Shown here piece by piece: positions 1-64,000 of a stretch of DNA of 64,000 nt (position 1 is its first letter; each line of letters opens with the position of its first letter). Under the pieces are notes generated by a model. The model worked only from the letters and a program-made list of their open reading frames with translations. It did not search any database and was not told the origin of the DNA. The position numbers and the translations under genes are program-made. Source of the stretch: Scatophagus argus (lineage: Eukaryota; Chordata; Actinopteri; Scatophagidae); contig NC_058493.1 in NCBI RefSeq assembly GCF_020382885.2, positions 29,686,067-29,750,066 on the forward strand, written 5' to 3'.

Positions 1-442
1 GCGCTGCCAGAATGCACAGCAGTGTGTTTGGGAATGGGAAACATATAAACGACAGATCCTGTGGACATGTACCTTCAGTGTGCAGCTGTGACGTTATTGC
101 CTGCACTGCTCTGCGTAAGCACATGCATAAAATGGACCAGCTTAGAATCTGAGATATGAGCGAAGAAGAAGAGAAGGCTGAAAACCAGTCGATCTAATCA
201 AAACCAAACTGACTGGAAGAATTAACATTTGAACAAACGTCGGCGTGATGAGAACTACCTACAATGACAATCTGCTGGACAGAATGAGATGAAGGTGGGC
301 ATGACAATGCGGGTATACCTCAGGACACTCATCAACTGACAACATCATCACCATTATCATCCTGTGTTTGAATCAGACTGGTTCCTTAAACTTCAAAAAG
401 GAGGGAGGAAGACGAGGAGCAGGAAGAAGGGGACGACTGTAC
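1..442. other. Left edge: galr1 intron 2, no other gene seen
   Basis: On the minus strand this follows the exon 2 donor at 442-441, so it should be intron 2 leading to a TM6-TM7 exon beyond the edge. I looked for the expected last-exon motifs (a WLPHH-like TM6 and an NP-containing TM7) on the minus strand and found none. Confidence 0.6.
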
Positions 443-3165
443 CTTTCTTTTGGAACGCTCAGACTTCTTGGACATGTTCTTCATCTTTTTATGTAGATGA
501 AGTAAAACCTGGAGAAAAAGCAAACAGTTTCAATCAAAACTGATCATCCATCCATCCATCCATTTTCTATACCGCTTATCCGTCAGGGTCGCGGGGGAGC
601 TGGAGCCTATCCCAGCTGACTACGGGCGAGAGGCGGGGTTCACCCTGGACTGGTCGCCAGTCAATCGCAGGGCCAACACACAAAGACAGACAACCACACA
701 CTCTCACACTCACACCTAGGGGGCAATGTAGAGCAGCCAATTAACCTAATGTGCATGTTTTTGGTATTGTGGGAGGAAGCCGGAGAACCCGGAGAAAACC
801 CACGCAGGCACAGGGAGAACATGCAAACTCCACATAGAAGGGCCCAGACCGGGATTCGAACCTGGGACCCTCTTGCTATGAGGCGACAGTGCTAACCACT
901 GTGCCGCCCCAAAACTGATCAATTAATCATAAAAAAGAAACAGGTGGAATAAAGTCACAGTATTGAATTCAATCTTTTTACACCCACAAAAACTATCCAT
1001 CCATTTTCTATAGCTGGGAGCTGCTACAACATACGGTCTGTGGTGTGTTGAAGTGTGGACTACAGCGAGTGGACAGACACTGACCAGCTTACAGGCTCAT
1101 GTTTACACTGTGTAGAGCCATTGATTAGCCAACACTGAGGGTTTTGTTGTTGATGTTTATGACCTTTAAATTGACACAAAATCCTGTGGGAGAACACTGG
1201 TTTGTCCAGCTCCTGTAGAAACCTGGTGGTGCAGTCTCATCACTGTGTGCACACTGGACCTTTTAACCTTTTAATTAACCAACAGTGACAACACTGTCAC
1301 AAACACTTTGTGTTTTATAAACAAATATATAAATTTATAAACTGAAGCTGTTTGGTCAGAGAAAACATAAGAGGTGCTTGCTGCAGAGCCAAATGGGTGG
1401 TGCAGCTCCACCTCTCTCGACCAAATGGAGAGGTTGTGGTTCCAGGTGTGGGGTGAGCCTGGACACGGAGGTGGAAGCAGACTGGGCCAGGGTCTGCAGT
1501 GAGACAGTTCTCACAAACCAAGCCAACTTTGGTCCTCCAAACAACAGGCCAGGTGATCCTCTCTTGTTTCAGTCCAGTGTCTTCCTCCAAGACAAACGAC
1601 TGCTGATAAGTTATTTCAGTTTGTCTTGAATTACAGTCTGATGTTTTGCCTTTGATAGAGAAGAAGAAATCATGCAGGCCTCATTTGAGAATTTTTAACA
1701 ATTGTTGCCACGGAGATAGAACTGAGCAGCATTTTGTTATCAGTGAACACTTGTACGGAGAGACGGTATTTTGATGATGATTATTTGTGGTTAGTTTGTC
1801 ACATGAGCAGAAGATTTCACGTTGCTGGAACAGATCAGATAAAGACACTGTGATGTTTTGATGTGAGTCACTTCTCAAGAGACAAAACTATACTTTGCAC
1901 TAGATGTAAATACTATTCATGTAAATACTGCACATTTTCACTTTATTAAAAGTTATTATTTTTTTATAAGCGTTCTATTTTACAATATTTAATTTTTACT
2001 CACCTATTTTTTGGTAGCAGGGACATAAAGAATTTCACTGCACATTGTACCGTGTATGATTGTGTGTATGACAAATAAACCTTGTATCTTGTATCTTTAA
2101 CTAAACTTTAATTTCACCATTTAAACTTTCACTCTGAATCACTTCCATCATGTAGAATTTAGGAAATTCAGACCAGCATTTTGTATGGTGAGGATTGCTA
2201 TCAGATTAAATGAAAGTGAGCAAAAATATGCTTCATCCACAAGCCATCTAACTCTGAACTTCCACACCTGCACTTACTTTGTCTGTGTTTTATTTTGAAA
2301 TGTGATGTCCGGTTGGTCTCTGCACGTTTTGTTTTTACGCACAGATTTTATGAGCATCAGGACTTTGTTGGTGCCCTTTGGTCCCTGTGCTCTGTTATTA
2401 ATCTGTGTTTTACAGCAGTTGGGAGTCAAACATTATCCCGTTAAAAGGGATCTTTTCTGAACTGACCTTTGTGTAGCAGCAGCTGATCAGCAGCAGTGGC
2501 AGAAGATATCCGATCAACAGAATGGTCACCTTGTACGACTGCTTGGAGGCTCCGGACCACTTTTCCCAGCAAAAGGAGTTGTTGGGGGCGGCGGGGTGGT
2601 TGGTGAGGACTTGGTGCTGGGCCACCGGCACCGAGCACAGCAAAGACAGCGTCCATATGATGCACAGACCGGTCAGCGCGTTCCTGCGGCTCCGGACGCT
2701 CGGAGACTTTCTGGAGCGCACCACGGCAATGTAGCGGTCCACAGACATGGCCACCAGCGTGAAGATGCTCACCAGCATGCTGACGGTGGAGAAGTAGTGC
2801 CCGAATTTACAGAGGAAGGCTCCGAACACCCACTCCGGCAGGGAGTAGACGGTGGCATGGAAGGGGACGCAGAAAAGGAGGAAGCTGAGGTCCGCCACGC
2901 TCAGGTTCACGATGAAGACGTTGGTCGGGCTGCTGGAGCGACTTGTCCCCCCACCACCACCGTCTCTCCCTCTGCTATGGTACCCCACCTTCCCGATCAC
3001 CAGCATCACAAGAGAGTTTCCCACCACCCCCACCACGAAGATCAGCCCGAACACCACCGGCACGATCACCGCCTCCGGTCCCGCGCCGTCGCTCTCCGCC
3101 GTCTCCGAGTGGTTGGACGGCGGAAGGTCAGATGAGCCGCAGGTGTCGTTTCCCAGCAGCAGCAT
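443..3165 (-). CDS. galr1: Galanin receptor type 1-like GPCR, coding exons 1-2 (3' end off window)
   Basis: Class A neuropeptide GPCR of the plasma membrane; GALR1 receptors bind galanin and signal through Gi. Exon 1 is 3165-2467 (233 codons) with donor gtcagt. Exon 2 is 508-443 (22 codons), flanked by ctccag and gtacag. Both junctions are phase 0, and this matches the known GALR1 layout of a break after TM5 and a small second exon. Visible features: N-glycosylation sequons at N6, N18 and N195; TM1 about 32-56; TM2 83-105; TM3 117-139; DRY at 143-145; TM4 162-180; TM5 212-232; and a C119-C199 disulfide pair. Exon 2 carries a basic third intracellular loop (HLHKKMKNMSKKSE) typical of GALR1. 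The TM6-TM7 exon is not in the window. The ATG at 3165 is the first ATG in a frame that stays open further upstream; it has A at -3 and gives a normal N-terminus length. Odd: intracellular loop 1 has a Gly/Ser-rich insertion (residues 66-80). The TVSMLVSIFTL stretch in TM3 favours GALR1 over GALR2. Confidence 0.9.
545..911 (-). mobile_element. tRNA-derived SINE, near full length
   Basis: Read on the minus strand from 911, the element starts with a tRNA-like head: an A-box-like stretch (tggttagcactg) and a B box (ggttcgaatcc) correctly spaced. It runs through a conserved body and ends in an (atgg)n tail, seen on plus as repeated catc/ccat at 545-565. The phrase ccattttctataccgctta near the tail is a very common fish interspersed repeat. 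It sits in galr1 intron 1. Confidence 0.85.
1985..2096 (+). mobile_element. Non-LTR retrotransposon 3' end fragment
   Basis: The stretch carries a fish LINE 3'-end signature (aagaatttcactgcacattg, then gacaaataaacc) followed by a short ttgtatc repeat tail. Only the 3' end is recognisable. Confidence 0.55.
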
Positions 3166-3299
3166 GTTGATGCTCCGCGGGGGGAGCTGGGGATCAGAGC
3201 AGAGGGTGGAGGAACAGGACACCGCGACAGGCTGGCTCAAAGACCAGGTCCATGATCCCGACCAAACAGCGACGGACTGCTGGAGAGACGACAAGTTAA

Positions 3300-5235
3300 C
3301 AGAAACACGGCGTACTGTTTCCTGTCAGCTGATTTCAAAACAAAATCACTGCATGACTCAGTTTTCCTCTCAGAAGTGAAGAGGAGGCAGAACGTGTGAA
3401 ATATGTGTATGTTCACTGGTGAAATTAAATCATAATTGTTTTTTAAATGAAAACTGACAAACAGAAAGAATGGAAGTTTCTGCGAGACTGCAAAAGAAAG
3501 ACGCTTTCAGACATGATGTTCTTCATTGAATCAGTTTACACAGAAACCAAATATCAGACCAGAATCAGAATTCCTTTATTTATCCCCGAGAGGAAATTCT
3601 TTTTTGTACAGACATTGCACTTGCAGTTTTCTGAGAAAGAAAGTGAAAGATATAAAAATAGGATAAACAACAAGATAAGTATAAATCTAAAAAATACAGG
3701 TATTTACAGATGGTTACACGGCAGACTTGACCTTCAACACACACACACGCTTCAGGTGTGAAACAGCTGCACCTCTGCTCATCTGTCACTGAATGCTGAT
3801 AAAGACAGCACACCTGGGCAGAGGACACCACATTTACCTCCACAGGTGGTAAACTATCTGGAGATTTGTCTTTGACTCCCTCTTTTAGACTCTGTGAACG
3901 TCTTCTCTGCCTAGATCACTCAGATCGTTTCCTGCTGATCTCATGGCAGCTCTCAGTTTCCTGATCCATGAACACAATGAAGGTGTTTTTTGTACAGTAA
4001 CATAACTTTACTGATACTCTTGGAGACAAGTTCAAAGTGCTGTGAGGACCTTCAACACAACTCATTAGGGCAGTAATTACACTGCAGTATGTGGGGAAAG
4101 TCATCCGCAATAGGATACACTACTGACTGTCATGTTACAGAGTACTGCAGTGTGGTTTGTCCAGGTGACTCACATGCTGGCTACAGTCAGAGTCAGAATC
4201 TGAACTGCTTCTGTGTTTCATGGCTTTCAAATGTTTTGAAATAAACAGTGTCCACGTGTATTAGTGTCCAGGTGACAGTCTGTTACAGACCAGAAGATTT
4301 TATGAATATTATCTCCTCACTTTGTTACACTAACTTTCTCTCATTCAGGAATATTCAGGATTTGATTTATACTGTGGCCTTAAAGCATGAAGGCCTCTCA
4401 AAGCTCTGATTGGAGAAAGCACCAAGTCAGCCTGTACAACCTGTGCAGGTGATGTGGATAAGGATCCTTCTGATTGAAACAGAGGAACTTTTATGGATTT
4501 ACTCGGCATGTACGTAGCAATAATTGAACTGCAATGCAAGAGTTACTTTAAATTTGCTTTAACGCCATCTATTGTTACTGAACTTTAACCAATGAAATAT
4601 CCAGGCAGTCTTCAGGAACGTCGCTTGTTTCAGGTATTTTCTTCTTCATTTACAGGAAAGCAAATGAATAACAGTTGTGAAGTGAACAACAGGTTGAGCT
4701 GACATGATTTTAGTTTAAATAACCTAATAACTTGTTAAATGTAGAGTTTCCACAGTAAAATCAGGTTTTGTTTGTTAACAAGTCACTGAGTTAATATTTG
4801 AGTGTTGCAGTGATTTGTCTTTGTATTTTCTCTCACATTCACTTCTAAACTTCCTGACAATGAAGGAAATTGTTAAACAAATGAAATTACTGACAGAAAA
4901 ATGAGGCAGTTCAACAAGCAGCTGGAGACAAAGTCAGAGTTGATGACTTAAAGATTTATGACATTGCAGTTAAACACCAGCAGCAGACTGAACTGTATGA
5001 CAGACTGATGGATGGACAGGAAAGTCTGCCACATTTGATAGCAAAGGTCTTCTATAAAACTTGTTCAAACATGTGGTAGTTTCTCAGGACCATAAATAAA
5101 TTTGCAAACAAATGAAGCCATACCTTTAATGTACTGTACATACAGAACAGAGAACTTATTAACTCAAGGCTGGATTTGAACACATGAAGGAAGAAACCTC
5201 TTTACTTCCCTCCATTCCTTTGTATGTTCCAAAAT
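3300..5235. other. Intergenic, upstream of galr1; no gene seen
   Basis: This lies 5' of the galr1 start and should include its promoter and any upstream noncoding exon, which I cannot place. A LINE 3' end occurs at about 3560-3715. Elsewhere I see AT-rich single-copy-looking DNA with no conserved coding signal on either strand. Confidence 0.6.
3560..3715 (-). mobile_element. LINE 3' end fragment (Rex1-like)
   Basis: The stretch cagaatcagaattcctttat followed by ttatccccgagaggaaattc is the reverse complement of a fish Rex1-like 3' end with an (attctg)n-type tail. The coding part is missing. Confidence 0.6.
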
Positions 5236-7975
5236 CTGGGTGTGGTCATGATGTGGTCCGTTCTGTCTCTGTTGCTCAGCTCAGCTTCGCTTAGTGTTAG
5301 CATGGCTTCTTCCACTCACTCTCTCTCTCTCTGCCTCTCCCGTCTTCTGTAAGGTGTGTGAAATGTTTAGCTATTCCTCTGCCTCCTTTAGTGAGAGTGA
5401 GATGTGTAGAAAATGTAGCTTATTCATAGCCTTGGAGGCGAGGCTAACTGAGTTAGAGGCCCGGCTTCGTACTGTAGATCATAGTCCATTAGCCCCGACA
5501 GCTAGCCAGCTGCAGTTAGCCTGTGTGGACCAGCCTCCCTTAGCTGCTGTTAGTTGTCCTCCGGAAGTCAGGGAACTTGGGTGGGGGTTTGAAGGAAGCG
5601 CAGTCCGAAACAAAGACCCGTGGTTCACCACCAGCCGCTTCATGTGTCTAACCGCTTTTCCCTACTCAACCACACACCCACTGAGAACCCGACCCTGGTT
5701 ATTGGCGATTCTGTTTTGCGATACGTGAAGCCAACAACAGAAACCATAGTCAAATGCATCCCAGGGGCCAGAGCGGGCAACATAGAAGGCAATTTAAAGC
5801 TGCTGGTGAGAGATTATTATATAGAGTAAATACAGTAAGATTGTAATTCACATCAGCGCTAATGACACCCGGCTACGCCAGTCAGACGTCACCAAATTTA
5901 ATATGGAGTTGGTGCGTAATTTGGCAAAAACTATGTTGGACTCCGTAGCGTTCTCTGGTTCCCTCTTGAATCTGACCAGTGATGACATATTTAGTTAGCA
6001 TGTCATCGCTCCGTTACTGGCTGTCACGGTGGTGTCCAGAAAACAACGTGGCCTTTATTCATCCCACCTGGGGTGGAGCAGCTCATATTTCTACCAATAT
6101 AGCCAAGTTTATTAGACAACCAACACCCTGACAACCCAGGGTTGAGGCTAGGAGGAAGAGTCGCTGTCTTACACACTTTTCTGCTGCTTCTGTAGGACTG
6201 CCGCCCTGCATCAAAAACACAATAAATAAAAATATAAATGCACACAGTAACACTAAGTTTAACAATCCCATAGAAACAGTGTCAGTGCCTCATCCTCCCA
6301 CAGTCCAACCAGCACAAAAGTTAAGAAGTGTTAATCATAATAACCTCATAAAAATACAAACTAGCAATTATTTAGAACCACAAAATAGGACAATCAGATG
6401 TGGATTATTAAATATACGATCCCTCCACTCTAAATCCCTCTTAGTCAGTGATCTAATTATTGATCATCAGTCCAATATATTCTGCCTCACTGAGACTTGG
6501 TTACGGGATGAAGAATATGTTAGTTTAAATGAATCAACTCCATCTGGTTATATTAACTATCAGGAGGAGTGGCAGCAATCTACCACTCCAGCCTTCAGAT
6601 TAACCCCAAACCTAAATCCATCTATAGCTCATTTGAGAGTCTCACTCTCAGCCTGTCTCACCAAAACTGGAAGTCAGAAAAGCCAGTTTTATTAGTTGTT
6701 GTGTATCGCCCACCTGCTGCTGCTTACTCAGAGTTCCTGTCTGAGTTTTCTGACTTCTTATCTAGTTTAGTGCTCAGTACAGATAAAGTCATTATAGTGG
6801 ATGAATTTAACATTCATATGGATGTTGACCCTGACAGTCTTAAGACAGCCTTTAACTCACTCTGAGATTCAATAGGTTTCCTTCAGAGAGTAAATGAACC
6901 AACACACTGTCATAATCACACCCTCGATCTAGTTCTCACCTACGGCCTTGAAACTAAGAACCTGTTAGTTGTCCCTCAAAACCCTCTCCTTTAAGACCAT
7001 TCACTTATAACTTTTGAGCTAACTCTAACAGACCTTACAGCAAGGAACAAAAAGGTTTACTATACCAGATGCCTCTCTGAGAATACTGTAGACAGATTTA
7101 GAGATGCAATCCCATCACAGCTCCCTTCAGCACCATGTACCAGTACAACAGAGCATACTGACTTAAATATTACTCCTGCAGAAATTGATTACTTTGTCAA
7201 CACTGCAGCCACGTTACAGTTTTAGAAATGGTTGCCCCACTGAGAAAGAAGGTTACAAATCATAGGAGGCTAGCTCCTTGGTATAATTCAAATATAAGAA
7301 CACTGAAGAAAACATCAAGACGGATGGAGAGGAAGTGGTACTCCTCCAAATCAGTTGAATCCCAGAGGGCCTGGAAAGATAGTCTATTGACATATAAAAA
7401 GGCCCTTTGTAAAGCCAGAACTGCTTATTATTCATCACTAATAGAGCAAAACAAGAACAACCCACATTTTCTCTTAAACACTGTAGCCAGACTGACAAAG
7501 ATTCACAGCTCTGTTGAGCCTTGTATTCCTGCAACTCTTAGTAGTGAAGACTTCATGAGTTTCTTCACCAATAAAAATCACAAACTTTAGATCAATCACA
7601 AACTTTAAATCAATAAAGATCTCTCCACGGTAGCCAATATACTGCCATCTTTAGAAACCTCTTTCAGTCCTAATCAACCTCTGGACAGCTTCCTGCCCAT
7701 AGACCTCCCTGAGCTGACCTCCAGCATTAATAAATCTAACCCAACGACATGTCTCTTAGACCTCACCCCAGCTAAACTCCTCAAGGACGTCTTCCCTCTG
7801 GTCGACGCTTCCTTTTTCGATCAGATCAACTTGTCTTTAACAACAGGTTATGTACCACAGACGTTTAAAACTGCTGTTATCAGATCTTTACTTAAAAAAC
7901 CTTCACTTGACCCAGACATCCTAGCAAACTATAGACCGATATCCAACCTCGCATTTGTTTCTAAAAAACTTGAAA

Positions 7976-8890
7976 GAGACTTAGACTTAACTTACATTAT
8001 TGTCATTCAGCAGATCCATCAGTGATGCACCTATTGAATGAAATGTTGTTACATTGCTCACAGAAAGTCAGGCATTAAGTAATCTCTGTACAAAAAAATA
8101 AATATAAGAGTAATAATAATTAATTGTGGGGAAAAAAATAATTGTGGGGGAAAAAGTAAATAGAAGATAGTAAATATATAAAGTATTGTGAGAACAAAGT
8201 GACACTGGTAAAATAAAAGGTACACAAAGTAAAAAATAAAGTGACCAGAGAATAAAGTGATGTGTGGCATCGAGATAGCATTCAAGTACCACATGTTACA
8301 TGTCCCAGAGTGGTGGGGGTGGGGGCTCTGATACAGTCCACAGAAGAGGGTCCTGTGTTATTGTGTGTGGGTGTTCAGCAGCCTAATGGCTAGGAGGAAG
8401 AAGCTGTTCCTGAATCTGGATGTTCTGCTGCAGAACCTCCTACCAGAGGGCGCATTGAAAACAGTCCATGGTGAGGGTGGTGGGGTCAGAGGAAATGTGT
8501 TGGGCTCTGGTCAGCACTTGAGCCCAATGTCTCGGATAGAGGGGAGCGGGGTCCTGATGAGTTTCTCCGCTGTCCTGGTGTTGCCCAGGTCTTGAAAAAG
8601 ACCATGGATTCGCTGATCTTGGGAGCGTTTTGCAGCCTTGATGGAATGGCTCAAGTTGGATCTTGCTTCTCTGAGAGCCCAAGTATCGCCAGATCTAAAG
8701 GCTGCATCACACCCCCTCAGTGCTGGTCGTACCTCCCTAGTCATCCATGGTTTATCGTTGGCCCTGGTTACAACAGTTTTTGTAACAGAGACGTCTTCTG
8801 CACATAAGAGTGGTTGCAAGTCAGTCAACTGATCACCTACACATGAAAAGCCTGTTTGAAGTGTTTAAGTCTGGTTTGAGAGACCATCAC
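7976..8890 (-). mobile_element. Rex1-like LINE fragment nested in the L2 element
   Basis: The minus strand encodes the linker between endonuclease and RT that is typical of Rex1-like elements (NDKPWMTREVRPALRG, then RSGDTWALREARSNLSHSIK), but 3' terminal sequence is joined directly to it, so RT is internally deleted. At the low-coordinate end a gacttagactta run looks like the element's repeated 3' tail. Insertion here explains why the surrounding L2 loses its RT. Confidence 0.7.
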
Positions 8891-8892
8891 AG

Positions 8893-8985
8893 CACAGAAA
8901 CATCCATCCATCTTCTTCCGCTTCATCTGGAAACAGGTCACAGGGGCAGCAGCTTGAGCAGGGATGCCCAGACTTCCCTGTGTCC
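8893..8985. mobile_element. Short SINE-like fragment
   Basis: The phrase ccatccatcttcttccgctt followed by a cagcagcttgagcag block is a recurrent fish interspersed-repeat tail. It lies between the nested Rex1-like fragment and the L2 3' UTR. Confidence 0.5.
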
Positions 8986-9716
8986 TGCTCTCCTCGTAGT
9001 TTTGTGTCTCCCCCTCCCTTTCTTTCTCTCTGTATCTTTCTGCAGGTTTCTCTCCATCCAGATCTACATGTTGAACTGCATCCTCTGACAAACCCAGTGA
9101 CAAACCCAGTGTCTACTGTCAAACTCTGCCTGTTGTTCTTCTATGTAGTGATATTAGAACTAACTTAAACAACATATCAGCTAAGAAACAAATACATACA
9201 ATACATAATCTCCAGAATTCCAGTTATAACAACCTGTCATGTTTGTCCTTTGTAATATATGATGTCTACTGCATGTATGTTTCTCTCTCTCTCTCTCTCT
9301 TTCATCCTCTCTGTCCTGTCTACCTCTTCTTCTCCTCCTTCAAACAGCCGACTATCAGCAGGATGGTTCTCCCTTGTGAGTCGGGTCCTGCTCAGGGTTT
9401 CTTCCTGTTAAAAGGGAGTTTATCCTTGCCACTGTCTGCTTGCTCGGGGGTTCAGGCTCTGGGTCTCTGTAAAGCACCTAGAGACAATTTTAATTGTAAA
9501 AGGTGCTATATAAATAAACTGAATCGATTTAAACATAACATGATTCTTTTCTGCAGAAGGACAAAAATGCTCCAATTGATCAGAAAATGAGGGGCTCTTA
9601 AATGCATATGTGCATTATCTTGTATTTAATAAAACATATATGAAAAAGCTGCTACAAATGTAGTTGGCACAGAAGACAAATCGATCTCATTGTCATCACT
9701 GTTCCTGTGTGTTTAC

Positions 9717-10425
9717 GTTGTGTGTCTTACCTTGTGTCAAGCTGGGGCTCGGAGCAGGACTCAGACAAAGAGACTCGAGTTCAAAAGATCAGACTTTATT
9801 AACAACATCTGAAACAAACCTCCTGGCAGAGTGAAAAAACAATGAGGCTATGAAAATATCCTAATGTGCGTTCTTCCAGGAGAACACACAGCTATGAATC
9901 ATTAACAACAAAAAAGCAGAGAAAAGGAAACAAAGGCTCGCTATGAAATTTTACGAAAAAAAGATGCTCCCAAAGAATGAAATAAATCTACAATTTAAGG
10001 TAATAAATCTAAGAACAAAAAATCACTCCAACTGGAGGAAAATCTAAACTATCAATACAAATAATTCTACGATCAAAAATCACTCTAAAAAGAGGAAAAA
10101 AATAACTTGAAACTAAACTGAGCTATGAAATGTACAACAAAAAAATCACTCACAAAGAGGATGCAACAATGAGCTTACTAGACAGGATACTATGGCTGTA
10201 GCAAGGAGAGCTGGCATGATCACACAAAGGAACACAGACTATTTGAACACATGGAGGTAATAGGGAACAGGTGAACACAATCGGGTAATCGGGGAAACAA
10301 TCAAACTGAAGACACATGAGGAATGGCAAGTGACCTGAAACCAGAGGAGAGTTACTTTTCAAAATAAAACAGGAAATAACAAGACATAAAATCTAAAACA
10401 AGACATTACCGCGCGGTGTGACACA
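9717..10425. repeat. Unclassified interspersed-repeat-like block with internal degenerate tandem units
   Basis: The block starts tgtgtc and ends gacaca. It contains short units starting aatcact at 10021, 10079 and 10144, spaced 58 and 65 bases apart. Base composition is A-rich on plus. It carries no recognisable protein motif. It resembles non-coding terminal or non-autonomous repeats that are frequent in fish, but I cannot assign a family. The adjoining 10430-10980 shows nothing I can identify. Confidence 0.4.
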
Positions 10426-10984
10426 TTTTCTACATCTCTTAATTGACTCTGCAAATCGTGTAAATATAACTTCTGTTTAATCCAACTGCCTCAGTAGTTG
10501 TTTTTGTGTGCTCAGTTTGGGGTCCAAATTTCACACTCTGGTGTCACCGTGTCCTGACTCTGAGTGTGAGACAGGTAAATAATTCAGATCTTCAGCCTCA
10601 GACACAAGTACTGTCTCAAGTCTGTTCAGGATGTGAATTCATTCCTCCTGGAAGCCTAACATTCAGACTCAGTCACAATGGGAACAAGATTTGGGTTTTC
10701 GCTCATTCCTGCAGGGTGAGAAAGAACATATAAACATGCAGTCATTTCCAAATCAGTCACATTCACAGTTATTAAACTGGAAAACATAAATAACTCCCTC
10801 CAGACTTTAAGAAACAAGCCCAAACTCTTCTGACCTCTGCTGGCCTGGACAAGAGGGAACTTTGACTGATGCTGTGGGACTGTCCCTTCTGTACGGCAAG
10901 CAAATGGGAGACAGCATCCTCCTATTTGACACCAATGTCAGAGTGTCCAGTTCCACGTCGACAATGTCACCAGGCCTTCAGATT

Positions 10985-11960
10985 ACATTGTCAGCTTTGT
11001 CCAGCAGATGTTTAAGGACCCCAGCCTTAGTAGAGACAGCTATGGCCTTTCTTGTAGAGGGCTTCAGTGTTCTTCCAGTTCAATTTACACTTTCAGGTGC
11101 TTATAGTCTTCTAGAACACCCACAATGACCATCTGGATGGAAATAGAGGCCCTCCTTTATTAAACTGCACACCATGTGACAGGACTTACCACAGGTTTGG
11201 ACTCAACATCCTAATCACATGACCAACTACAGCAGAGTCATCTGAGAACTTCTGAAGACAACGTGACTTTAGGCCTTGCACTCTTAATGACCTCTTCTCA
11301 GGTCTCAGATCATTGCACATTTAATCCAAATAAACCTTTATAACTGACTATTTGAACATCATCGCTGACCTCTGACCTGATGCTCCAGTGAGCCACAGTC
11401 ACAGAAGTGGAAACCACTTTAAGATAAGATAAGATGAACTTTATTGATCCCGCAGTGGGGAAATTTACTTGTCGTGGCAGCTCACAAGAACAGAGAAAGT
11501 TTGCAAAAAGCAAAAGTGTTAAAACAGTGATAAAATATAAAGGTAAAATAAATGAACAATTTACAAATTACAGCAGACACAGTACAATATACAGCTATAT
11601 ACAAGTCCTCATAAGAGAGGAAAACAGGACTAGACTGTTGAGCTGTACAGTCTAACAGCAGTGGGAATGAAGGAGCTGCTGTAGCTCCTTCCTACACTGA
11701 GGGTGTAGCAGTCTGCCGCTGAAGGAGCTGCTCAGAGCCTCCACTGTCTGATGCAGAGGGTGAGAGGTGTTGTCCATGATGGATGTCAGCTTGGCTAACG
11801 TCCTCCTGTCACCCACCTCCTCCACAGAGTCCAGTGGGCAGCCCAGGACAGAGCTGGCCCTCCTGACCAGCTTGTTCAGTCTCTTCCTGTCCTGGTCTGT
11901 GCTGCACTGTTCCCAACAGGGATCTGAGTCATGGGGCAGATACACAAATTATTTGTCACT
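10985..11960 (-). mobile_element. Rex1-like LINE 3' portion, decayed
   Basis: On the minus strand, from 11960 down to 11652, the C-terminal region of Rex1-like RT is readable (LNKLVRRASSVLGCPLDSV, then RRTLAKLTSIMDNTSHPLH). The 3' end lies at about 11424, where plus reads gataagataagatgaacttt, the reverse complement of a (ttatc)n tail. More decayed sequence of the same type (tcttgtagagggcttcagtg) is visible at 10990-11300. Confidence 0.75.
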
Positions 11961-11998
11961 TTTGTAAACTCTGAGAGTCTGTGCATTTGGCCTCAATG

Positions 11999-12138
11999 CT
12001 GGTGATCATATCTGCCTGAGCTTTTCTCCTTGCTCCTCCTGGCAACAGCACCACCTGTGATCTCCATGCTGGTGAACATATCTGCCTGAGCTTTTCTCCT
12101 TGCTCCTCCTGCCAACAGCACCACCTATGATCTCCATG
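11999..12138. repeat. Two-copy 70-bp tandem duplication
   Basis: Copy 1 starts at 11999 (ctggtgatcatatctgcctg) and copy 2 at 12069 (ctggtgaacatatctgcctg). The copies differ at only a few bases. No gene association. Confidence 0.85.
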
Positions 12139-13265
12139 TTTTCTCCACACTGTTCAGCCAGGTGCACTCCATGCACTGTGATGATGGGCACATGCTGCCA
12201 GAGATACTGTAGCTGTAGCCTTCTTTTTGATTTACCATCTTAACTCTGATCTGACACTGAAAAATTGTTCATGCCACACCAATCTTAGCCTCACATCACT
12301 GGCTTCCTGTTCCTGTCAGATCAAACTTTTAAGTTCTTCTGATGACATAAAAAATGGGCTTGGACCTTCATACCTGTTTGACCTCATTAAACCTTGTGTT
12401 GCACCTGGTGCATTATGAGTTAGGGCTCCTCTCCTAACCCTAACTCTTTATCTATTGTGCCCCTTTTCTCTGGAATAAGCCCCCTTCTGACTCTAGTGAT
12501 ATCTTTAAATCTGCCAACTTCAAATGATGAGTTTATCAAGAGAAACCCACAAATTCTGCATGTAATGAATCAGTGTTTTAATGTTCTGCCACACAAGCAG
12601 ATAAAGCCAACACACCCACAGAACAGGAGACTGGGAGACTGCAATTTCTCATATCTATGCGTCTGTGAAGGGTCATCTGCACTGGTTTATTTTCAGGGGC
12701 CGTTGATATGACACATCCTTCAGCCTCAGGAAGTCTGCAGGGTGTTTCCTCCTCTGTGTTGTCTGATAGGCATAAAGTTATGATGTCTTTAAAGCCACAT
12801 GGATCAGTGGCTTTCTTTCAATTAATATACAATTTCAGATATTTTTGAAGTAGTGTGTGTAATAATTTATCCTGTTCATACAACAGCACAGTGAAAGATG
12901 GATGATGAAGTCTGTCATCCTTCTAATGCAGATAAGCTATCATTCACACTAGCTCTAAACTGCACTTACATGCATACATACTGTGTGTGTGGTGAAATAA
13001 CACATCTTCTAATATCATGTAGTTGTCTTGTCATACTATTATTTATAATAATAATAATACATTATATTATGGTATATGCAAAATATTGTTATTCCTGACC
13101 TGGGAGTTTTTAAATAGCAACCTTATTTTACCCTTTAACATGAATGGAAATTCCAACAGACTGACAGACTGATGAGTCAAAAGGAAAAAAATCAGCTAAT
13201 GTGTGACCAAATCATATCAGTTTGTTGTTGAAAATTCTAGTTTTTTAGAGTTGTTTTCCATTTTA
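12139..13265. other. Intergenic; weak LINE remnant, otherwise nothing seen
   Basis: Around 12230-12480 the plus strand resembles a decayed L2-type RT C-terminus and following spacer. From 12480 to 13265 I see AT-rich DNA with no recognisable feature. Confidence 0.4.
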
Positions 13266-13267
13266 CA

Positions 13268-13690
13268 GTGAATAAAACCAGTACGGTCAGCCTTCGTGTC
13301 GCAGGTGTGGCTGCGGAGCTGCACGTGTCTGGTTTCTCCTCCGGGAGGGGCGGGAACAGGCGAGGGGGGGCGTTGATGAAGAGGAGGAGCTGGTCTCGGT
13401 TCTCCGTCTGTCGCAACGTTTTCTTCTTTTCTTTGTTTCACGTGAAAAGTTCTGATGGACAAACTCCGACGAGATCAAATCGGATTAAAACCGAAGTAAA
13501 CCTGGATTAAAGACGGGAGACCTGCAAGACCGGACTCGGGTCGGATGAGGGGAGCCTTGACTCCGCTCCAGGTCTGATTTCTGTGTGTTTGGATCAGAAT
13601 CCGGATAATGGGTCGGGAGGACGGACGAACATAGTGGAAACTTTTTTTTGTCTCCATGGAAATGAGAGTTTTTCCCGCTAGTTGAGGAGC
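13268..13690. promoter_or_regulatory. CpG-rich promoter-like island with no attached gene
   Basis: About two dozen or more CpG dinucleotides occur in roughly 400 bases, in contrast to AT-rich flanks. There is a GC-box-like gggaggggcgggaac and two cacgtg E-boxes. No credible coding exon is visible on either strand. It could be a promoter with a noncoding first exon, a retrotransposon 5' UTR, or a relic. It ends where a Rex1-like LINE begins. Confidence 0.35.
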
Positions 13691-14307
13691 TGAATACACT
13701 CTGAGCAAGTATCAATACCTGCTATTGATCGTGTTGACCAGTCCTTGCTGCCCAGTCCCCAACAGACCACAGCGTATTGAATAGCAGAGGCTACCACAGA
13801 GTCATAAAAAGTCCTTTGGAAGGGCCTGCACACTCCAAAGGACCTCAGTCTCCTCAGAAGGTGGGGGCGACCTTGGCCCTTCTTGTACAGGGCATCAGTG
13901 TTATGTGACCAGTCCAGTTTATGGTTGAGGTGAACACCCAGATATTAAAACTGTCCACCATCTCAATGTCCGCGCCCTGGATGTTCACTGGTTTAAGTGG
14001 TAATGTTCTTCTCCAGAAGTCAATCACCATCTCCTTTGTTTTACTGGTGTTTAAGCACAGGTGGTTGCGCTCACACCAGTCCACAAAGTCCACGATGACT
14101 GACCTGTACTCCGTCTCATTCCCCTCAGACACACAGCCAACAATGGCTGAGTCGTCAGAGAACTTCTGGAGGTGACATCTGCTGCTGTTTTAGGTGAAGT
14201 CCAAAGTGTAAAGAGTGAAGAGGAAAGGTGAGAGTACTGTTCCCTGGGGGGCCCCCGTGCTGTAGACCACCACCTCAAACACAGTTACACAGTCTCACAT
14301 ACTGTGA

Positions 14308-14620
14308 CCTGTTAGACTTAGACTTAGACTTTCTTTATTTGTCATTTGGATTTTCATCACAAACGAAATTTCGGTACAGTGGCTCAAGCATAGCAGGAAT
14401 TACCGACATATTCTTTTTAAAAGAAAAAAAAAGTAAAAAATATAATATATACACACAATAAATATGCAGTAAAAGGTACTTGAAAAATGAGGTATTTTGT
14501 ATAAAAACTCAGTCAGCATATATACATATGTAATTATTATTGCACAGTGAGTATTTGTAATAAATAGTACTTTTGTAGATGTACAGAATATAATGTATGT
14601 ATATATATAATAAGAAAGTA
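14308..14620 (-). mobile_element. LINE 3' end fragment with ttagac-repeat tail
   Basis: Plus reads ttagacttagacttagac followed by tttctttatttgtcatttgg, the reverse complement of a LINE 3' end with a short repeated tail. It is inserted in the Rex1-like element and followed by an A/T-rich stretch. Confidence 0.55.
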
Positions 14621-14815
14621 AGAAAGAAAGTGACATATTTTGTCATTGGAGGGAACTCACTCCAACGAAATTTGTGCTCTGCATTTAACCCACCCAAGTG
14701 ACGTGCACACACACAGCAAACCCGGGGCAGTGGGCGACCGCGTGCAGCGCCCGGGGAGCAGTGGGGGTTAGGTACCGTGCTCAAGGGTACCTCAGCCATG
14801 GACACCGGGACGGTG
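14621..14815 (-). mobile_element. 5'-truncated tRNA-SINE body
   Basis: Shares its body and 3' end (tcattggagggaactcactc, gcatttaacccacccaagtg) with the full SINE at 39664-39935, in reverse orientation. It stops at the accgggacgg junction, so the tRNA-like head is missing. Confidence 0.8.
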
Positions 14816-15260
14816 ATGAATGTTGGTGAGGTAGTCGATGATCCAAGCAGTCAACTCCTTCTCTCTCCAGCTTCCCTCTCAGCAGCACCGGTTGAATTGT
14901 TGAATGTGCTTGAGAAGTAAAAAAAACATGATTCTCACAGAGCTCCCAGCACTCTCCAGGTGAGTCAGCACCCGGTGCAGCAGGTAGATGACAGTGTCAT
15001 CCACCCAGATTTTTGGCCTGTAGGTAAACTGCAGCGTGTCCGTCGCTGTACTCACCACAGAGCAAAGATGACTGAGGATGAACCTCTTCATGGTCTTCAT
15101 CAGGTGGGAGGTCAAGGCAACAGGTCTGTAGTGGTATGACTCCTTGGGGCTCCTTAATCCTGAAACAACAGCAAAAAACTGTAAAAACCTCCAGGACTGA
15201 ACCTTCAAACTGAATGAGACATCAACTTCATTCATATCCACACTTTCAGATGTCGTGCAC

Positions 15261-16034
15261 TGTCTTCATACACTGAGAATCATCATTAAAATCTGTGCAC
15301 ACTCCTTTGATATGCATTCTGTTTCCTCACACAACAAGTCCACTTTAAACAAAGTGTTTAAACTCCTGAAGCCTTAAATGAATCATTAGAGTTCATCTCT
15401 CCTGACGTGTTCCAGCACAAAGCAAACTAATCAATAATAAGAAGTCAATGCAAAGATGAGGACAGACACAAATTCATCTCTACATTACTAACCTGTGAAT
15501 TACATGCAACTGTATGTGCAATAGTGAACAATTTAATCTTGTCAGGCAACTTCCTGCTCTTACCATTTGCTATGCAAATACAAGTAAGATGCAGCACTCT
15601 TCTTCTTTTTAGTATATCATTTGTATTCCTGTGTAACATTTGTATTTACATTTGTATATTTTGGATAACTTATATTTTGTAATTTGCAATTCCGTTGTGC
15701 CTACAGCATGTCTGTTGTTGTTGTCTGGAGCCACTTATCCTCTGGGAGGGAGCTCAGAGTTCACTTTTAAATTTTTGGGATTAAAAAGTGAATTTATCTT
15801 CACTGTCACTTATCAGCCTGAATCACAGGTTTAACTGACGTCACTCACCTGGTGTCACCTGCTGGCTTAAGGCAATGGGGTAGACTCGCACAGATACACA
15901 CACACTGTCTCACACACACACACACACACAGAGCAGGATCGGACTGTTTAACTATGAATGGACTAAATATCACCCCCTGTAATCAGACAGCAGTTACTGC
16001 AGCCAGGCCTGTTTGACTAAAGAACAGCTTCTTT
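15261..16034. other. Intergenic; no gene seen
   Basis: AT-rich DNA with short (AC)n runs near 15895-15930. No open frame with recognisable protein features. Confidence 0.5.
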
Positions 16035-16042
16035 CCCTAGAA

Positions 16043-17202
16043 CAGGGGTGGCCAACCCGCGGCTCCCGAGCCTCATGCGGCTCTTTAACTAGTTTCATGC
16101 GGCTCTTCAGGAGCTTTCACATGACATGCGTCAAATATGCTTGGCTGGCGTTGCCATTTATTCCCCCTACGGCTAGATGGCACGCTGACCAGGTAAGCCT
16201 GTTTGAGTGACGTGAAACGCGCGACGAGAATCTTTGGCGCAACATCATTTGCGTTGTAAACAATTTCCGTCAAGTTGGTCGACATGCTGTGTCACTTGGA
16301 CAGACTGAACCTGACCCTGCAGGGTAAGTTAAAAATGCTGCCTGACCTGGTGCAAAGTGTGTTTGCGTTTGTCAACAAACTAAAGCTGTTCGAGGCGCAT
16401 ATTCAAAAGGGAGATTTAACGCATTTTCATACTATGCTAAAAGCCAGTGAGCAAGTCACCAGCACCGCCCTGAAAAAGAAAAGAGACAGATATGCAACAC
16501 TGGTTGCAAACCTACACGAAAGCTTTGTGACCCGGTTCTGTGATCTACAACTGAAAAGACCACAGATTACGTTCCTCGTTGACCCATTTAATGCGGAGAC
16601 AGACTGTTTGAAAGCCCCGCTCGTCACAGATGCGGCTTCGGCTGAGTTGGAGATGATCGATCTTTTTGAGGAAGATCAACTGAAAGCTGTTTTAAGGGAA
16701 GGGACCATCGAGTTCTGGAAAAGTGTGCCAATGAAAAAATACCCCAACATCAAACGGGCTGCGCTTAAGATACTGTCAATGTTTGGGTCAACGTACGTCT
16801 GCGAGTCTGTGTTTTCTACCCTGAAACACGTGAAATCAAAGCATCGATCTGTTCTGACTGACACTCATTTGAAAGAATTGCTTCGAGTGGCAACAACAGA
16901 ATACAAGCCAGATTTGAAGAGGATTGTTCAAGATAAGGACTTGCTTGAACTGAGTGTTTGTGTGTGTGAGACAGTGCACACAATGTTAACTGTTGAAAAT
17001 AACTAATATTATCATGTTGGTGTGGTTATTTTAATTAAATCTGGCTGAGCAGAGGTCTGTGTGTGCGTGCCTGTGCCTGCATACATGATTAAGGAATGGG
17101 ATGATGTTCATGTGTTCATGTTGCCCATGTGTATGATGTGGCTCGTTGCAGTAACGCAGAAAAAAAAGTGGCTCTTAGTCTCTGACTAGTTGGCCACCCC
17201 TG
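16043..17202 (+). mobile_element. hAT transposon, internally deleted, perfect 8-bp target-site duplications
   Basis: The element begins CAGGGGTGGCCAACCCGCGG and ends GTTGGCCACCCCTG, forming matching inverted ends. It is flanked on both sides by CCCTAGAA (16035-16042 and 17203-17210), the 8-bp duplication expected of hAT elements. Internally it keeps one open frame for the C-terminal part of a hAT transposase but lacks the N-terminal zinc finger and most of the catalytic core. The ends fit the Charlie/Ac-like fish group. Confidence 0.93.
16284..17006 (+). pseudogene. hAT transposase C-terminal fragment
   Basis: An uninterrupted frame of about 240 codons inside the hAT element. Near its C-terminus is the hAT dimerisation region (FWKSVPMKKYPNIKRAALKI, then FGSTYVCESVFSTLKHVKSK, then HLKELLRVATT), as in GTF2IRD2/SCAND3-like transposase relatives. 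The first ATG at 16284 follows directly on non-coding element sequence. The N-terminal DNA-binding and first catalytic parts are absent, so it cannot be a complete transposase. The lack of stops in the remainder suggests recent arrival. Confidence 0.85.
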
Positions 17203-17210
17203 CCCTAGAA

Positions 17211-17639
17211 CAAGAGCACATTTAACTCTAACAAACACAAACACTGATTATTATACTGAAATAAGTAAACTTATTCTGGTGCAAAATTGATTGATTTTTC
17301 TTAATCTCACTGTAGTCTGTAAAGTAACAATACAGGCTTTCTATTTCTGTTTTCTATTGAAGTTCCATCTGATCGAATCCATCTGAAATCAATCAAACAA
17401 TAAAACCATCAGCGTATCCTTAAATTACAAAGGAGATAACAAAAATAACAAAAATTATATACAGTATATTTATTCAGTTCCATAGCACATGGTGAGGATG
17501 AAAGGAGGCCTGTGTCCCTGGCTCATCATTAGTCCACGTGGGACCATCAGCAAACCAACAGCTATCCACCTGAACAAATGAAAAATCAAACCGACCACTG
17601 ACACCCCCCAGCCCCTCACAACTCACACACACACACACT
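17211..17639. other. Intergenic; no gene seen
   Basis: AT-rich sequence after the hAT element, ending in short (AC)n and (CT)n runs at about 17628-17665. No recognisable feature. Confidence 0.5.
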
Positions 17640-17896
17640 CTTTCTCTTCGCTCTCTCTCTCTCTCTCCCTATAAAAACGCATGGCCATCTACAAATGTAT
17701 ACCTCCACTATGGCCAAGCACATTTATACAGATGAATATGTATACTATGTATACAAACCTTTTGCATTTCACTATTTATCATTGTTTTATTCTCTTTTCT
17801 TGCGTATATCTGCTGCACCAGATGCCAAAACAAATTCCTCGTAGGTGGAACCTACCTGGCAATAAAAGTTTTTCTGATTCTGATTCTGATTCTGAC
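17640..17896 (+). mobile_element. LINE 3' end fragment (Rex1-like)
   Basis: Reads caaaacaaattcctcgtagg, then ggcaataaaagtttttctga, followed by a (ttctga)n tail. This is the 3' end of a Rex1-like LINE. No RT coding sequence is retained. Confidence 0.65.
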
Positions 17897-18149
17897 CTGC
17901 GACTCCCTCACGTCATGCGAGCCCGTCCTACCTGTCAGGTCTCACGGCTCAAAACAGTTAAGATCCAGTTTCATCTTAGACCAACACTGTCATAGAATTC
18001 ATCAAATGTTCAATCAAACAATCAATCAATCAATCAATCAGTCAGTCAACCAATAAATCCATCAACCAAGTACCTTTTTAGTCCCAGATCCACCAAACAC
18101 TGAGGTCTTCCATCTGACTCTGTCAGCTGATTAAAGAAATGTTTTCACA

Positions 18150-19040
18150 TATGATAAGATAAGATAAGATAATCCTTTATTAGTCCCATTACTGGAAAAT
18201 TACAGTGTTACAGCAGCAAACAGGATATAGAGGGTGCAAAGCATGCAAGAATAAGGGAAGGATGAGCATTCAGAAAGAATAAACTAGAGTCTTTACACTA
18301 GAGTCCCTCAAGTTATGATTAGTGGATGGATTGATTATTGTACCGATTTGTTTCAGGAAAAGACTAAGTATGTAGGTACTGATCCTAGTAGTCGTGTTAC
18401 ATGAGTAAAGATTATTGCATGATTATTATTACACATGTATTACTGCATGGGTCTGGTGTGACCATTTGTCCCATTATTGCACAAGATTTATGGTCCAGTT
18501 AACACATTCAACAGCTTAAATGTCCAGTCTATCAGCTGTGCTTGTTGTGGAGTCTGACAGCAGGGGGCAGGAAGGAGCGGCGGTACCTCCTCCACACAGA
18601 GCGGGTGTAGCAGTCTGTCACTGAAGGAGCTGCCCAGTGCTGTCAGAGTGTCCTGCAGGGGGTGGGAGGGGGTCTCCAGCATGGACGACAGCTTGGCTAT
18701 CGTCCTCCTGTCACTCACTTCATCCACTCAGTACAGGAGGCAGCCCAGGACTGAGGCGGCCCTCCTCACCAGTCTGTCCAGCCTCTTTTTGTCCCGGGCG
18801 GAGATGCTGCCTGCCCAGCAGACCACACCATAAAAGATGGCTGATGCCACCACTGAGTCATAAAGGCTCCTGAGGAGTGGACCCTGTATTTCAAAGGCCC
18901 TCAGCCTCCTCCAGTCTGCTCTGGCCCTTTTTGTACAGGGCGTCCGTGTTGTGAGTCCACTCCAGTTTATTGTTGAGGGGAACGCCCAGGCACTTGTAGG
19001 AGATGACTCTCTCAATGTCTGTTCCCTGGATTCACTCTGT
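18150..19040 (-). mobile_element. Rex1-like LINE 3' portion
   Basis: The 3' end is at about 18155, where plus reads gataagataagataatcctt, the reverse of a (ttatc)n tail. The minus strand encodes the C-terminal RT region ([57 protein letters not shown]). Frames shift between segments. The tail is preceded by an (aatc)n microsatellite near 18005-18045. Confidence 0.8.
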
Positions 19041-20483
19041 CTCTGTGTATCTCTGCTCAATGACACTGAAATATACAACATAAGATGGAAATGACATCAC
19101 ATGAAGATCTATCACAGCATAAAATATCAAATGGAATCATTTCCTGTCTACAAACACAGAAGCCTAAGCTGAGTCTTAAAAAGACGAAATACAGAAATTA
19201 GCCTGTGTGTGAGTTACATTTAAAGGATTTAATGAATTAAATGTAATAACACTGAAACAGCAATTTGATCAATTTTCATTATAACAGTCAGGTTTACATT
19301 CTTACCTGATAATCTAAATCTATATTTTGTGACCAAAATATGATTTTACAAAGTGAGTTCGTGTTTCATGACTAATCCCACACTGGAACAGCTAAACAGT
19401 TTGCTGACTGTACACAAAGTGTTATCAGTGTGTCAACATGTTACACATATGTAGTCTTTCAGTTATCATGGGAAATTTACCATTTGGTCCAATCCTCTGG
19501 TGAGAATGTGACGAGACAGGGACGTCTGTTTAAAATTTAGTTCATTTAATAAATGCATGATGTTTTTATAAAAATGGTTCATGTTAACCATACATAACAT
19601 GAAGATAATGGAACGATATTTCAAGAACAAATATATATAGTATGTATATAAAAAAATAAAATGTGTATCTCAGCTGACCAACAGAAACTCGTATTGTGTT
19701 GTGTTTTCTATCTTCTCTCAAGTTATCTTGGTCAAGCATGTGGACAGCATGTTTCCTTTACTCATTTGTTAAACTTGTTTCAGTTATGTGAAATAAAATT
19801 CCTTTCACTCAGTTAATCCCCTACGTGCTTCGTTATGTGTGTTTGCCTCCACAGCTGAACTCTAATGCCATCAACAGGGCTATGGTTAGTGTTTCATGTG
19901 TTTTTTAACAACACGATGACTCCTGCAGAGTTTTTATCATCATGAGGAAAACTTTTAATTAACGAATTTAAAAAATATTAATGCTGAATTAATAAAATGT
20001 GTTCATATCAGGTAGTAGTGACTCCAACATACATTTATTGTGTTTGTTCAATCACAGGTCAAAGTGCAGTAAGTCAATCAAAATATTTTATATTAGGAAC
20101 AAGAAAAATTAAATTTTCAATTCAATTCAATTCAAAAATGCAATCATCATCATGAAACAATTTAATTTGGTTTGATTTTGGCTAAATATTTTGTGTCTGT
20201 TATTGTTGCATCACTTCATTTCTACATTCAGCAGGTAAATAAAGTTTAGTTTGGATATCGGTCACATGTGCCAACTGGTTTCTGTTTACTGCTGCCATCA
20301 ATATGAATTTTTGGCCAATCAGGTCAGTCAGCGTATGACTCGTGAGAATGCTGATGTCGCCTCAGGTCTGATAAGCAGTTGGCAGCTAAGCTGGACAAAG
20401 CAGAGAGCTCTGATTGGCTGATGTTTGGCAGGGTTTGGGGTTAAAACAGCAGCTCAGTCCTTCAGCTCATCATCATCGACACC
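19041..20483. other. Region upstream of the first chymotrypsinogen gene
   Basis: AT-rich with no coding signal and a small ttcaa repeat at about 20115-20135. The last 150 bases before the ATG should hold the promoter: a ttaaaa at about 20443 and an inverted CCAAT (gattgg) near 20411 are visible, but there is no clear TATAAA box, unlike the other two copies. Confidence 0.45.
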
Positions 20484-22054
20484 ATGGCCTTCCTCTGGAT
20501 TGTCTCCTGCCTCGCCTTTGTCAGCGCCACCTATGGTGAGATGCACACACAATGTTTAAATGAAAGTTTTCAAACTTTGGGTGTTTTCTGAATTCTAACT
20601 GTAGTCAAAGCACCAACGTGAAGTTTGAGTTTTGAGCAGAATCATCCTTTAAAGTCTGTTACCTGTCATCCTCTCAGGGTGTGGAACCCCTGCCATCCCT
20701 CCACAGGTCAGTGGCTACGCCCGCATTGTCAATGGTGAGGAGGCAGTGCCTCACTCATGGCCCTGGCAGGTGTCTCTGCAGGTGAGTCAGCTGACCACAA
20801 CACAAAATGTTGCTCTTCTTCTTCTTCTTTTTCTTCTTCTTGTGCTGTTCATTGACTGACTTCAGTTTGTTTTGCTCTCAGCAATCCAACGGCTTTCACT
20901 TCTGTGGTGGATCACTGATCAACGAGAACTGGGTGGTGACTGCTGCTCACTGCAACGTCAGGTCAGTTCAGCCCCCGTTAGGTCTTGCTGAAGACGTGTT
21001 AGGAGACACGAGTATCTAGATGTTGAATTAAGATTTAGATGATCACCTCTGTACAACTGTGTTAATTTACAGTTAAGCTGAGTAATGTTTGATGAACAAT
21101 ATCATGTTTCTCTGTGGGATATGAGCGAATTGGCCCTCTAAAGCCCTCCTTCCTGTTTCCTGTCAGGACTTACCACCGTGTGATTGCAGGAGAACATGAC
21201 AAGGGTTATGGCTCCAATGAGGACATCCAGCTGCTGAAACCCGCTAAGGTAAGAACCGCCCATCAGCCAGTCAGCTTTCAGAACACACCATTCCCCCCCA
21301 GCTAACTCCTCCTCCTCCTCCTCAGGTGTTCACTCACCCCCAGTGGAACCCCCGTACCATCAACAATGACATCGCCCTCATTAAGCTGGCCACCCCTGCC
21401 CGCTTGGGCACCAACGTGTCCCCCGTCTGCCTCGCCGAGTCCAGCGATGTATTCAGTGCTGGTATGACCTGCGTCACCTCTGGCTGGGGTCTGACCCGCT
21501 ATAACGGTGAGACTGCTTTTATTGTCTAGAACTATTTACTTGAGACTCTGGGTTCAGGTCAGACTACTTTTACTCTGAAGAGGGAGGAGAAAGTATGTTT
21601 GAGTGTTCTGTGTTGCCTCCCACAGCTCCCAATACTCCCAACAAGCTGCAGCAGGCAGCTCTGCCACTGCTGTCCAACGAGCAGTGCAAGAGACACTGGG
21701 GCAGCAACATCTCCAATGTGATGATCTGTGCTGGAGGAGCTGGAGCCACCTCCTGCATGGTGAGGTCCCACCTCTCTCATCTGTCTCACCTTCCATCACA
21801 GTGTCACTTTGCTGGACTGTTTTCACTGATTTAGTTTATCAGACATCTTCATCATGAATTTATTCATTTATTGTTTGTTTTTTTTTTCACAGGGTGATTC
21901 TGGCGGTCCTCTGGTCTGTGAGAAGGACAACGCCTGGACTCTGGTCGGTATTGTGTCCTGGGGAAGCAGCCGCTGCTCCACCTCCACCCCAGCCGTCTAT
22001 GCCCGTGTCACTGAGCTCCGTGACTGGGTGGACCAGATTCTTGCCGCCAACTGA
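20484..22054 (+). CDS. ctrb: Chymotrypsinogen B-type (copy A), 264 aa, seven exons
   Basis: Pancreatic serine-protease zymogen of the trypsin/S1 family. It is secreted and activated by trypsin cleavage after an Arg before IVNG. Exons: 20484-20535, 20678-20781, 20882-20961, 21167-21248, 21326-21506, 21626-21759 and 21893-22054. All have GT-AG introns and consistent phases, giving 264 residues (chymotrypsinogen B is usually 263). Visible: an 18-residue signal peptide; propeptide C19 to R33 with C19 available to pair with the catalytic domain; activation site R33-I34; catalytic H75 (TAAHC), D121 (NNDIAL) and S214 (GDSGGP). S1-pocket residues are Thr208 (chymotrypsin 189, usually Ser) and Ala245 (226). 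Ala226 is the known mark of chymotrypsin B; Asp189 of trypsin is absent. A polyA signal follows at 22150. It heads a same-strand cluster with two more copies downstream. Confidence 0.95.
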
Positions 22055-22149
22055 ACCCTCAGAGGTTATACTGCCACTGTGGAGGGCAACCAATGAACCG
22101 CCCCAAACCAAGCTGTAAATCCCACCTCAGTGTGTAGCCAGTGAGTGGT

Positions 22150-22155
22150 AATAAA
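22150..22155 (+). promoter_or_regulatory. Polyadenylation signal of chymotrypsinogen copy A
   Basis: AATAAA lies 95 bases after the stop codon of copy A, at the position expected for the short 3' UTR of pancreatic protease genes. Confidence 0.7.
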
Positions 22156-23815
22156 AAAAGCCCTGAACATCAGCAACTCTGTGTCATTTGAATGTGTGTC
22201 CTTTAAGCAGAATCTCATGTATACAGGCAGTTTAGCCTCAGCTGAGAGAAAATTTAGTAGTTGGCTCTTAACTTCATCTTTTTATAACCGGCACTGTTTC
22301 AAAGAGGTTTTCATCAAACAGACAGAAAATATAGTTTCAAAGAGTAGAGAGGAATGTGTTTTAGCAACAGTAAGGTTCAGGACAGGGATAAAAACATTTG
22401 ATGTAAAGTAAAATTCTCGCCTGTGTCAGTTCTTTGCAGACCCATTTTCTCAGGGTTTCATACAGTCAGCAGGGGGCAGCTTAATTCTTCAAAAACAAGG
22501 CACAGCTAAGTGTCATGGAAGAGGTTTCTGTGGTCAGGCTCAGAGGCTCCATGGTTCCACTCCATAAGGAGGCTCCTGTCTTTCCCAGAGAGCCTCTAAC
22601 TCCAAAGCTTTAGGACCTTCCTGAGCCACCTGGACTGAGCAGACACCCAGCAAAGAGCCCTCAGCCTGGGCATCATCACTACCAGTCCTGCTGCCTCCTC
22701 CAATAGCCTCAGACTCAGAGCCCACCAGCTGTTACAGTGCTGCAGATGTCCATTCTTGTCCCATAAACATGTGGCTCCCTCAACAACTACTGCAGAGAGT
22801 TTGAATGTTCACATCTTATAAAACTAACTAACTTCTTCAAACCTTTATTTATTATAGATTCTTCTCTGCATTTAACCCATCACTGATTGAACACACACAT
22901 GCAACATGCAGTGAAACACACACAAAAAAAAGTCCAGGGAGCAAATTGGGGGGTTAAGTGCCTTGCTCAAGGGCACATCAGCCAGCTAATGGAGGGGGAG
23001 AGAATTGATTAATCACTCTACCACACCCAAATGTTTCTTTCCTGCCAGTCCGGAGGAGGGGGAAAAAAAACAACAGAGCAACATCCAGTCCCAGTGTTTA
23101 CACATCTGAGAACACAGCGAACCACTTCTTACAGACCTGTCAGACACCTCTGGAAAACTGTAATCTAGAAGTGGCTCTCCTGCTGACCAGGTAGATGAGG
23201 GCCCGCCCTCTTCTCCTTGGATGAATACAACACACACTGTGTGACCCAAACAGTCCCAAGAAAAGTTAAAAGCTACGAAACCTGATGAAGTATGTCAGGC
23301 GATACCAGAGTAGACAAGGTTGTTAAGCACAAGCACCTCCACACCTGAGGAAACAACCTTTTCCATTTAGATCATTTTCATTCAGTTGTTCCAGGATCAT
23401 GGGGAGAATTTCACTTTCTTTGGTTGTGAGACAGGACTAAAACTAAATCACTTGCCTTCTCACCCGCTTGGACTCCAAGTCTGGAGGAAACAGTTAACTA
23501 CCTTTATTTCAGGCTACAGGAAAAAACTGGAACAATCTCCTATCTCTGTGATGCTCTGGATCTCACCTGTACTTTGTACTGTCAGTACCTGTCTATACCG
23601 CAGTTAAAGCCTTTTTTTAATTAGAGGATTTCAGTGTATCCTTGACTTCCTGTGGACTCAGTTATGGTTTCCATTTCCAAATTGTAAGTCTGCAGGTCTT
23701 CTAGCGACCTGGTGTGAAAAACTGTGTGCTGCTGAGACAAGAGTTTGGATCCAGTCTTTCCACAGTCCCACCACAGTCTGAGACGGGCGAAGTTACTGTT
23801 CCACTGATGTACCAC
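22156..23815. other. Intergenic; SINE at 22855-23040, otherwise nothing seen
   Basis: Apart from the SINE body, 22160-22850 and 23040-23815 show no recognisable gene or repeat. Open frames there lack protein-like features. Confidence 0.5.
22855..23040 (-). mobile_element. SINE body, related to the copy at 52850-53060
   Basis: Reads ttctctgcatttaacccatc, then aagtgccttgctcaagggca, then a ggagggggag block, the reverse complement of a fish tRNA-SINE body. A related, diverged copy lies in vps13c intron 4. Confidence 0.65.
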
Positions 23816-23819
23816 CTTA

Positions 23820-26800
23820 TATGCCACTTAGGAAAAACTTACTTTTAGAAAACAGAAACATCAGAACAGAGAGAGGGGAGAGAGTTTTGGTATTGGAGAG
23901 TATTAGAATGACAATGACAGTATTAATAATAATGATTTTGATAGCAGTAATAATAAGAACATAGAAATATAACAGGCGGTAATAACAGTCATCAGTGTCA
24001 AGCAGGACCACAGCAGGAAGTCCAACCATGATCCACGGAATCCTGAGAGATGAGCACAAGCACAAGGACTCCAGGGAAGAAGCTGAGTTAGTAACCTGTA
24101 TTAATGGGACATAAATGTGTGCAGAAGGAAAGTTAAGTCAAGTCAAGTCAAGTCAACTTTATTTGTATAGCCCATTTTTACAAGTAGTTTGTCTCAAAGG
24201 GCTTAACATAACATCAGCAACATCCTCTGCCCTTCGACCCTCACATCAACTAAGGAAAAACTCCCAGAAAAACCTTTAACAGGAAAAAATGGAAGAAACC
24301 TCAGGGTGAGCAACAGAGGAGGGATCCCTCACCCAGGACGGGCAGACGTGCAATGGATGTTGTACAGGCAGGAAAACAGTTAACAACATGAGAACAACAT
24401 TACTAAAAAGACAAGTAAAACAAAATCTCAACTGTTTAGTTTCACTTTTTGCTACCACCTCAATATGATTTTAACATTTCACAAGACTGAAATTATAATA
24501 ATGAAATTATAATGAACTGCTGTAACATTCATGTATTTTTTATGTGCTGTTGAAAATCAAGATCCTATCAGTTCAATTTCGACCCGTAGGGAGAACCACC
24601 CCGCCGATAGTTGGTGCACGGAAGAATGACAGGCAGATGTCAACAGTAGACATTGGGTTGGTCATAGAGCTGCAGTTCAACATGAAGATCTGGATGGAGA
24701 GATACCTGCAGAAAGATACAGAGAGAGAGAGAGAGAAAGGGAGGGAGAGACACAAGACTACGAGGAGGACTGGACACACAGTTAGTGACAGAAAATAATG
24801 AACTGCATGTTAATCTGACGAGGGGAGAGGATAGAAGAGCAGAAGGAGGAGGGGAAACTGCTTGGTGGATCATGTTTGTGTCCCCCGGCAGCATAGGCCT
24901 ATAGCAGCTTAGCTATGATAGAGATTTAAAGATTAACAGTTAGTCAGACCTATTCTACCTGTGGCTATATAGCATGAGGTGAGTGTAACTATGCCTACCA
25001 GCCCTACACACTTTATTTGGTGCTAACTATATGCTTTACTAAACAGAAAGGTTTTAAGTTTAGTCTTAAAAGTGGGTTAGAGGATCAGAGAGAAGCTCAG
25101 TGCATCATGGGAGATCTCCTGCAGTCTAAGACCATAGCAGCATAACTGGGGCCATCCTAAGCCAGCCCTAACTATAAGCTTTATCAAAAAGGAAGGTTTT
25201 AAGTCTACTCTTAAATGTAGAGAGGGTGTCTGTGTCTGTTGAAACCGGATGATGCATGCATGCATGCAATGAACCTAGTGAGTAAAACATATAAAGTTTA
25301 GCTGTTATTGTACAGTGTGATGGCATGTGGCAGGAAAGATTTCCTGTATCTGTCCCTTCGACAGCGGAGCTGTAGCAGCCTGTGAGAGAAGGTGCTCCGC
25401 TGTCAGAATCAGAATCAGAATCGTCTTTATTGCCATGTAAGTGAAGAGGTTTCATATTACTAGGAATTTGTCTTGGTGATTGGTGTATACATAGAACGCA
25501 AGAACGAGTGACATATAATAGTAGAATAAAATAAAATAAAAAACTGAACTGAAAACTGAAACTGTTCTTGTGGCATAAGGTTTTGGTCCGAATGTCCAGG
25601 GTGAGAAGGGTCAGCTGTGATCTGACCTGCACGCCTCAGAGTCCTGGAGATGTACAGGTTTCTGGGAGATGGAAGGCTGCAGCCAATCACCTTCTCAGCA
25701 GAGAGCACTGCATGCTGCAGTCTGATGCTTGTTCCTGGCGGTGGCCCCAGCGTACCACACGGTGATGGAGGAGGTGAGGATGGACTCAATGATGGCCGTG
25801 TAGAACTGAACCATCATCTTGACTGGCACCTTGAGTTTCCAAGGTTCTGTCTACTGTGTGATGGAGGAGGTGCTGTTCATTGTCCATGATGGATAACAGT
25901 TTGTTCAGCGATCTCCTCTCCACCACGGTCTCAAAAGACTTCAGCCTGAGACTGAGCACAGAGCCAGCCTTCTTGATGATCTTATCAAGTCTGTTAGCGT
26001 CGCTGGCTCTGATGCTGAAGCTCCAACACACAACAGCAGAGAAAATGGCAACAACAGACTGGTAGAAGATCCCCAACATCTTGCTGCACTCCCAGGTATC
26101 TGTAGTCCTCCACCTCCTCCACCACCTCCCCCCGATCTGTAGTGGCCGTGAAGGCGTCTTCTTCCTCCTGAAGTCGATCACCATCTCTTTGGTCTTTTGA
26201 CATCAAGTCTCAGGTGATTCTGTTCAGACCACTCTGCAAAGTTGTCCACCAGTTCCCTGTACTCGTCCTCCTCTCCCTCTCTAATATGTTATGTCTTTAA
26301 TGCATGTCTGAAGTTTGGTCAGCTGAATGACTTCATCTGGTTTCATCAATAAATATAATTGTGTGTCATCTGCATAACAGTGAAAGTGTTTTGAGTGTTT
26401 CCTAATAATATCACCAATGGGGAGCAAAGGGTGAATAGTATTGGTCTGAGCACAGAACCTTGGGGGAGTCTGTGATTAACCTTAGTGTATAAAGAGGATT
26501 CATTCTGATTGCGATCTGATAAATAAGACTGAAACCAGCTTAATGCACTCCTTTTAATGCCAATTAAGTGTTCCAGTCTGTCCAATAAAATATTATGGTC
26601 AACAGTATCTAATGCAGCACCGAGGTCTAACAATACAAGTACAGAGACAAAAGGCAAGTAAAAGATCATTTATGACTTTGACCAATGCTGTCTGTGTGCT
26701 ATGATGAGCTCTAAAACCAGACTGGAAATCCTCAAATAAACTATTACTATGTAGAAAGTCACATGGCTGATTGGTGGCTGTTTCCTCAAGGATCTTGGAG

Positions 26801-27935
26801 AGAAATGGAAGGTTAGATATTGGGCTAAGGAGAGGTTTGACTACAGCTACTTTAAAGGACTGCGGTATAGTCTGTTATTAGGGACAGATTAATCACATCT
26901 AATAGACAGGTACTAAGTAAGGTTAAAACTTCTATGAGCAGCTTAGTTGGGATGGGGTCTAAGAGGAATGTTGTTGGTTTAGATGAAAATATGAATGAAT
27001 TTAGCTGATGAAGGTCAATGGGAGAAAAGCAGTCAAGATAATTATCTGGTTGTACTGCTGTTTTTAAGGCTCCAGTGTTTGAAGGTAGATCAGTACCAGG
27101 TGAGGTCTGCAGATGTTGAATTTTGGCTCTAATTAAAATCTTGTCATTAAAAAGGGTCATAAAGTCACTGCTGCTGAAGGTTACAGAGATACAAGACTTG
27201 ATAGCATTATGGCTCTCTGTCAGCCTGGCTACAGTGCTGAACAATAGAGTTGAGTATTGTTCTGTATGAGCTTGCAGCACTGGACACAGTGATGTCCATT
27301 TTAGAGGAGTTTTAGTTAGCATGACTCTTCCTTTGTATTGGAGTGTTCGGTTACACTGAGATGTGATACTGAAGTAAGTGCAGATGGTATCACCTCCATA
27401 AATGTTGCCACAGTGCTGTCAGATAGTGTAGGATTTTTTCCCAGTGGCTTGTAATTGTAATTGTAACTGTGGAGGTGTTGGTGTTAATCTTTTATTAGAA
27501 ATGTATGTATAACTCCTCTTTTTGTATGTGATTTAATTAATTTAGGTGGTCAGGGGACAGGGGACACACACAGTCTCTATGGGATTTTGGGTGGGTAACT
27601 GTGCTAATGGGAGTGCAGAGAGGCATGTAGGACTGCAACTCTGCCTCCTGGTCTCAACCAGATATGAGAGCTGCTTCATCCAAAGTGGGATGAATGTCGT
27701 CTCTCCTAATGAGGCCAGGTCTTCCCCAGAAGGTCTGCCAATTATCTACAAAGCCCACATCATTTGATGGACACCACCTCGACAGCCAGCAATTGAATGA
27801 TGACATGCGGCTATACATGTCATCACGAGAAAACTACGGAGTCTGACACAGTCTTTGCTAATGTTCATACCGATTGAATTTTAATTTTAGTGACCTCCCA
27901 CTGTCGCAGCTGGGTGTCATTACCGCTGACAACTC
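23820..27935 (-). mobile_element. L2-clade LINE in reverse orientation, split by a Rex1-like insertion
   Basis: Read on minus from 27935: ORF1 remnants equivalent to those at 5850-6070 (homologous DNA around the AATGACACCC and ACTCCGTAG blocks); the endonuclease-RT linker near 27320-26850 (STVARLTESHNAIKSCISV, PIPTKLLIEVLTLLSTCLLD); RT palm segments at 26669-26346 (LDLGAALDTVDHNILLDRLE, LPQGSVLRPILF). A Rex1-like element occupies about 25400-26265. The RT C-terminus (FKSRLKTFLFDKAYS) follows at about 25210-25165, then the 3' UTR to about 23820, with a (gacttgactt)n-type repeat at 24136-24160. It contains several frame breaks and a gap in RT, so it is dead. Confidence 0.8.
25400..26265 (-). 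mobile_element. Rex1-like LINE 3' portion nested in the L2 element
   Basis: The 3' end is at about 25403, where plus reads cagaatcagaatcagaatcg followed by tctttattgccatgtaag, the reverse of a (gattct)n tail. RT C-terminal coding follows (MVIDFRRKKTPSRPLQIGG, NRLDKIIKKAGSVLSLRLKS). It is homologous to the plus-strand copy ending at about 51200. Confidence 0.8.
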
Positions 27936-28535
27936 GCAACTCTCTTCTGTCCAGCATCTCCCACAAGTCCCTCTCACACCTCCAACTAGCTCAGAACGTA
28001 GCAGCTCCGCTCCTCACTGGTTTTAACAGACGACACCACATCACCCCCATCGTAGTCTCCCTCCACTGCCTGCCAGTCCATTTTAGAATTGATTTTAAGA
28101 TTTTACTGATCACTTTTTAAGCACTTCTGGGTCTGGCTCCAAGTTATATGGCAGAGTTGCTGACCCCCAATGAGCCAGCCCGAAGCCTGAGATCCTCGGG
28201 TGGGGACCTTCTGGTCGTTCCAAAGTCGAGGTTAAAGACTAAAGGTGACCGGACTTTTGCTGTCAGAAACTCTCGGCTTTGGAACGACCTTGCCGACCTT
28301 CTCTTTTATGTGATGTTGTCTTTTTACTGTCCCCTTAAACTTATTGGTTTTAAATTGTATATTTTCTTTTTTTATTTGAATTTTAAACCTTCTGCACTGT
28401 TTGTCTATTTATATTTTGTTTATTTATTGTCTTCTATTTTTATACAACTTGCTAGTTTTTTTAAATGATTTTTAAGCACTTTGAAAACCTGGTTTTTGTA
28501 AGTTGCTATATAAATAAAGTTATTATTATTTATTA
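27936..28535 (+). mobile_element. L2-type LINE 3' end inside duplicated unit 1
   Basis: The RT C-terminus is readable in pieces (SLLSSISHKSLSHLQLAQN, GFNRRHHITPI, then ARSLRSSGGDLLVVPKSRL and FAVRNSRLWNDLADLL). It is followed by an AT-rich 3' UTR ending in tgctatataaataaagttat. Its 5' side is cut off abruptly at 27936, whereas in unit 2 the same element continues upstream. Confidence 0.8.
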
Positions 28536-28905
28536 TGATATTATCACATTGTTCTGTTTCATGTAATAATTCAGTGATCACATTATTCTCATATTATTCA
28601 GTTGTGTGTAAAACTGTTTTCTATTTACTTAAGGAACATTTGAAATGTGGTTCAAACTAAATCAGACATAACAAGACACCTGAGGACGTCATCCTGGACT
28701 GTGGAACAATGAGAAGGATATTTTTGATTATTTTGTCACAAAGACCCTTCAGGCTTAGTGAAAGTAAGTCCTTAACTTTCCGACCTCTGCTAGACTTTAA
28801 AATAAAAAATGAGTTTGACCAGCCGAGTTTTCTGGATAAAGTGGAGTCACTCACTCGTCTCTAACCTTCATGTTCCTCCTCAGGTGGAAAACTCTCTGTC
28901 AGCGC

Positions 28906-28924
28906 CACCTGTCCAAACTCCCAC
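28906..28924 (+). promoter_or_regulatory. PTF1-like site of chymotrypsinogen copy B
   Basis: An E-box CACCTG (28906-28911) is followed after seven bases by TCCCAC (28919-28924). PTF1, the acinar transcription complex, binds an E-box paired with a TTCCCA-like box about one helical turn away, so this is a plausible but imperfect match about 70 bases upstream of the TATA box. The same motif occurs at 33489-33507. Confidence 0.35.
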
Positions 28925-28979
28925 TGTCTCTGATAAGATGTCCCCTCCTGCGTCGTCCAATCACATCACTCCCTGGTTG

Positions 28980-28986
28980 TATAAAG
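28980..28986 (+). promoter_or_regulatory. TATA box of chymotrypsinogen copy B
   Basis: TATAAAG lies 42 bases before the ATG at 29022, with a CCAAT at about 28957. It implies a very short 5' UTR of about 10-15 bases, typical of pancreatic zymogen genes. Confidence 0.75.
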
Positions 28987-29021
28987 GGCTGTGGTTCAGA
29001 CAGACCCGACATGATCGAGCC

Positions 29022-29668
29022 ATGGCCTTCCTGTGGATCCTCTCCTGCCTCGCCTTTGCCGGCGCCGCCTACGGTGAGACCAACTCTTCCACATCAGAGT
29101 AACAGCTGAGGGAGTGAAGCATGCTGGGTGGAGAAGAGAACAGCGCGACAGCTGCAAATTGCTTCTTAACAGTCTGATTCACGCACTGATAGTATATTGA
29201 AAAACCAGCAGAGGGCACTGTGGCTTCAGTCAGGAACAGTAAACACCCCATTTCCCAGGTTTCACACCTTTTGAAAGATTTATTCTGTTTTCCGTATTGA
29301 GTTCACGATAAGTGGATAAGTTTGTATTTCTGCATCAAGATCTCAGGACAGACTTTCAGTTAACTGCATATGAGGAGCCACTGAATTAAAACAGTACATG
29401 CGGTACATTTTAGCAGAGATTCTTCACTGATTGTGTCACATCTGAATACACACAGTTGTACACAACAATATGAAGAAAACTTGCTGCAGGCTCAGGACAA
29501 AGAGCTGAACATCCACACATGCGCTTTGTGACTGTTAATGATGTCTTCATGATGTCACCAGGTTGCGGTGTTCCTGCCATCCCTCCTGTCATCACTGGTT
29601 ACTCTCGTATTGTGAATGGCGAGGAGGCGGTGCCTCACTCCTGGCCCTGGCAGGTGTCCCTGCAGGTA

Positions 29669-29709
<41 letters not shown>

Positions 29710-31036
29710 ACACGTGTTGTGTTAATAAACATGTCGTCTCTCTCCTGTTGTTTTAGGATTACACCGGCTTCCACTTCTGCGGCGGCTCTCTCATCAACGA
29801 GAACTGGGTGGTGACAGCCGCTCACTGCAATGTCCAGTAAACACCTTCACCCTGTTACCTTCTTCCCCTCATGCACACACTAGCAAATCAAGAACACCCT
29901 GCCCCCTCCCTTTCTGAGGAGATTTGTTTTGGACACAAAATAGCTGCCTCATGTTTCTGCCCTTTCCTCCACAGGACGTCCCACCGTGTGGTCCTTGGAG
30001 AACACGACCGCTCCTCTAATGCTGAGAACATCCAGGTCATGAAAGTTGGCAAGGTGGGCGACAAACAATGTCACTTTCTCATCTTACCACTCTGTCTTCC
30101 TGCGTGTTTGCCAGTTATAACCATGTCATTTCCTGTCAGGTGTTCAAGCACCCTCGCTACAACGGCTTCACCATCAACAATGACATCCTGCTCATCAAGC
30201 TGGCCAGCCCTGCCCAGATGAACACGCGTGTTTCCCCGGTGTGTGTGGCTGAGACCGGAGACAACTTCCCCGGAGGCATGAAGTGTGTGACCAGCGGCTG
30301 GGGCCTGACCCGTTACAATGGTGAGAGCACAACAAATGGGCCAGTGAGAGGACCAGGCCTCAGGATGTCCGACACTCAATCAACCAAACTAACTAAGTTG
30401 TCTCCCTCGAGTCACCCGTGTTCAAGTGAACCCAGGACACACCAGTGTTTCCCCCCTGAGCTTTGTTAGGGGTCACAAGAAGATCAGCACAAAGCAGACA
30501 TGTTGGGACTGTGTGTCAAACCAGTCTTGGGCATTTTAAGAGAGGAGGCATGAAATAGTTGAAGAAGCGGGGTTCGATATCCAGACGTACAGCTCACACC
30601 GTGTATTACCATCAGTGTTTATCAGTGCTGTGTTTGTGTGCTGCAGCTGCTGACACCCCTGCCCTGCTGCAGCAGGCCGCCCTCCCCTTACTCACCAATG
30701 ACCAGTGCCGTCAATACTGGGGCAACAAGATCACTGACCTGATGATCTGTGCTGGAGCCTCCGGAGCCTCCTCCTGCATGGTGGGTGGTGCAGATGTGTA
30801 GCAGGTGTCAGAGTGTTCATCCTGACGTCCTGTTGCTGGTTCTCCTTATGTGTGCTTATTTGTTGTCTTTTCAGGGTGACTCTGGTGGTCCTCTGGTCTG
30901 TCAAAAGGCTGGAGCCTGGACTCTGGTTGGCATCGTTTCCTGGGGCAGTGGAACCTGCTCTCCCTCCATGCCCGGTGTGTACGCCCGCGTCACCGAGCTG
31001 CGCGCCTGGATGGATCAGACCATCGCTGCCAACTGA
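29022..31036 (+). CDS. ctrb: Chymotrypsinogen A-type pocket (copy B), 263 aa, seven exons
   Basis: Secreted pancreatic chymotrypsin zymogen. Exons: 29022-29073, 29562-29665, 29757-29836, 29975-30053, 30140-30320, 30647-30780 and 30875-31036. All are GT-AG with consistent phases and together give 263 residues, the usual family length. Signal peptide residues 1-18; propeptide C19-R33; activation at R33-I34 (YSR-IVNG); catalytic H75, D120 and S213. The S1 pocket has Ser207 (chymotrypsin 189) and Gly244 (226), the classic open chymotrypsin A pocket, unlike copy A. Exon 4 is one codon shorter than in copy A. The start at 29022 (gagccATGg) lies just after the TATA box; the open frame continues upstream of it, but that part precedes the promoter. 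The exon 2 donor is followed almost at once by a (CA)n tract. It encodes the same protein as copy C. Confidence 0.95.
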
Positions 31037-31077
31037 GCATGTCAGAGCAGACGGCTTTTAATTTGAAACTGATCATC

Positions 31078-31083
31078 AATAAA
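31078..31083 (+). promoter_or_regulatory. Polyadenylation signal of chymotrypsinogen copy B
   Basis: AATAAA lies 42 bases after the stop codon, giving a very short 3' UTR. It is conserved in copy C at 35661. Confidence 0.75.
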
Positions 31084-31234
31084 AACAGGAGCAGCAAAAC
31101 AGAGTCTCTGTCATTTTTTCATGTTGTGATCTAATGTTTGTTCATGCCAAATATGAAGAATCAAATCCTCTGTTTCCCTCTGAGAGTGAGGCTTTCTGAT
31201 GTAAACAGCCTGAGCTGTGTGCTCAGTGGACAGC

Positions 31235-32007
31235 ATCAACATGTTTCCTGTCTGTATTAGCAGCAGCAGCAGATGTCACGAGGGTTGTGTAATTGTGCAG
31301 TTGCATATTCTCTTATGTGTTGTGGAATGGATCGGGAATGAACCTTCACTTTCTGACTTCAACCAACCATTTATTTAGATAACAACAGATCTTACAGTTA
31401 ATTTCACCTTATTAAGCTCTGCAGAAAGCAGAAAACACAGACAAATAATAATTTAGCTAACTTTTGGTTATAAAGCTACACCACAGGGATTTCTCATGTA
31501 GTCAAAATGAAGCCAGCAAAGTCATGAAAGTGCGCTGAAGAGATATCAACACGACAGGATTTTATTTGGAAGGTGTCTTCTACATACCACATGCAGAAAT
31601 AAACAACTGAGTTTAAACTAGTATTATGTAGAAAGTCACATAGCTGATTAACAACTGCTTTCTCAGGGACTGTAGAGAGAAATGGAAGATTAGATTTTGG
31701 TCTATAATTGCACAAAACCTCACGATCAAGAGTAAGCTTTTAAAGGAGAAGTTTGACTATAGCTAATTTAAAGGATGCCTTCTTCAGCTACACTATATAG
31801 ACAAAGGTATTGGGACAGCTGCCCATCACACCAACAGGGACTTTAATGACGTCTCATTGTAAACACACAGACAGCTTTGCAGCTCTAACAGCTTCCACTC
31901 TTCTGTGAAGGCTTTCCACAACATGTTGGAGTGTTTCTGTGGGAATTTGTGCCCATTCATGCAGTAGAACATTTGTGAGGTCACACACTGATGTTGGACC
32001 AAAAGGC
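31235..32007. other. Unique spacer between the duplicated units, with L2 and Tc1 scraps
   Basis: Not shared with the flanks of unit 1. It contains a minus-strand L2 RT scrap at about 31715-31494 (NYRPKSNLPFLSTVPEKAVV) and a Tc1-like remnant starting near 31793. 31235-31490 has no recognisable feature. Confidence 0.6.
31793..32007 (-). mobile_element. Tc1-like transposon remnant
   Basis: Begins cactatatagacaaaggtat, a close match to a fish Tc1-like terminal sequence. The minus strand encodes a transposase C-terminal fragment (NGHKFPQKHSNMLWKAFTEE). The other end is missing; it is interrupted at about 32008 by the plus-strand L2 element. Confidence 0.6.
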
Positions 32008-33118
32008 CTGGCTCACAATCTCCGTTCCAACCCACATCACCTGTGGTGTGCCGCAGGACTCAATTTTAGGTCCCATTTTATTCTCTATTAATATGCTCCC
32101 ACTCTGCTAAATTATTCAGAGGCATGATGTCTCTTTTCACTGCTATGCAGACGACACACAGTTATGCCTTCTCTTGAGACCCAATGACCCATGAAGCCTA
32201 GCTGTCGCCACCAACTGTCTCAGTGATGTAAACTGTTGGATGGCCCAAAACCTTCTTCAACTCAACAATTCAAGAACAGGAATCATGCTGTTTATCCCCC
32301 CACATCTCCAGACATCAATCAACCTCAGTTCTCTGTCCACCAGTTCAAAACTCACTGCCAGAAACCTGTGTTGTACTTGACTCAAACCTCAGCTTTGACC
32401 CCCAAGTCAAAAATATTGTCCAGTCTTGCTTCATTCATCATGCGTATGATCTCAAGATTCAAACCACTCAGTCTGACCTCGAAAAGGTGATCACACCTTT
32501 TCTCCAGGTTAGAGTATTGCAACTCTCTTCTGTCCAGCATCTCCCACAAGTCCCTCTCACACCTCCAACTAGCTCAGAGCGTAGCAGCTCCGCTCCTCAC
32601 TGGTTTTAACAGACGACACCACATCACCCCCATCGTAGTCTCCCTCCACTGCCTGCCAGTCCATTTTAGAATTGATTTTAAGATTTTACTGATCACTTTT
32701 TAAGCACTTCTGGGTCTGGCTCCAAGTTATATGGCAGAGTTGCTGACCCCCAATGAGCCAGCCCGAAGCCTGAGATCCTCGGGTGGGGACCTTCTGGTCG
32801 TTCCAAAGTCGAGGTTAAAGACTAAAGGTGACCGGACTTTTGCTGTCAGAAACTCTCGGCTTTGGAACGACCTTGCCGACCTTCTCTTTTATGTGATGTT
32901 GTCTTTTTACTGTCCCCTTAAACTTATTGGTTTTAAATTGTATATTTTCTTTTTTTATTTGAATTTTAAACCTTCTGCACTGTTTGTCTATTTATATTTT
33001 GTTTATTTATTGTCTTCTATTTTTATACAACTTGCTAGTTTTTTTAAATGATTTTTAAGCACTTTGAAAACCTGGTTTTTGTAAGTTGCTATATAAATAA
33101 AGTTATTATTATTTATTA
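32008..33118 (+). mobile_element. L2-type LINE, RT to 3' end, overlapping the start of duplicated unit 2
   Basis: Decayed RT is readable: ITCGVPQDSILGPILFSINM, then the catalytic CYADDTQLC near 32140-32170, then the C-terminus and 3' UTR identical to those in unit 1. The element runs without a break across 32518/32519, so this is the native context of the unit's left part. Multiple stops make it non-functional. Confidence 0.82.
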
Positions 33119-33562
33119 TGATATTATCACATTGTTCTGTTTCATGTAATAATTCAGTGATCACATTATTCTCATATTATTCAGTTGTGTGTAAAACTGT
33201 TTTCTATTTACTTAAGGAACATTTGAAATGTGGTTCAAACTAAATCAGACATAACAAGACACCTGAGGACGTCATCCTGGACTGTGGAACAATGAGAAGG
33301 ATATTTTTGATTATTTTGTCACAAAGACCCTTCAGGCTTAGTGAAAGTAAGTCCTTAACTTTCCGACCTCTGCTAGACTTTAAAATAAAAAATGAGTTTG
33401 ACCAGCCGAGTTTTCTGGATAAAGTGGAGTCACTCACTCGTCTCTAACCTTCATGTTCCTCCTCAGGTGGAAAACTCTCTGTCAGCGCCACCTGTCCAAA
33501 CTCCCACTGTCTCTGATAAGATGTCCCCTCCTGCGTCGTCCAATCACATCACTCCCTGGTTG

Positions 33563-33569
33563 TATAAAG
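33563..33569 (+). promoter_or_regulatory. TATA box of chymotrypsinogen copy C
   Basis: TATAAAG lies 42 bases before the ATG at 33605, in sequence identical to that of copy B; the PTF1-like motif recurs at 33489-33507. Confidence 0.75.
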
Positions 33570-33604
33570 GGCTGTGGTTCAGACAGACCCGACATGATCG
33601 AGCC

Positions 33605-34251
33605 ATGGCCTTCCTGTGGATCCTCTCCTGCCTCGCCTTTGCCGGCGCCGCCTACGGTGAGACCAACTCTTCCACATCAGAGTAACAGCTGAGGGAGTGA
33701 AGCATGCTGGGTGGAGAAGAGAACAGCGCGACAGCTGCAAATTGCTTCTTAACAGTCTGATTCACGCACTGATAGTATATTGAAAAACCAGCAGAGGGCA
33801 CTGTGGCTTCAGTCAGGAACAGTAAACACCCCATTTCCCAGGTTTCACACCTTTTGAAAGATTTATTCTGTTTTCCGTATTGAGTTCACGATAAGTGGAT
33901 AAGTTTGTATTTCTGCATCAAGATCTCAGGACAGACTTTCAGTTAACTGCATATGAGGAGCCACTGAATTAAAACAGTACATGCGGTACATTTTAGCAGA
34001 GATTCTTCACTGATTGTGTCACATCTGAATACACACAGTTGTACACAACAATATGAAGAAAACTTGCTGCAGGCTCAGGACAAAGAGCTGAACATCCACA
34101 CATGCGCTTTGTGACTGTTAATGATGTCTTCATGATGTCACCAGGTTGCGGTGTTCCTGCCATCCCTCCTGTCATCACTGGTTACTCTCGTATTGTGAAT
34201 GGCGAGGAGGCGGTGCCTCACTCCTGGCCCTGGCAGGTGTCCCTGCAGGTA

Positions 34252-34292
<41 letters not shown>

Positions 34293-35619
34293 ACACGTGT
34301 TGTGTTAATAAACATGTCGTCTCTCTCCTGTTGTTTTAGGATTACACCGGCTTCCACTTCTGCGGCGGCTCTCTCATCAACGAGAACTGGGTGGTGACAG
34401 CCGCTCACTGCAATGTCCAGTAAACACCTTCACCCTGTTACCTTCTTCCCCTCATGCACACACTAGCAAATCAAGAACACCCTGCCCCCTCCCTTTCTGA
34501 GGAGATTTGTTTTGGACACAAAATAGCTGCCTCATGTTTCTGCCCTTTCCTCCACAGGACGTCCCACCGTGTGGTCCTTGGAGAACACGACCGCTCCTCT
34601 AATGCTGAGAACATCCAGGTCATGAAAGTTGGCAAGGTGGGCGACAAACAATGTCACTTTCTCATCTTACCACTCTGTCTTCCTGCGTGTTTGCCAGTTA
34701 TAACCATGTCATTTCCTGTCAGGTGTTCAAGCACCCTCGCTACAACGGCTTCACCATCAACAATGACATCCTGCTCATCAAGCTGGCCAGCCCTGCCCAG
34801 ATGAACACGCGTGTTTCCCCGGTGTGTGTGGCTGAGACCGGAGACAACTTCCCCGGAGGCATGAAGTGTGTGACCAGCGGCTGGGGCCTGACCCGTTACA
34901 ATGGTGAGAGCACAACAAATGGGCCAGTGAGAGGACCAGGCCTCAGGATGTCCGACACTCAATCAACCAAACTAACTAAGTTGTCTCCCTCGAGTCACCC
35001 GTGTTCAAGTGAACCCAGGACACACCAGTGTTTCCCCCCTGAGCTTTGTTAGGGGTCACAAGAAGATCAGCACAAAGCAGACATGTTGGGACTGTGTGTC
35101 AAACCAGTCTTGGGCATTTTAAGAGAGGAGGCATGAAATAGTTGAAGAAGCGGGGTTCGATATCCAGACGTACAGCTCACACCGTGTATTACCATCAGTG
35201 TTTATCAGTGCTGTGTTTGTGTGCTGCAGCTGCTGACACCCCTGCCCTGCTGCAGCAGGCCGCCCTCCCCTTACTCACCAATGACCAGTGCCGTCAATAC
35301 TGGGGCAACAAGATCACTGACCTGATGATCTGTGCTGGAGCCTCCGGAGCCTCCTCCTGCATGGTGGGTGGTGCAGATGTGTAGCAGGTGTCAGAGTGTT
35401 CATCCTGACGTCCTGTTGCTGGTTCTCCTTATGTGTGCTTATTTGTTGTCTTTTCAGGGTGACTCTGGTGGTCCTCTGGTCTGTCAAAAGGCTGGAGCCT
35501 GGACTCTGGTTGGCATCGTTTCCTGGGGCAGTGGAACCTGCTCTCCCTCCATGCCCGGTGTGTACGCCCGCGTCACCGAGCTGCGCGCCTGGATGGATCA
35601 GACCATCGCTGCCAACTGA
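33605..35619 (+). CDS. ctrb: Chymotrypsinogen A-type pocket (copy C), 263 aa, seven exons
   Basis: Twin of the gene at 29022-31036 and predicted to encode the identical protein. Exons: 33605-33656, 34145-34248, 34340-34419, 34558-34636, 34723-34903, 35230-35363 and 35458-35619. Same signal peptide, activation site (R33-I34), catalytic H75/D120/S213, and Ser189/Gly226-type pocket. The upstream region matches the twin for more than 1 kb, so both copies should share the same acinar promoter and dosage may be doubled. Intron lengths, including the (CA)n tract after exon 2, are equal to those of the twin. If the duplication is real it is very young or homogenised by gene conversion; an assembly artefact cannot be excluded from sequence alone. 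The next gene downstream is agrp on the opposite strand, so the two converge. Confidence 0.93.
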
Positions 35620-35660
35620 GCATGTCAGAGCAGACGGCTTTTAATTTGAAACTGATCATC

Positions 35661-35666
35661 AATAAA
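35661..35666 (+). promoter_or_regulatory. Polyadenylation signal of chymotrypsinogen copy C
   Basis: AATAAA lies 42 bases after the stop codon, as in copy B. Confidence 0.75.
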
Positions 35667-35817
35667 AACAGGAGCAGCAAAACAGAGTCTCTGTCATTTG
35701 TTCATGTTGTGCTCTAATGTTTGTTCATGCCAAATATGAAGAATCAAATCCTCTGTTTCCCTCTGAGAGTGAGGCTTTCTGATGTAAACAGCCTGAGCTG
35801 TGTGCTCAGTAGACAGC

Positions 35818-36115
35818 TGGAGTCACTCTGTGTTAGCCTAGGTAAGACACTATGACATCATCAAGGTTCACAAAGAGCAACATCTGGCCAGGTTGCACGT
35901 GTGTGTGTGACTTCCCCACGTCCTTAGAACTACACAAAGCTGATTTGTTGTGCTTTTGTTCAAAGGACCACATGGACACCAGCAGGGGTTTATTTGGTAT
36001 CCAGTCCAAAAGAAAAACAGTTTTATGACACATCACTGTTGAACACATTTCTCTGTCAATTTTAATTACACAGAACACATTAAACAGACATCTGAACATA
36101 CGTGTTCCTCAACAG
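35818..36115. other. Convergent intergenic region between ctrb copy C and agrp
   Basis: About 300 bases with no recognisable coding or repeat signal, bounded by the 3' ends of two genes facing each other. Confidence 0.6.
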
Positions 36116-36139
36116 TCATTTATTACACAAAGAGCACAT

Positions 36140-36145
36140 TTTATT
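36140..36145 (-). promoter_or_regulatory. Polyadenylation signal of agrp
   Basis: Plus TTTATT is AATAAA on minus, about 100 bases after the agrp stop codon. A second AATAAA on minus is at about 36118-36123. Confidence 0.6.
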
Positions 36146-36243
36146 CAGCAAGTAACAGAGAGAGCATAAACATGTTTTCTGTCTGCATGTGTTCCCATCA
36201 TGAGATGCATGCATGAGATGCAGGTGCTTCGTCAAGTGTGTTG

Positions 36244-37117
36244 TCAGGTGCGTCTTGGTGGGCAGGTGTGACCAACCCGGCGGCAGTAGCAGATAGCGTT
36301 GAAGAAGCGGCAGTAGCAGGTGTCACAGGGGTCACAGCAGGGCAGCGGGTAACCCAAACACGACTGTTGGTGGGGGATGCAGCGACGAGGTGAACGCATG
36401 GCTCGACCCTGCAGCTGCAAGGCTGCTGATGAGTCCTGGAAAACAGGAAGGATGTGTTTCATAACGGGAGACAGATCAATTACATGCAGTCAACTTAAAA
36501 TACATTAACAGAACTAGAAGAAAGAGACTTTTTATAGTAAAACTACACTGTGTCTTTAAATAAGCCACACCCACCTCATCAAAGGTCCCTGCATCCATCA
36601 GGAAGTGGTCCTCCACTGAGTCGACTGGTAGGAGGGCTGACTCATGAACGAGGTCAGGGGTCTGGCTCCTCTCTGCAGGACAAAGACAGAAACTTACTGT
36701 TAGCTGTCGTCCAGCTTCATTTCTCTATCAGTATGTTGTATTCCTGAGGAAACTGCAGCTGCATGAGATCACATGTTGGTTTGTCCATTCTGTGCTGCTG
36801 AAGAAACATGGTTGACTCTGACTTCTTCCCTCATCCTAAGATCTAATATTAGATTCCATCTCTGCCCATAAATCCTACACACGGGACCTTTAAGAAATGA
36901 TTGTGATCTTTTCAGCTGTGCCCTGATGAGTCAGGTGACAGGTGTAGTGGGGTCTCAGATTCGACAGGAGTTACTAACCCATGTCAGTTAGGTATGAGTT
37001 TTCGGGGCGGCGGCCAGTGGCAGGACCTTCATCCAACTGAATATTTCCATGAACCAGAGAAGAAGAGAGATGCAGCAAACTGAAGGACCAACAGCAGAGC
37101 AGCACAGAGCCAAACAT
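36244..37117 (-). CDS. agrp: Agouti-related peptide, 142 aa, three coding exons
   Basis: Secreted hypothalamic neuropeptide, an antagonist or inverse agonist at melanocortin receptors MC3R/MC4R that promotes feeding. Coding exons on minus: 37117-36979, 36672-36575 and 36435-36244; phases 1 and 0 fit, giving 142 residues. Residues 1 to about 24 are a hydrophobic signal peptide. The middle is acidic and variable. A convertase site RAMR (90-93) precedes the C-terminal domain. That domain has ten cysteines (98, 105, 112, 113, 116, 119, 121, 128, 130, 137) in the agouti knot pattern, and the receptor-binding RFF is at 122-124. The RFFNAICYCR stretch and the absence of a long Lys/Arg-rich basic region favour AgRP over ASIP. 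A noncoding first exon probably lies at about 37990-38015, as in mammals. The gene converges with the chymotrypsinogen cluster, and the divergent neighbour is vps13c. Confidence 0.95.
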
Positions 37118-37989
37118 CCTGCTGTCAGAGAAAACAAGAAGAAGAAGAAAAAGAAGAAAGACAAAGGATACAACCAAAACAAGACTGAGTTTGTTTGAGC
37201 AACAGTTCAGTGTCTTAAAAAATTTCTGATGTGATTTTACAGACAATTTTGTCTTTGAACGTATAAATGATTAACATCTGAGTGAATCTGAGTGAACTGA
37301 ATTCATACATCAGCTCTGAAACATCTGATGAAAACGAGTATGGACGACAGATTTTCACTGATTCCAATCACAGTGAAGAACATCAGCAACAGGAAGCTTT
37401 TCACTGCTGCAAAGAAACTGAGTACATTTACTCCAGTCTTGTTTTATTTATTTCATTTTATTATTTTAAAATGTTGTTTTTTCATATAGCACTGCACAGC
37501 AGGACACACTACTTCTGTTTTAGCAGCTGCACCTCAGTGCTGCTTGATGTTACTGGATCAACAAGAGATAAGGAGTACTTTTACCATGATAGTTTAAGTA
37601 CATTTTGCTGATAATAATTCTGCACTTATACAAAAATAACAACAATAACTTTTAGTTTACATTTACGTGAGTGTTTTTGCTTGGTGGTATTTTTTAGTCA
37701 ATCAATACGTCTTCCACTTCTGGCTAAGTAATAAAAGGTTATGGAATAAAGATAATAAAAAACATTTAGAATAATAACCGAATCTAATCTAAATTGTTTA
37801 TTGTGTGTGTGTGTTTTTTTTTTAAATTATTTTACATCAGAATGACTGCACTACATTTTGTTCATGCAGGTATAATGACAGTAAAAGTCAGGAAAGCCGA
37901 ATGTCCACAGTAAATGAAGGAGCAGCAGAGCAAGAGTGGGCAAGAGACTCAGACTCACACAGACAGACAGACAGAAAGAGGTGACTCAC

Positions 37990-38048
37990 CTGTTGCTGGG
38001 ATTCTTAGTCGTCTTTCTCTCTCTCAGGTGGTCGACGAGCAATTTAAA
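37990..38048 (-). promoter_or_regulatory. Likely agrp noncoding first exon and TATA-like box
   Basis: On minus, TTTAAATT (38048-38041) is followed about 55 bases later by a strong donor, caacag|gtgagtca, with the exon end at 37990. A splice to the acceptor ctgacag just before the coding ATG would give a short 5' noncoding exon, as AgRP genes have in mammals. Inferred from motifs only. Confidence 0.45.
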
Positions 38049-38049
38049 G

Positions 38050-39055
38050 GCCCTGGAGGAGCAGAAGGTCACATGACCCACTAGTGAGGGTGACAGCGGA
38101 TGAGGGGGGTGAGGACAGCAATCCTGCGTCATAAAGTTTCATGATCTTGTGGAGAAACATCAGGTGGAGTCTGATGGAGGATCTGATTGGGGGGGGCTCT
38201 TGTAAATAACATCATCTAATTGAAATTTCAGTGTCAATATTTAATTGTAGCACCCCAAATTCACATGTACTAATGTGACTCAAAGGGATTCACAGTCAAA
38301 TGAAAAGAATAAGAACAAATTTAAAACCAGCTGGGTTCTTTATCTGTTCTCACCTGCAGGAGCTGAGGGCAACAAACCCTCACCTTCCCTCCAGGACAAA
38401 AGGTGTACTTTTGCAAAGTGTTTTCATTAAATTATTTCTTCATTTCTCTCAGTAGCTCAAACAAGAATCAGGATTTACAATCTACAACATGAAAATACGT
38501 TTTGCTCTTTTTTTAACCTGTGAGATGACTTCCTGTTGTGTTTGTTTGTGAATGTGTTTTTATTGAGATGATAAAAGACTGAATCATTGGCCTCAGTCCT
38601 TGGCCAATTGGATGTTTTCAGGTCCAGTCGTTCACCTCATTAATGATCCTCTCAGTGTGTTAGATTGGAGAACATTAGATCAGCTGCTTCATTCTTGTTT
38701 CTTCTATTATCAGAAATCTGCTGCTTCATTTAACTCTTCATCCTCGTCATCCTCCATCTGTAAACATGGCGTCCATTCTCTGAACTCAGACACACTCTGC
38801 AGTCGGCAGGTAAACTGATGACTGATTACAGTCCATCAATAGGAAATGACTCTTAATGAAATGTGTTTGTCCTAACAAACTGCTGTCATACACTTCCTGT
38901 TTCGGGCTGAACTGTTACCATGGTAACAGATGAGTAGTGTGTGGAGCGTCATCTCAGTGTTTATTATAGATATGCACATATACACAAAGACACACCATAG
39001 ACATAAAGGAGGGAGCTCTTATTGTGAAAGGCCTGTTCTAAATTAATAAACTGAA
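38050..39055. other. Intergenic upstream of agrp; no gene seen
   Basis: Probably contains agrp upstream control sequence, but I can name no elements. Open frames at 38600-38820 are AT-rich and show no protein family features. Confidence 0.5.
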
Positions 39056-39059
39056 CCAG

Positions 39060-39995
39060 GATCAGTCTGATGAGATCAGGCTGACTCTGGTCATCTGAGT
39101 GGCTGCAGTTTTGAACGGGTTCAGTTTAACCAGAGAGATGGAGAAATAAAGGAGAGGGGGGGAGACAGAGTAAGAAAAGGGAGAGGGAGAGAGGAGAGAC
39201 AGGGAGGATAGAGAGGACAGTGTAGAGCAGGAGCAGCCGGATCCAGGCAGGGCCATGGAGAGGGCTCAGGATCCAGCAGCACTATCAGTACAATAGGCAG
39301 GGCCATAGAGGGCTCAGGATCCAGCAGTGGTACCAGGCCTCAGGAGGGCGGGGTAGGAGATTCTGGATCCAGCAACAGGCTCCGGAAGTGCTGAGAAAAG
39401 ATGGAGCACAAGAGCTCCGGGGGAGAGGACGAGTTAGTGCTGTACCAGTGATGGGACATGATGAGTGAGTCCCCCTGCTCTGAAAGCTCGGGGTCTAAGG
39501 ATCTCCCCCAGCTATCTAAACCTATAGCAGCATAACTAGGGGTTGGTCTAACTATAGGCTTTGTCAAAAAGGAGTTTTAAGTCTACTCTTAAACATAGAG
39601 AGGGTGTGTGCTGCCCGGACTGAGGCTGGTAATTGGTTCCACAGAAGAGGAGCTTGATAACTGATAACTGGGGCAGTCGTGGATCAGCGGTTAGGGTGTC
39701 GGACCCGTAACCGGTGGATCGCTGGTTCGATTCCCCGTCCCGGTGTCCATGGCTGAGGTACCCTTGAGCAAGGTACCTAACCCCCACTGCTCCCCGGGTG
39801 CTGCACGCGGTCGCCCACTGCCCCGGGTTTGCTGTGTGTGTGTGCACGTCACTTGGGTGGGTTAAATGCAGAGCACAAATTTCGTTGGAGTGAGTTCCCT
39901 CCAATGACAAAAAATATGTCACTTCACTTTGATGTCACTTTGAAGGCCCTGGCTTCATATTTATTTATTCATATTTGGAGATTCGTTGTATATAT
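39060..39995 (-). mobile_element. L2-type LINE 3' region with a SINE inserted
   Basis: On minus the RT C-terminus ([13 protein letters not shown]) is at about 39590-39550, followed by a 3' UTR in which a ggctcaggatccagcag motif recurs at 39262 and 39310. A SINE at 39664-39935 splits the RT segment: flanking cttgataactga and aggccctggc are contiguous in the homologous copy at 59850. Confidence 0.75.
39664..39935 (+). mobile_element. Full tRNA-derived SINE
   Basis: The head reads ggggcagtcgtggatcagcg, then gttagggtgtcggacccgta, then a B box ggttcgattcc, clearly tRNA-derived. The body (ccatggctgaggtacccttg, gtgggttaaatgcagagcac) ends ccctccaatgac plus an AT-rich tail. It is inserted in an L2 fragment. 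A headless relative lies at 14621-14815. Confidence 0.88.
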
Positions 39996-40035
39996 AGATG
40001 AATAGATAGATACGTTATTGATCCTAAAGGAAATT

Positions 40036-40980
40036 TATTCAATTCAATTCAGTTTATTTATATAGCGCCAATTCCCAACAAAAGTTATCTCATGACACTT
40101 TCCAATCAGAGCAGGTCCAGACCAAACTCTTTAATTAAATTGTAACACAGAGAACCCAACATCCCCCTTGGTGACAGTGGAGAGGAAAAACTGCCTTTTG
40201 GAAGGCAGAAACCTCAGAGGAGACCTCAGCTCAAGATGGGCGGCCATCTGCCTTGACCAGCTGGGTTGAGAGAGAGGGAGAGAAAGAGAGAGAGAGAGAG
40301 AGGAAGAGGGGGGTGAGAGAAGGAGCACACAAGCAGAGGTGCATAGCAGCAGTGATAATACCAGAAGTATTGGAACTGTAGATAATGATAATGACAGTGA
40401 AGTATACAGGAGGTACTATGGTGATTATGATAGCAGTATTGGTGACAGTAATAATGGTAGCAGCTGCAGCAGAGTAGTAATAGAATTAAAACAGATTATG
40501 ACTAAACAGTAGTAATCGCAGTGAGTTTCGAGCAGGACCACAGCAGGAGGTCCAACCACGACCCATGAGAACCTGAGAGACCAGAAAGCACAAGGACTCC
40601 AGGGAAGAAGCTGAGTTAGTCATATGCATTAATGGGACATAAATGTGTGCAGAAGGAGAGGGAGAGGAAGAAAGAGTTCAGTGCATCATGGGAATTCCCT
40701 GGCAGTCTAAGTCTATAGCAGCATAACTAGGGGCCAGTCCTAACTATAAGCTTTATCAAAGAGGAAAGTTTATAGTCTACTCTTAAATGTAGAGAGGGTT
40801 GATTTAAGGCATCCAGCAGCTCCATATGGCCTACAGGCAGAACACCATGGCAAACCAAAAGACACACTGGCCAGTGAAAGCAGTGGATGTGGTACAGTAA
40901 GTGACTGAATGAATCAGTGCAAGGATTGGATCCTATGAACTGACTTATATTCAGACTGTATTTAAACCTCATTTAAACCT
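40036..40980 (-). mobile_element. L2-type LINE 3' UTR and RT C-terminus
   Basis: The 3' end at about 40038 reads attcaattcagtttatttat then atagcgcc on plus, a typical fish LINE 3' end. The UTR shares ccacagcaggaggtccaacc and agggaagaagctgagttagt with the element at 23820-24130. A short RT C-terminal scrap (SLHLRVDYKLSSLIKLIV) is at about 40800-40740. An (ag)n run lies at 40266-40305. Confidence 0.72.
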
Positions 40981-41799
40981 CTACAGCTCTTTTACTTTAC
41001 AAAATCCTATAGAACATTTTATACACCTTAGGTTTTTCATTGAGAATTTTGGTTGTATATTTTTTTATATTATTTGGTTAATTTTGTATTTCATCTTCTC
41101 TTCTGTTTCTTTCAGTAATCACATGGAGGACAAACTGCTATCTGAACATCAGCCAGTGATGATAAAGAGACATCAGAGTCTTCATCCTGTCACTCTAAAC
41201 ACACTGACTCATCTTCATCATCAGCTCCTTGCTCTGGCAAAAACTGAATTGCTTTCTGTTGATTTTCTGAACACTCTGTCTGTCTGCTTGTGTTTACACT
41301 CTTGTGGTCAGGACACCAACCACAGTCAGACACAAGCCTCCAACCAAACTCTGCACACTTTTATATGCATTTTAGTAGCAAAGGCTGCATTTTCATTTGC
41401 TGTGCATTGACCGTAACAAGTTTTTTAGCACTTTCAAAACAACACCATCTCTAATGAGTTTCATAATAAGAATTTACATTAATGACACTTGTTGGAGAAA
41501 TTAAGTTTTCCATCAGCACAACAAAGGAAAAGTTTAAACAAAGTGATTATTTATATAATTTTGTATATTTTGACTTGAAACAAACACGTGAAGTCTGATC
41601 TGAAGTTTGGGGGGGGGGGGGGGGCAGGAAGTGGTCACGCGCTGACACAAACAATCAATCTTGTTCACATTCACAGCCACAGACAACCACCAGTTAACCT
41701 GCCAGAGAGGACAAACATGTGAACTCCACACAGAAAGCCACAGCTGGCCAGAGGTGTGAACCACTAACTTGTGGCTGTGAGGCAGCTGCCTCCATCACA
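40981..41799. other. Intergenic; no gene seen, one poly(G) run
   Basis: AT-rich DNA lacking gene signals. A run of 16 G occurs at 41609-41624, within a sequence resembling a decayed SINE body further right (aggacaaacatgtgaactcc). Confidence 0.5.
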
Positions 41800-41801
41800 T
41801 A

Positions 41802-43853
41802 AAGTGCATCTGGAAACTATTCACACCACTTCGCTTTTTCCACATTTTATGTTACAGTCTCATTCCAAAATGGATTAAATTCATTTTTTCCCCTCAAAAG
41901 TCTACACAAAATAGCCCATAATGACAAAGTGAAACAGGTTTGCTTGAATTTCTTGCAAATTTATTAAAAAAAAATATATATATATATATAACATGTACAT
42001 TTATATATAACATGTACAAGTATGCATACCATGTGATCAATCCTTTTTGAGTATGATCCTATAAGCTTGGCACACTTGTTATTCGGCAGTTTCTCCCACT
42101 CTTCAATGCAGAACCTCTCAAGCTCCATCAGGTTGGATGGGGAGCATCGGTGCATGGCTATTTTCAGATCTCTCCAGACATGCTCAATAGGGTTCAAGTC
42201 TGGCCCACTGAAGGACATTCACAGAGTTGTCCCGAAGTCACTCCTTTGTGATGCTGGCAGTATGCTGAGGGTCGTTGTCCTGTTGAAAGGTAAACCTTCG
42301 CCCCAGTCTGAGGTTCAGTGCCATCTGGGGCAGATTGTCAGCAGGGATGTCTCGATACATTGCTGCAGGCATCTTTCCCTCGACCCTGACTAGTCTCCCA
42401 GTTCCTGCTGCCATAAAACATCCCCACAGCATGATGCTGTCACCACCATGTTTCACAGTAGGAGTGGTATTGAATGGTATATATTATATATAGGTGATCA
42501 GCAGTGCCTGGTTTCCTCCAGACATGACCTTGTAATTTATGCCAAAGAGGTCAATCTTTGTTTCATCAGACCAGAGAGTTTTGTTTCTTGTCTGAGAGTC
42601 CTTCAGGTGCCCAGATGGGCTTTCATATGCATTTTACTGAGGAGTGGCTTTCCTCTGGCCACTCTACCATACAGGCCTGATTGGTGAGGTGCTGCAGAAA
42701 TGATTGTCCTTCTTGAAGGTTCTCCCCTCTCCACAAAGCAACGCTGGAGCTCTGTCAAAGTGACCATTGGGTTTTTGGTCACCTCCCTGACTAAGGCCCT
42801 TCTACCCCGATCACTCAGTTTAGTTGGGCAGCCAGCTCCAGGAAGAGTCCTGGTGGTTCCAAACTTCTTCCACTTATGGATTATGGAAGCCACTGTTCTC
42901 TTTGAGACCTTTAATGCAGCAGAAGTCTTTCTGTACTCTTCCCCAGATCCCCTCCACACAACCCTGTCTCTGTGATCAACAGACAATTCCTTTGACTTCA
43001 TGGCTTGGTTTGTGCTCTGACATGCACTGCCAACTGTGAGGGCTTATATAGACAGGTGTGTGCTGTTCCAAATCGTGCCCAATCACGCCTCAGGCAGGAG
43101 GCTGCGAAGCATTAAGAGCAGGACCACCAGACTGAGGAACAGCTTCTTCCTAGAAGCTGTGAGACTGTTGAATTCTGGAGGCCCTCTGTAGCCCCTGCTG
43201 CTCATCCTTACATGAGTAAGGATTATTACACACACATCACTCTCCCTCTCTGACAACCACCCATGAACATTGCACAATGCAGCCATTTTGCACAGACCTA
43301 TGCACTACTTGTCTCATTTGCACAATTCTGCAATACTGCTGTAAATATTGTTGCCATCTGGTCCCTGTTGACTGGTTATATCTTGTTATTCTGGTTGTTT
43401 CTATATTTATATAGTGTTGTTCTTATGTTTATAGCATTAGTATTTGTAGGTTATTGGGCTTATACTGGGACCAGGGAAACTAATTTCGTTCCACCTCATG
43501 TTTCTACATGTGTGAAATGACAATAAAGCTCCTTGAATCCTTGAATTTACCACAGGTGGACTCAACTCAAGTTGTAGAAACCTCTGAAGGATGATCCATG
43601 GAAACAGGATGCACCTGAGCTCAATTTTGAGTGTCATGGCAAAGGGTGTGAATACTTATGCACGTTATATTTTTTGTTTTTCATTTTTAACAAATTTTTT
43701 AAAATTTAAGCAAACTTGTTTCACTTTGTCATTATGGGGTATTTTGTGTAAAATTTTGAGGGAGAAATTTAATTTAATTCATTTTGGCATGAGACTGTAA
43801 CATAACAATATGTGGAAAAAGTGAAGGGATGTGAATACTTTCCGGATGCTCTG
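41802..43853 (-). mobile_element. Tc1-like transposon with TA target duplications and a nested LINE end
   Basis: Ends aagtgcatctggaaactatt and actttccggatgctctg are inverted and lie between TA dinucleotides (41800-41801, 43854-43855). Long terminal inverted regions share a cattccaaaatggattaaat block. The minus strand carries transposase pieces: a helix-turn-helix N-terminus near 43001-42603 ([40 protein letters not shown]), the middle at 42456-42238 ([22 protein letters not shown]) and the C-terminus at 42218-42050 (DLNPIEHVWRDLK). Frames are broken. A LINE 3' end at 43086-43544 is inserted close to the right terminal repeat. Confidence 0.9.
43086..43544 (+). mobile_element. Rex1-like LINE 3' end nested in the Tc1-like element
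   Basis: The nested segment replaces a few bases of the Tc1 arm, judged against the copy at 62084-63397 (which continues cccaatc..aactgaatttaccac there on the opposite strand). It contains ggaacagcttcttcctagaa, typical of Rex1-like C-termini, and ends tgacaataaagctccttgaa with a ccttgaat tail. Confidence 0.78.
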
Positions 43854-43855
43854 TA

Positions 43856-44597
43856 ACATGATGTAGACAAGTACTGGGATAGCCCAAACAACATCATTTA
43901 TATTACTGCACCCAGGGTCTCTCAAAGATAAAAAATAGTAAGTCATCCTGCAGAAAGAGAAGTTATGCTTTTATGTGAGTACTTTCGGTAGTTGAAGTAT
44001 ACAGATGCTCATGTTATAGAGTATATTTGCAGGACTCGATAAATTGAGTATTTTTACACTGTTGTTTTACTTCTTTTACTAACTTTATTATTTAAGTACT
44101 TCCAATACCACTAAAACCTGAGACAGACAGCTTGTTTCTCTTACAGGTGAAACACGTTCTCTTTCACTGACTCATTTTCACCTGCCTGATCGATGCTCCC
44201 TGTCTCTCGCTCTCCCTCACTCACACAGAAACACACACAGTCATGTTTCCATCACTTTTGGGGGCATTACGGAGACTTCCGTTCATTTCCTGGAGGCGTT
44301 AACCACCAGCTAACCATTACAATGAACATTACCTGCCTAACCCTAACCTTACTTTAATCTAATCCTAACCTCAACCTCACCTTGAAGCAACTCTTCGCCC
44401 TAATTTTACTAATTTTCGTTGTGAGGACTTGCATTTGTCCCGATAAGTAAGGCGGGTCCGCACAATGTGACTGTAAACAGATTTGACTATCCAGTACTAA
44501 CCGGTCGATGCCCGAGAGAGTCGATTCTTTAATTCTGTCATCTGAACCGGAAATTAGGTGAGCACTGACTGAAGGGTCCAGTCAGGAGATTTCAGTC
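43856..44597 (+). promoter_or_regulatory. vps13c upstream region with a telomere-like degenerate repeat block
   Basis: At about 44235-44465 is a recurrent-looking block reading cacttttgggggcattacgg, cctaaccctaaccttact and gtgaggacttgcatttgtcc, which contains short CCTAAC-type units. The last 130 bases before the ATG become more CpG-rich (agtcgattc, ccgg, cgatgcccgagag), consistent with a promoter and 5' UTR. No TATA box is evident. Confidence 0.5.
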
Positions 44598-45265
44598 ATG
44601 GTCTTCGAGTCTCTGGTCAGCGACCTGCTCAACAGGTTCATTGGAGACTACGTGGAGAACCTGGACAAGTCCCAGCTCAAGATCGGGATCTGGGGAGGTG
44701 AGCTCAGCAGCTAGCTAGTAGCTACCGCGATGACATACCGAGAGAGGCCAGGCTCCGTTCAGAAATAGCGCACTTTAAAACTCGCTGCTTTCTACACATA
44801 TGTAAACACTGAGAAGAAAATGTCCAAACTCTACGTGCGAAACAACAGGATTGCTCGTTTAGTCGGCAACAATATAACCCAGCAATCGGATTTCATTCAG
44901 ATGAAAATGTAACTTTAGTCAAAGGTCGCCTGCTGTCACCGCTATATCTCCACCAAACGCGATGAGACATCAGCGTCTGTTGCGGTCATGAGTGTGAGGT
45001 TTTGTTGAGTAGAGCGGCTCATGGTTTATTATTTTAATGCCGAATTGGAGACCGTCTCGCAGTGATTAGAAAAACAACATAGTTAACTTTCCACTCCGTC
45101 ACTTCGTTATTGGATTATTTGATGTGATAATCTCACAGAGCGTCGGTCATCCACCTGGCCTGCAGTACGTCTAGATGTGTTTGTCTTATCCGGGATCAGT
45201 TTAGGAAATACAACCGTTAACGACAGATGGACTGTTGATTCAGTTAGCAGTAACAGTTAACTGAT

Positions 45266-45317
<52 letters not shown>

Positions 45318-48300
45318 GTGTCCCGTACAGCTGACGCAGTTATCATGTGGACTCGTTATTTTCATCACGAGGAGTTCATGTCAGAAATGTTCAGACTGAA
45401 GAGTTTGTGAATAAGAAGAAACAAAGATGTCTACAAACCTTTTCACAGTTCAGTCCAGTCTGAATGAACCAGGACTTTGTTTTAGCATTGAGATGTTAAA
45501 AGTAACACGCAGCAGTAACTACTCTGTGTACTGCTGCTAAAGCAAATGAAGTACAAATAATGCAGTAACTGCTGTCTTCTTTTGTGACCTTCAAAACTGA
45601 GACTCTGAACTCTAATGGGCTACAAATAACATTTCATTTTATGGCTCAGTCACTAATCTTCCTCAGTTGGTGCTAAAAATTCACCTGTAATAAATTAAAT
45701 TTGAATGTATTGACACATATTGATTATGTGTTTACTGTTAGACATGTTGGGTCATCACTGCAGCTTCCTCATAGTTCTTCACATGTCACCTGTCACACCT
45801 GTTGGAGTCAAACAAACATACATGAGAAGCTTCACAAACCGGTTCCACCAATTAGCCAACAGCTCTGAGCTGCTGTGTGAATGCACTCAGACCAGATGGA
45901 AACCAGCGGTTGGTCACAGTGATCAGTTTGATCTGTACAGACGCGATTTAACGTGTTTCCACTTTTCTACATTATAAAAGCAGAACCTTTGAACTGTGTC
46001 TGTGTCTCTGCAGGAAATGTTGTCCTGGAGAACCTGAAGGTGAAGGAAAATGCTTTGGTAAGTCTTAAGTTCTGCCTCTCTCCATTTAGGTCATCATCCA
46101 GAGTGTTCCTGATTGGTCTGTTCTCCATCTGATGTCATGTAACTGGATATCAGTCTCAAAGATGGTCTCCACCCACCTAAATAAAAGCTAACCTCTAGCT
46201 TCCTGCTTTCTCATTGTGCTTTCTGCACACAAAGGATTGTTGATTAAAAATTCACAACACAAACAGTTTAACACATTGACACAATTTACAGGTAATGATT
46301 ATTTTCATTCATAATTAATCTGCTGATTGTTTTCCTTTTTTGCTTTATGAGTCAAATCTCTGACACTGAAGATGGAGGAGGTGGTCCAGGTCAATGAATT
46401 ACTCCAATGATTATCAGCACTGCTGCTGATTAATTGTGTGTTAAATATTTGATTGTATCAGCTGAAATACTGACAGACTGTGTGTTTATGTTCCAGAGTG
46501 AGTTTGATGTCCCGTTCAAAGTTAAGGCTGGACAGATTGGTGAGTTCTGACTTCACCTTTACTTGTTTTTAAGATTTTATGTTGGACAGTGTGCCGTGAG
46601 CTCACAGCAGGTTTAATGAAAACTCTGAGTAAGTTAAGCCTGAAATGAGGTAAACTCATTCATGAAACCTCATCAAACCCGTTTCAGTGAGGAAGGTAAT
46701 TCAAACCCATTTCAGAAAGAATTTATAAAAGATAAGATAATCCTTTATTAGTCACATGACTGGGAAATTACAGTATTGCTGCAGCAAACAGGATATAGAG
46801 GGTGCAAAGCATGCAAGGATAAGGGAAGGATGCCACCACTGAGTAATAAAAGCTCCTGAGGAGTGGACCCTGTATTCCAAAGGCCCTCAGCCTCCTGAGC
46901 AGGAAGAGTCTGCTCTGTGCTTTTCTGTACAGGACATCAGTGTTGTCAGTCCAGTCCAGTTTATTGTTGAGGGGAATGCCCAGGTACTTGTAGAAAGTGA
47001 CTCTCTCGATGTCCGTTCCCTGGATGTTCACCAGTGCGGGTGGGGTGTGTTGGCATTTGTGTTGATTTGAAGGCGGTTCTTCTGGCACCAGTCCGTGAAT
47101 CCTTGAATGAGTTCAAGATTCAAGATTCAAGATTCAAGGAGCTTTATTGTCATTTCACACACGTAAAACATGAGTGGAACGAAATTAGTTTCCCCAGTTC
47201 TTGGTACTCTCGGTCGTCTCTGTCCATGATGAGGCAGACGATCACAGAGTTGTCTGAGAACTTCTGTAGGTTGCAGGTTGGAGTGTTGTACCCGAAATCA
47301 GAGGTTTAGAGAGTGAACAGAAAGGGAGCCAGAACGGTTCCCTGTGGTGCTCCTGTGCAGAGAAGCACATCAGACTAAAAGCTCTGCATCCTCACATACT
47401 GTGGCCTGTTCGTCAGGTAATCCACGGTCCAGGCACTGAGATGGTGCTCTACTCCTGCACACTCTGGATGGTGTTGAAGGTATTGGAGACGTCGAAGAAC
47501 ATGATCCTCACAGTGCTCCCAGCCCTCTCCAGGTGAGAGAGTGATGTGTGCAGGAGGTACATAATGGCATCCTTCACTCCAAATCCTGGCTGGTAGACAA
47601 ACTCCATCGATGGGCTCACCAGCGGGCGCAGGTGGGCGAGGACGAGTCTCTCCAGGTGAGATGTCAGTGCCACTGGCCTATAACTGTTGAGCTCCTTCAG
47701 ATGGGGGGTCTTTGGCACTGGTACCAGGCATGATGTCTTCCACAGCTGTGGGATTCTGGCTAGCGACAAGCTCAGGTTGAACATGTGCTGGAAGATTTCA
47801 CACAGCTGGTCAGCGCAGGATCTCAGGAGCCTGGGACTGATGCCATCTGGACCTGCTCCCTTCCTCGCCTTCAGCTTCCTCAGCTGGTTCCTTACCTGCG
47901 TGGCTGTGACAGACAGACTCGAGCAGAGAGGAGGGTTGCCGGGGACTGAAGAGGGGGAGCCCACACGTCTGCAGATGGGGTGTGAAGTAGCTGAGGAGTG
48001 AATGTTGTGGGAGAGGGGGGTGGAGGGGGAGTAGTTCACAATAGGAGAAGTGGGGGGGCACCAGCAGGGACTGAGCGGGGGAAGGTGCAGGCGCCTCATC
48101 AAAAAACAGTTGAAAAACAGGTTCAGCTCGTTTGCCCACACCTGGTCCCCCCATTCTCGGAGTAAGTTACCACAGTAACTTAATCTGTGAACATAATCTG
48201 GTCAGGTGCAGGTTTTCTTCAATGAACCCCTGAGTTTCTGTCTGTTTCCTCCCTTTTACACAACCAAACTGCTTCGTGATTTCCTTATTCATTCATTCAG

Positions 48301-51300
48301 TTACACAGTGGCATGGCGATAACATGAGAATAGAGACTGAACAGTAGTGAACAGAGACTGACCAGTACTGAAAGAACATGTGGGAGAAGGAGACATCACA
48401 CAACATCAATGCTCAGTGGCTTGTGGATGTAAGAGCTGACCACAGCAATCTCCCAGAACAAGACCCAGTAACCATCACTATGGCAGACATCCCACAGTGT
48501 CAGGCATGAAGAGCTGGACAGCGGCAGGCCCTGATATGATCCTCCATTACTAGCTAAAGAAGCTAATAAGCAGTACAAATGAACCAGCTACTGATGGATG
48601 GAACACACCCAGAGTGATTAACCCAAGGAAGGACAGTCCTCATCATGAGTTCCATCTAACTACTGGCCAGTAACCTGCCTCTGCACAACATGGAAGCTCC
48701 TGTCAGACATCTTAGCAGCTAAGATAAGTAAGCATATGGATTCATACATGAGTGAGGCTCAGTCAGACCAACCTGTGCACTGCCTGGATTGACTACAAGA
48801 AAGCGCTATGACTCAATGCCACACACATGGATACTGGAATGCCTGGAAATGCCTTCATAAAGAACTTGATGGGGCTGTGGAAAATAACTCCAGTTCACAG
48901 AATCAACTTGATTCTGCACTTAATCCTGCGGTATCTGGACTCCCCGGGAACCTACGTTAGGATCTTGTTTGTGGACTTCAGCTCTGCCTTCAATACGATC
49001 CGCCCAGCTCTCCTCCAGGACAAGCTGTCCCTGCTGAATGTGCCTGACCCCATCTGCCGGTGGATCACTGACTTCCTGACAGACAGGAAACAGCATGTGA
49101 GGCTGGGGAAGAATGTCTTGGACACCCAGACCATCAGCACCAGTACCCCCCAGGGCTGTGTACTTTCCCCTCTGCTCTTCTCCCTCTACACCACAAACTC
49201 AAGGCCCGCGGGCCACATCCGGCCCGGCGTATAATTATATCCCACCCGCGAGCTTATTTCATATAGATCTATTATTATTGTTACCAATGGCCCGCCAATA
49301 TGAAGCGCTGATAACACACAAACTACAGGTCCCATAATGCAGCGCAACTGCTGTCTTATCTTAATATTGGCTACCTGGGAACATTCCCGCGTCAATCAAT
49401 TCGAGCTCTGTTGCCGTATACAGCCGAGGCTGTTGACTTTGTTGGTCTAGCTTGCTCTTTTATGATTACTTTCAGTACAACAACAATATCTCTACTTGCG
49501 CAATTAGCGCACTGCTTTCTCCTGTCGGAAAGCGGTCACAACACGCTCATCTGTGCCGCCCCGGGCTTGCAAGGGTGATGTGACGAAGTGGGAAAACTGC
49601 AATGCATTGTGGGCTTTTTGGGCAACTGAAAAGTGTGTTTATGCCGTCGCGTGATGCTGTTCTTGTGTTCTGTTGTTTTGTTTCAACAAGTTGATCGTTA
49701 CCTGCCACAATCGTTCACATGATCGCTTCGGTAAAACAAACGATCGGGTCAGTTTTTTTTCTCATTTCCTACGTGCACGCAAACCCAAGAACGTCGGAGC
49801 TGTGAGCTAACGAGGGGACGCCGAATGGCCTGGAGAGCAGCCGTGAGACGACCAGACATCACTGTCAACACAATCACCCGACATGTTGGTGTGTTCATGG
49901 CATTTTCAGACTGGTGTTGGTGGTGTTTTTCCTGAAAACAAAATGAATGGCTGGCTATCTTTCTCTGCTTATTTCTGTTTATCCTTAATATGTCATTGAT
50001 ATGTCTGGCACAGGAAAATCTCCTCACCTGCTACTTCCTCATATGGTGACAAACTCCAGACCTGCACTTTACAAAGAAAGTTAATAAAATTATGCCTAAT
50101 GGTGATAATAAATATTGTAGGTCACTAGCAATATATGAAACTATATTCCAACTACTTTAATTGAGCCATAAGAAGTCCTCTGTGAGATCATGCCGTTTAC
50201 TCAAGCAATAATGTCTTGCAAGTCTTTTCAGTTTATTACAAACATTCTCGTGAGAAAAGCCCTTTTTTTCAAGGTTTTTTTGCAGCATGTTCGTATATTT
50301 TATTATATATACATACATATATATGTATATATATATTTATCAATTTATTTTATTTATTTTGGAATGATATTCCTGTCTGTTTTTATTCTGTATGTTTAAA
50401 AATGTGTTCAAAGTGTTCACCTTAGATCGGCCCGCGATCTAAGGTGTGCTTTGAGTTTTGGCCCCCTGTACAACTGAGTTTGACACCCCTGCTCTACACC
50501 AACTGCTGCACCTCCAGCCACCAGTTTGTCAAGCTGATTAAGTTTGCAGACGACACCACCCTCATCGGACTCATCTCGGACGGGGATGAGTCTGCCTACA
50601 GGAGGGAGGTGCACCGTCTGGTGTCCTGGTGCGGCAAACAACAACCTGGAGCTGAACGCCCAGAAGACAGTGGAGATGATCATTGACTTTCGGAAAGTGC
50701 CAGCTCCATCGCTCCCCCTCACCCTGACAGACACCCACATCTCCATGGTGGACTCCTTCCGCTTCCTGAGTACCACCATCACCCGGGACCTCAAGTGGGA
50801 GCTGACCATCAAAAGGGCCCAGCAGAGGATGTTCTTCCTGCGGCAGCTGAGGAAACTCAAGGTGTCAGGTCCATCCTCACCTCCTTCATCACCGTGTGGC
50901 ACGCTGGGGCCACTGCCAGGGACAAGCACAGACTGCAGCGTGCTGTGTGCTCTGCTGAGAAGGTGATGGGCTACAGCCTTCCATCTCTCCGAGACCTGTA
51001 CACCTCCAGGACTCTGAGGCGTGCAGGTCGGATCACAGCTGACCCTTCTCACCCTGGACACAGACTCTTTGAGAAACTCTTTATTCTACTACTATATGTT
51101 ACTCGTTCTTATGTTTTATGTATGCACCAATCACCAAAACAAATTCCTAGTTATGTGAAACCTCTTCACTTACATGACAATAAAGACGATTCTGATTCGT
51201 AGTAAAAGGGAGCAATGACAATCTACAACACTTCACAGCACAGACATTCATGTCCAAGTGCATCAAACTCAAAGAGCCGATTGACCAAAATAAGTCCTCT

Positions 51301-54300
51301 AATAAACTTCCTGTTTGTGTTTTCAGGCAAGCTAACATTGAAGATTCCCTGGAAAAATCTCTACAACGATGCTGTGGTTGCCACATTGGAGGGTCTGTAC
51401 CTCCTTGTTGTTCCTGGAGCCAGTAAGTGACTATTAAAACCTTCCTGTATGTTTGTCCTGTCTTTAAACAGACATCCCAAGGACACAATCAAATGAAAGT
51501 ACCTGTTGATGCACTGTCATCACCAGATCAGACAGTCACATATCAGACCATTCATCTCTGTCATGTGACCACTGATAACTGTTACTTGAAAACAAACCTA
51601 CATTTGTCTTTTTCTCTTTATTTTGAACGAATGATCAGGACTCTTGTGGGTGGGGGTTTTCGTGGTCCATCAGACATGGACACTACCATCCATCCAGCTG
51701 TTTTCCACTGTTTTAACCAGGTCATGGCAGCAGAAAACTAAGTGAAGTAGCCCAGGCATCCTTTTAACTAGCCATGTCCTCCAGATCCTCCTGTAGGGTC
51801 CCTTGAAGTTCCCAGGCCTGACTGGTTGTGTAATCCACCAGTGCGTTCTAGGTCTTCTACAATGTCTCCTCCCAGTTGTACGTGCCTGTAAGATTTCACA
51901 GGAAAGCATGCAGGGGGATCCTGTTCAGCAGTGGTTCTCTACTGAGCTCCTCCTGGGTATCTGAGCACTTCATCCTATCTCTAAGGCTGAACACTTTACT
52001 AGAGGCCAACTGAAAGTCCTTATCAACAGCCTCGCACACCTTTCCTTCAGTGCTACAGAAACCACTGTCCTTCTGACCTCCCAATACTTGTATCCTGTCT
52101 GTCTGTCCTCACGTTCAGCCCTACAGATGATAGACCCACAAACTGCTGGCGCCATGAAGCTTCTTTTCCACTCCAGGCCTGGCTGTAGGAAGGCAACACA
52201 ACTGAGTAATTTTTCTGATGATGAACGCTGCATCTGTCTTGAGAATTATTGCAGTATCTTGTAAATAAAACCAGCTGATTGGCTGCTCTGGTCTGGAGGT
52301 GGAACACTGGAAATTGTATTAACTGACACATTTAGGAATGTGTGTACTCAGTTGTCGTTGTTGTTGTTGTGGTGGTGTGTGTGCGCGTGTGCCCCAGCTG
52401 CTGCTAAGCTGAAAATGTGTCCATTTAATGGTAAGGTGCCAAGGTTCTGGTTCAAACAAGGTCCCATCTGGTTTCTGTGCTTCCTTTTAGGGCTGTACAA
52501 CATCCATATTGTCATCTTCATTGGAGATCTTTCACTGTGAAGGAGCTGCAGCCACATCCAAGTGTTCAAATTTTAAAGCTGAACATTTTTCAGCATTTGA
52601 TTGGAGTCTTTACCGTAACTGTTTCTTACAAAGTGAAATCAGATTTAGTTGGTTTCAATCTGGGATTTTCTTCTAAAATCTGTGCTGAACTGGTTTCTAC
52701 AGCCCATTCCTGGGATTTTCTGGGAGATTTTGGGATGATTTACTGGAATCAGGAATAGTATTCTCATGAGTCTTTAGAAACACTCAAGCTAATAATTTAG
52801 CGGGAAGAATCAGCTTTATTGGGGGTATATTTTTACATACACTGAATTTTTTCCTCTGCATGTAAGCCATCCTTGCTTGAACACACATGCAACACCCAGC
52901 AAATTACATGCAGTGAACACACACACAGGAATAGTGGGCTGCCATGTCAGGGAGTTAGGTGCCTAGCTCAAAGTAGTAGTTAATAATGGAGGGGGAGTCC
53001 AATTGCCAGTCCAGTTGAACCGGCGACCCTCCATTCACAAGTTGCCTCTCCAGCCTTTAGGCCCTGACTACCCCTCAGTTGCTAAAATGTTTTATACACA
53101 ATTGGAGACAACTTTAAAGTGAATATCTTTCTGTAACAACTCAGAAGTGTCGGCTTCAGGGTGCTGGTAGCAAAGGTGTGAATCACATGACTTGATTCAT
53201 GAAAAGGATAAAACGGATAAGTCTTCCAACATGTTTGAAAAGGTTTTTAAAATTAAAATTCTCAAAATTATGCGAAGGATGTGTTTGTCAGTGCTCACCT
53301 GCAGACAAGCAACAGACAGTATCTGATGATAACAGGTGATGCTGCCACATTCAGATGGAAAGACAAAAAACAGACAACAACATGAAAAGCTTTTGGCTCA
53401 GAATTGACTAACTTCAACCTTAAACATTGTGCCACTGTGTAGATCGTAAATAAAACCCTAAGTGAATCACTCATAGACAATATAGAAGTTTAGTCTACTA
53501 CAAGCTACTGAGGGGTTTGACCCCGGAGCGACCTTTCTGTCTGTCTTGTCCCAATTTACTTACTAGATCAGGAATGAGTTCACAAGTCTCCATTGACTGT
53601 TCCATACAAGGTTTATTCTCGGTGCAACAACAAAATGTGTCCAGTCATCCTCCCAACATTCAACATATGTATCCTAGGTGCTTTAGCGATGCCCTAGCGA
53701 TGTACTAGGGATACACTAGCGGTCAAAAAAACGCTTGCCCTTCTGGGGTCACACAACACCTGATGGCCCCCGATTTCACATTACATTTATACCCTTTATG
53801 GCCTGAATGACCACAGCGCCCCTTGTGGTACCCACAACAAATACAGAATCACCATGCTTCACCATAACATTGCGTTTGGCTCCTACAGACAAACTGTGTA
53901 TACTGACAGCAGTTTTCTGAGGTGTCTCTGACTTCACGTGATAACTTCCTGTATATAGTCAGGTGTTTAACAGAGTGCTGAACTTCAAGAAGACATGTTC
54001 TGCTGTGGGCAGCTCAACATTTTACACCTACTCAATATGTTAAGTCTGTATTGTTTTCAGTTGAGCATATCTAATACTGTGTGTTAAAGTCTGGTCTCAG
54101 TCTGATCTGTCAGTCAGTTTAAGTTAGTTTAATGTGAATGAATTTTGTTAATCTGATGGGATTGCAAGTTTAGCAGTGAGGCTAGCAAAGTCTAGCCTTT
54201 GGTTTAAAACACTCACAAGTTGGATCAACAGGTGCTTCTCCTGTTTTTCTCATTAAGTTGACAGTATGTGACTCAGGCAGCTGAGCAGGTTGGTGGAATA

Positions 54301-55839
54301 TCAAGTCAAGTGGTTTTTATTGTTATTTCAGCTGTTTACAGTAGAACAGTGAAATGAGACTATATTTCTCCAGGGACCAGGTGCTACACTAACACTACAT
54401 GAGAAGTTAGATACAACCTATACATAACTGTGCATGGTGCAGACAACCCAAGATTACGCATATTGCACAAAGACTTTACACAGACTTTACACACAAGAGA
54501 AAACAGTGAACACAAAAGGAGTACTTACAGTTTATGTAAACGGTATAAACAGTAGAAGGCGCAGGTTGAACAGACATAGTAAACATTTTACAATGAGGTC
54601 TGATTTGATGTGAATATAAAATCTTTACGACTGCAGGTTTGACTCTTGATTTATTTGTATGTTTTTGTAGCAATTAAGTACGATGCAGCCAAGGAGGAGC
54701 GTTATCAGCAGGAGGCAAAGCAAAGAGAGCTGCAACGGATCGAGGAGGCGCTGCAGATGACTGCACGCAGAGGTGAGACAGGTAGACCTCAGGCTGACCT
54801 CTGACTGGACTCTGACCTGAGACTGACCTCTTAGTGACCCTGTCACACCTGAGAACTCACCTTGCTTGTGTTTTTCTGCAGCTGTCTGTGTTTTCCGCCT
54901 TCTCTCTTGTCTCTGCTGCGGTCCAGTCTGCTTACTTGTAGTTTTCTGGTGATTCTAACTGTATCTTCCTGCAGTCAGGTGGACTCGAAGAGAGCAGATA
55001 CACTCACATCACACAATTGTTGTCTCCACGCTTATTGTCAGTGCTGAAGGACAGTCTGGCTGAACCTGCTATCGTTCTTTGGGAAACTCACTCTGTTTGT
55101 TTGAATATCTTTAAATCCTCACAGTCGTTTTGGGCCCAGGATGCAGAACGGTGTTGTGGGAACTCATTTCGGGGGAAAGTTCTCCCTTGGGGATGAGTTC
55201 TGGCATTAAAGTAGTTAAAGTACTATGCGTGCCTTCCTTACTGTGTGATCCAAAATGTCCCATTTTTAATGTGCAGGGTTCCAGCTCGAAGGCTGGGGGT
55301 TTGGGACAGGAGGTGAAAGAGTCAGCCGACCGGTCCAGTAGTAAATTTATTAATGAAAACCAGTCACTTCCAGTCCAGAGCTGAAGAAAGCTAAGCAGTG
55401 ATGTGTGACTTCAGACTGAAGATGTGAAGTATTTTTAACATAAGTATTAAAATGAAAACAGATTCTTACATGTGGTTACGTGATGTCACATCAGGAGGTG
55501 GATGACTTTTCTGTCAGGTCTTTTTTCACTTGTTTATTTGGAAATCTAACTTATCTGTTCTCTTCCTGCTGCACTGAAAAACGGACAGACAGACAGATGA
55601 ATGGATGGATGGATGGATGATTAACATGTTGTCTGTACTATTCATGCTGCGTTCATGCTGCTGTTAGCATCTCAAACTGAAGATCTGCTGTTCAGTCTGG
55701 AGAGTTTTGTTTACAAGGATCCTCACAACGGTAACACACTGTTTAACACACACACACACACGCAAACTGATAAACTGAACTTTTTTAATACTCCTAACAG
55801 AGCGTTCTTATTGTAATGTATATATAATAATCTAATGTG

Positions 55840-55877
<38 letters not shown>

Positions 55878-57152
55878 GTATTGTTTTTCTCTCACCTGCA
55901 CCCTCTTCAGGACTCACTCCTCACTCAGTTTTATTTATCATTACAGATCACTCATTGGACTTCACAGACATGTCCATCTCACAGGACAGACTCTCATGTG
56001 TACAAGTCAGACCATCAAAATCACACAATACACAAATTATAGCGACAACATGTCAAATAAATGAAGATAATAACATATATGTGAGCAGCTGAAGGCATCC
56101 CCTGTCCAATATGACGTCCTCTTGGACACCTGGTCAAGGACAGGCCTCACAGAGAAGCAGAATACATACAGATTTTAATGACAAAATACACGTGTGTCAG
56201 ACCGATACGTTCACTGGGGGAAGAACATAAATATTGAACTCCTCAGACGCTTCTTTGCTTTCTGTCTCTCTGTGTTTTCGGGCTTTTCTGTCACTAATTG
56301 CCGTGTCTCTCTTTAACGCTGCCAAAGTCCCCAAAGGATTTAAAAAACATAAAAAGACCAAAAAAGGCTTGAAGAAGCTGAAACGACACAACAACAAAAC
56401 AGGTAAAGTTAGGCATTTCACTGTGTTTGGTCCTGTACGAAGATGAAGACATCTGAAAATGAGTTTAATATCTGTTTACACACACACACTACAGCACGTA
56501 CAGTGTGTGTTTGTTTTTCAGATGTTAGATGTTAGCTGTTAACCTCTAGTCTTTGGCTATTAATTGTTAGTTTATGAAACATTTGTACCTCCTGCAGAAG
56601 GATATCCTCTAGTGATCCAGGTGAGACTGGCTATGAGTCCTGGCTTTAGATCTCAGGACTTGACTGTCTTCATAGTTTTCTGTTTTCTCAGTGAAACCTC
56701 AGGAGGAGAAGAAGGACACGTTTATGGAAAAATTGGCCACTCAGGTGATCAAAAACTTGCAGGTCAAGATCAGCAGCATCCACCTACGCTATGAGGACGA
56801 CGTGAGTACTAGGTTGAGTTTCATGGTCTGATCCAGGCTCAGGTTCAGGTCGTGTATTTGTGTCTGGATCTGACAGTCAGGTTTGCACTGATTAATTTAA
56901 AGTCAGCATTGTCCGGTGTGATGTTTCTGTTCAGCAGGTAAACTGTCACCTGTAACCTTCTGTGTCATGTGACTGCTTGTTTGTTTCAGCTGTCAGACCC
57001 ACAGCGCCCCCTGTCGATGGGAGTCACACTGTCAGAGCTGAGCCTGCAGGTAATACACACCTTATGTATTTGGCCCTCAGCTGGTTCTGACCTCAAACCT
57101 AATACCAGGTCTGAAACATCAGAAAAAAGACAAAATGTCCTTATGAAGATAC

Positions 57153-57213
<61 letters not shown>

Positions 57214-60200
57214 GTGACAGGTGGTGTTGATCTGTTGTTATGTTCTGTTTTTCAGACCACTGATGAAAACTGGAAGTCGTGTATCCTGAACGAAGCAGCA
57301 AAGATCATCTATAAGGTGACAGACGCTCTGATACCGTTGACTTTCACCTTGAACTATTGTCATTGAAATGTCATTGAAAAATCTGACGTTTATAGATGAG
57401 ATGGAAGGTCACCATCGCAGTTTAAATCAGGAAGTGATCCTTCCAAAAATAAAGTTTGTCAAAGAGAAAACTCTAAGGACTTTAAACTTGCAAGAAAGAT
57501 TTACAGTTTTTGATACTTAATGTCTGATTTCCTGTGAGTACCTGGTGTGTGCATTTAACACAAAGACAAAGACAATCCTTTGCTCAGCCTCTAGAGGGGA
57601 ATGTCGGGTCTTCTTGAGTTGAAAACTTAATCACATGATCAGGTTTGCTGTTAAGAACTTGATGTTCCTGCTCTGAGACTTTCTCAAGCACTGTACTCTT
57701 TAACCTAAGTTATTAAAAATATTTAGAGATGCTGAAATAACCGCTTTTATGATGTTCAGAATCAGCTACTGGAACACACTTTTCTCTGGCCGAGACATAA
57801 CTTATTTTGTTTAGTGTTATTGACTGGTTGTGTTTGTTTGTGTCAGCTTGGTCGTCTCGAGTGTCTCTGCGCCTACTGGAACGTCAAAAGTCAGATCTTG
57901 TACAAGGGATCATGGGAAAATATTGTGGTGAGTCAATGCTGTTTGTCTCATCAGTCAGGAGATGCTCACAGCCAACAAACAAACAAACAAACAGCAGATA
58001 GAAAAAGGCAGAAAAGAAGTTAATGAGTGACCATTAACATGGTCTGTTCCACATGCTGGTAAATAATAAGACATAAAGTTACTAACAGCAACCTAGCACA
58101 AGCTGAACTAAATATTGTCCTTAATGTCCAAACATGTCTGAAACTCTGTGTCATGTGATCACTCTGTGTTTCACCTAGGTGAAATGATTTCCCTCTGCTG
58201 ACCAGTAATAACGTGTCCTGTCCCCTGAGAGGGCGGAGAGCTTCTATTGTAACTTAGCTGTGTGGGTCCTGTGTCCAAGCAGGCAGACAGATACTTCACT
58301 GAGACTTACTATCACGTTAACCACTAAGCTAACAAATTTGCTGTTCCAGATTAATTTTCTTCTTCACTGAGTGAAATTGTGACTAATAGGGAAACTGTCA
58401 GGGATAGCAATCAGAACAGCCGGTCTAGGTGCAGATTAGCATTTAGCTGTCTGGCTACAGCAGGTCGCTGTTTTATCTGACCGTCACCTGATGTTTTCCT
58501 CCTCCATTTCTTCCTCTTTCTCCTCCTCCTACTCTCCTGTTTGTTCTGCAGGATCAGTTGAAGTGTGGAATCAGCAGTAAAGATCGGGAGCTTCCTCACT
58601 ATCAGTATAGTGAGTTCTTTGCAGCTGTGATAACTTCAGTTAACATCAGCACACTTGACGGGCATCTATAGAAAGATGTAGTTGTTTGACTGAACTTCTT
58701 CCTTGTGACAGACGATAACAGAATATTATATGTTAACATTAGTCTGGGTTTTCATTATTCCTCCTGTTCTGTTGCTGCTTCTGAATTTAGTTTATAAATC
58801 CGTCTGTCAAACTAAACTTTGATATCAGACAACAATACTGAAATGTTAGAGCAGCTTTGAAAGTGATAACTCAATGACCAGACAAGTGATACTGCTGTCC
58901 CCTTTGACTACTTTGGAGCTTTACATAAAAACAATCAACAAATGTTTGTTTTGTAGTTTTCAAGCCAATCTTCGCCTCAGCTAAAATGTGCATCAACCCA
59001 AATGCTGAACTGGAACTGAAAAGTCCAAAAGCAAATCTTCACTTGGAGGTTCAGAACATTGCCATAGAGATGACCAAACCACAGGTGAGACAGTGAGTTA
59101 AATGACACAGCTGGTCAGGTGAGAAAAGGCTGATTTTGATGTTTTGTGGTCAGTGCAGTTTTTGATGTGCTGTGTTCTCCTGCAGTACCTGACGATGGTG
59201 GAGCTGCTGGAGTCCATCGACTGCATGGTGAAGAATGCCCCCTACAGGAGGTTCAGGCCTGACATCACTGTCCACAGCAGCCCCAAACTCTGGTCAGTTC
59301 AACACCAATTGTGATGTCACAGAGGAAACATACTCTTACATCCTGTTACTCCTGCCATTACAGCTTCAGCATGAACAAAAAGCATCCTTCATTTATCCAG
59401 TGATGTTCTGAGGCTGAAGCTAAATGAAGGAGTACGGAGTCGTTAAAACCTGCAAAATGTGATTGGTAGCTTTTAATTTTATCTTGCTTGATCCTATTTT
59501 TTAAACAAAATTTTAAACTTTAGAAAGGCATTAAGATTTGAGTGAGAAGTTACCTGCTTTTTGTTATCTTCTGGGGAACAGAAACGTGATTGTTTCCTTT
59601 CAAGCAGCCTGTTGGGTATTTGATGTTTTTTGTGAAAGTGCTGAAGGTTTGTTGTCCCACCTCAGATAAAACCTCTGCTGTAGTTCAATTCAATTCAATT
59701 TTATTTAATAATTAGGGGTTGGTCCAGGCAGAGCCTGAACAGTCCTAACTATAGGCTTTGTCAAAAAGGAGGGTTTTAAGTCTACTCTTAAACATAGAGA
59801 GGGTGTCTGCCGTCCAAACTGAGGCTGGTAATTGGTTCCACAGAAGAGGAGCTTGATAACTGAAGGCCCTGGCTCCATATCTACATTTGGAGATTTGTGG
59901 TATTACCAGTAGGTCTGAATCTAAGGAACGCAGCACCCTAGATATGGTCCAATGAGATCAGTGATATATGATGGTACCAGACCATGCATGGCTTTGTAGG
60001 TTAGGAGGAGAATCTTAAATTCTACTCTAAATTTTACTGGAAGCCATTGTAGAGAGGCCAGCACAGGTGAAATGTGGTCACGCCTCTTAGTTTTAGTCAG
60101 GACACGAGCTGCAGAGTTCTGAATGAGCTGCAGAGTCCTGAGGGACTTTTTAGGGCATCCTGACAAAAGAGAGTTACAGTAATCCAGCCTGGATGTAACA

Positions 60201-63200
60201 AAAGCATGGATGAGCTTCTCACCAGCATCCAAGGAAAGGACATGCTTGATTTTTGCAATGTTACAAAGGTGGAAGTATGCAGTACTCGAGATTTGTTTTA
60301 TGTGCGTAGTTCAGGGATTCATGGAAAGGGTAACGTGAAGGCCATCTGATTTTAAAAGATTAGTGCTGAGAGAGCATTGAAGTGTAGTTAGATAGGTATT
60401 TAACCTCTAGTGGGGTTGTCACCTTAGAGGTGGTCCTGAGGGTCGTTTGCGCCTTCTGCAATCATGAGTCGTTAACGTCTCGAGTGAATGTATACATGTA
60501 ATTAAACTGGCTGGGAAGGGATCTCAAGGCTGCACTATAGGTGATAGTTGGTGTTGGTGAGGCGGCCCTCCTGTCCTGTGCTGTGCCATGCATCTGTGGG
60601 GTGGTTGTTTGGTTTCATTAGATAGGGAGTCTGAAGTAGAAACTGTTAGATGGATAAATGGTTCAAATAAATGGACTCCACTGAGGGGTTTTTCACTTCA
60701 TGGTGGGGGTACAGCTCACCAAATGGTTGGGAACCTCAAGTAACAAGTTAAACAGTCCCATCTTACCTGATGACAGAGCAGGTGGAGATCAAGTGATGGC
60801 TCCACACCGCAGCACTGCCAGCTTCTAAGGTGTTTCGGGTAAAGGCTTTGACCTGACAGGCACAACAGCAGATGGAAAATGACTGTTTTGGGGTGTGTTT
60901 GATTTCTGTGCTTCTACCAGGTGGACGTATGCCTTCAACAGCATCATGGAGGTCCACATTAGACGCTTCAGTCACATGTGGTCCTGGTCCAACATCAGAC
61001 AGCACAGAGAGAACCTGAGGGCCTACAAGGCCTTCTACAAGGCCAAACTGCTGAGCCAGAACAAGCCAAACCAGGATGCTGAGCGACGCATCCAGGTGCT
61101 TGTGGTGATTGAGGGAGTGTGAATGTTACATGAACACGTAGTTTAAAAGAGATACTGTAGTCTGTGCGAGACTAGAAGTGACGTGTCTGAGTCCTGAAGC
61201 GGGCAGTACAAGACATACCCGCTGATCAGGTGACACACTGCAGCTCCAGCCTTCATATGAATTCATTCATTATTATTGTAACTATGTCAAACACAACAGA
61301 AGTCATATGTCACTGACAGAAATGTTTACTCAGACATCAGATTAAATATGAGTTCAGTCTGTTTATCAGCCGTCACAGTTTTTACTCAGCTGAACATGTA
61401 ATATTTCAATATCTCATGGAACAGTAACTCACTGTCTCTTCTGCTAATGTTTGATTCCACCAGGATCTGGAGAAGGTTCTGGATGTCTTCAACATCACTT
61501 TGGCCCGGCAGCAGGCCCAGATGGAGGTAAACTTGATGGACACTGTGATGAAGGTTTTCTGACACAGGCACAGACCCGAGTCCAATTTAATCATAGACCG
61601 TCTTCCTTCTCACTCCTTTTCTTCTCCAGGTGATCAGGTCAGGACAGAAAGTGGTGGGGAAGAAGACGGTGGGGGGGCAGAAGCAGGGTGGAGGAGGAGG
61701 GGGTTTCTTTAGCAGCTTCTTTGGTAGAAGGGCCAAGAAGGAGGAGCAGGAGCCAGAGGAGAGCAAGGAGACTGCGAGTAAGTGACTCGTATTTATCTGA
61801 AAACAAAAACAACAAGTGAGATCTAGAGGACTAAGGTTACTTGCGTGTTCAGTGTGCTATGTAGCAGTGAACTGAAGACATATCTCCAATGGTCGTCAGG
61901 TTCAGGGCTGGACGAACTTATGACTGCCGAAGAAAAAGAAAAACTCTATACTGCCATAGGATACAGTGGCAGCTCTCACAACCTGGCTTTACCCAAACAG
62001 GTGAGCACACCTACTGCTGTCACAGTCATGCTTTCCACAGGATGATAATGGCAGAAGGTAAACTGACGGGCTTCTTGTATGTACAGTGCATCCGGAAAGT
62101 ATTCATATCACTTCGCTCTTTCCACATTTTGTTATGTTACAGTCTCATTCCAAAATGGACTAAATTCATTGTTTTCCTTCAAAATTCTACGCAAAATACC
62201 TCATTGAGACAAGTTTGCTTGAATTTTTTGCAAAATGAAAAACAAAAAAATGTAACATGCACATAAGTACATGACTTAGTAACTGAATTGAATAACTGTT
62301 CACACCTTATTGCCATGACACTCAAAATTGAGCTCAGGTGGATCCTGTTTCCGTGGATCATCCTTCAGAGGTTTCTACTTGAGTTGAGTCCACCTGTGGT
62401 AAATTCAGTTGATTGGGCATGATTTGGAACGGCGCACACCTGTCTATATAAGCCCTCACAGTTGACAGTGCATGTTAGAGCACAAACCAAGCCATGAAGT
62501 CAAAGGGATTGTCTGTAGACCTCTTAAGACAGGGTTGTGTGGAGGCACAGATCTGGGGAAGGGTACAGAAAGACTTCTGCTGCATTAAAGATCCCAAAAA
62601 GCACAGTGGCCTCCATAATCCATAAGTGGAAGAAGTTTGGAACCACCAGGACTCTTCCTGGAGCTGGCTGCCCAACTAAACTGAGTGATCGGGGTAGAAG
62701 GACCTTAGTCAGGGAGGTGACCAAAAACCCAATGGTCACTTTGACAGAGCTCCAGTGTTGCTTTGTGGAGAGGGGACCTTTGGCATAAATGACAAGGTCA
62801 TGTTTGGAGGAAACCAGGCACTGCTGATCACCTATATATAATATATACAATTCAATACCATTCTTACTGTGAAGCCTGGTGGTGGCAGCATCATGTGGTG
62901 GGGATGTTTTACGGCAGCAGGAACTGGGAGACTAGTCAGGGTCGAGGGAAAGATGCCTGCAGCAATGTACAGAGACATCCTTGCTCGATAGATAGATAGA
63001 TAGATAGATACTTTATTGATCCCGAGGCATTGAAGAGTGGGAGAAACTGCTGAATAACAAGTGTGCCAAGCTTATAGGATCATACTCAAAAAGACTTGAG
63101 GCTGTAATTGCTGCCAACGGGGCTTCAACAAAGTATTGATCACACGGTATGAATACTTGCACATGTTATATATAGTATAAATGTACATGTTATATTTTTG

Positions 63201-63745
63201 TTTTTTTATTTTTAATAAATTTGCAAAAAATTCAAGTAAACTTGTTTCACTTTATCATTATATTTTTTTTTTGTATTTTGTGTAGAATTTTGAAGGGAAA
63301 AAATGAATTTAATCCATTTTGGAATGAGACTGTAACATACTGTAACACTGTAACATGAGGAAAAGTGAAGCAGTGTGAATACTTTCTGGATGTAGTGTAT
63401 GTGTGAATGTTTTGTTTTTATTATATATTTTGACTTCTATGCTTATTCCTATACTAATTCTGTCCTGAGATGCAGCAACACTCAAGTTTCCCCTTTGGGG
63501 GTCAATAAAGGATTATCTCATCTCATCTCACCAGTACAAACTGTACATGTTTACACAAGAAATATTTACTTGTAATGGACAGTTTTCCATGTCCTGATCT
63601 TGTTCCTGCACCTCAGAGGATGAACCCCTCAGATTTTAAATGACACAGTGATCTTTGCTGTAGGGCCCTCATCATCATGTTTGTTCTGTCCTTCACTTGG
63701 ACCCAAATTGACTTCAGGTGTTGTCTTGAGTAAATAAAACCTAAC

Positions 63746-63787
<42 letters not shown>

Positions 63788-63953
63788 CGTGTGTGTGTGT
63801 GTTCGTTCAGTATGTTGCCGTGGTTGTGACCTTTCAACTCTTCAGGACCTCGGTGACTGTCCGAGAGCAGCCGGACATTCCAGAGATCCTCAAAGTCCAG
63901 ATGATTGACCTCAGCACCAGAGTATCTCAGAGACCAGGAGCCCAGGCTTTCAG
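44598..63953 (+). CDS. vps13c: VPS13C-type bridge-like lipid transfer protein, first 19 coding exons (3' end off window)
   Basis: VPS13 proteins form long hydrophobic grooves that move phospholipids at membrane contact sites; VPS13C acts between ER and late endosomes/lysosomes or lipid droplets. Exons: 44598-44697, 46014-46057, 46497-46539, 51327-51422, 54671-54772, 55668-55730, 56328-56402, 56692-56801, 56990-57049, 57256-57315, 57847-57927, 58552-58609, 58957-59084, 59186-59292, 60921-61095, 61464-61526, 61630-61777, 61900-62000 and 63811-63953. All 18 junctions are GT-AG and keep phase, giving 1757 nt or about 585 codons of a protein that is usually above 3500. Residues 1 to about 115 are the chorein N-terminus ([40 protein letters not shown]). 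A basic stretch (exon 7), [13 protein letters not shown] and [11 protein letters not shown] follow. Agreement with VPS13C is clearly better than with VPS13A, whose start is less similar. Exon 7 has a second in-frame acceptor 9 bases downstream (56337). Introns are loaded with transposons. Confidence 0.94.
44698..46013 (+). other. vps13c intron 1
   Basis: A 1.3 kb intron containing an (AC)23 tract at 45269-45314. Early intron sequence is CpG-rich like the promoter. No other feature is recognised. Confidence 0.7.
45269..45314. repeat. (AC)23 microsatellite
   Basis: Uninterrupted AC dinucleotide run within vps13c intron 1. Confidence 0.95.
46728..48165 (-). mobile_element. Rex1-like LINE in vps13c intron 3
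   Basis: The 3' end at about 46730 (plus: gataagataatcctttattagtc) is followed by RT C-terminal coding ([20 protein letters not shown]). A small LINE tail insert lies at about 47111-47196, and RT proper continues to 48141. A 230-codon open stretch has [40 protein letters not shown] and [18 protein letters not shown]. The YADD catalytic segment is missing, so RT is incomplete. Confidence 0.85.
47111..47196 (-). mobile_element. Short LINE 3' end inserted in the Rex1-like element
   Basis: Three repeats of ttcaaga are followed by aggagctttattgtcatttc, the reverse complement of the 3' end seen at 43500-43544. It is inserted in the Rex1-like RT sequence. Confidence 0.6.
48370..48900 (+). mobile_element. 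Decayed R2/NeSL-like retrotransposon RT scrap
   Basis: Broken frames read [20 protein letters not shown] at about 48660-48720 and [13 protein letters not shown]-like sequence near 48790-48830 (with a frame shift), resembling the RT of R2-type elements rather than Rex1 or L2. Heavily decayed and directly followed by a Rex1-like element. Confidence 0.45.
48905..51205 (+). mobile_element. Rex1-like LINE split by an hAT insertion
   Basis: The RT palm is in two parts. The first ends at 49191 ([33 protein letters not shown]). The second starts at 50492 ([20 protein letters not shown], then [36 protein letters not shown]). It ends at about 51203 in gacaataaagacgattctga. The FADD catalytic box survives. 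A frame shift follows near 50630. The intervening 1.3 kb is an hAT element. Confidence 0.88.
49192..50491. mobile_element. Non-autonomous hAT element with 8-bp target duplication
   Basis: Flanked by CTCTACAC (49184-49191 and 50492-50499). The right end, read in reverse, begins CAGGGGTGTCAAACTCAGTT, and the left end contains AAACTCAAGGCCCGCGGGCC, the two arms of a Charlie-like hAT. The outermost bases of the left arm are altered or lost. No transposase frame is visible in the 1.3 kb interior; an (ta)n-rich segment lies at about 50300-50330. Confidence 0.9.
52850..53060 (-). mobile_element. SINE body in vps13c intron 4
   Basis: Contains acacacatgcaacacccagc, gttaggtgcctagctcaaag and a ggagggggag block, then gaaccggcgaccctccattc, the reverse of a tRNA-like B box region. 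Related to 22855-23040. Confidence 0.65.
54300..54480 (-). mobile_element. LINE/SINE 3' end in vps13c intron 4
   Basis: Starts atcaagtcaagtggttttta followed by ttgttatttcagctg, the reverse of a fish retroposon end with a ttgac-type tail, and includes acagtgaaatgagac, a common fish LINE tail motif. Confidence 0.5.
55848..55877. repeat. (AT)n microsatellite in vps13c intron 6
   Basis: Alternating TA run with a few CA interruptions. Confidence 0.9.
57154..57211. repeat. (CA)n microsatellite in vps13c intron 9
   Basis: About 29 CA units without visible interruption, about 45 bases before the exon 10 acceptor. Confidence 0.95.
59685..60360 (-). mobile_element. L2-type LINE 3' region in vps13c intron 14
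   Basis: The minus strand encodes a well preserved RT C-terminal region in two overlapping frames: [40 protein letters not shown], then [20 protein letters not shown] and [15 protein letters not shown]. The 3' end at about 59685 carries a (caatt)n run. It is the best preserved L2 C-terminus in the window. 60370-60900 has no recognisable feature. Confidence 0.85.
62084..63397 (+). mobile_element. Tc1-like transposon in vps13c intron 18, internally rearranged
   Basis: Ends cagtgcatccggaaagtatt and gaatactttctggatgtagtg are inverted, bounded by TA at 62082-62083 and 63398-63399. The N-terminal transposase is readable ([40 protein letters not shown]) and the last part appears near 63032 (the IEEWEKL-type segment). 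The middle is lost: at about 62985-63030 a (gata)n run plus tactttattgatcccgaggc replaces it. Same family as 41802-43853. Confidence 0.88.
63410..63532 (+). mobile_element. LINE 3' end with tcatc-repeat tail
   Basis: Reads tttcccctttgggggtcaat followed by aaaggattatctcatctcat, a fish Rex1-like 3' end and tail. Confidence 0.6.
63749..63802. repeat. (GT)n microsatellite forming the exon 19 polypyrimidine region of vps13c
   Basis: A GT run with gcgtgcgt interruptions ends about 8 bases before the acceptor AG at 63809-63810. The usual pyrimidine tract is replaced by GT repeats plus ttcgttcag. Confidence 0.9.
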
Positions 63954-64000
63954 GTGATCCCCCAGCACCCTGTAGCCCTACATCACAAGTCTGATCCCTG

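Follow-up and report, generated by a model that had tools for sequence, protein, structure and literature searches.

In humans, the chymotrypsinogen genes CTRB1 and CTRB2 are arranged as an inverted pair with a polymorphic inversion. The two are highly similar paralogs, to which most exome reads could not be mapped uniquely, as outlined in PMC11018521. Copy-number change of ctrl in fishes is already published: Anoplarchus purpurescens carries two ctrl copies versus one in Cebidichthys violaceus, according to the outline in PMC10657299. For human segmental duplications in general, interlocus gene conversion has been inferred from multiple alignments of many duplications, as summarized in PMC3790853.

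Here, we describe a pair of chymotrypsinogen genes in Scatophagus argus, located in a 64-kb window (the whole stretch of DNA analysed; Table 1). The two genes are intact and identical, the differences between the units that carry them are clustered at the unit ends, a dispersed repeat runs unbroken over the left end of unit 2, and a diverged remnant lies beside unit 1. Most likely, the pair is a real and older local duplication, the core of which was recently homogenised. Among the papers listed in literature searches, as judged by titles and the beginnings of abstracts, there was no publication on this pair.

Two direct units with identical chymotrypsinogen genes

The window belongs to a contig of 29,849,514 bp (C1), with both units ~0.13 Mb from the contig end. 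The original prediction had described two units at a constant offset of 4583, four mismatches between them, a mismatch-free core of ~3.1 kb, an intronic (CA)n tract of equal length and a complete chymotrypsinogen gene in each, all of which was borne out. The units align without gaps over 3,299 bp with 99.88% identity, the match breaking off abruptly at both ends, and the four mismatches are at 27996/32579 (A/G), 31117/35700 (T/G), 31129/35712 (A/C) and 31228/35811 (G/A), leaving a longest identical run of 3,120 bp. The intronic (AC) tract has the same length in both units, and each gene comprises seven exons. If a segmental duplication is understood as a match of at least 1 kb and at least 90% identity on the same chromosome that is not wholly a dispersed repeat, the unit pair is one.

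The best protein match of the predicted product is bovine chymotrypsinogen A (residues 1-245, E = 1.7e-115), and Pfam Trypsin (PF00089) covers product residues 34-256 (E = 2.2e-73). The product shows CGVPAIPP...R/IVNG, which we take to be the activation peptide, and the motifs TAAHC, NNDI and GDSGGP, which are presumably catalytic. In the alignment to bovine chymotrypsinogen A, the specificity position, for which we assume the number 189, is occupied by serine (SSCMGDSGGP), where trypsin has aspartate. Within the chymotrypsinogens, the genes appear to be of the ctrl/ctrb type; the agouti-domain neighbour of unit 2 can be compared with human CTRL and AGRP, which presumably share a chromosome region. 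The difference at 27996 lies ~1 kb upstream of the ATG, and those at 31117, 31129 and 31228 are at least 34 bp downstream of the AATAAA signal. Because all four fall outside them, the predicted transcripts of the two genes should be identical.

A 1.5-kb core query (29000-30500) yielded two full-length matches with 100% identity in the genome, and the 12 further matches among those listed were all partial, with 70-86% identity. Chymotrypsin/trypsin-like exons elsewhere, again among the matches listed, are scattered on many contigs with lower identity. The window contains a third, diverged chymotrypsinogen-like gene (paralog A), for which a stretch including the last exon matches Pfam Trypsin. 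The window also holds a rhodopsin-family receptor open reading frame (ORF) on the minus strand (2410-3324; PF00001, E = 1.6e-41) and an inverted repeat pair, ~93% identical and ~20 kb apart (42340-43085 and 62410-62985), of which the former copy contains Tc3/Sleeping-Beauty-type transposase domains.

Table 1. Features of the chymotrypsinogen locus (positions are those of the window, except in the first line)
Feature	Position	Strand	Remarks
Studied stretch	C1:29686067-29750066		Basis: 570.7-Mb assembly, 48 contigs
Paralog A, third chymotrypsinogen-like gene, diverged	20484..22054	+	Exon ends read from sequence, model partial
Other old repeat	27461..27931	-	Ends 4 bp left of unit 1; strand inferred from ORFs
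Unit 1	27936..31234	+	3,299 bp; 4 mismatches to unit 2, gapless
Right part of the dispersed repeat in unit 1	27936..28367	+	Cut at 27936; only query 470-901 matches there
TATAAA, unit 1 (same in unit 2)	28980..28985	+	42 bp upstream of ATG
Chymotrypsinogen gene, unit 1	29022..31036	+	GT-AG introns, 263-aa open product
Exons of the unit 1 gene	29022-29073, 29562-29665, 29757-29836, 29975-30053, 30140-30320, 30647-30780, 30875-31036	+	
Intronic (AC)21 tract	29672..29713 (unit 1), 34255-34296 (unit 2)	+	42 bp each
AATAAA polyadenylation signal, unit 1 (same in unit 2)	31078..31083	+	
Diverged counterpart of 36166-36188, left over from the right flank of copy 1	31235..31257	.	20/23 identical
Remaining unshared spacer (left flank of unit 2)	31258..32518	.	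Fragments of repeats, and sequence for which no further match was among those listed (40 of 305 candidates scored)
Dispersed LINE-like repeat	32050..32950	+	Uninterrupted over the left end of unit 2
Unit 2	32519..35817	+	3,299 bp
Chymotrypsinogen gene, unit 2	33605..35619	+	Coding sequence identical to unit 1 gene
348-bp segment to the right of unit 2, absent at unit 1	35818..36165	.	GACAGC precedes, GAGAGC at its end
Agouti-domain ORF (agouti-related gene), right neighbour of unit 2	36244..36489	-	PF05039 Agouti, E = 1e-12

Unit boundaries and the probable form of the original duplication

The left end of unit 2 is located within a dispersed repeat with at least 73 matching pieces (the best 40 of 277 candidates were scored), labelled LINE-like from motifs that we take to be of that kind; Pfam returned no family for six repeat-derived pieces (four and two). 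Counting on both strands, 25 of the 28 repeat loci compared align across 32518/32519 and extend 20 bp or more to either side; L033, L034 and L036 are the exceptions. Because these loci continue across the junction, whereas unit 1 retains the right portion of the repeat alone, the unbroken left flank is that of unit 2, and unit 1 starts at a break within an old repeat. The other old repeat, next to unit 1, comes to an end at 27931; beyond this point, all 14 further copies that were compared continue with a different sequence. The usual continuation, for which one other copy was used and which would have revealed an empty site, is absent from the spacer. In the last 20-30 bases before unit 1, no homology to the left flank of unit 2 was found (best 12/23). 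The left junction of unit 1 carries the motif CAACTC twice (27930-27935 and 27937-27942), with a single base in between, a doubling that resembles an end-joining scar.

On the right side, the remnant beside unit 1 matches the right flank of unit 2 (20/23), a value equalled by none of 20,000 random 23-mers taken from the window and the repeat loci and compared with the same 1-kb flank. For other lengths of the spacer start, 1 (20-mers), 0 (25-mers), 4 (28-mers) and 2 (30-mers) of 20,000 random sequences were as good; the test was anchored on the first spacer bases, and the match had been noticed beforehand. When the whole spacer start was scanned, the remnant match scored 31 versus 34 for the best of 500 shuffles. 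A pattern written to fit both the remnant and 36166-36188 hit only these two places in the genome. Because the remnant matches the flank of unit 2 348 bp further on, the original duplication was longer than the present units, and their right end represents an insertion/deletion boundary rather than the end of the duplication. Given that GACAGC precedes the 348 bp and GAGAGC stands at their end, copy 1 has probably lost this segment by deletion between short repeats; instead, the 348 bp may be an insertion in copy 2.

These boundaries also bear on the 1.3-kb spacer, which had been regarded as unshared and as an argument against a simple head-to-tail event. Most of it is indeed unshared, with the exception of the first 23 bases, which are homologous to 36166-36188. 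The argument itself is weak, because the left-flank counterpart could have been lost from copy 1, and most of the spacer can then be the left flank of copy 2 itself. As judged from the boundary sequences, the best fit would be a head-to-tail duplication of ~4.9 kb, after which copy 1 lost both its left flank and the 348 bp. A larger and older duplication, considered on account of a match between 26737-26827 and 31614-31704 (80-82% over 91-92 bp), was rejected, as the spacer stretch is a many-copy dispersed repeat.

As regards the origin alone, it is conceivable, if on balance doubtful, that unit 1 was copied from unit 2 by template switching or break repair and inserted next to the old repeat, at 27931, instead of being what remains of a head-to-tail duplication. 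The stop of that repeat at 27931 and the absence of its usual continuation from the spacer are in line with such an insertion, but the 23-bp remnant shows that the copy once extended further in the direction of the agouti gene, as expected of a longer duplication. An insertion could be combined with any of the main readings, and its likelihood is not to be added to theirs.

Differences are confined to the unit ends

All four unit differences lie 7-118 bp from a unit end. For four differences placed at random in 3,299 bp, a run of 3,120 bp has a probability of 3.8e-5 by simulation and 4.3e-5 analytically, the longest-run test having been picked after the data had been seen. The frequency of differences was 3/23 in the right-flank remnant (13%, 95% interval 3-34%), 4/179 in the unit ends (2.2%, interval 0.6-5.7%) and 0/3,120 in the core (one-sided 95% bound 0.096%); the argument consists of seven differences, four in the units and three in the remnant, the groupings of which were defined after inspection, and the contrast in divergence between flank remnant and unit ends is weak (Fisher p = 0.03). 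The fall from flank through ends to core would be explained by gene conversion that halted short of the ends of unbroken homology. The hallmark of conversion, a tract of excess identity within more diverged homology, may be represented on the right by the remnant (3/23); on the left side, no such homology was found.

A very young duplication without conversion, with the end differences resulting from error-prone copying near the junctions or from chance, seems improbable to us. The identical core and the equal (AC) tract would fit an age of less than ~48,000 generations, the value that the core bound gives if 1e-8 mutations per site and generation are assumed, and the doubled CAACTC at the left junction is of the kind that end-joining may leave. 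However, the pattern has p ~4e-5 under uniform mutation, and there are already 3 differences among the 23 positions of the flank remnant beside unit 1. Moreover, if unit 1 were the new copy, junction mutations would be expected in unit 1, yet it is unit 1 that has the commoner base at 27996/32579: in 24 repeat loci, this base is A in 19, T in 3 and G in 2. Because the A of unit 1 prevails in these loci, the A/G change probably arose in unit 2, unit 1 keeping the older base. Conversion is favoured over plain youth, because the differences cluster at the ends and the remnant beyond unit 1 is more diverged.

Control pairs in the same assembly

Other similar repeats of the assembly were compared with the twin units. 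An inverted trypsinogen pair on contig C9 (C9:18376971-18378074 and 18383050-18384153; L069:972-2075 and 7051-8154) matches over 1,104 bp with 99.5% identity and five differences, and a third gene between the two copies is ~85% alike. Near these copies, a related 99-bp stretch, 81% alike, lies 85 bp away in one copy and 267 bp away in the other, so that the pair looks like a conversion-like step in a sister family. An assignment of the C9 genes to the chymotrypsinogens was rejected, as their translations carry trypsinogen motifs. Differences more than 150 bp inside the match ends made up 4/5 in the C9 trypsinogens and 6/6 and 5/6 in two hAT-like pairs; L071/L074 and L071/L075 repeat the same six places as L071/L073 and were counted once. 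The control pair L074/L075 (1,343 bp) has two differences, both 3 bp from the ends, and is identical inside, which we regard as neutral. No control repeat of 3 kb with more than 99.5% identity was found in the assembly.

The window itself contains a hAT-like element (16032-17207), with relatives on other contigs that are 97-100% identical in pieces, and two 1.34-kb hAT-like relatives (L074 and L075) lie on contig C16. Because these two are identical inside, the hAT-like family has probably been active recently.

We attach a similarly low probability, as for plain youth, to an assembly artefact, in which either a real second copy had its core overwritten by short-read polishing or repeat collapse, with differences surviving only within roughly one read length of unique sequence, or the second copy is wholly false. 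False duplications are frequent in assemblies, accounting for 4-16% in the case of three earlier vertebrate assemblies and for 0.3-2.3% in those that succeeded them, and their marks include gaps between copies and half read depth, as outlined in PMC9516828. Distances of 7-118 bp between the differences and the unit ends are on the scale of short reads, and polishing of a real repeat could leave such a core. On the other hand, gaps between copies, one of the listed marks, are absent here: there is no N in the whole 64-kb window, and hence none between the two units. An old repeat is cleanly interrupted at the left boundary, and the right one would be a 348-bp deletion with diverged sequence beyond it, both of which speak against an artefact. 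In addition, repeats of 0.8-1.1 kb with ~99.2-99.5% identity in this assembly keep their inner differences, and repeat copies with 97.5% identity over 2,844 bp keep scattered ones, although their divergence is too high for a strict control. With inner differences retained in other similar repeats, there is no obvious reason why a core of the same divergence as the ends should have been merged. We consider a duplicated haplotype less probable, because the window contains no N and the left end of unit 1 breaks a repeat that is continuous at unit 2.

Discussion

Among the three options of the original prediction, gene conversion over the core is the one that we favour, with plain youth and a duplicated haplotype less favoured. 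We estimate at roughly 0.55 the probability that the pair is an older local duplication in which gene conversion between the two copies subsequently homogenised the core. According to this scenario, a pancreatic chymotrypsinogen gene of the ctrl/ctrb type would have been duplicated locally to give two direct copies, starting with a head-to-tail event of ~4.9 kb (roughly 31258-36188), after which copy 1 would have undergone two deletions, with unit 2 presumably being the older place. The copies would then have diverged, copy 1 losing its left flank and the 348 bp just right of the gene, before gene conversion rendered the ~3.1-kb core identical. The conversion tract would have ended 60-120 bp before the limits of uninterrupted homology, and conversion would thus be the cause of the difference pattern.

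If the pair is real, its likely effect is a double dose of one identical zymogen. RNA reads could not separate the copies, because all four differences lie outside the predicted transcript, and copy numbers based on expression or short reads would be misjudged. We offer it as an unlikely generalization that concerted homogenisation recurs in the pancreatic protease clusters of this fish, the C1 chymotrypsinogen twins and the C9 trypsinogen pair both having recently become near-identical, perhaps because a higher dose of one unchanged enzyme is favoured by selection. The chymotrypsinogen pair would also provide a compact case in which to measure how closely gene conversion approaches the limit of homology; otherwise, it is just another pair of similar genes.

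The locus resembles that of Anoplarchus purpurescens in the presence of an extra chymotrypsinogen-like copy, which in Anoplarchus purpurescens belongs to the ctrl locus, where copy number varies among related species according to the outline of that study (PMC10657299). In contrast to the Scatophagus argus pair, the outline of the Anoplarchus purpurescens account comes without sequence identity, unit boundaries or evidence of conversion (PMC10657299). With human CTRB1/CTRB2, as they are summarized in PMC11018521, the pair shares high similarity and the difficulty of mapping; unlike the human genes, the Scatophagus argus copies are direct, 1.3 kb apart and identical in coding sequence. Finally, as in human segmental duplications, nearby duplicates appear to have exchanged sequence, resulting in identity above that expected from their age, but the evidence here consists of seven differences at one pair rather than of multiple alignments of many duplications, as outlined in PMC3790853.
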